Shown: positions 1 to 25,982 of the stretch, one piece after another
How positions within the stretch are numbered: the stretch's first letter is position 1
How the letters are laid out: every line of letters begins with the position of its first letter
Source: a virus
Reading direction: 5' to 3' (one strand)
IMG/VR virus record: IMGVR_UViG_3300047319_000113
Span: 1-25,982 of that record
Length of the DNA: 25,982 nucleotides
The notes under the pieces: generated by a model
The model's database searches: none
What the model was told of the DNA's origin: nothing
The model's input: the letters and a program-made list of their open reading frames with translations, nothing else
Position numbers and translations under genes: made by a program

Positions 1-77
1 GTGGAGCGTATCTCGCGATGCGCAATCGCAAGCGGAAATATAAATCCGCTTGGGATCAAAAACTAATAGCGGCCTAA
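1..77 (+). CDS. Partial basic ORF, 3' end only
   Basis: An open frame enters from the left edge (codons in phase with position 3) and stops at TAA 75-77. The visible 24 residues include an internal Met at 18 and a very basic run, RNRKRKYK, followed by a Trp and an Ala-Ala end. There is no recognisable domain. It could be the tail of a small basic phage protein whose start lies outside the window, or a chance open frame. A 10-base perfect palindrome (AACGGCCGTT, 76-85) begins at its stop codon. Confidence 0.3.
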   Translation, partial: GAYLAMRNRKRKYKSAWDQKLIAA

Positions 78-85
78 CGGCCGTT
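76..85. repeat. 10-base perfect palindrome
   Basis: AACGGCCGTT is its own reverse complement. It overlaps the stop of the left-edge ORF and lies upstream of a purine-rich GGAGGAG-type ribosome-binding sequence (97-103). It could be an operator half-site pair or the top of a weak hairpin. There is no U-run after it, so a terminator is unlikely. Its role is unknown. Confidence 0.3.
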
Positions 86-114
86 ATGGACCCGCACGGA
101 GGAGCTAAAGTCTG

Positions 115-309
115 TTGGAGACTTCTAACACTCCCACTTACCAAAGCGCCACAACCTTCGTGCGGGTTTCTTTTCGTTTACCGTCGCACAATAAACAGGT
201 GATCGAAATGAACCAAGAAGCAATGTCTAGTGCTGAGCGCCTAATCGTTCTTGCGGAGCGGTACAAGTGGGCGCTTGAGCGCATTCGCATACGGGCGTCT
301 AGCGATTGA
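115..309 (+). CDS. Small hypothetical protein (start uncertain)
   Basis: A 64-codon frame from TTG 115 with a GGAGGAG-type ribosome-binding sequence about 11 bases upstream. An internal ATG at 208 would give a 33-residue protein starting MNQEAMSSAERL. That C-terminal part reads as an amphipathic helix rich in Ala, Glu and Arg and looks more protein-like than the first 31 residues, so the shorter form is quite possible. It has no recognised family. Its stop region overlaps the next small frame, which suggests a compact run of tiny early or accessory genes read rightward. Confidence 0.4.
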   Translation: METSNTPTYQSATTFVRVSFRLPSHNKQVIEMNQEAMSSAERLIVLAERYKWALERIRIRASSD

Positions 310-322
310 CTACACGCTGCGC

Positions 323-433
323 ATGATCGACCTGCTGAACCACGTCGCCGTGCGCCACTATATCAAAAAGGATTTGCAGAAATTCCTGCCGCCGGGATAC
401 TCGAACCCGCTGCGCATCCCGCAGCACCACTAG
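323..433 (+). CDS. Small hypothetical protein, 36 aa
   Basis: The frame is open from 251, but the likely start is ATG 323, giving a 36-residue product beginning MIDLLNHVAVRHY. The codons are rich in G/C at the third position (ATC, CTG, GTC, CCG), which argues for real coding even though the product is tiny. There is a Pro-Pro-Gly stretch in the second half and a Pro-Gln-His-His end. A good ribosome-binding site is not evident; translation could be coupled to the gene ending at 309. No family recognised. Confidence 0.35.
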   Translation: MIDLLNHVAVRHYIKKDLQKFLPPGYSNPLRIPQHH

Positions 434-462
434 GGACGTTATCCGCCGCATAGCGAGTGACC

Positions 463-765
463 ATGACAGTTTATATTGACGGAGCGAGAAACGGGTTCGG
501 GAGAATGGTCATGTGCCACATGCTTGCCGATACGCCCGACGAGCTACACGCGATGGCCGTCTCTATCGGGATGAAGCGGCAATGGTATCAGTCGCCCGAC
601 AAGGCGAGCTTTCCGCACTATGACCTTTCGCTTACCCGCCGCGCGCTGGCGATAGCGAAGGGTGCAAAGGAAGTCACGCGGCAAGAATTGAGTGCCTACA
701 TGAAGGCAACGAAGGCGAGACTGATCGCGGACGGCCACACTTGGAAAAGTGCGGGCTGGTATTAA
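463..765 (+). CDS. DUF4031 domain protein
   Basis: A 100-residue protein (102 if GTG 457 is used) that spans the whole DUF4031 family pattern as I remember it: an N-terminal TVYIDGARN strand, then MCHMLADTPDELHAMA, then IGMKRQWYQ, FPHYDLS, and a C-terminal helix AIAKGAKEVTRQEL. The family is common in phages and their hosts; its biochemical function is not established. The conserved Cys-His, Asp and the FPHYD segment look like a possible small-molecule or metal site, which is inference. It lies among small rightward accessory genes and has no clear ribosome-binding site of its own. Confidence 0.75.
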   Translation: MTVYIDGARNGFGRMVMCHMLADTPDELHAMAVSIGMKRQWYQSPDKASFPHYDLSLTRRALAIAKGAKEVTRQELSAYMKATKARLIADGHTWKSAGWY

Positions 766-786
766 TGGCCCTGTAACGGATAACAG

Positions 787-969
787 ATGAAAAAGCTTAA
801 ATGCTGCCCAGATATGGAAGCGGCTCAGGAGAGCGGAACCGACAACGAGGGATTTGGGCCGTTGGTTTATCGCTCTGCGGAGGATATTTTCTTCTTAGGT
901 TGTGATCTTCCGGCTCTAAAATTTTGTCCTTGGTGCGGAAAGCGTCCCAAAGAGGTTACTGGCCCTTAA
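787..969 (+). CDS. Small Cys-rich protein, possible zinc ribbon
   Basis: A 60-residue protein with an N-terminal CC pair (residues 6-7) and a C-terminal FCPWCGKRP knuckle (residues about 46-54), so up to five cysteines might hold a metal. The middle has an acidic turn, GTDNEGFGP, and a hydrophobic stretch, DIFFLGCDLPAL. The CPWCGK knuckle is shared by many small phage zinc-ribbon proteins of unknown role, some annotated as restriction-alleviation (Lar) like; this one is not close enough to Lar for me to assign it. It sits 21 bases after the DUF4031 gene and probably belongs to the same transcript. Confidence 0.6.
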   Translation: MKKLKCCPDMEAAQESGTDNEGFGPLVYRSAEDIFFLGCDLPALKFCPWCGKRPKEVTGP

Positions 970-979
970 AGGATCGACA

Positions 980-1216
980 CTGTACAAAGAAGATATCATA
1001 ACAACCAGCATCCTCGCGGCATTATTAATTGCCGGTGGCTGCTGGTTTTATTTTTATGCGCTGCATACGGATAGATATATTACCACAGAATTCTGTAAGC
1101 CGCGTGGTTACGTTGGCGGGTTTATACGAAACAACAATCAACTCGGTTGTGTTGCCAGCGATGGCAGACACGTTCTAATCAGGGATATTCAACATGCAGA
1201 AAAAACGAGACCATAG
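980..1216 (+). CDS. Small membrane protein with probable CTG start
   Basis: A 78-codon frame with no ATG, GTG or TTG in a good position. CTG at 980 has AAAGGA (968-973) six bases upstream, which makes it the best start. Residues about 7-26 form one hydrophobic segment, ILAALLIAGGCWFYFYAL, followed by a soluble tail with two further cysteines (EFCKPRGY and LGCVASDG). The topology suggests a membrane-anchored protein with its tail outside the cytoplasm, where the Cys pair could form a disulfide; this is inference. It begins 10 bases after the preceding gene and overlaps the next start at 1194. Family unknown. Confidence 0.45.
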   Translation: MYKEDIITTSILAALLIAGGCWFYFYALHTDRYITTEFCKPRGYVGGFIRNNNQLGCVASDGRHVLIRDIQHAEKTRP

Positions 1217-1349
1217 CGCCGCATCCCGCAAGAGCTGGGCAACGCGCAAGCGCATGAAGCTGGCACGGGTGCAGCAGCGTCCCAGAGCGTCCCGAGCGCG
1301 GGATCGTACGGAGCTGCTACCGTGTCCTGACTACGGCGCACGCAAATAA
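1194..1349 (+). CDS. Small highly basic protein, 51 aa
   Basis: ATG 1194 to TAA 1347-1349 encodes 51 residues with about one third Arg or Lys: MQKKRDHSAASRKSW, then repeated RK/KR pairs and a PCPDYGARK end. It overlaps the last 23 bases of the membrane-protein frame. A nucleic-acid-binding or virion-packaged basic peptide is possible, but no family is recognised. Its last codons run into the A-rich strand opposite the late terminator, so this is the end of the rightward gene cluster. Confidence 0.4.
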   Translation: MQKKRDHSAASRKSWATRKRMKLARVQQRPRASRARDRTELLPCPDYGARK

Positions 1350-1382
1350 AAAAGGCCGCTGCGAGGGGTGCCCACAGCGGCC
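1343..1382 (-). terminator. Rho-independent terminator of the late leftward unit
   Basis: An 8-base perfect stem, GGCCGCTG (1354-1361) with CAGCGGCC (1375-1382), and a 13-base loop. On the + strand it is preceded by AAATAAAAAA, so a leftward transcript reads stem then UUUUUUAUUU, the standard layout for an intrinsic terminator. In the rightward direction it is followed by purines, so it should not stop the early genes efficiently. It marks the convergent end between the two gene sets. Confidence 0.75.
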
Positions 1383-1403
1383 AGTCGGGTAGGAAGGAAA
1401 GAG

Positions 1404-1428
1404 GGAGGCAGCCGGAGGGACTGCCTCC
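1404..1428 (-). terminator. Second hairpin upstream of the late terminator
   Basis: GGAGGCAG (1404-1411) pairs perfectly with CTGCCTCC (1421-1428) around a 9-base loop. In the leftward transcript it is followed by a pyrimidine-rich stretch (CUCUUUCCUUCC) and comes just before the U-run terminator. It may act as a tandem terminator or protect the 3' end of the late mRNA. It has no clean U-run of its own. Confidence 0.45.
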
Positions 1429-1457
1429 TGTCGGTGCCAAAGCCGACGACGTTGGTG

Positions 1458-1556
1458 TCAGCAGCAGTTATAATAACCAGAAAGCCGCACACCGATTGAA
1501 ACGGCAACGACGATCCCGATTATCAGCAACGCGATTTGCACAACACCTAATTTCAA
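1458..1556 (-). CDS. 32-aa single-pass membrane peptide (TTG start)
   Basis: Starting at TTG 1556, which overlaps the TGA stop of the upstream gene in the pattern TTGA, the frame encodes 32 residues: a short N-terminus, one long hydrophobic helix (VQIALLIIGIVVAVSIGV, residues about 6-23), and a RLSGYYNCC end with two cysteines. AAAGGA lies about 8 bases upstream inside the previous gene. It is the last gene before the tandem hairpins. A tiny membrane peptide at the end of a late operon could be a lysis accessory or a virion or host-membrane factor; nothing in the sequence decides this. A GTG at codon 6 is an alternative start. Confidence 0.45.
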   Translation of the reverse strand: MKLGVVQIALLIIGIVVAVSIGVRLSGYYNCC

Positions 1557-1987
1557 ACCAGCGGTCCTTTTATCACGGCAGGACGCAGCTCGCTCATTAA
1601 CGCAACCTCTACTTCATCATCAGTCGTGATCCCCAAATCGAACATCAAGCCTTCACTGATATCCGCAACCCTATCTGTATCTGAATGCGGTCCCCAATCA
1701 GCCGGGAAAGCTGTCAGCACGACCTGCGTCTTGACGGCACGAATAACTGCCAACTCTTTTATTATTTGATCCTTGGGATAAATATCGTAGTCCCACCGGC
1801 ACGCAATGAAGTGCACGTATGGATTTAATCGTCTCGCCAGACCCGATGTGCCGGGAGGTTGTGTTGGTAAAAATAAATGTGGTGCCATTTCTATTTCGTA
1901 AATAAAAGCGAGACCTTCGTCTGGCGCGACTCCCATATCATTGGGTCCACCAAACCATGAGACCTTTCCCTTAAGCCGTAATACCAT
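1553..1987 (-). CDS. Late-operon protein with possible double-psi beta-barrel fold
   Basis: A 144-residue protein. ATG 1987 is preferred over the ATG at 2020 because AGAGGTGA lies just upstream and the longer form would run into the previous gene. The start region reads GKVSWFGGPNDMGV, followed by GLAFIYEIE, PPGTSGLARRLNP, HFIACRWDY, FPADWGPHSDTDRVADIS and an end, LMFDLGITTDDEVEV. The first and last blocks resemble RlpA/EG45-like double-psi barrels, where a conserved Asp and a late DG/DDEV turn flank the site; I have seen similar conserved proteins in rhizobial phage genomes but cannot name the family. A cell-wall-related role near the lysis end of the operon is plausible but unproven. Confidence 0.5.
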   Translation of the reverse strand: MVLRLKGKVSWFGGPNDMGVAPDEGLAFIYEIEMAPHLFLPTQPPGTSGLARRLNPYVHFIACRWDYDIYPKDQIIKELAVIRAVKTQVVLTAFPADWGPHSDTDRVADISEGLMFDLGITTDDEVEVALMSELRPAVIKGPLV

Positions 1988-1991
1988 GGCT

Positions 1992-2294
1992 TCACCTCTT
2001 CGGTTGCGCTCCACACTCACTGCGGTAGATCGCAGGGATTAAATAATTGCCCACCGGGTGCGACGTAAAGCCTGGATCGTCCGGACCAGTTGCCACCGCG
2101 ATCGCGGGATCGCACGACGTTCGCCGTATCAGATCGATCGCCATGGCGAATGGCGGCACGATCGCAAGCGGTGCAGCTCGTGCTGGCTCTTGCGCTGGAG
2201 TCTCCTTATAAATACGCACGTGCGTACGTCGTGCCTCCGCTGCAGCCGCTGGCAGCAACGTCATCAAAATAATTCCAAGGATCATCCGTTTCAT
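1992..2294 (-). CDS. Small secreted hypothetical protein
   Basis: A 100-residue product with a clear Sec signal peptide: KR at the N-terminus, hydrophobic core MILGIILMTLLPAAAAEA, and a likely cut after AEA near residue 21. The mature part is short, with two cysteines (RRTSCDPAI and SECGAQ) that could pair in the periplasm. ACAGGAGACTT gives a strong ribosome-binding site before ATG 2294. There is no lipobox, so it does not look like a classical outer spanin. It sits 12 bases after the preceding small gene, in the part of the late unit where lysis genes often lie. Confidence 0.5.
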   Translation of the reverse strand: MKRMILGIILMTLLPAAAAEARRTHVRIYKETPAQEPARAAPLAIVPPFAMAIDLIRRTSCDPAIAVATGPDDPGFTSHPVGNYLIPAIYRSECGAQPKR

Positions 2295-2306
2295 TTAAGT
2301 CTCCTG

Positions 2307-2615
2307 TTAGCAACTCGGTGGTGTCCATTTCAGCGCGTCAGCTCTAGCGCGTTGATAAATAACAATAGAATTCTGCAATCCAGCAGACGCACGATTAGGC
2401 TGATCGCGTGCATCCTTAAGCCAGCTGGTAAATAAATGTTTCATGTTGTCTCTGAACGCCTCGTCAACGGCTGCGAGAACCTGCGCTCGAATATGAACGC
2501 GGTCTTCATCGGTAACGCAAACTGGACGTAGCGGCTCATCGCCTTTTGAATAGACCATCGCAGCGCCAAGCAGCACCATTACAAAACAAACTGCGATGAT
2601 TGTTCTCGCTTCCAT
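2307..2615 (-). CDS. Small membrane-anchored helical protein
   Basis: A 102-residue product: MEARTIIAVCFVMVLLGAAMVYS is a single N-terminal hydrophobic helix, then a mostly polar helical domain (DRVHIRAQVLAAVDEAF, residues about 39-55) and a Cys near the end (TPPSC). The layout (short inside, one membrane pass, long outside helical domain) resembles inner-membrane spanin subunits, but the partner downstream lacks a lipobox, so the spanin idea is weak. Its ribosome-binding site is poor. It follows the S74 fibre gene by about 50 bases. Confidence 0.5.
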   Translation of the reverse strand: MEARTIIAVCFVMVLLGAAMVYSKGDEPLRPVCVTDEDRVHIRAQVLAAVDEAFRDNMKHLFTSWLKDARDQPNRASAGLQNSIVIYQRARADALKWTPPSC

Positions 2616-2663
2616 TCATTTTATCTTAGTTATAAAATCCTGCATCGTCAGCGGCGGTTCCCC

Positions 2664-3911
2664 TCATGCGCCTTCCAGCGTTTCGACCCGCGCTTTTAAT
2701 TCCTTGATGGCATTGATGAGTGCAAAGATCAGCGGAGTCGTGTCAAGGTCGCGTATGTCGTTGACTTGTTCGCCGTCGATATAGCCATTACGCAACGTCA
2801 CCATTTCCGGAAAGATACTCTCGACCTCCTGCGCGATCAGACCATGAAATGTCTTACTGCTCTCGGCGACTTGCCGGTGCGGGCTGTTGGGATAGGGAAC
2901 AGCCAACGCATCTTTTGATTTTGTACCGTCAGCCGAAGGAATATGATCCGGCGGCTCCGCTGTATCATTGCCTTTATAGGTGAAGGTGACAGGACGCAGT
3001 TGCGCGACGGCATCTAGGCCGACTGCATAATCACCCTGCACATTCTTGATGCGCTCGTCGGACGAGTCGGCCCACGCGCCGCCGCCGGGCTTGTAGGCCG
3101 CGCCATTGACGAGAAAGCCAGCCGGATATTGCAGTTGAATGGTGATGGCATTGTTCACCACCCATTGCCAGTAGCCATTTGATTTTGTGTAGGACCAATA
3201 GCAAGCCGCGCCATTGACGAGCATCAACGTAGCATTAGTATCAGCGTAAATATAATCTCCGTTTGGTCCCCACATGAGCGACGCAGCGGCTTGCACGTTG
3301 CCGGTTGAATAAAGGAAACCGCAATCAATCCTATTGCCGTTTGCATTCATAGGCCCGGACGAAAACGCTCCACCAACAGATAACGCTTGGGCAATAGTTA
3401 CTGCGCCGCTCGCTCGATTAATCAACAATGGCGAGCCTAACCAACCGGCGCTGTCATTATAGCGATCAATTTCAAAATCACTGCCAGCGTTTCCGCCGCT
3501 CTCAGCCGTTGAATTTCCAAGCTGTATCACCCATCGCGTACTAGTTCCCGTATAGCCACCGAGAAACGCGCCTTGTCCACTGGCGGTCTTAGAAAGAAGC
3601 AACTGCGGACTTGCAACATTAATGTTTAGATTGCCGCTCATTGCATCGCCGGTCTTGGAAACCTTGGCGGCTGATACCGTCGCGTCGGCGGCATCGACGT
3701 AATCCTTACGAACGGCGTTGCTTGCTGCCGGTCCGGTCGGCAATCCCAATTGACCTGACATGATATCGCCAGCCTTGGCGACAAAGGCCGAATTACTGCC
3801 GCTGGTCTTGATGTCCCATGCACCGGAGGCTGTATGCCAGACGTAATCCGGTCCTCCGGCTGGACTATAGGTTTGTCCTTCAGTTGGTGACGCAGGAAAA
3901 TCATAGGGCAT
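2664..3911 (-). CDS. Tail fibre with C-terminal S74 self-cleaving chaperone
   Basis: A 415-residue protein beginning MPYDFPASPTEGQTY, a fibre N-terminus often seen in tail proteins. It carries two KAGDxMSG-type repeats (residues about 46 and 87), a low-complexity beta-rich shaft, and a C-terminal Peptidase_S74 intramolecular chaperone. The S74 hallmarks are SSDERIKN at 283-290, with the predicted cut between Ser284 and Asp285, then HGLIAQEVESIFPEMV and a C-terminal coiled coil (LINAIKELKARVETLE). In known families the domain trimerises the fibre and then cuts itself off, leaving about 284 residues on the virion. AAGGAG stands 8 bases before ATG 3911. It is probably a receptor-binding or side fibre of the baseplate. 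Confidence 0.85.
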   Translation of the reverse strand: MPYDFPASPTEGQTYSPAGGPDYVWHTASGAWDIKTSGSNSAFVAKAGDIMSGQLGLPTGPAASNAVRKDYVDAADATVSAAKVSKTGDAMSGNLNINVASPQLLLSKTASGQGAFLGGYTGTSTRWVIQLGNSTAESGGNAGSDFEIDRYNDSAGWLGSPLLINRASGAVTIAQALSVGGAFSSGPMNANGNRIDCGFLYSTGNVQAAASLMWGPNGDYIYADTNATLMLVNGAACYWSYTKSNGYWQWVVNNAITIQLQYPAGFLVNGAAYKPGGGAWADSSDERIKNVQGDYAVGLDAVAQLRPVTFTYKGNDTAEPPDHIPSADGTKSKDALAVPYPNSPHRQVAESSKTFHGLIAQEVESIFPEMVTLRNGYIDGEQVNDIRDLDTTPLIFALINAIKELKARVETLEGA

Positions 3912-3923
3912 TAGATAATCTCC

Positions 3924-5798
3924 TTAGTTCACTTCCGCACCGCCGACTTGAACCCACTGGCTTGTGTTTACGTCGGTAAAGTAGATATAGAGAGCGCCTG
4001 TCATGCTATTCCACCAAAGCTGTCCCGCTATTGGTGAGAGCGGCGCTGCATCAGAGATCGAGGCGCTTGGCTTTGTATTGATCGCGGTCGTGACAAATGC
4101 GGTTGTCGCCAGTGATGTATCATTGTCGCCAGCATTCGGCGTCGGCGCTTTTGGATCGCCGGTAAAGACAGGCGAAGCCAGCGGAGCCTTTGTTGTATCT
4201 GACGGGTGGACGTGATCACCACGCGAATAGAGCGCAGATGAACCGGGAGCGGCAACACTGTCCATTGCCGGATTAGCATTAGACGGATTGGTACTGCCTG
4301 CCGCCGTCATCGCAGCCGTAACAAAAGCAGTCGTTGCTATCGATGTGTCGTTGTCACCTGGAGCTGGCGTTGGCGCTTTCGGGTCGCCGGTAAATGTCGG
4401 TGACGCGAGCGGAGCTTTTAGCGCGTCGGCGTTATCAATGTAGGTTTTGGTTGATGTCTGAAATGATAAGTCGGCATTATCAACGTATTGTTTCGTCGCA
4501 GCCTGAAGTGACAAAGAGGGATCAGCCGGAAGCATCAGCGGTCCGGTCATCGTGTCGCCAGCCTTCAGGACGCGCAGCGCATCCGCCGCGTCTACATAGG
4601 CGGTCGTGACACTCGGCGAGATTGCCGCGATAGCGCCATTGACGAAAGCTGTCGTAGCGATGCTGGTATCGTTATCGTTAGCCGCTGGCGTCGGTGCTTT
4701 TGGATCGCCGGTAAATGTCGGCGAGACGATACCAGCCTTCGTTGCGTCGGCAGCGTCGACGTATGCCTTGGTGACACCCGTACCGGGAGAGGCATCGACA
4801 TATTGCTTGGTTGCTGCTTCGAGAGGATTAGCCGGGTCAGCTGGCAGTATGATCGCGCCAAAGGCGGTCGTTACTTTATTGGTACTATTCCAGTTCATCA
4901 CTTCGCTATTATTGGCGGAAAGCGAAAGTGAGCCAGCACCTTTGCGAAATAATCCGCTTGCCGGTTCGCTGCCGAAAGCATATCCCGGTAACGCTTGCGA
5001 ACCGTCGAGCGATCTTGTCTGTGCAAGGATATTGCAGATACTCGTATTCAAAGAAAATGCCGGTACTCCAGCGATAGCTACGTTGAGCGCACCCGCTGTC
5101 GAATATAATCCTGTATTCAATTCTCCAGTAAAATTCAGGGACGGCGTAGTGGCAGATCCGAGAGGCAACGTCAGCGAGCCGGTCATGCTGTCACCAGCCT
5201 TGGCGACTTTCTCCGTATCGACTTCCGCTATGGCCGTCTGAACATCGGTCGCCGAAACGTTGCCCGTAGGGGTGAACGCAACGCTGAGCGCATTCCCACC
5301 ACCGCCGCCAGTACCGCCCGTCGAATTAATCGTCAGCGTATTGGCGGCATCATCATAAACGAGAGAGACATTGCTTCCTTGTTTGAGTAGCGCAGCAACG
5401 CGGTCGTCAACGCCTTCGGCGAAGTCTGGAATATTCGCAGACGTAACGTAAGCATCAAAGACCGTATTTTGCTGAACCCACTGCGCACTGTCTAGATCAA
5501 CATAATAAATGTATGTATTTCCGCTGTCACTGTCCCACCAGATCGAACCCGGTTTTGGTCCTACAGGTGCCGTATCGCGCATGAAAACAACAGCTTCTGT
5601 TCCCGGTGGCCCTTGCGGTCCTGTCGGTCCCGCTGGTCCCGGTACAAGCGACGGCGGTCCCGGCGGTCCCGGTATGCCTTGGTCAAGAACCTGTATTGTT
5701 TCCAAATCATCAGACGCAGTTACAACAATCGTGTCGTCATCAGCAGCATTTATAATGATCGTTACTGGATCTTGATTAATAATATCAACGCTGCTCAT
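3924..5798 (-). CDS. Repeat-rich tail fibre with collagen-like segment
   Basis: A 624-residue fibre. Residues 1-40 form a beta-rich head, 41-67 a collagen-like run (GIPGPPGPP then GPAGPTGPQGPPG), 84-109 a GSIWWDSDSGNTYIYY module, 160-168 a Gly-rich hinge, and 198-211 and 412-425 KAGDxMTG repeats. AATKQYVD repeats follow each long shaft unit (328-335, 433-440). Three near-identical units, each reading TFTGDPKAPTP (VFTGDPKAPTP in the third) then DNDTS[IL]ATTAFV, occur at 359-386, 466-493 and 542-569. The C-terminus repeats the WW module (592-617). These repeats are typical of long phage fibre shafts. No chaperone domain is present, so it may depend on neighbours for folding. It overlaps the preceding gene by an ATGA. 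Confidence 0.8.
   Translation of the reverse strand: MSSVDIINQDPVTIIINAADDDTIVVTASDDLETIQVLDQGIPGPPGPPSLVPGPAGPTGPQGPPGTEAVVFMRDTAPVGPKPGSIWWDSDSGNTYIYYVDLDSAQWVQQNTVFDAYVTSANIPDFAEGVDDRVAALLKQGSNVSLVYDDAANTLTINSTGGTGGGGGNALSVAFTPTGNVSATDVQTAIAEVDTEKVAKAGDSMTGSLTLPLGSATTPSLNFTGELNTGLYSTAGALNVAIAGVPAFSLNTSICNILAQTRSLDGSQALPGYAFGSEPASGLFRKGAGSLSLSANNSEVMNWNSTNKVTTAFGAIILPADPANPLEAATKQYVDASPGTGVTKAYVDAADATKAGIVSPTFTGDPKAPTPAANDNDTSIATTAFVNGAIAAISPSVTTAYVDAADALRVLKAGDTMTGPLMLPADPSLSLQAATKQYVDNADLSFQTSTKTYIDNADALKAPLASPTFTGDPKAPTPAPGDNDTSIATTAFVTAAMTAAGSTNPSNANPAMDSVAAPGSSALYSRGDHVHPSDTTKAPLASPVFTGDPKAPTPNAGDNDTSLATTAFVTTAINTKPSASISDAAPLSPIAGQLWWNSMTGALYIYFTDVNTSQWVQVGGAEVN
4092..4175 (-). repeat. 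Fibre shaft repeat, copy 3
   Basis: Encodes residues 542-569 of the 624-residue fibre: TGDPKAPTP, a variable four-residue linker, DNDTSLATTAFV. It is nearly identical in protein to copies at 4320-4403 and 4641-4724, with several silent base changes between copies, so the duplication is not very recent or is held by selection. Confidence 0.7.
4320..4403 (-). repeat. Fibre shaft repeat, copy 2
   Basis: Encodes residues 466-493 of the fibre. It has the same TGDPKAPTP and DNDTSIATTAFV core as the other two copies, with a PAPGD linker. Between copies 1 and 2 lie the KAGDTMTG and KQYVD units; between 2 and 3 lies a GDHVHPSD turn. Confidence 0.7.
4641..4724 (-). repeat. Fibre shaft repeat, copy 1
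   Basis: Encodes residues 359-386 of the fibre, with the TGDPKAPTP / DNDTSIATTAFV core and an AAND linker. It is the copy nearest the N-terminal, virion-attached part of the fibre. Confidence 0.7.
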
Positions 5799-6139
5799 CG
5801 TGTCGGTCCCGCATTATTGATAAGCGTGCCAAACCATATTTTTATTTTCATTCCATTGAGCGTCATAATCATAGACTGATCATGACTGCCAAGTCCCAAC
5901 CGTGCTAAAGTGTCCTGTAAAATTCTCACAGAGAAAAGACCACCTGCCGGATTAAGCAGAATAATCTCTCCAGTATCAGTACCAAGCCGCAACTCAGCCT
6001 CGACATCCTCAGCATGACGACGCAACATCATCTCCAACGATGCACCAGTCATATCAATTGGTGCACCAACAGCCGTCATGTATTGGAAGACGCGATAAAA
6101 GTCCGCGTCATTCTCGACCGTGATATTGACTGTTGCCAT
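5795..6139 (-). CDS. Small fibre-associated protein, BppU-like N-terminal fold candidate
   Basis: A 114-residue protein from ATG 6139, one base after the stop of the previous gene (TGACATG); the longer frame from 6181 would overlap that gene. It reads MATVNITVENDADFYRVF, then VGAPIDMTGASLEMMLRR, a LLNPAGGLFSVRI strand and a W-F-G strand near the end. The PIDLTG-type and KIPIW-type blocks recur in small phage proteins next to tail fibres and resemble the N-terminal domain of BppU-type baseplate proteins; this is my recollection. A fibre adaptor or baseplate attachment role would suit its place directly before the long fibre. Confidence 0.5.
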   Translation of the reverse strand: MATVNITVENDADFYRVFQYMTAVGAPIDMTGASLEMMLRRHAEDVEAELRLGTDTGEIILLNPAGGLFSVRILQDTLARLGLGSHDQSMIMTLNGMKIKIWFGTLINNAGPTR

Positions 6140-6140
6140 G

Positions 6141-6749
6141 TCAGGAGAATGTATTTGAAATTGCAGCAAATGCCGCGTCAACTGCCGCGAGCGTTGTCAT
6201 AGTGCCTCCGATAATAGCCGTTAGGTTAGCGCTTTCACAAGTAAAACACGATTGCACAAACATCGTCATATCGTCATTGAGCGTCGCCAATTGCGTGTTA
6301 CTCAATTGGATAAACGAGCCGTCCGACATTTTCCAATCGGTAACGTGAGCCGGATTAACTACCGCATATTGATAGGCACTATTGACCGTATTGCGCGAGG
6401 TCGGATCAGTGAGAAACGGCACCGCGCTAAGACTTGTGACGGTGATGCCGCCGCTGGCATGGCGATAACGCGCATCAGCATTGTAGGCGGCAAGCTGCCC
6501 CTCGGTATAGTTTCCCACTGAAGGCTGAATGAAAGTATCCTTTGCCGCAAACAACCATGCTGGCAACTGTGAACCGACGGATTGTAATGCCTGAGCCAGC
6601 TCAGCCTCACTGGCAATAGGAGAGGCAACCTTAGTTGCACTCCAATCGGTGTATGTTTGATCAGTCACTGGAACGAGCGTGTTAGTCGCGCCAGAATAGA
6701 CCTCAGTTGCTGATCCGCCGATGATCCAGTAGAAATCCAAAATGTTCAT
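6141..6749 (-). CDS. DUF4376-containing tail fibre accessory protein
   Basis: A 202-residue protein. Residues 1-70 form a variable N-terminal part (MNILDFYWIIGGSATEVYSG). Residues about 71-195 match the DUF4376 pattern: AKDTFIQPSV...NADARYRHASGGIT, then TDPTSRNTVNSAYQYA, a DWKMSDGSFIQLSNTQLATL segment and a helical end. DUF4376 proteins are found beside tail fibres and are thought to be fibre tips or assembly factors. It overlaps the upstream fibre gene by ATGA (6746-6749), which points to coupled translation and a partner relationship. Confidence 0.7.
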   Translation of the reverse strand: MNILDFYWIIGGSATEVYSGATNTLVPVTDQTYTDWSATKVASPIASEAELAQALQSVGSQLPAWLFAAKDTFIQPSVGNYTEGQLAAYNADARYRHASGGITVTSLSAVPFLTDPTSRNTVNSAYQYAVVNPAHVTDWKMSDGSFIQLSNTQLATLNDDMTMFVQSCFTCESANLTAIIGGTMTTLAAVDAAFAAISNTFS

Positions 6750-8044
6750 ATGTATTGTCCTCCCGAAAATGCCACTCCCGCTACTGTACCGGGCAGATAC
6801 GACGCGCCTCGCGCTGCTGTATTGATAACGCCGTTACTCAACGCGACATATTTATAGCCGCTCAGATTTCCCGCTCCATTGATGGCATTCCAGAGCGGCC
6901 AGATTTGTCCGCCGTCCACCGCCTGCATGAAGGCGTAGTTCTGACTCGCGACTGAAATTGTTATGCTTGGGTTGGTCGGAGTCGAATTAAGAATTACGCC
7001 GTTGGTGAAGGCATAGTAGTGCGAACCACCGGCATAGGTGCCAACGATATTCTGATTACCATATGGCATGCAGCTAGAACTCGCACCCATGCAAACATGA
7101 TTTTGCGGTGCGTTACCAAAGTTCACAATTCCAAGAGTTAAATATCCGCCATTGAGCCACCAGAGACAATGACCTTGGTCGCCTGACTTTGGTGCCGATG
7201 CCGTAAGCTGCATTCCCTGAATGTCGTAGTTGCCGCCATGAAATGATGTGATTGTGCTGCCAGTGCCGCTATTTGTCACCACAACAGCAGCGGGGTTTGA
7301 GACGTTACCAATCAGCGCAACTATGCCGGAGCCGTTCGGGAGCGGCAGATCGATTGGATCAGGCGAGTAGTAACCGCCGTCCGCAATATGGATGATAAAA
7401 TTCCAGCCACCGAGATTATATTTCTTCATGGTGGTAAGAGCTTTCGGAATTGTCGCAAATGGCCCGGACGTTCCACTTATCGCCGCCGCCGTCCCGTCGT
7501 AGAGCGTGTCGCTTCCAATCCCGGAATTGACGTAAAGATTTTGCGTTGCCGTCATCGTTATGGCACCGGTAGAGATGCCACCTATGGCCTGAAAATGAAC
7601 GCCGTCATAGGCGACTTCGATCAGCTGTCCCGCCAGCATCTCGTACGCATTGAGCTGCGTTTGATCAGTATGAATGACAGGGACGTTGCCGAGTCCGCTG
7701 ACGTTGAGAACAACTTGACCCGTGTTACCGTATCTCACCTTGACGATGAAACGCTGGCCGAGCGCATACGCGGAAATAGGCTGCGTCGGAGTGATAGCCA
7801 TTTGGTTCGGGATGCCAGTATCAACTCCCCAATTAACCAAACCACCTTGTATCGCCCGTGAGAGCTGATACAAATCAGCATCGCTTGGAATCAAACCGCC
7901 ACGATTAATAAAATTGACAATCTCACGCTGCGGATATTCTATCGCAGCAGCAGGAGGGATTGAACCCATCGTGCCAGTCGAAGGGTTGCCATTGATATAA
8001 CCGGCGTTAGGGTCAGACACGCCGTAGGGCGCTTCATATTTCAC
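6746..8044 (-). CDS. Tail fibre or tail spike protein
   Basis: A 432-residue protein. The start is set at GTG 8044 because AAAAGGAG lies 7-8 bases upstream; the frame is open to 8110 but that part overlaps gp48. The N-terminal 140 residues (VKYEAPYGVSDPNAGYI, IVNFINRGGLIPSDADLYQL) look like a baseplate-attachment region. From about residue 180 the sequence is rich in Gly, Asn, Ser and Thr with recurring short beta strands, and DGTAAAISGTSGPFATIPKAL resembles the entry to the right-handed beta-helix of tail spikes. The C-terminus ends GVAFSGGQYI. It is the first gene after the baseplate set, the usual place for a fibre. Confidence 0.7.
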   Translation of the reverse strand: MKYEAPYGVSDPNAGYINGNPSTGTMGSIPPAAAIEYPQREIVNFINRGGLIPSDADLYQLSRAIQGGLVNWGVDTGIPNQMAITPTQPISAYALGQRFIVKVRYGNTGQVVLNVSGLGNVPVIHTDQTQLNAYEMLAGQLIEVAYDGVHFQAIGGISTGAITMTATQNLYVNSGIGSDTLYDGTAAAISGTSGPFATIPKALTTMKKYNLGGWNFIIHIADGGYYSPDPIDLPLPNGSGIVALIGNVSNPAAVVVTNSGTGSTITSFHGGNYDIQGMQLTASAPKSGDQGHCLWWLNGGYLTLGIVNFGNAPQNHVCMGASSSCMPYGNQNIVGTYAGGSHYYAFTNGVILNSTPTNPSITISVASQNYAFMQAVDGGQIWPLWNAINGAGNLSGYKYVALSNGVINTAARGASYLPGTVAGVAFSGGQYI

Positions 8045-8057
8045 TTGACGTCTCCTT

Positions 8058-8837
8058 TTAAGGTGTACCAGCCATTGGATCACCGGGATGATCCAAGCCT
8101 GCATAATCAAAGAGTATTGTTGTGTGAGCTGGCTTCCAACGATTTAGTAAGCATTCAAGATCATCTGCGATACCAATACGTAGGTGCGGATCAATACCAC
8201 ATTGTCCGCTTGCACAGCGAAACCAAATCAATGAGGCTCCACTAACATGTACCGTCCAGTAGAAACGATTTATGTCTGGACCAAGACCATAATATGGCCA
8301 CTCGCTTAACTCCCCATCCTTAACATAAGCATCACCAACTGCACCCATGATAGGGTTGCCCCATTCATTGCGCATCGGGTCTGGCGGCAAAAGACCATAT
8401 GTACGACAATCTCCGACACTGTCAATACCGACAACAAAGGTCCGATATTCCGTAATGGTAATTGTATAGCCAATCTGCGCGGCAACATCAATAAAGAACT
8501 CACGTGACTGCGCGCCTTGCATCGTCATGCGCATAACAAGCGCAAGCTGCCGTGCGTCTATTCCCTGCGGCGCTGTATAACAAGGATCGGGTAATCCCCA
8601 GTTACGTTCCCAATCCGGCAGCAGCTCTATCGTTGTGCGCGGATCACTTTCCCGTTCCAACAAGTCGGCTGCACGACCGTCAACAAATCCCCAGTACTCA
8701 CAAAGACCCGCAACCACTTTATAGAGCAAACTTTCCGGATGCCGTGGCCATGCCTGTCCTTGCGGGAGCAACGCCAGAAACGCTTGCTTATAATCATCGC
8801 CAGTACGACGTACGTGACGATCAATCTGATTACTCAT
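8058..8837 (-). CDS. Mu gp48-like baseplate protein (DUF2313)
   Basis: A 259-residue protein from ATG 8837, with GGAGACG upstream; it overlaps the J-like gene by 8 bases. It reads DDYKQAFLALLPQGQAWP, the hallmark near the N-terminus of the YmfQ/DUF2313 family, then ERESDPRTTIELLPDWERNW and GLPD, and RQLALVMRMT. A DPHLRIG segment and a C-terminal ECLLNRWKPAHTTILFDY complete the family pattern. In Mu this protein (gp48) joins the baseplate wedge to the tail fibre attachment. Two Cys pairs appear in the C-terminal half (FRCASGQCGID). Confidence 0.85.
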   Translation of the reverse strand: MSNQIDRHVRRTGDDYKQAFLALLPQGQAWPRHPESLLYKVVAGLCEYWGFVDGRAADLLERESDPRTTIELLPDWERNWGLPDPCYTAPQGIDARQLALVMRMTMQGAQSREFFIDVAAQIGYTITITEYRTFVVGIDSVGDCRTYGLLPPDPMRNEWGNPIMGAVGDAYVKDGELSEWPYYGLGPDINRFYWTVHVSGASLIWFRCASGQCGIDPHLRIGIADDLECLLNRWKPAHTTILFDYAGLDHPGDPMAGTP

Positions 8838-9903
8838 AAAGGATCGTCTCCAGCACCGCCATGTGTCCAAGCGACGGCATTACGTAGTCCACCGTCGTTA
8901 CTAATTCAAACGATTGCACGCTCGGCGCATTTAAAATTGCGTAGCTTATCCATGCCGCGTAAATCGTTTGTCCTGGAGCTGCCTTTGCAAATAGCATATC
9001 CTCGATGCTCTTTTCAATCTCAGCACGTGCGGCTTCGGTATCCGGCATCAAGTTTGCAATCGTGACGTCGATGAATTCCTTGATCGGTGCGAGCACGTAA
9101 CAATCCTTAACCGTAACAGGACGCATCTTATCGATGTAGGTTGCTACGATCTCAACGTCGGCAGGAGTTGGCCAGCCGTCATCAGCCGCACGCAGATCGT
9201 CCATTAAAAAACGTACAGTGATCGTGCCGGTACCTTGCTCTGGCGCTGCCCACGCACGCGTCACTCCAGGAACTGCCAGCGCCCACGTAACATAATCTGC
9301 TTGCGAACCACCCATCGCAGGATTACGAATACGCTGCAGGATACGTTGACGTAATTGATTATCAGTTTCATCATCAGTGCCGCCGGTTAATTCCACGACG
9401 GTAGCGGTACCGTCAACGCCAGCGGGTGTTGCCACGAAACTTAATTGTGCGCCTTCGTCCATATTACCGAGCGCGCCATAATCAATAGCAACGATACCAA
9501 CATTGACCGGTGACGCGCCTGTCGTCACGTCTTCTATTGTCTCGTAATTAATATTATTGTCGCTGATCAATTGCGTTCCAGCTGGCACGACAACACCGGG
9601 TGTGCCAGTAATTGCAATGGTACCCATAGCTGGAGTTGCAACCTTGCGCCCGATCGTTCCGTCAGCGTTTACTAACCAGATATCACCATGTCGATCTAGC
9701 CATTCATGTTCAGCAGTATCCGGTAGTAACTGCAGTGCTAACCAATCAAGGTAACGCAACGTCAGGTGCGCCAGTGCCGCCATGGCATCAGCCATCACCC
9801 GCAAGACGCTGTTGCCGACGAACGAAGCACGACCTAACGCAGTCGTTATCTCACCGCGAACCGTTTGCCGTACGACGCGTAACGTTGGGGTTGTCCAAGG
9901 CAT
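8830..9903 (-). CDS. Baseplate J-like wedge protein (Mu gp47)
   Basis: A 357-residue protein, a usual length for the Baseplate_J family (P2 gpJ, Mu gp47, T4 gp6-related). Hallmarks: the N-terminal MPWTTPTLRVVRQTVRGEI, LPDTAEHEWLDRHGDIW near residues 58-74, a PGVVVPAGTQLISDN loop, a GGTDDETDNQLRQRILQRI helix, then a VPGVTRAWAAPEQGTGTI segment. It forms the upper part of the baseplate wedge with gp46 and gp48. It begins 3 bases after the gp46-like stop. Confidence 0.92.
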   Translation of the reverse strand: MPWTTPTLRVVRQTVRGEITTALGRASFVGNSVLRVMADAMAALAHLTLRYLDWLALQLLPDTAEHEWLDRHGDIWLVNADGTIGRKVATPAMGTIAITGTPGVVVPAGTQLISDNNINYETIEDVTTGASPVNVGIVAIDYGALGNMDEGAQLSFVATPAGVDGTATVVELTGGTDDETDNQLRQRILQRIRNPAMGGSQADYVTWALAVPGVTRAWAAPEQGTGTITVRFLMDDLRAADDGWPTPADVEIVATYIDKMRPVTVKDCYVLAPIKEFIDVTIANLMPDTEAARAEIEKSIEDMLFAKAAPGQTIYAAWISYAILNAPSVQSFELVTTVDYVMPSLGHMAVLETILYE

Positions 9904-9906
9904 TAC

Positions 9907-10404
9907 TTAAACTTTCCTTATTCCATCCCACAGATTTTGAAAGCGTAAATCAATTAACATATTCGGACCGCGATAAACTTGTACCCACACGTCAATCTGT
10001 TCAACACCATTACGCATAGCCGTAACATCAATACGGCTGCAGATACGTTTATCAATCATCGGCTGCAAAGATGTTCTGCAGTATTGTTCTGCCCGTACAA
10101 CCGTTGCGCCTTCTTGCGCATCGATTGGAGTTATCTTAGCACGGCGCAATAGCCATATCTTCGAGCCAATCGGCCAACCGTCCCAGATCGTTTCTGCCTC
10201 TAGGTCTCCCCACCAGCCTTTACGATCTGAACTATCAGGATCAGGTAGCACGTCATTTAGATCGGCTAACGCACAAGTCAGTAACGTTACCTTAACGATA
10301 TTGACGAGCTCTTCAGTTTCATCCAACGTACCGTCTGGTTTCAAAAGCCAATCTGCCCAGATGCCTGTTAAATCTGTAACGTTGATGACGCGAATATCTG
10401 TCAT
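9907..10404 (-). CDS. Mu gp46-like baseplate protein
   Basis: A 165-residue protein whose pattern fits the GP46 family: a DWLLKPDGTLDETEEL start, then ALADLNDVLPDPDSSDRKGWWGD (residues about 46-68), the region IGSKIWLLRRAK, and a C-terminal DVWVQVYR strand. In Mu this small protein belongs to the baseplate wedge and is related in role to P2 gpW and T4 gp25. It overlaps the upstream gene by ATGA (10401-10404). Confidence 0.85.
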   Translation of the reverse strand: MTDIRVINVTDLTGIWADWLLKPDGTLDETEELVNIVKVTLLTCALADLNDVLPDPDSSDRKGWWGDLEAETIWDGWPIGSKIWLLRRAKITPIDAQEGATVVRAEQYCRTSLQPMIDKRICSRIDVTAMRNGVEQIDVWVQVYRGPNMLIDLRFQNLWDGIRKV

Positions 10405-11069
10405 GAACTTAACGCCACAATATCACGTTGCATGAAAGCCGGGTGCACGGTATTATTCTCAGCAATCAATTCGTCGCTACGCGATCCATCGCCATAGATG
10501 CGATTAGACAAAGTCAATGCCGGGTAATTAACTGCCCAATGATATTGAAGAACACGCGGTAGTTGCCGCTCGGTTGCAGACATATGTTGAATTAATAATG
10601 CTGCTAGCAAAACAAAACTTTGATAATCGCTAGACGTAAACGAGTCTGCCTTGTTAAGTTTTATATCATCGATAATTATATTCATCACATCCATTAACTC
10701 ATCAACTTCACTTCGGCTAGTAAATTCCATAACAGATATCACTTGACTTTGCTCAATAAACGAAAACAAAATACCAGCATTGACAATAACTAATCCTAAA
10801 TTATAAAGTGGCGCTTCAGCAAACAAAGAAAGACGAACTCGATCCATCGTATTAAGCGCAGCACCGGCTGCACGTGCCTGTTCAAAACAGGCAAACAATT
10901 CCGTACCAATAACTTTGTTATCAACCAGCGTGCCGAAGTCTACCATGAACCGCCCAACGGCAGTACGTAACTTAGCTGCATCAACGTTAGACGTAACCGG
11001 AAATAACAAGAGCTCGGTCATCATACGACCAGCGATTTCCTTAGCTTCTGTCAATTCAGATTTTTGCAT
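10401..11069 (-). CDS. DNA-circulation protein (Mu gpN), C-terminal part as separate gene
   Basis: A 222-residue, mostly helical protein. Its end reads LPRVLQYHWAVNYPALTLSN, then RIYGDGSRSDELIAENNTVHPAFM and DIVALSS. That block matches the C-terminus of Mu gpN-type proteins, where a YGDATRADELIARN-like segment is followed by HPGF and PLEVLS. The first half has no domain I can name. It starts one base inside the stop of the preceding gene (TAATG), which encodes the DNA_circ N-terminal domain. Together the two are about the length of one gpN. In known phages gpN is a baseplate/tail protein between tape measure and hub gp44. Confidence 0.65.
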   Translation of the reverse strand: MQKSELTEAKEIAGRMMTELLLFPVTSNVDAAKLRTAVGRFMVDFGTLVDNKVIGTELFACFEQARAAGAALNTMDRVRLSLFAEAPLYNLGLVIVNAGILFSFIEQSQVISVMEFTSRSEVDELMDVMNIIIDDIKLNKADSFTSSDYQSFVLLAALLIQHMSATERQLPRVLQYHWAVNYPALTLSNRIYGDGSRSDELIAENNTVHPAFMQRDIVALSS

Positions 11070-11584
11070 TAACCTGGTCCTAGCTCGGCATCGTTTGCAG
11101 TAGCCGCTGCGCTTTGTCCCGTGGTCTGTGATTGACTTTGCACCTGGAACGCACTACTAATTTGCTCCGGAGTATTACCGGGTGAACCTAATTCAACAAA
11201 CGTCATTTCAAATGTACAGTACCCGCCTCGTTCGCGTGTTTCCGTAACGTTGTACCGTTCACAAATACAAAGTTTCGGTTCTGCCAGATAAGGATCGACG
11301 AGCTCTCCACCCTGCCCACTATCCAACGCATTCATTAATTCACGCTTAGGTATATTATAACTCGGACCAATCAGATAACCAGTAATCTGATAACGTACAG
11401 CCGATCTTCCCATATCTTCGGCGTAAGGCGTATCCCGCTTAGGGTACTCATGCAGCACCACCCTGCGGCCACCACTGCGTGCTTGCTGCTCAACGTGATA
11501 CTGCACACCACAATACGAAGCTGGCATGCCGCTAAACTGTAAACGCCACGGTGCCGGTGCGACTTCTTTAATCGTTGCCATCAT
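11069..11584 (-). CDS. DNA-circulation protein N-terminal domain (DNA_circ_N)
   Basis: A 171-residue protein; a second ATG at 11581 is an equal start. Residues about 12-130 follow DNA_circ_N closely: WRLQFSGMPASYCGVQYHVE, then SGGRRVVLHEYPKRDTPYAE with DMGR, then YQITGYLIGPSY, and ERGGYCTFEMTFVELG. The last 40 residues are a Gln/Ser/Thr/Ala-rich linker that ends abruptly, as if cut at the point where a single-chain gpN continues. The next gene supplies the likely rest. Family role: tail/baseplate component once thought to circularise DNA. Confidence 0.85.
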   Translation of the reverse strand: MMATIKEVAPAPWRLQFSGMPASYCGVQYHVEQQARSGGRRVVLHEYPKRDTPYAEDMGRSAVRYQITGYLIGPSYNIPKRELMNALDSGQGGELVDPYLAEPKLCICERYNVTETRERGGYCTFEMTFVELGSPGNTPEQISSAFQVQSQSQTTGQSAAATANDAELGPG

Positions 11585-11881
11585 TTACCCGTAAGCAAAA
11601 GTAGCGCCGCTACCAGCAGCAGTCATCGGATCACAATGCGGTGCTCCAATTGGAATGCACAGATCATCCATCTGAGCGTGGTCAGGAGTATTCACGATAA
11701 CAAGTTTACCTTGGATGAATACTGAAGAACCAGTTGGAATAAGTTGACCGTCACCATCCGTATTAATATCATCCTTCACTGCCCACAACCTTCCATCGAC
11801 ATATGTAGTGCCTTGCCCAACCACGATCGTGGCTGCACCGCACACTCTCGTATCACCTTGTCTGTGCGCGGCTGGCATCAA
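11585..11881 (-). CDS. PAAR-type spike tip protein
   Basis: A 98-residue protein, compact as expected for a PAAR tip. It starts MMPAAHRQGDTRVCGA, with the typical early AxRxGD-like turn, and ends DHAQMDDLCIPIGAPHCDP. Candidate metal ligands are His6, His68, His82 and Cys83 or Cys75. PAAR proteins form a sharp metal-bound cone on the central spike of phage tails and type VI systems. It overlaps the gp45-like spike gene by 4 bases (ATGA), as expected for direct partners. Confidence 0.8.
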   Translation of the reverse strand: MMPAAHRQGDTRVCGAATIVVGQGTTYVDGRLWAVKDDINTDGDGQLIPTGSSVFIQGKLVIVNTPDHAQMDDLCIPIGAPHCDPMTAAGSGATFAYG

Positions 11882-12783
11882 TTATGATCAATCCTTGCCG
11901 ACGTAAGTTTTATATTGCCGCTGGTAATTTCAATACTCGACCCACCCATCTTCAGTGTAATTTTATCGGATAGCATTTCAAACGTACAGCTACCAGCACC
12001 GTCAACATCCAAAAACCACCGCTTCTTCGCCTTGTCATAACTCCCTACCATCTTATCGCCAGGAGCATAAAACTCAATTTTATCTTTTGAGTTTCTGACT
12101 TCAGTATTGACACTATCGCCTTCGTGTTTATACTTTTCTTTCTGTTGCCCACCGCTACTTCCACCCGCTGCATCAAGCTGTGTTGCTTGCGCGCCAGCCG
12201 AACCGCCACCGCTGCTACCACTTGATTGACTTTTTTCAATCTTATGTGTCTGCATCTTTTTATTAACGTGCCGCAGACTAACCATACGTGTCGTTTTACC
12301 TTTTGGATCTTTAACCGACTTGCCGTCCAGGCCAACGATGTACGTCCCATTCTCCTTAAACAACACCATCTGCTCCGAACCGTCCGGAGCATAATGCGCA
12401 CCTTCGCCTTCACTCATCCCATAGGGTCGTACGCGTCGATCGTCAACCATAGCAACAGGGTGAGACCTAGACCCACCGAGATATAACATAACAGCTTCAG
12501 CAGCAGGTCCTGTGGGTTGATCATGATTCCAATCACCTTCCTCGCTGGAATTAGATTGCTGCGAAGGCTTTTTCTGATTTGGATCTTCCTGCTGTTTAAT
12601 CGGAAACGCTGTTGTGCCTACCGCTTGCCAGCGTTCAAAATCTGACGGCGTTTCACTATGTGTAACGTCCGCATACTTTACCTGCTGCATCAGGTGGTCG
12701 TCATCGAATTCGCGAATAGTTGCACGCGCTGTACTCATACGCGCCTTGCGTGTCGTGTCAGTTAATGTTGTGCGTATCGTCAT
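11878..12783 (-). CDS. Mu gp45-like baseplate spike protein
   Basis: A 301-residue protein. The start at 12783 gives a 4-base overlap with the hub gene; MSTARAT at residue 16 is an alternative. Residues about 20-60 (REFDDDHLMQQVKYADV) match the beginning of the Gp45 family. Residues 65-90 and 180-225 are low-complexity Gln/Ser/Gly linkers. The C-terminus forms a short repeating beta pattern (KITLKMGGSSIEITSGNIKL) that fits an intertwined trimeric beta-helix needle. It should sit under the hub and carry the PAAR tip encoded next. The two long linkers are unusual for a rigid spike. Confidence 0.8.
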   Translation of the reverse strand: MTIRTTLTDTTRKARMSTARATIREFDDDHLMQQVKYADVTHSETPSDFERWQAVGTTAFPIKQQEDPNQKKPSQQSNSSEEGDWNHDQPTGPAAEAVMLYLGGSRSHPVAMVDDRRVRPYGMSEGEGAHYAPDGSEQMVLFKENGTYIVGLDGKSVKDPKGKTTRMVSLRHVNKKMQTHKIEKSQSSGSSGGGSAGAQATQLDAAGGSSGGQQKEKYKHEGDSVNTEVRNSKDKIEFYAPGDKMVGSYDKAKKRWFLDVDGAGSCTFEMLSDKITLKMGGSSIEITSGNIKLTSARIDHN

Positions 12784-13862
12784 TGCTGCGGTGTTGGTAC
12801 ACCCTCCCCGAGAGCCTTCGTGTTAACAAGTTCTAACTGTGTACGCGTACCCGTTGTATTATCCTGACTGAATGTTGCGCTCTTTAAAATAAGTGCAGTG
12901 CCATTCATAACCAGCATCGGGGACTGCACCGTTACATTCTTGCCACGTTCCCATAAACCGCCAGACGGTTTTAACCAGCCATAAACCGTTGCGTAGACCG
13001 TTACGTACGACTCCATCATCCAATTACTTTCCGACTGCGCGCGGCCTTCGTGCAGCTCCTTAGTAAAAAATGGTATCTCTGGAATTACCACACCAGGAAT
13101 ATATTTTGGACCGAACGTCTCGAATGTCTTGGAAACAAAAGGCACGCTCGCAACCTTCGCACCCCACTGATCATCATTACCCGGTCCCTGATTTGGCGAC
13201 GGCACGCCACCAGCCTGATTGGGATCGTAAATAACTTCGCGGCCTTCCAACATATTCTTACCTTCAACGACGCTATCACCGCCACCCGTACCACCAACCA
13301 AAATACAAAAGTTACCAAACACATCTCCAGCATGTGCAATCCCGATTGGACTACCGGGCACACCAAGATGCCGCGTTAACGTATCAATAAAATCATGTAC
13401 CGACTCACCGGGTGTAACCGAATAACGCGGGATCTTAAAATTCGGTAACTGTCCACCTTCAATCTTGAGATTAATCTTTAGTGGTTTCAGCACGCTACGA
13501 ATAATCTGCTCCGGAGTGTTATTCTTAAACTCGCCAGTCTTTGAAATGACACTCGAGGTTGCCATCGGGATATTATTAGCGCACTGAATTTCAATATGAT
13601 GCCGTCGTGCATCAACGAACACTTGCCGCGTCGTAACCTTGCCAGTAAAAGCCAATTGCCCAGCCAACGTAACCGTGCAGGACATTCCCGGCATGATCTG
13701 AAGCTTGGACAAATGCACAGATAACGGCGACGCTTCGCTACAAGTAAAGCGGCACGACATTGCTGGCATCTCTCGTAACTGATGCTTGACCGAGACCGTT
13801 TCCCAATCCTGGTAATTCGTCCCGTTCACCGTAAGAATAGCTATCTCTGTTGGCGCTACCAT
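12780..13862 (-). CDS. Baseplate hub protein (Mu gp44/gpP-like)
   Basis: A 360-residue protein matching the hub family: an N-terminal beta domain (TEIAILTVNGTNYQDWETVS), SCRFTCSEA, then TGKVTTRQVFVDARRHHIEI, a NNTPEQIIRSVL helix, and PGESVHDFIDTLTRHLGV, the typical hub block before a Gly-rich insert (ILVGGTGGGDS). The C-terminal part has NVTVQSPMLVMNGTALILKS, common to gp44/gpD-type hubs. It would form the trimeric hub that joins the tube to the spike. It follows the second tape-measure-like gene by one base. Confidence 0.85.
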   Translation of the reverse strand: MVAPTEIAILTVNGTNYQDWETVSVKHQLREMPAMSCRFTCSEASPLSVHLSKLQIMPGMSCTVTLAGQLAFTGKVTTRQVFVDARRHHIEIQCANNIPMATSSVISKTGEFKNNTPEQIIRSVLKPLKINLKIEGGQLPNFKIPRYSVTPGESVHDFIDTLTRHLGVPGSPIGIAHAGDVFGNFCILVGGTGGGDSVVEGKNMLEGREVIYDPNQAGGVPSPNQGPGNDDQWGAKVASVPFVSKTFETFGPKYIPGVVIPEIPFFTKELHEGRAQSESNWMMESYVTVYATVYGWLKPSGGLWERGKNVTVQSPMLVMNGTALILKSATFSQDNTTGTRTQLELVNTKALGEGVPTPQQ

Positions 13863-13863
13863 G

Positions 13864-16002
13864 TCATTCGAAAGAGTATGTGTTGAACGCCGTCACGCCA
13901 CCACCAGCAACTGCAGCCTGTGGAGAACGCTTAATGTTCGTCGGGATAAATGGGCTAGCACCTTTTTCCCAAACGCTGCCCGGTTTATCCTTATCGCCAA
14001 AATTAATATCGACATTCGCAGTACCTACATTACCACCACTGCCAGCACGTAACGCATCATCAATCGTACCACGCGATAAGAATGGAATAGCTCTACCAGC
14101 TCCACTCCAGACACCCGTTCCTGCCGTTGCATCCGCTGCTCGCTGTCTTTCTGCCCATCGACGACCTGCCTCACCATGCGCAGAAAACCACGCGCCTTCA
14201 ACTTTATGCATCCCCCAATATTTAGGATTCGACATATACTTAGCGTAATTCGGATCACCTCGCATACCTTGGTCAGTTGCGTAATCAGTAATGTTTGATC
14301 CGGCATAAACTTTGGTAAGCGCGGCCTCTCCTTCTGCAGCTGTCTTTTGGGAAATATTGCCACTGATAAGATGCTTATTTACAGGACCATATTGTCCTGA
14401 ATGGAGTGCCTGATTTATTGTCATGTGGCGCATTGCTGCGTAGTTAAATAATTGCTCCAGATTGGATTGAATGCCACCTTCATGTTGCATCGCGTCAATG
14501 GCAAATCTTTTTAACTGCGGATTGCCTTCCAACTCTTTCTTGAACCCCGCGCGTTGATCGGCAAGGCTTCCACTCGGTCCACTGTCGCCAAGATCGCCAG
14601 TCGTCTCCGCTGGTCCACCACCACCCTTGCTCTGCGGAAACGACTGCCCAGCACCTGGACCGCTGCGTCCCATTGGATTAGCAACGCCTCCACTACCACC
14701 ACTACCACCAATTGCACCGCCACCACTTTTTTGCTGGTCCCACTTTTGAAACGTATCACGCATTTCGTGCAATAATTTATTTGAATCCTTATCTGTCTCA
14801 GCTGACTCCTGCACGAGTAACGAAGATCCAGGCTCAACTTCAGCTGCACCAGCCTCCATACTAAATTGCTTCCCGATCCAGTCCCATAAACCTCCAGCCT
14901 TGCCGCCTTCCGGTCCACCGGGCAATTGGCTGTTCATACTATCGATGATCGCGCGCTCGGTACGTATGCTGCCTAACGGTAACGTCTTATCCTTTTCGTC
15001 TTTCTGTTCACCTTCTTTCTTCTTGCCAGTCCACTTAGTAAGGAACGCATCGACTTCACCAAACGCTTTTACAACCCAATCAAATTCTTGTTTCGTTGTT
15101 GCTAGCGCGGGCATCACATACGTATTAAAGAAAGTTCTAAAATTATCTGCAAACGAATGCGCCTTTTCATTTAGACCGTCGATACCTTCCTTACCCATCA
15201 TCTTATTGATACCCTCGATCATCGTATACGCCATGTCGGTCCACAGGCTGGTACCGATAGTCTCGAGGTTCGTCATCGTCTTGTGATACTTCGCGGCCTC
15301 ACCTTCCTGAAATTTCCAGGGTTCAATCAACCCCTCCATTCCAACTTTACCAGCCTCGAACGCTGCACGCGATAAACCTGTAACAGTTGGCAACCACGCT
15401 TTGAACCGCTCACCACCATTATTATAAGCTTGTTGAAGAACGTTCAACGCCTCTTGCTGCTTACCGGCATTCATCAACTGACGAACTTGTTCAGCCAGCG
15501 CAGGACTGCTGGCCTGAAGTGATTTATAAAACGAAGACGTTTCTTGTAACGCCAACACTTCCTGTAACTTAGATCCGATACTCGCAATGCCACTAGACGC
15601 TTCGCTCGCATCAACTCCAGCAGCAGATAATTGCGTCCGTAAATTCTGAACGCTCTGAACCGTGAACCCGGTATTAGTAGCAAAGTTACGTAACTGCAAC
15701 TCACCAACCGCAAACGCATCTAGCGCCTTGGCAACTCCAGCAAAACCAACCGCAAGACCACCCGCGCCTAGTAGCGTCTTGGCTATTCCCGCCGCAGCTG
15801 CGTCCATCGCCTTTATCGGACCGCGCGTATAATGCTCAACGACCTTACCGAACCGCTCGAACTCATCCGCAAGATTGCTGCCACTTTTGCTGCCAGCATC
15901 ATTGAGGCTACTAATTTTAAGTTTTAAATTATCGACTTCTTTTCCGAGCTGCTGGAAGAATGCCAGCATCTGATCTGCATCGAAATTATTCTGCTGCGGC
16001 AT
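13864..16002 (-). CDS. Second tape-measure-like protein with lysozyme-like C-terminal domain
   Basis: A 712-residue protein, paralogous to the preceding gene. Residues 1-300 align almost without gaps, with shared blocks LSAAGVDASEA, LALQETSSFYK (150-160), QLMNAGKQQEA, GERFKAWLPTVTG and GLNEKAHSFADNF. A hydrophobic segment lies at about 71-98. Residues 424-480 are a Gly/Ser/Pro linker. The C-terminal part (about 485-625) reads FAIDAMQHEGGIQSNLEQLF, HSGQYGPVNK, ATDQGMRGDPNY and GAWFSAHGEAGRRW, like a muramidase or transglycosylase domain; Glu508 is a candidate acid. Similar domains end tape measures of rhizobial phages, as I recall. It starts in the stop of its paralogue (TAATG). Confidence 0.7.
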   Translation of the reverse strand: MPQQNNFDADQMLAFFQQLGKEVDNLKLKISSLNDAGSKSGSNLADEFERFGKVVEHYTRGPIKAMDAAAAGIAKTLLGAGGLAVGFAGVAKALDAFAVGELQLRNFATNTGFTVQSVQNLRTQLSAAGVDASEASSGIASIGSKLQEVLALQETSSFYKSLQASSPALAEQVRQLMNAGKQQEALNVLQQAYNNGGERFKAWLPTVTGLSRAAFEAGKVGMEGLIEPWKFQEGEAAKYHKTMTNLETIGTSLWTDMAYTMIEGINKMMGKEGIDGLNEKAHSFADNFRTFFNTYVMPALATTKQEFDWVVKAFGEVDAFLTKWTGKKKEGEQKDEKDKTLPLGSIRTERAIIDSMNSQLPGGPEGGKAGGLWDWIGKQFSMEAGAAEVEPGSSLLVQESAETDKDSNKLLHEMRDTFQKWDQQKSGGGAIGGSGGSGGVANPMGRSGPGAGQSFPQSKGGGGPAETTGDLGDSGPSGSLADQRAGFKKELEGNPQLKRFAIDAMQHEGGIQSNLEQLFNYAAMRHMTINQALHSGQYGPVNKHLISGNISQKTAAEGEAALTKVYAGSNITDYATDQGMRGDPNYAKYMSNPKYWGMHKVEGAWFSAHGEAGRRWAERQRAADATAGTGVWSGAGRAIPFLSRGTIDDALRAGSGGNVGTANVDINFGDKDKPGSVWEKGASPFIPTNIKRSPQAAVAGGGVTAFNTYSFE

Positions 16003-17960
16003 TATTCGTACGCAAGCTGGTTGGACTTGTTAAGTTTCAACGTGTTAAATACTCCACCCATTTCCGCGTTGGCCTTCACACCTTCTGGCACGTTATTTAA
16101 ATTAACATTAAGCTGCGCATTCCACGGACTACCTGAATTCTTCGCTCCCAATGCGTTATCAATTTTTGTTCTATCCTGCTGCTGCGCTTGCACCGCATCG
16201 ACCGCAGTCTTACCTGCAAACCGCGTATCCATATCCGTAAGCTTACGTCGCCGTGCGCCGTACTGGTCTGCGAATATTGCCGTGCCATCTTTCTCGTTAT
16301 ACGATCCCGGCACGATCGTCATAACGTGACCGCCAGTTTGACCAGGAGCTAATACCTGACCTTGCGTACCGCCATAACGTCCATGGAAATAAGTACTGAC
16401 CATACTTCCGAACGGATGATTAGGCGCGTTGATATCGTTAGGATCTAATTTCTCACCCCACTTATGCCACGACGTTGCGATCGCTGCACCCGTGGGAGGC
16501 TTATACCCGGCAGATTTTACGTACCCAGAAGCAACCATACCGCAAGCCGGTCCGGACATTCGATAACCGCGCTGGCTAAATAATTTCTGTAACCCCGCAA
16601 CGTCACCCGCACGACCTAATATCTCTGCCTGACGCATCGTATCAGGATCGATCTTCTTGCCGCCTTCGTCGTTCAAACCAGCGGGACCACCGGGACTAGC
16701 TGTAGAGCTCCCACCGCCTCCACCGCCTCCACCGCCTCCACCGCCTCCACCGATCGCACCAACTCCACCATTAACTTGATCGTCCCACTTTTGAATAATA
16801 TCGCGCATATCCTGCAACGATTTATTTGAATCCTTTTGTACAACTATAATTGAATTCTGATCAACGCCTGACTTAGCTGAAGCATCACCAACCCCAAGTT
16901 GCTTCTTCATCCAATCCCACGAACTAAAATTTTTATCCTTCTCATCTTCATTTTGACGGCGAATAAATTCTTCAGGTCGTAACCGAAAACCCTGACCAGG
17001 ATCACGTGTCTGTGCCTGTTTGTTAAACCAATCAATAATATCCTTGGCTTCCTGAAACGTCTCCTTTAAAGTTGGGATGACACTGTTGTCAAACCACGTT
17101 TTAAAATTATCAGCAAACTTGTGCGCCTTCTCGTTCAACCCCTCGAGACCTTCACTCCCTGTTAATTTAACGATACCTTCTAAAACAGTATTCGTTACCG
17201 AATTCCACACACCATCAAAAATCGTACCTAGATTAACCATCGTCTTATGATACTTCGCAGCATCGCCATCAAGCTCCTTCCAAGGCATTATCAAACCTTC
17301 CATACCTTGTGCTTGCGCCTCCCACGCAGCTCTCGATATCCCTGTGACCGTTGGCAACCACGCTTTAAATCTTTCGCCACCTTTATTAAATTTCTCCTGA
17401 AGATAATTCATCGCCTCCTGCTGCTTACCAGCATTCATTAACTGGCGAACGTTTTCCGCCATTGCCGGTTCACTAGCTTGCAGCGCCTTATAAAATGAAG
17501 ACGTTTCTTGCAAGGCAAGAACGTCCTGTAACTTAGCTCCGATACTCCCGATCCCCTGCGCCGCTTCGTTTGCATCGATACCAGCAGCAGAAAGCTGCAC
17601 TCGCATTTTCTTCAAACCATCTGTAGAAAAGCCGGTATTAATCGCAAAGTTTCTAGTATGTAATGCGCTAACCGCAAAGTGATCGAGCGCCTTGCCAACA
17701 CCACCGATGACCAACGCAAGCTTAGCGACACCTCCAGCCGAACCAATGAGCCCGGATATGCCTGACTCCATTCCACGCAATGCGCCTTGCGTGTGTCGCT
17801 GAATAGTCTGACCAAACTTTTCAGTATGATCAGTCATTTTCTTCATCGCATTGCCAGCTTCGTTAAGGCTGACAATCTTGGTCTTAAAGTTATCTATCTC
17901 CTTTCCCATCTGGCCGAAGAAAGCCAACATGGCATCGGAATCAAAATCCATGTCAGGCAT
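16002..17960 (-). CDS. First tape-measure-like protein with Cys-peptidase-like C-terminal domain
   Basis: A 652-residue protein directly after the tail assembly chaperone, the canonical tape-measure position. Residues 1-300 are helical with a hydrophobic stretch at about 66-96 and the blocks shared with its neighbour. Residues 404-417 are an uninterrupted poly-Gly run. The C-terminal part (about 460-575) reads YRMSGPACGMVASGYVKSAG, then PPTGAAIATSWHKWGEKL, GGHVMTIV and ADQYG. Cys473, His545 and Asp565 could form the active site of a papain-like/NlpC-P60-type peptidoglycan hydrolase (TIGR02594-like pattern). It is short for a tape measure, about 100 nm at 0.15 nm per residue if fully helical. 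Confidence 0.75.
   Translation of the reverse strand: MPDMDFDSDAMLAFFGQMGKEIDNFKTKIVSLNEAGNAMKKMTDHTEKFGQTIQRHTQGALRGMESGISGLIGSAGGVAKLALVIGGVGKALDHFAVSALHTRNFAINTGFSTDGLKKMRVQLSAAGIDANEAAQGIGSIGAKLQDVLALQETSSFYKALQASEPAMAENVRQLMNAGKQQEAMNYLQEKFNKGGERFKAWLPTVTGISRAAWEAQAQGMEGLIMPWKELDGDAAKYHKTMVNLGTIFDGVWNSVTNTVLEGIVKLTGSEGLEGLNEKAHKFADNFKTWFDNSVIPTLKETFQEAKDIIDWFNKQAQTRDPGQGFRLRPEEFIRRQNEDEKDKNFSSWDWMKKQLGVGDASAKSGVDQNSIIVVQKDSNKSLQDMRDIIQKWDDQVNGGVGAIGGGGGGGGGGGGGGSSTASPGGPAGLNDEGGKKIDPDTMRQAEILGRAGDVAGLQKLFSQRGYRMSGPACGMVASGYVKSAGYKPPTGAAIATSWHKWGEKLDPNDINAPNHPFGSMVSTYFHGRYGGTQGQVLAPGQTGGHVMTIVPGSYNEKDGTAIFADQYGARRRKLTDMDTRFAGKTAVDAVQAQQQDRTKIDNALGAKNSGSPWNAQLNVNLNNVPEGVKANAEMGGVFNTLKLNKSNQLAYE
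16714..16749 (-). repeat. Nine-base tandem repeat encoding poly-Gly
   Basis: Four perfect copies of CCGCCTCCA on the + strand, each encoding three Gly residues on the coding strand; flanking Gly codons extend the run to 14. Slippage by whole units would keep the frame and only change linker length between the tail body and the peptidase-like domain. Confidence 0.8.
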
Positions 17961-18473
17961 CGTCGTCCACCGGCCTTAATATTTCTTCCAACTTAGTCGT
18001 CCACTTGATATGCTTAGCTACTTCCGAAAACGGCATATCAAGAAACTCACGCGGATTACGTCCGTAGTATTTCGCCAACCGATAACAGTCCAGGATAAAA
18101 TTGCCCTCTACATCTCTGGAATAAAAAAACGATGCGCCAGTGCCAAGGCTGCATACCCCCAATCTTTTGGATGCATGGCCTTGATTGTAGAAGGTGGCAC
18201 CCCAGCAAGCCGAGACATCATGGCAAACATTGCCCTTGTCTCGAAAGTCATCTTCGGCATTTCGCCAGTCATGAAATCGATCATGACAGGCGTACCACAG
18301 ATCTCGATGTCGCCAGCGGTAGGTTCACGAAAACGTAATTCCTGAACCTCTTCACCGTGCGCAATAACTTTCTTCCGCAGCGGTATTACAAGATCGGTGG
18401 AAGTAATTTCTGCCCCATTGACTTTCTTTGGCTCGTCCGTCTTGGGTGCTTGTGGTTCTGTTTCGTCTACCAT
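17953..18473 (-). CDS. Tail assembly chaperone, -1 frameshift fusion product
   Basis: The frame that continues past the chaperone gene in the -1 phase has no good start of its own. If ribosomes slip at TTTTTTT (18129-18123), residues 1-117 of the chaperone are joined to 56 more, YSRDVEGNFILDCYRLAKYY and so on to PVDDDA, giving 173 residues. This is the arrangement of G/GT in lambda, E/E+E' in P2 and gp41/gp42 in Mu, where the minor extended form binds the tape measure. The extension contains MPFSEVAKHIKW, like the C-terminal helix of GpE-type extensions. Its stop overlaps the tape-measure start region. The shift is inferred, not measured. Confidence 0.75.
18108..18473 (-). CDS. Tail assembly chaperone (Mu gp41-like), unshifted form
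   Basis: A 121-residue protein starting immediately after the tube stop (TAAATG). The pattern is that of Mu gp41-like chaperones: a charged N-terminus, DLVIPLRKKVIAHGEEVQEL, then RFREPTAGDIEICG, then a helical end, MFAMMSRLAGVPPSTIKAM followed by HPKDWGYAALALAHRFF. REPTxGD is the family signature. It keeps the tape measure soluble and recruits tube protein during assembly. The slippery heptamer lies five codons before its stop. Confidence 0.85.
   Translation of the reverse strand: MVDETEPQAPKTDEPKKVNGAEITSTDLVIPLRKKVIAHGEEVQELRFREPTAGDIEICGTPVMIDFMTGEMPKMTFETRAMFAMMSRLAGVPPSTIKAMHPKDWGYAALALAHRFFIPEM
18123..18129 (-). promoter_or_regulatory. Slippery heptamer T TTT TTT for -1 frameshift
   Basis: On the coding strand the phase is CGT TTT TTT ATT, so both tRNAs can re-pair after a one-base slip, the X XXY YYZ form. 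The -1 frame then reads TAT TCC AGA and stays open to 17953. Only weak pairing (CCAG with CTGG) is visible downstream, so any stimulatory structure is modest. Confidence 0.8.
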
Positions 18474-18836
18474 TTATTGGATCTCATCGCAGCTGATGCC
18501 TTCCCACTTGACCCGAACGAGGCCATCGCGGGCATTGATCGCAAGTGCTGAAACGCACCAGCCTTCTCTCAGCACATACGTCGCATTGTTGGCGAGCTCT
18601 GCCGTGATCGTGACGTTGACTTGCGCCTCGAAGGCTTCAATCGACAAACCTGGAACCGTTGACACGTCTCCTTCAATCGAAGGAACGCGCGGCAGCTCCG
18701 AGTAGCCATGGATATAATCCTGGCCAGCGAGACCCGCGCGCTCGATCACTGACGGAGTAATCGTAAAGTTACCACGCAGTGGATACTGATTGCCATCCAC
18801 TTTGAGATAGGCAATTCCTGCTATTCGTTGAGCCAT
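18474..18836 (-). CDS. Tail tube protein (Mu gpM-like)
   Basis: A 120-residue protein. ATG 18836 is chosen because AAGGAAGATC lies just upstream; the frame is open further but only through the small-gene region. It begins MAQRIAGIAYLKVDGNQYPL, the usual start of Mu-type tube proteins, then RGNFTITPSVIERAGLAGQD, a VPSIEGDVSTVPGLSIEAFE strand pair, and a beta-rich end. It should stack as hexameric rings to make the tail tube. It follows the sheath gene with one tiny gene between. Confidence 0.88.
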   Translation of the reverse strand: MAQRIAGIAYLKVDGNQYPLRGNFTITPSVIERAGLAGQDYIHGYSELPRVPSIEGDVSTVPGLSIEAFEAQVNVTITAELANNATYVLREGWCVSALAINARDGLVRVKWEGISCDEIQ

Positions 18837-18849
18837 GTGATCTTCCTTT

Positions 18850-18933
18850 CTATGGCCTAGGAAATAGAAACCCAATCAGAAAGCCAACGACTACCAGCAG
18901 GATAAGTACAACAACCTGCTGGTAATCGGTCAC
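18850..18933 (-). CDS. 27-aa membrane peptide between sheath and tube
   Basis: GTG 18933, two bases after the sheath stop, opens a 27-residue frame that ends at TAG 18850-18852, 13 bases before the tube ATG: MTDYQQ, then VVVLILLVVVGFLIGFLF, then PRP. One hydrophobic helix fills nearly all of it. There is no strong ribosome-binding site, so translation is probably coupled to the sheath gene. The near-perfect fit into the gap (no overlap, little spare sequence) supports a real gene. Its function is unknown. Confidence 0.5.
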   Translation of the reverse strand: MTDYQQVVVLILLVVVGFLIGFLFPRP

Positions 18934-18935
18934 TG

Positions 18936-20450
18936 TTAAGTCGCAACAACGGTATCCACACCGCGATCGTATTGCAGTCTGAACTGCGCAAGGACCGCAA
19001 ACACCCTAAGCTGGTTCACAAGATCTGGTGGATATAAACAATTGACACGGTTGGGATCGTTAGGATCACGCTCAACGATCAAATTAGTTTTGAACGCTGC
19101 ACCATTCTCAACCAGTCCATTGAATTCATCAATGCGATACTGCGCTACCAATTCCGCCTTGATAATCTTCGGAGTGACGATCGCCTGACCAACACCAAAA
19201 CGTGTACCATCATCTGCGAGTTTATGTCTTGGGAATTTACTGGTGATTGCCTGTCGCTGATTGCGCAGCAACTTAGCAAGCGTCGCCAGCGTTGTCACGA
19301 GCTCGTACGCGTCGTCACTATTGCCGTACAAGTTCTTCTGGTACGTAGTATTCTCCCGCATAATCATCGGCACGTCTACTGCCGTACGCTGCGTTGCTAG
19401 CCCAGCGTAAGCAAAAGCGTTGAGCTCCGACATAATGAATCGCGTATGGAACGGCGCGGGTAAACAACTCGCCAACGACAAAGTCTGCAACGGTCGTGCT
19501 GGATCATTGATCAATGCACGCGCGGCCTTTGCTGTATACGCTGCCGCCCATTCATAACTTGGCGTAGGCGCACTCGGCTCAATCGCTAGTATAGACATCT
19601 GTGCACTGTTGCGCGTCTCTCCGAACAAAAGCAGGTTCGTATAAGTCTCGCGCTTTGCGTTGAACAAATGCCCATAATGTTGCCGCATCCATCCCCAGCG
19701 ACCGGTATCGGAAAATCCAAATTCAGTTTCCCATGCCAGCATAGAAGTCGAGTCCGTATACGGCATACACACGTAATCAATTTCCGTTTCACCGAGTGCA
19801 CTAATGGCATTAGTGAATACTGGCACACCAGTACCGCCTGTGAACGGTGCATACGTCAACGTCAATCCAACTGGTAATTGTTCACCACCGATCGTACCAT
19901 AGTAGCTATCAGACACCTGGATTTCATCACCCTGTGTGCCTTTGAACTTAGACGTAAGTGTAACGACACCTGCAGCAGCCGTAGCAGTTACTGGCAAATC
20001 CTTATTGGCATTGATCGCCGTATCAATAGAGGTAGCGACAATGGCAACCGTATCTGTTGCGCCTACGTAGACCGGTACATTCTGTCCAGCGATGTAAAGA
20101 CTAATCGTCCCGGCTTGTGTTGGTGCCGTCGCAACCGTGATGGTACCTGTTGCCGCTGCACCAGTCGGATCGGCAACCGGCAAACCCCACACTTCATTTG
20201 CCCAATTGTTGGCGAAGAACACTCTAAACATATTCGCCAGCATCGAACCTTGACCGAAGAAATGATCTGCATCAGCTTGTGACGGGACCGCGATAGGTAC
20301 ATCAGGTGGTACGGTGCCAGTCGATAGCATCGAACCAACTAGTAATGACCGTCCAGGTGTCTGTCCTAAGCCAGCCATCGAAGGATCTAATTCGACCCAG
20401 TAAAGTGGCATTCGCCAATTAGCCGGGATATTATTAAACGAGATAGGCAT
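18936..20450 (-). CDS. Contractile tail sheath protein (Mu gpL-like)
   Basis: A 504-residue protein (505 if ATG 20453 is used; AGGAGAGG favours the second ATG). It follows the Mu sheath family: MPISFNNIPANWRMPLYWVE, then GRSLLVGSML, SQADADHFFGQGSMLANMFR, and VWGLPVADPTGAAATGTI. A surface beta domain covers about 100-210. DYVCMPYTDSTSML leads into the subtilisin-like core, and the C-terminal domain runs from VDVPMIMRENTTYQKNLYG to the end, with FNGLVENGAAFKTNLIVERD. It forms the contractile outer tail. Confidence 0.93.
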   Translation of the reverse strand: MPISFNNIPANWRMPLYWVELDPSMAGLGQTPGRSLLVGSMLSTGTVPPDVPIAVPSQADADHFFGQGSMLANMFRVFFANNWANEVWGLPVADPTGAAATGTITVATAPTQAGTISLYIAGQNVPVYVGATDTVAIVATSIDTAINANKDLPVTATAAAGVVTLTSKFKGTQGDEIQVSDSYYGTIGGEQLPVGLTLTYAPFTGGTGVPVFTNAISALGETEIDYVCMPYTDSTSMLAWETEFGFSDTGRWGWMRQHYGHLFNAKRETYTNLLLFGETRNSAQMSILAIEPSAPTPSYEWAAAYTAKAARALINDPARPLQTLSLASCLPAPFHTRFIMSELNAFAYAGLATQRTAVDVPMIMRENTTYQKNLYGNSDDAYELVTTLATLAKLLRNQRQAITSKFPRHKLADDGTRFGVGQAIVTPKIIKAELVAQYRIDEFNGLVENGAAFKTNLIVERDPNDPNRVNCLYPPDLVNQLRVFAVLAQFRLQYDRGVDTVVAT

Positions 20451-20476
20451 CATGCCTCTCCTATGGGTTGACGAAT

Positions 20477-20680
20477 TTATTCAGCCTTACGCACGAACTT
20501 TGCCTTTTCGTGTTTTTCTTCTTTCTGCTCTGACTCTACTTTCGTTATATCGCCATCCGCGATACGACGATGAGTAAACGTATCGTCTGGCCAATCTACT
20601 GGACCTTCCGCACGAAACTTGCCAGCCTTCGGATGCGCGAGCACTCGCCGCACGTCTTCATTCTTTGGATTTACTTGCAT
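20477..20680 (-). CDS. DUF2635-like small tail protein
   Basis: A 67-residue protein from ATG 20680, preceded by AAAAGGAGAAAG. It reads MQVNPKNEDVRRVLAHPKAG, then DWPDDTFTHRRIADGDITKV, then a charged tail. The DxFWxRRLxDGDV pattern is typical of DUF2635, small proteins placed just before the sheath in Mu-like phages (Mu gp38). No biochemical role is known. It overlaps the upstream gene by 23 bases. The Lys/Glu-rich C-terminus is probably disordered. Confidence 0.75.
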   Translation of the reverse strand: MQVNPKNEDVRRVLAHPKAGKFRAEGPVDWPDDTFTHRRIADGDITKVESEQKEEKHEKAKFVRKAE

Positions 20681-21278
20681 CTTCTTTCTCCTTTTCTGTA
20701 GGCAACAACCAATCAGCAACGACCTGCTGAACTTGCGTTGTATCGTTCTTACTCGGATCTGGATAATTCGTTGTGAAGTGTACGTGACTCAACACGTTAT
20801 CCACAACCGGCGGGAAGTCAATCACGCCAAGATCACACAATAATGTGAACCGGCTTTCCGCAACCGGGATCGCATTATCTGCACCTGCTGAACCAAATTG
20901 GTGCGTGCGATTGCCGCGCGTATAACCCTGGATCTTGGCCTTAGGATTTAAGTACAAACTCGGATCAGTGAATAACCGGTCCATAACCAGCGTCCAACCT
21001 TCATCCAACGTTAACTCGGCTGCAGCTGCATCGTTGTTCTGCACAACGATTGAAAATCCATAGAGCGCAGACGAATGAAAGCGCGGCTCACCCGCGTTCG
21101 AGTCACCTTCTGGCAACAGATCTTCACTGATAAAATAAACCCCAAGAAACGGCACCAGCTCCGGTTGAATTTGTTCAGCCTTGTTGGTACCAAATTTAAA
21201 CGTCGAGAAAAATGGCATCGTTTTTAAACGTGCCAGCATTTCGTCACGAACGATCATAGCATAACTGGTTGCGGTCAT
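20658..21278 (-). CDS. Tail terminator / tail completion candidate
   Basis: A 206-residue protein that overlaps the head-closure gene by 4 bases (ATGA). It has an N-terminal helix, YAMIVRDEMLARLKTMPFF, then VPFLGVYFISEDLLPEGDSN with AGEPRF, a long beta region (ALYGFSIVVQNND), LTLDEGWTLVMDRLF, and a variable charged C-terminus. The order (helix, beta strand naming a value, AGEPRF, then a helix with W) matches small proteins that cap the tail tube at the neck (lambda gpU/Mu gp37-type position). Family assignment rests mainly on place and pattern. Confidence 0.6.
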   Translation of the reverse strand: MTATSYAMIVRDEMLARLKTMPFFSTFKFGTNKAEQIQPELVPFLGVYFISEDLLPEGDSNAGEPRFHSSALYGFSIVVQNNDAAAAELTLDEGWTLVMDRLFTDPSLYLNPKAKIQGYTRGNRTHQFGSAGADNAIPVAESRFTLLCDLGVIDFPPVVDNVLSHVHFTTNYPDPSKNDTTQVQQVVADWLLPTEKEKEDASKSKE

Positions 21279-21634
21279 GGCTTACTCTGCACGATGTGAC
21301 GTAACGTTAACGTTGTTTCGCCACCGCCATTTGGCTGCGTATCGATCACCTCGAATTGACCTTCAGCGGGCAAGCCTCCGGCAGTCGGGATATCGACCAA
21401 GTCACCTTGCAGCGGCAACGTCGTGAATTCCGCTTCACGAATATCCAGGATCACGCGCGTTTCAGAAATGATCGAACCATCCAACGCTGCCACCTCCATG
21501 GCTTCGATATCCAAGATCCCGCGCGTTACGTACGGCTGCCCAGACGACTGGCTCGCCTTCGGTGTAATCGTCACCGGACGTCCATACGTATCCTGGTTCT
21601 GCGCATAAACTTGTTCAGAGAAATTGACGACCAT
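21275..21634 (-). CDS. Small neck protein, head-closure candidate
   Basis: A 119-residue protein from ATG 21634, preceded by AGGAATAAATAAC; the frame is open to 21850, but that part lies in antiphase to a well-supported gene. It is mostly beta: VYAQNQDTYGRPVTITPKAS, VTRGILDIEAMEVAAL, VILDIREAEFTTLPLQGD, and a last strand, ETTLTLRHIVQ. The VDIP...GQFEVIDTQPNGGGETTL block is like small phage head-closure or stopper proteins (Mu-like and lambda FII-type sizes). A role as stopper between connector and tail terminator fits its place. Confidence 0.55.
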   Translation of the reverse strand: MVVNFSEQVYAQNQDTYGRPVTITPKASQSSGQPYVTRGILDIEAMEVAALDGSIISETRVILDIREAEFTTLPLQGDLVDIPTAGGLPAEGQFEVIDTQPNGGGETTLTLRHIVQSKP

Positions 21635-21635
21635 G

Positions 21636-22211
21636 TTATTTATTCCTGAACATACGTTTGGCTGCTTTACGTCCACGCAACCGTGCTTGTCTACGTAACC
21701 TGCGACGACGTAACGTCCTGCGGCCAATCGTCTTGCCTTTATACTGCAGCTGCGTTGCGATGTACGGTAAGCGACCCGGTACCCACTTGCCCACAACGTC
21801 GCGCGGTTGCGATCGCCAATCATGCCGCCAATGATTATCCAACCAATCATTGCGCGACGTTGCCCAATTGCTGCGACCCCACGCAGTCTTAGCGCGCCAG
21901 TTGCCGCGCTGCTTTTTACCTAAGAATTCTTTCCGCAAGCCGCTTAAGAAATTACTATCGACACGCAATTCCCTCGGCATCAAATCGCTTATCGCCAACG
22001 GCTTCGGTAGCAAGTCAGAAAGATTAAGCGTCTTCGGCATCAAGATATTTGCCGCGCCACCCAGACTAAGTGGACCGAAACTTATTTGTTGCAGAAGAAA
22101 CTCGCCACCCATATTGACGAGTTTATCCATCACCGCTTTCTCAAGTCCGCCACCCGTCACCAAAGCCGCAACCATCTTTGCGATCTGGCCGGTGCCAAAA
22201 CCTGCTGCCAT
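21636..22211 (-). CDS. Basic Trp/Arg-rich protein in the neck gene block
   Basis: A 191-residue protein I do not recognise. Residues 1-90 are mildly hydrophobic (MAAGFGTGQIAKMVAALVTG, LSDLLPKPLAISDLMPREL). Residues about 100-145 hold seven Trp among Arg, Asn and Asp. The last 35 residues are almost all Arg, Lys, Leu and Ala, for example RRTLRRRRLRRQARLRGRK. It lies between connector and head-closure genes, where HK97 gp10-like or minor head proteins are often found; the first 60 residues could be a remnant of such a fold, but that is weak. The basic tail suggests contact with DNA or with negatively charged portal surfaces. Confidence 0.6.
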   Translation of the reverse strand: MAAGFGTGQIAKMVAALVTGGGLEKAVMDKLVNMGGEFLLQQISFGPLSLGGAANILMPKTLNLSDLLPKPLAISDLMPRELRVDSNFLSGLRKEFLGKKQRGNWRAKTAWGRSNWATSRNDWLDNHWRHDWRSQPRDVVGKWVPGRLPYIATQLQYKGKTIGRRTLRRRRLRRQARLRGRKAAKRMFRNK

Positions 22212-22213
22212 GA

Positions 22214-22849
22214 TTAGGCTGTCAGCCTCGTATACCGTTGCAACAAATTGCGCGCAGCGTTCTCAGCTGGCGACCCGCCACCCCCGCTAGAGCTCGACGA
22301 CGATCCTCCCATCTTGGATGGATCGAAATATGAAATGCGGCTTTCCTTGTGCGAGATTTGCCGTACCGAAGCGTCCCCGCGCTGGCTAGAATAATATGAG
22401 TCGCGCGTGAACAACAGCACCGCTTGTTTAATCGCTGGTGGTACCTCCTGCGGAATTGCGTAACCTCCCGCGTAAGTTGCTACCACCGACTCCGGCCATT
22501 GCGCACCACCGAACAAAGAAAGTTTACCTGATTCCGGATCGATATCAAATTCTGAAACGGTACCATCGACCGCGATCGACTCAATGTCGTCAAGCTGCAC
22601 CGGGTACCGTGAAAGGTAAAGCCGAGTGATCGGTTGTTCAATCTCGCGGAAAGTTTCGATCACGGCTTCCTTGGGAAACACCCGGCTGCACAACGTCTGC
22701 ACCTCGTCGGACGATCGCAGGATTATGAACTTCAACAGCTCGTCGCTATCAGTACTCGACGGCGCGATCTTCAGCGCTACCTTAGCTTCGTAAAGCGTGA
22801 TGAGTGCCTTATCCGGAGCTGGCTTTGTAACGACGACGCTAGAGTGCAT
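22214..22849 (-). CDS. Head-tail connector protein (gp6-like)
   Basis: A 211-residue protein: ITLYEAKVALKIAPSSTDSD, then LLKFIILRSSDEVQTLCSRV, a FPKEAVIETFREI strand, LYLSRYPVQLDDIESI with VAVDG-like turn (AVDGTVSEFDID), a WPESVVATYAGGYAIPQEVP loop, then an AIKQAVLLFTRDSYYSSQRG helix. This order (two helices, beta strands around YP, YxxGY/GGY, P-P-A-I-K helix) is the HK97 gp6/SPP1 gp15 connector pattern. It has a Ser/Gly-rich insert near the end. It docks on the portal. Its start overlaps the collagen-like gene's stop (TAATG). Confidence 0.8.
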   Translation of the reverse strand: MHSSVVVTKPAPDKALITLYEAKVALKIAPSSTDSDELLKFIILRSSDEVQTLCSRVFPKEAVIETFREIEQPITRLYLSRYPVQLDDIESIAVDGTVSEFDIDPESGKLSLFGGAQWPESVVATYAGGYAIPQEVPPAIKQAVLLFTRDSYYSSQRGDASVRQISHKESRISYFDPSKMGGSSSSSSGGGGSPAENAARNLLQRYTRLTA

Positions 22850-23856
22850 TACGCAGTCTCCTCTTGAAACTGCTCGAACAGATTACGCAACGAGATGACG
22901 GGACCACGTTCACCGTCAGACATAATCGGCGAAACCTCATACGTCTCGCGATTAATCTCCCACGTAACAATTTCGATCGTGTCCCCGCGATCGCCTTTTA
23001 ATCCACGTTCGCCTTGTGGTCCCGGCTTACCAGTCTTGCCAATTCCAGGACCAGATTTCCAACCGGGTCCAGGACATGGACCAGGTTTATCGTGCTTAGC
23101 GACAAACCATTTACTATCGAGCGTCACAACGTCCAATTCAGAATATTCTTCGGTAGGATCAAACGTCTCCCGAATGTTCATAGAGATACCGTCTTCACCA
23201 TGACGACCATCTTTACCGTTCACGCCCGGTGCCGCCAAGCAGATCCAATCATTCGTTCCCGGGATTTTGCCAGTGTCCTTCAACGCCTGATAAAGTCCAC
23301 CGCCATGCGCAACTACTTCACCTTCGTATTGAACCGAACCTTCGACCCATTGTTTTACTTTGGGTAGCTTGCCCGGTTGACCTTGCGCGCCTTGTTCACC
23401 ACGTTCGCCTTTCTCGCCATTAACGCCGTCCTTACCCGGTGCACCATCTGCACCACGCTCTCCCTTCTCTCCCGGCAACCCTTGCAACCCTTGCTCACCG
23501 GCAGGACCAACCAGTCCTTGTAATCCATCTTTGCCATCCAAACCATCTTCGCCGTTAGTACCATCAACGCCGTCTTCACCATTACGCAACGATGCGACCT
23601 TATCATTTATGATTTGGTCCCATTGCGTAATTCTACCGGCAACGGCACCCTCTAATAATTTCTGTAGCCGCTCCAGCTGCAATTCTTTTTCTGCAAAACG
23701 TCGTTCGATATCCGCAGCGAGTGCGGCAATCCTGAACGCTGCTTCGCGCTCGACACGTCCTGCAACCGCACCTAATTCTGCTGCCAACAATTCAAATGGA
23801 GAGGTGGCGGTCATGCGAGGATCTGAAGAGGGAAGTGAGTTTGGATCTGTCAGCAT
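22849..23856 (-). CDS. Collagen-like fibre protein next to the portal
   Basis: A 335-residue protein. AAAGG about eight bases before ATG 23856 supports that start, though MTATSPF at residue 15 would cut the 65-base overlap with the portal. Residues 17-90 form a long charged helix, probably a trimeric coiled coil. Residues 93-162 are Gly-X-Y repeats rich in GEKGERG and GKDG. Residues 170-210 read WVEGSVQYEGEVVAHGG, GLYQALKDTGKIPG and DWICLA, like a small chitin-binding type-3/carbohydrate-binding module; a looser copy (TEEYSELDVVTLDSKWFVAK) covers 230-270. A short collagen run (269-292) and a beta/helical end follow. It looks like a neck or head fibre. Confidence 0.75.
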   Translation of the reverse strand: MLTDPNSLPSSDPRMTATSPFELLAAELGAVAGRVEREAAFRIAALAADIERRFAEKELQLERLQKLLEGAVAGRITQWDQIINDKVASLRNGEDGVDGTNGEDGLDGKDGLQGLVGPAGEQGLQGLPGEKGERGADGAPGKDGVNGEKGERGEQGAQGQPGKLPKVKQWVEGSVQYEGEVVAHGGGLYQALKDTGKIPGTNDWICLAAPGVNGKDGRHGEDGISMNIRETFDPTEEYSELDVVTLDSKWFVAKHDKPGPCPGPGWKSGPGIGKTGKPGPQGERGLKGDRGDTIEIVTWEINRETYEVSPIMSDGERGPVISLRNLFEQFQEETA

Positions 23857-25189
23857 CGGTTATGCCTTTGGGTTCACTTGGCTGCGGAGGTTTTAAATCC
23901 GCTGCCGGTGCTGGCGGTGGCGCACCCGGTGCTGGGGATGCTGGGATCTTACCCGCCGCGCTCAATGGAACGACCTGCTGCTGTACGCGCGGTTCGTCAC
24001 CAAACTTGACTTGTTCCATATCGAACGCAGCACGCGCCTCGTTAGGAGAATGAATGCCGCCTTGAACCGAGCGCACGTAACCCTCAACACGATCCTTAAA
24101 CGCCGATCGTAAGAGCGCAGACGTATCGAATTCAAGGTACTCATCTGGAACGCCGTCGAGAGAAAAGAAACGTCCCATCGCTTCCTCAATATGATTTAGA
24201 CAAAAGCCTAGACCCGTTGAGATCCACATCTGCATTAAGGCTTCGGTCGATCCGATCGGTCCGCCACCGATGCCAAACATTTGTAACGGAATACGATACG
24301 CCAGCGCGATCCTCGCATCGGAAATTTTCATAACGTCTGCTAATTGCGAATCAACGGAATTGGTAGAAAGTTGAAACGGTTTCAATCCGGCCGACAAAAT
24401 CGGCGTGCCGCCAACCCCGACACCTTTAGATTGCTCGTCCCATTTCTGCCGGAGCATATCCGTCTGATCTTTATCCAGCCGCAGATCGGTGGACAGCACA
24501 TGGCTCGGTCGAGCCTGGTTCATATAGAATTTAATTTGCTGGTTTGCGATCGCATCGGTTAGAGCCATGTCGCGCAGAATTGCCAGCAGCGGAGACATTC
24601 CGCGCAACATGTACGGCTCCTGGTTCATCCGGATATGCAGAACATCGCGTGCGGGTACTAACTCCATTTCTGGCAGCATGCGATCGATAACAGGATTACC
24701 ACCAAGTCCGTAAAAGACTTCGCCGTCATCCGCAACGTACGGCATGCACTGGCTAGGTTCCATCAAATGCAGCGAGTCAATTTCGTAACGGGAATTGCGC
24801 AGCGCCAGCGCGTACGTGTTACCATCCGCGTAGAGCGAACGAACGGCGTTCAGCATGAAATCAGAAATAGTTTGGTAGTCATTTGGGTAACGAAGAAACC
24901 GCGCTAAGTCTGAAGTCATAACGCGATCGCGGCCACCTTTGTCATCGGAAAGCCAGTGATCGCCTGGACACATCGCGGTAGTCTGGCTGTAAGAATTAAT
25001 ACACGCGTCCACCATCGCAGACGGAGAAAATCTTTGGATGCTGCCACCATTCTGCCACCAATTGTCAGAACTGTCCGCCGGTAGCCACCCGCCGCTAACC
25101 GGCAAGATCCACGGTCCAGGACGGTAGTTTCCCTCTGCCGCTTTCACAAGCGTGTGGCCGATGCGCGCAACAATTTCTCTAAGCGCCAT
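23792..25189 (-). CDS. Portal protein (HK97-like)
   Basis: A 465-residue protein of normal length for the Phage_portal family. Features in order: an N-terminal arm with WW (44-45), DACINSYSQTTAM (61-73), the stem-region LHIRMNQEPYMLRGMSPL (184-201), AIANQQIKFYMNQARPSHVL (214-233), GGTPILSAGLKPFQL, the block FGIGGGPIGSTEALMQMW (305-322) where YG..n.s..e is usual, and a Pro/Ala-rich C-terminus (416-440). It forms the dodecameric ring through which DNA is packaged and ejected. A terminase-capsid block would normally lie around it; it is not in this window. Confidence 0.92.
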   Translation of the reverse strand: MALREIVARIGHTLVKAAEGNYRPGPWILPVSGGWLPADSSDNWWQNGGSIQRFSPSAMVDACINSYSQTTAMCPGDHWLSDDKGGRDRVMTSDLARFLRYPNDYQTISDFMLNAVRSLYADGNTYALALRNSRYEIDSLHLMEPSQCMPYVADDGEVFYGLGGNPVIDRMLPEMELVPARDVLHIRMNQEPYMLRGMSPLLAILRDMALTDAIANQQIKFYMNQARPSHVLSTDLRLDKDQTDMLRQKWDEQSKGVGVGGTPILSAGLKPFQLSTNSVDSQLADVMKISDARIALAYRIPLQMFGIGGGPIGSTEALMQMWISTGLGFCLNHIEEAMGRFFSLDGVPDEYLEFDTSALLRSAFKDRVEGYVRSVQGGIHSPNEARAAFDMEQVKFGDEPRVQQQVVPLSAAGKIPASPAPGAPPPAPAADLKPPQPSEPKGITDADRSKLTSLFRSSHDRHLSI

Positions 25190-25333
25190 GACATTATCCT
25201 AAATGAAACGTGACCGAGTGAAGTACCTGACAGGGTTAGTAATGGGGTGGTTTCAAGCCAAAGACCCCACTCGATCACGTCCTTGTTCAACTGGCGCTGG
25301 TGGGGAACACCCGGTGAACCAGTTGTCCAAATG
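25190..25333. other. Non-coding gap before the portal with two inverted repeats
   Basis: In a unit where most genes touch, these 144 bases hold no convincing gene. Two inverted repeats stand out. TGGGGT (25243-25248) pairs with ACCCCA (25264-25269) with further inner TTT/AAA pairing. CAACTGG (25288-25294) pairs with CCAGTTG (25319-25325) around 24 bases that can fold again. Neither has a U-run on either strand. They could be an RNA processing or stability element, or part of a promoter/operator for the portal and downstream genes. One frame stays open across the gap (25144-25431), but it has no good start. Confidence 0.4.
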
Positions 25334-25657
25334 CTACTTATTAACCGCACGAGTTTCGTAAGTGCCGCGCTGTGCCGGTTTTGCTTCCACCTGTTTAGTC
25401 TGACCCGGTACCGGCTCAGGTCCGCTACCATCGTCTTCCTTTTCCATGACGTTGCATCCCATCACCGCAAGATCATTTTCTTCCTGCGTCGGGGTTGGCG
25501 TGGAAGCCTGTACGCCTTCCTTGGCGCTGACCTTACTAGCCTCTTCGCGCGCCTTGCGTTCTTCGCCAAGCTTCTTCTTGGCTTCCTCCGCGCGCTTCTT
25601 TTCGTCTTCGGTACGTTTGGCCGCAGCCGCGTCGGCCTTCGCTTCATGGTCAGTCAT
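25334..25657 (-). CDS. Charged helical protein upstream of the portal
   Basis: A 107-residue protein with AAGGAG before ATG 25657. Residues 1-48 are almost purely Ala, Lys, Glu and Arg (AKADAAAAKRTEDEKKRAEE), a likely long single helix or coiled coil. The second half is Pro/Thr/Gln-rich and probably disordered, with QASTPTPTQEEND and PVPGQTKQVEAKP. No family is recognised. A capsid scaffold-like or morphogenesis helper role would fit composition and place, but similar charged proteins have many jobs, so this is only a suggestion. Confidence 0.55.
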   Translation of the reverse strand: MTDHEAKADAAAAKRTEDEKKRAEEAKKKLGEERKAREEASKVSAKEGVQASTPTPTQEENDLAVMGCNVMEKEDDGSGPEPVPGQTKQVEAKPAQRGTYETRAVNK

Positions 25658-25668
25658 CTGACTGCTCC

Positions 25669-25982
25669 TTATGTTGGCTCTGGGAAATTTAACATTCCCC
25701 GATGTGAACGCGCAACTTCATCATAAGATCTAGCTGCCTCTTCTTCGGTGTCGAATAAACCCAGATACCGTACACCTTTACCTACGATGTGAATACGGGC
25801 TCTCCAACCTTTGCCACCCCAAAAATCAACGCCGCGAAATTTACTCTTTCCCATCGCACGACGATTGAGATTTTGTAAGCTAGCATCAGCACTCCATTCG
25901 ACATTCTCAGAAGTATAATTACCATCGTTGTCAATACGTGTAAGTTCGTGCTTTAAGCTCGGACGCACACCCATGTCAGCGA
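25669..25982 (-). CDS. HNH-type homing endonuclease, C-terminal part with AP2 domain (cut by window edge)
   Basis: The frame is open to the right edge; the codons before ATG 25974 read Ala-Asp, so the true start lies outside. The visible first part, ADMGVRPSLKHELTRIDNDG followed by NYTSENVEWSA, is the end of the HNH family often written MGPRPSPKHSLDRIDNDGNY. The last 57 residues form an AP2 DNA-binding domain: SKFRGVDFWGGKGWRARIHI, YLGLFDTEEEAARSYDEVAR and GMLNFPEP. HNH-AP2 proteins are mobile site-specific endonucleases common in phages. It stands just before the portal-linked genes and its stop overlaps the next ribosome-binding site, so it is read with them. Confidence 0.85.
   Translation of the reverse strand, partial: ADMGVRPSLKHELTRIDNDGNYTSENVEWSADASLQNLNRRAMGKSKFRGVDFWGGKGWRARIHIVGKGVRYLGLFDTEEEAARSYDEVARSHRGMLNFPEPT

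Follow-up and report, generated by a model that had tools for sequence, protein, structure and literature searches.

On balance, and with moderate confidence, we favour the reading that the junction between the tail sheath and tail tube genes of this phage holds a genuine accessory late gene, here named p27, whose product would be an inner-membrane microprotein coupled to sheath translation and whose frame is overlaid on an RNA hairpin. The open frame, a hydrophobic pattern kept among its alleles, a narrow and patchy distribution and the embedded hairpin were all observed directly. The window, meaning the whole stretch of DNA analysed (25,982 nucleotides, positions 1 to 25,982 of IMG/VR record IMGVR_UViG_3300047319_000113), is one virus record.

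Within the window, p27 is a 27-codon ORF on the minus strand (18850..18933) that starts with GTG, stops with TAG and encodes VTDYQQVVVLILLVVVGFLIGFLFPRP, with a single predicted transmembrane helix and the C-terminus PRP; read on the plus strand, the same segment has a stop inside. It is flanked by the tail sheath gene (18936-20453, minus strand; PHROG 165, E 2.5e-169) and the tail tube gene (18474-18836, minus strand; PHROG 185; Pfam PF10618, E 4.3e-31), and a tail assembly chaperone gene completes the context (18108..18473, minus strand; PF10109, E 7.9e-10). Two nucleotides (CA) separate the sheath stop TAA from the GTG, and 13 nt separate the TAG from the tube ATG, just as an earlier note, which named no strand, had described for a GTG frame filling this gap. 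The motif AAAGGA (18844..18849, minus strand), likely the Shine-Dalgarno sequence of the tube gene, stands directly 3' of the p27 TAG. Part of IMG/VR contig 3300046680_000139 closely matches the window, with the sheath at 100% and the same set of ORFs at an offset of 21 nt. A single tape measure gene is usual in such phages; the window carries two tandem tape-measure-like genes (13864-16002 and 16002-17960, minus strand), 48% identical over 477 aligned positions and differing at their C-termini, the first with a weak tape measure PHROG match (2e-7).

The hydrophobicity of p27 is exceptional for the window. Among the 330 six-frame ORFs that were 18-60 aa long, only 2 reached a 15-residue Kyte-Doolittle mean of at least 2.8, and p27 had the highest value (3.43), which points to at least one transmembrane helix as judged by the hydropathy scale only, not a dedicated predictor. 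When the gap was shuffled 5000 times with dinucleotides preserved, an ORF 20 aa or longer arose in 18% of the shuffles, and one that also had a hydropathy of at least 3.0 in 0.02%. A chance frame with chance hydrophobicity would agree with a family that is single, narrow and fast-evolving, and we regard it as very improbable given this last frequency, the retention of the ORF in all eight alleles, some of them strongly diverged, and a codon-position pattern (below) that by itself largely refutes it. The frame and its hydrophobicity are not due to chance.

To place p27 among its relatives, loci were collected as sheath or tube matches from IMG/VR and bacterial genomes. The resulting set numbered 250 sequences, the window among them, with several contigs represented twice. 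A usable sheath end was present in 249 and a tube as well in 232, which yielded 144 distinct gaps; the 17 of 249 loci that were dropped had a sheath and no tube found by tblastn, nine of them coming from the bacterial scan. A p27-like hydrophobic ORF was present in 8 of the 144 distinct gaps, all of one peptide family, and loci L238 and L149 had hydrophobic frames only within long inserts. The eight alleles encode five peptide types, namely MTDYQQVVVLILLVVVGFLIGFLFPRP (three DNA alleles), MTNHQQVTIFVLLVIVGFLAAFLIPKP, MTDRQQVTIFILLVIVGFLAAFLIPKP, MDPQGVSIIILLVLFGLAALACSRP and [N/D]HQ[E/A]VSMIILVLLLGFAAGLFLPRP (two alleles), with lengths from 19 to 32 aa (27 aa in the window). The L006 and L014/L109 types start with an ATG that overlaps the sheath stop (TAATG), and others have a 2-nt spacing; the L013/L021 type, [N/D]HQ[E/A]VSMIILVLLLGFAAGLFLPRP, lacks a start codon at the aligned position and would need a TTG inside the sheath gene or an internal ATG. 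At the 3' end, all eight alleles have the TAG abutting AAAGGA and 13 nt to the tube ATG, and CCATAGAAAGGA is invariant across them.

Scans of IMG/VR with three DNA patterns (degenerate; narrower; 3' end joined to the tube start) returned 13, 2 and 22 stretches, all in contigs already sampled, and found the peptide only in the sheath-tube gap; more diverged peptides escape such patterns, and the L109 type missed the first and was recovered only by the third. One of the 22 stretches, L280, lies in the same contig as L103, which has a short gap keeping only the 3' end. No p27-type ORF was found among the loci with a locatable tube in one sheath scan of bacterial genomes (37 loci). In that scan, the bacterial sheaths closest to that of the window came from Bradyrhizobium (58-60%). 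The peptide had no match in Pfam, PHROG or NCBIfam, where a 27-mer gives little power, and a p27-type gene is not named in the literature located by our search, although one may still have been published.

Further comparison of the alleles revealed constraint at the protein level. The window and L013 differ at 39 of 72 aligned nucleotides, and their in-frame BLOSUM62 score was 61; substitutions placed at random gave 2.9 ± 11.7 (p ~2e-4). These differences fell on codon positions 1, 2 and 3 at 16, 3 and 20 of 24 sites, respectively (hypergeometric p 4e-7), and it is the second codon position that sets hydrophobicity. L006 versus L013 showed the same pattern (14, 3 and 14 of 23; p 1e-4); against the L109 type, three comparisons pointed the same way, more weakly (p 0.003-0.03). 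For the window versus L006 the counts were 8, 4 and 8 (p 0.11), and the in-frame similarity test of the window versus L007 was not significant (p 0.11). None of 20000 whole shuffles reached the peptide score of the window versus L013, whereas 137 of 20000 core-only shuffles with the ends fixed did, so part of this likeness is what any two membrane helices share.

The dN/dS of p27 was mostly 0.2-0.9, and that of the sheath below 0.1. For the window versus L006 and L007, p27 gave 0.48 and 0.92, respectively, with sheath values of 0.04-0.05, ten or more times lower, and one shifted frame gave ratios below those of the true frame (0.25 and 0.24). Given the codon-position tests, the weak close pairs and these ratios, what is kept is residue class and not sequence, and the close alleles alone would be insufficient to prove a gene. 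Frame and residue class were kept while silent sites diverged, as expected of a coding gene, a pattern that is weak among the closest alleles. The earlier note had held that a broken frame or a lost hydrophobic pattern in related phages would speak against a real, overlooked membrane-peptide gene; in all eight carrying alleles the frame is unbroken and the pattern of hydrophobic residues persists, which supports its proposal.

The distribution of the gene is patchy. In the closest clade (tube identity at least 96%) the ORF is present in 8 of 15 distinct gaps and absent from 7, and it is absent from the other 129 of the 144 sampled gaps, with sheath and tube intact. In a tree of 39 sequences, printed with no support values, each of the three subclades with the ORF has a sister group of phages lacking it. 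ORF-less sisters include gaps of 25-28 nt, and in L103 and L092 a short gap that resembles a deletion scar retains nothing but the 3' end (GGCCATAG). These absences do not support the suggestion of the earlier note that the peptide might tie tail assembly to the membrane. Such a tether has the operon position in its favour and nothing more among our data; with sheath and tube intact where the ORF is missing, and with no gene annotated at this place in five Mu-like records, it is hardly credible, and an essential tether is unlikely because it is contradicted by the patchy distribution.

Outside the p27 carriers, sheath and tube are separated by a short spacer, by a hairpin or by an insert. Relatives of the window commonly have gaps of as much as 158 nt, and 17 of the 144 distinct gaps exceed 250 nt. 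ORFs of 190-260 aa occur in the gaps of L198, L224, L066, L080, L081, L127, L138, L141, L150 and L238; when these 10 insert ORFs were scanned against Pfam, one passed the GIY-YIG cut-off, one fell just below it and eight were unmatched. Inserts of 2-3.8 kb between sheath and tube were seen in L158 (Bradyrhizobium sp. BRP22), L146, L149 and L152, that of L158 including a 332-aa ORF that, by eye, resembles a glycosyltransferase. The sheath-tube junction thus seems to be an insertion spot. Given the patchy presence, the scars and the spacers, hairpins and inserts elsewhere, the slot is variable and the peptide gene optional and apparently confined to one soil-phage clade.

The earlier note had overlooked an RNA hairpin inside the frame. 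In the window it spans 18888..18928 (minus strand), with arms at 18928-18915 and 18901-18888 that form 14 pairs including G-U, a loop of 13 nt and no clear U-tract; its core of 10 Watson-Crick pairs is among the two longest such inverted repeats (loop at most 20) in the window. Every allele has a hairpin of 12-14 bp within the frame. The fold z of the gap in four alleles was -3.8, -3.9, -1.3 and -4.6, three of the four being far more stable than shuffles. All seven tested alleles were more stable than the mean of synonymous recodings, of which 2-55 of 2000 were as stable under permutation and 0-93 of 2000 under phage codon usage; the excess was strong in the window, L007 and L021 and weak in L109, and in L013 the two controls disagreed in strength (6 versus 93 of 2000). 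Since the in-frame hairpin of every tested allele beats synonymous recodings, the segment may serve as RNA also. The bases after the stem, TTGGCTTTCT, which the fold script flagged on a loose T count, contain no long T run, unlike the GC-rich stem and U-tract of a terminator. A terminator scan reported none in the gap, with a loop limit of 8 that excludes the 13-nt loop, and Rfam gave no known RNA family at E up to 1.

It is possible, though we think it fairly unlikely, that the functional element is this hairpin, processing, attenuating or stabilising the message, and that the frame is incidental or weakly selected. The z values and the excess over recodings argue for this, as does covariation among five window-like alleles, where two adjacent pairs change on both sides and 98.6% of cells are paired; the control is modest for five related sequences, however, since 23 of 500 shuffles match the score. 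The gaps of L013 and L021 also differ at only 2 of 89 nt, against 53 of 400 in the sheath and 45 of 360 in the tube (p 5e-4), but the low divergence reaches about 80 nt into the sheath (2 of 40 in each of the last two blocks), so that a small recombination tract would explain it as well as RNA selection would. In addition, among 60 gaps measuring 45-160 nt, 23 had a z of -2 or lower; the ORF is missing from most of these and some have T-tracts, and a sheath-tube hairpin is therefore a wider habit of these phages. What speaks against an incidental frame is that the conserved sites are second codon positions and that the hairpin, placed elsewhere in the frame in the L013 and L109 types, shifts by about 8 codons between the window and L013 types while the peptide alignment is unchanged. 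Since the hairpin is rebuilt at different sites by lineage and the peptide stays aligned, a single element may both set tail-protein expression and, late in infection, act on the host membrane. That selection acts on two superimposed functions of the 84-nt segment, one as a membrane microprotein and one as a sheath-tube RNA hairpin, is a tentative idea to which we give about the same low weight as to the hairpin alone.

If p27 is an accessory late gene, ribosomes ending the sheath gene would most likely start it by stop-start coupling, as the TAATG overlap in two types and the 2-nt spacing in others suggest. The product would insert in the membrane as one helix. A spacing of G17xxxG/A21, which we take to be a small-xxx-small motif, is found in 7 of the 8 alleles, and p27 may therefore self-associate. 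Sharing a transcript with the most abundant tail proteins, it would build up late and would then alter the host membrane at that stage of infection, through lysis timing or the exclusion of other phages. Given its position and helix, such late membrane modulation is the most plausible specific function, and one in which our confidence is low. The hairpin probably serves the transcript in its own right, for example by processing or attenuating it at the sheath-tube junction. That p27 is translated, coupled to the sheath gene, inserted in the membrane and oligomeric, and what it does there, are all steps that we infer from the sequence.

Two other uses of the frame were considered. As a coupling cistron, the ORF would be translated to open the tube ribosome-binding site and balance sheath and tube, the peptide being irrelevant, and its stop indeed abuts AAAGGA in all eight alleles. 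By partition-function folding, however, the tube start was predicted to be no less open when the ORF was present (mean 0.53, n=8) than when it was absent (0.47, n=117). Keeping the end of the ORF open in the fold did not raise this openness, and sisters with 25-28 nt gaps manage without an ORF; unmasking of the tube site by an ORF ribosome was rejected as the main explanation, and the coupling cistron seems quite improbable. A frameshift extension of the sheath was rejected because the frame of the ORF relative to the sheath differs between the window (frame 2) and L013 (frame 1).

p27 is not the sole candidate membrane protein of the phage. A 32-aa single-helix ORF (1458-1556, minus strand) at the end of the late operon has a TTG start overlapping the upstream stop, is closely followed, as judged by eye, by a hairpin and its T-tract, and is 91% identical in contig G002. 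A very hydrophobic 74-aa two-helix protein, holin-like by shape only, is encoded a short way downstream of the gene for the terminase large subunit (L273:9054-9278 and L276:7973-8197, minus strand), the L273 instance being on a near-identical longer contig.

These results indicate that the junctions between tail genes, commonly taken to be empty, can hold membrane genes of fewer than 30 codons, which escape annotation and can overlie RNA structure. Should the peptide act on the membrane, the most strongly expressed genes of the phage would include a factor for lysis or exclusion. The practical value is modest for now, because the gene is optional and found in one clade only.

The window shares with Mu L-M, SfI and AH07 the order DUF2635-type small gene, sheath, tube, chaperone and tape measure. 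The sheath-tube spacing is 9 nt in Mu, a 1-nt overlap in SfI and AH07, 36 nt in PBb001 and 66 nt in DVM-2008, so that these five annotated Mu-like records range from an overlap to 66 nt and, unlike the window, have no annotated gene there. The statement of the earlier note that sheath and tube genes are nearly always direct neighbours fits these records; among the relatives of the window, longer gaps are common. Phage single-helix small membrane proteins include one-helix holins and pinholins. Like these, p27 is very short, with one hydrophobic helix, a place in a phage late operon and possible small-xxx-small self-association; unlike them, it is optional and lies outside a lysis cassette, between sheath and tube and not beside an endolysin or spanin gene, and it had no holin-family match in Pfam, PHROGs or NCBIfam, searches of little power for a 27-mer. 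One-helix holins are themselves classed as small membrane proteins in PMC10903887. With regard to antisense control, a weak consensus promoter scan of 18300-20600 gave no plus-strand site reading into the ORF. Among bacterial counterparts, Ibs and Hok are type I toxins. YohP is a bacterial small membrane protein of 27 aa, according to PMC7549839. Compared with YohP, Ibs and Hok, p27 sits in a phage late operon and shares with them its length, hydrophobic core and structured mRNA.

Follow-up and report, generated by a model that had tools for sequence, protein, structure and literature searches.

The nearest solved relatives of the module pair described here are the N-termini of two trimeric fibres of Agrobacterium phages, the tail spike gp124 of Milano (PDB 8fqc) and the long tail fibre gp015 of 7-7-1 (9rkv). 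In Milano, the N-terminal region of the tail spike is the tail-binding module, of which the loops VPPGTP and RTDLPPGPFDPANWQ are in contact with proline-rich parts of the baseplate proteins (PMC10811340), and residues 1-120 of the 7-7-1 fibre have been assigned to baseplate anchoring (PMC12796354). Fibrous appendages of the head and neck include SPP1 gp12, a capsid decoration protein predicted to be collagen-like and trimeric, with a role in host adhesion (PMC7602432), and the neck fibre of A-1(L), the single one of which a distal carbohydrate module has been assayed; this module did not bind host cells (PMC10966104).

The window analysed here is the whole of a 25,982-base virus record, from a soil phage, in which the gene for a 335-aa collagen-stalked protein lies between those for the portal and the head-tail connector (Table 1). 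The protein has the same tandem pair of modules as the two Agrobacterium phage fibres. In Milano and 7-7-1 the pair is N-terminal and docks onto baseplate proteins, whereas in the window protein it is C-terminal to a collagen stalk and is encoded within a head/portal cluster. SPP1 gp12 is likewise collagen-like and encoded in a head-gene region; it binds capsomers, and is presumably short and without modules. The neck fibres of A-1(L) (gp82/81/80), for which no collagen is reported, T4 (fibritin) and XM1 (gp40) are like the window protein in proposed location and general shape, and no sequence relationship between it and any of them was found. Our preferred reading, which we would give about an even chance of being correct, is that the protein is a homotrimeric fibre of the head/portal module, and that in finished virions it most likely occupies the portal/neck vertex.

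Table 1. Features of the collagen-stalked protein and of neighbouring genes in the window.
Feature	Coordinates	Strand	Evidence
Whole CDS, collagen-stalked portal-adjacent protein, 335 aa	22849..23856	minus	ORF; dN/dS about 0.1-0.16
Predicted N-terminal helix, residues 20-91	23584..23799	minus	AlphaFold2 single helix, pLDDT 95-99 over most; mean column identity 31% (alignment A9)
Collagen stalk 1, 24 Gly-X-Y triplets, residues 93-164	23365..23580	minus	PF01391 E 2.8e-14; length differs among relatives
Module 1, CBM5/12-like, without chitin-binding aromatic pair, residues 165-210	23227..23364	minus	PF02839 in 44/46 relatives; Foldseek 2d49
Collagen link 2, 5 triplets, residues 211-225	23182..23226	minus	Missing from some relatives
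Module 2, CBM5/12-like, kept where module 1 is lost, residues 226-271	23044..23181	minus	hhalign to module 1 94%, E 8.8e-8
Collagen link 3, 7 triplets, residues 273-293	22978..23040	minus	Gly-X-Y triplets in sequence
Predicted C-terminal cap, beta-beta-alpha, residues 294-335	22852..22977	minus	AlphaFold2 pLDDT above 90; invariant I/W/PIM/G/LR-LF positions (alignment A3)
Portal protein, HK97 type, directly upstream, 65-base overlap	23792..25189	minus	PF04860 E 2.4e-58
Head-tail connector, directly downstream	22214..22849	minus	phrog_442 E 1.2e-15; PF05135 E 0.0023, below its cut-off
Head closure protein Hc1	21275..21850	minus	PF05354 E 6.5e-8; phrog_82
Tail sheath	18936..20453	minus	phrog_165 E 2.5e-169

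Position of the gene in the head cluster

The open reading frame occupies exactly 22849-23856 of the minus strand, as the initial annotation had it, and it does encode collagen, which is the single meaningful Pfam match of the product (a match to DUF7423 at E 0.16 is not meaningful). Its stop codon has one base in common with the start codon of the connector gene, and it also overlaps the end of the portal frame. A codon comparison with six relatives gives the overall dN/dS listed in Table 1, which indicates purifying selection and therefore that the gene is real. The earlier observation on this frame is thus partly confirmed, with the corrections that follow.

An identical protein is encoded by a 51.6 kb contig, L002, which reveals the genes beyond the window end. 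There, protease and capsid are fused in a single gene, which lies upstream of the portal (L002:1616-3709; PF04586, PF05065). The order fused protease-capsid, portal, collagen gene, connector is normal for this head type, and the suggestion that the collagen gene is wedged where protease and capsid genes belong does not hold, since the fused gene upstream rules out their displacement.

The conservation of this order was surveyed with the portal as query, to avoid the bias of searching with the collagen protein itself. The gene follows the portal in 29/29 close relatives retrieved in this way, in 67/68 wider relatives and in 76/76 of a second, divergent group, these sets being overlapping, limited to contigs with enough downstream sequence and drawn from the best-scoring 80 of about 600 portals. 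Within the second group 75 are directly adjacent to the portal and one is at +921; within the 68, the match in L207 is about 2.8 kb downstream and the sole exception is L222, discussed below. Across the related contigs that include the portal region the gene is at or just past the portal end, the outlier being a Devosia prophage (L039) in which it is about 1.8 kb downstream.

Relatives of the first group have tail sheath and tube genes, the sheath being present in six of the 18 records searched, all six of this group. From its own sheath gene, the window phage has a contractile tail. There is no sheath gene in the second group, even in records of 51 kb and 44 kb; these phages have a tail tube of the lambda or TP901 type, along with HK97 gp10 and genes for head completion. 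Because adjacency to the portal persists with a sheath or with lambda/TP901-type tails, the protein is associated with the head rather than the tail. A tail-fibre reading is ruled out on the same grounds, since a change of tail type does not part the gene from the portal, and also because the window has tail-fibre genes elsewhere, at 2664-5798. The proposal of a fibre-like protein tied to the head and neck genes is therefore supported by portal adjacency across tail types, together with the variable stalk and the sugar-binding fold described below.

Since the gene is tied to the portal, the likeliest site of such a fibre would be the portal/neck vertex, although gene order does not prove location. 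The main external alternative to this vertex is capsid decoration of the SPP1 gp12 type, in which trimers would sit on capsomers and project from the whole head rather than from the neck. The precedent of gp12 itself, a collagen-like protein with an adhesion role, argues for this, as does the fact that the gene travels with the fused protease-capsid gene as well as with the portal gene. However, the gene is found between portal and connector and not beside the capsid gene, and the presumed shortness of gp12 and its lack of modules also count against a capsid-surface fibre, which we regard as unlikely.

Three further features of the head region were seen. The capsid gene and a small gene are separated by an inserted HNH/AP2-type homing endonuclease gene, which is truncated at the window end (25669-25980), encodes 156 aa in L002 (3718-4188), is present in L005 and L007, and was not found in L004 or L011. 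A protein of 107 aa, rich in lysine and glutamate and with a conserved PTPTQEEND motif (25334-25657, minus strand), is encoded immediately before the portal gene, as it is in many relatives. A protein with a strongly basic C-terminus (21636-22211, minus strand), which has no family match, overlaps the head-closure frame in another frame and is conserved in many contractile relatives.

Helix, collagen stalk and cap

The N-terminal helix, predicted to be 72 residues long, is the least conserved part of the family (alignment A9). It had been described as a trimeric coiled coil. A long helix is indeed predicted, at a pLDDT of about 97, but its heptad-like hydrophobic periodicity is not significant, being matched by about 10% of shuffles, which counts against the preferred fibre, and it is from the collagen that trimerization would follow. 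The Gly-X-Y run amounts to 24+5+7 triplets. Matches through this repeat to Legionella Lcl, streptococcal Scl and tail-fibre PHROGs are composition-driven and were ignored, and records matching through collagen only (L013-L020, L034-L036, L095-L096) were excluded. For the conserved core, structure was predicted with 46 aligned relatives as input (alignment A4), giving a mean pLDDT of 84; the low pTM of this model is expected, since collagen, modelled as a monomer, links its domains.

Among 118 non-identical sequences, some of them cut by contig ends, the collagen stalk ranges from 0 to about 219 triplets with a median of 26, and the longest would measure about 188 nm at 0.286 nm per residue. 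In the siphophage and gammaproteobacterial relatives the stalk is partly or wholly made up of helical DG-SVT-DDV repeats, and several members mix both types; the window protein has collagen and does not have the helical repeats. That the stalk may be absent, collagenous or helical and varies in length, while the C-terminal core is conserved, suggests that it is the spacer of a projecting trimeric fibre. Such variability is as expected of a projecting spacer and counts in favour of the fibre.

Two modules with a CBM5/12 fold

The stalk is followed by two modules of about 46 residues each, both of which fold confidently in the AlphaFold2 model (pLDDT about 90) into the compact all-beta CBM5/12 fold. 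Foldseek aligns them with the chitin-binding domain of ChiC (2d49) at 2.2 A rmsd over 47 columns and with the cellulose-binding domain of EGZ (1aiw) at 1.3 A over 37 columns. At the sequence level PF02839 (CBM_5_12) matches 44 of the 46 family members, with a best E of 2.4e-8; its gathering score is exceeded by L070, L066 and L082, and the window copy, with E 0.16 alone, is below it. Ankyrin repeats, retrieved from the PDB with an invented module 1 consensus as query, were false matches and were discarded.

The comparison with CBM5/12 therefore found the likeness of fold that had been anticipated for this region. The initial annotation had further distinguished one good module from one degenerate one. 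The first is indeed CBM5/12-like, but the second is not degenerate, as it is homologous to the first and equally conserved, with invariant residues of its own (Y238, V244, F251, A253, P258, P262, G263, W266). About 20 relatives that have lost module 1 retain module 2, and the supposedly degenerate module is therefore the more essential one. One cysteine in each module, C206 and C261, is conserved in 36/46 and 45/46 relatives respectively (alignment A4), and these are possible disulfide or cross-link sites.

Fold and core sequence are held in common with ChiC and EGZ; the ligand-binding aromatic pair is not. In chitinase modules from the same bacterial order (L309, L310, L313) the corresponding motif is Y-x-A-x-W-W-T, the W-W pair being what we take, from ChiC, to be the chitin-binding surface. 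This pair is absent from all 46 aligned relatives, in which the motif is Y/F/W-Q-A-x-(K/R/C/Q)-D-(T/N/S), with mostly K/R-D in place of the aromatics. For the pair of modules as a whole, the matches to Milano 8fqc and 7-7-1 9rkv have profile E values of 0.021 and 0.0028 and Foldseek E values of 2.6e-4 and 1.7e-5, respectively, and the Milano loops VPPGTP and RTDLPPGPFDPANWQ align with KDTGKIPGTNDW and KHDKPGPCPGPGWK of the window protein. The modules can be considered relatives of CBM5/12 by their predicted fold, with a putative capacity for carbohydrate binding. Glycan binding is nevertheless unproven, because the aromatic pair is missing and because the nearest solved homologues use the pair of modules for docking within the virion. 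For the same reason, the absence of the aromatics, a lectin by homology alone is ruled out, and CBM5/12-like matches in phage fibres need not imply sugar binding.

It had been proposed that the protein touches host polysaccharide, which beyond the fold is unsupported. As a neck adhesin the protein would use the two modules as lectins for rhizobial surface polysaccharide. The fold and the family HMM would fit this, as would the placing of the modules at the distal end of a long stalk. Cellular hosts belong to the Rhizobiales (Bradyrhizobium, Pseudolabrys, Devosia), with the family present in 14/196 genomes of a sample of the genus Bradyrhizobium and in 3/397 of a sample of the order, the former frequency also being in keeping with an adhesin. 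Against it are the replacement of the aromatics in every member, the purifying selection on the modules and the failure of the A-1(L) neck-fibre module to bind host cells, so that adhesion to polysaccharide seems quite improbable. In the preferred reading of a head-linked fibre, the primary contact of the pair may instead be with protein, in a docking or bracing role, as the pair lacks the chitin-binding aromatics and resembles the docking pair of Milano and 7-7-1.

Cultured relatives and the anchored end

The cultured phages with the best-matching portals are PAJU2, FSL SP-016 and JLK-2012, in which the slot after the portal is taken by proteins of 334-407 aa with the same kind of terminal module (ORF007, SP016_00155 and PP_58, respectively). 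Rhizobium phage RHph_X2_26 has a 473-aa protein in this slot. All four are matched by the core HMM at E 1e-10 to 1e-7; tblastn of the window modules against cultured phages gave no match, and the modules of a divergent member were needed. These phages share with the window phage the order terminase, fused protease-capsid, small ORF, portal, slot gene, connector, as well as the CBM5/12-like module or modules near the C-terminus of the slot protein, and the same gene order is present in IME307 and the PPompW and PPyecE phages. They differ in that the stalk is mostly of helical repeats, P-x-P-x-DG-K-S-V-T-x-D-D-V, rather than long collagen, in lacking the collagen link and the C-terminal cap, and in having gammaproteobacterial or rhizobial hosts and siphophage-type tail genes.

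The slot proteins of the cultured relatives are annotated as "hypothetical" or as "portal protein", a label that is probably wrong for the portal-adjacent gene. PHROG 1289, which is matched by 32/46 members (best E 5e-8), and the second half of PHROG 2271 correspond to the portal-adjacent protein, though labelled portal. That phrog_1289 is a fusion of portal and module is ruled out by the locus, which shows a gene after the portal. The "portal protein" name is also on the portal-adjacent gene in LC567822, LC567835, MN096267 and MW960037. In contractile phages this widespread, misannotated, head-linked family takes a collagen form that represents a new variant; the family is near-universal in a large HK97-like phage clade of Proteobacteria that includes enterobacterial lambdoid prophages.

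In L222, the exception noted above, the gene after the portal (L222:4029-4427) encodes 132 aa with the same N-terminal helix and no collagen or modules, ending in PSKVLRIERDENGALVPIYDEPQP. This is a natural loss of stalk and modules, which suggests that the helical part is separable and virion-linked. L222 would argue for anchoring by the helix and the Milano precedent for anchoring by the modules. In Milano and 7-7-1 the modules are close to the N-terminus and to the virion, but in the window protein they are at the end of the stalk far from the helix; the latter counts against the fibre as preferred here.

A further consideration is the occurrence of frames that join portal and fibre, which also speaks for the fibre as part of the head/portal module. 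In L231 a 655-codon open frame from position 1338 onward includes the portal together with a fibre that has module 2 only; this is present in one contig, and is possibly a natural fusion or else a single-base error. The 778-aa "portal protein B" of ON470625 (L316, positions 7501-9837) covers the portal and the downstream protein, and at its junction a G run is one G longer than in the unfused PPyecE_EH1910; it may be an artefact, slippage or a fusion, and is given little weight. The two are also joined in phrog_2271. The C-terminus of a portal normally faces the capsid lumen, and if the fusions are real the N-terminus of the fibre would be at the portal C-terminus, pointing inwards, which counts against the preferred reading.

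This would place the protein inside the capsid, tethered to the portal, or make of it a portal-vertex assembly factor, the helix joining the lumenal portal C-terminus and the modules holding proline-rich portal tails. Many portals of the clade do have a proline-rich C-terminal tail, for which no claim as ligand is made here, and the homologous Milano loops contact proline-rich stretches; nor is there any sign of diversifying selection in the dN/dS comparison. However, in the siphophage group the portal tails have less proline and are often acidic, an error in the homopolymer may account for the ON470625 fusion, and the longest stalks, at about 188 nm, could not be accommodated straight in the head. 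We know of no collagen inside phage heads, and an internal location is, on balance, rather unlikely.

In the external fibre that we prefer, an N-terminal helical bundle would be followed by a collagen triple helix that varies freely in length and carries the two CBM5/12-fold modules and the small beta-beta-alpha cap. The fibre would be anchored by one end, with the other end projecting and possibly tethering the host surface. A literature search found no virion proteomics or imaging for any member of the family; in a paper that mentions PAJU2 the protein is not among the virion proteins detected, its phage not being shown to carry the gene (PMC4936722). Candidate prophages are available in bacterial strains such as Bradyrhizobium sp. 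BRP22 (L038). Should the protein prove to be a fibre of the virion, it would be a second appendage, at the head end, independent of tail type and with a spacer of evolvable length. A more specific version, which we consider doubtful, would be a portal-anchored collagen fibre, perhaps as four trimers on the 12-fold vertex, with a reach of anything from none to nearly 190 nm, depending on stalk length, and with CBM5/12 modules turned from sugar to protein docking, a universal appendage of this head clade across contractile and non-contractile phages that has been overlooked as "portal protein".

Elsewhere in the window, tandem tape-measure-like paralogues (13864-16002 and 16002-17960, minus strand) are 48% identical over 477 N-terminal residues (E 4e-127); their C-terminal halves differ, and neither has a Pfam match. 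A tRNA-Gln reported by ARAGORN at 10823-10917 (minus strand) is inside the same-strand open reading frame 10401-11069 and is probably a false call.
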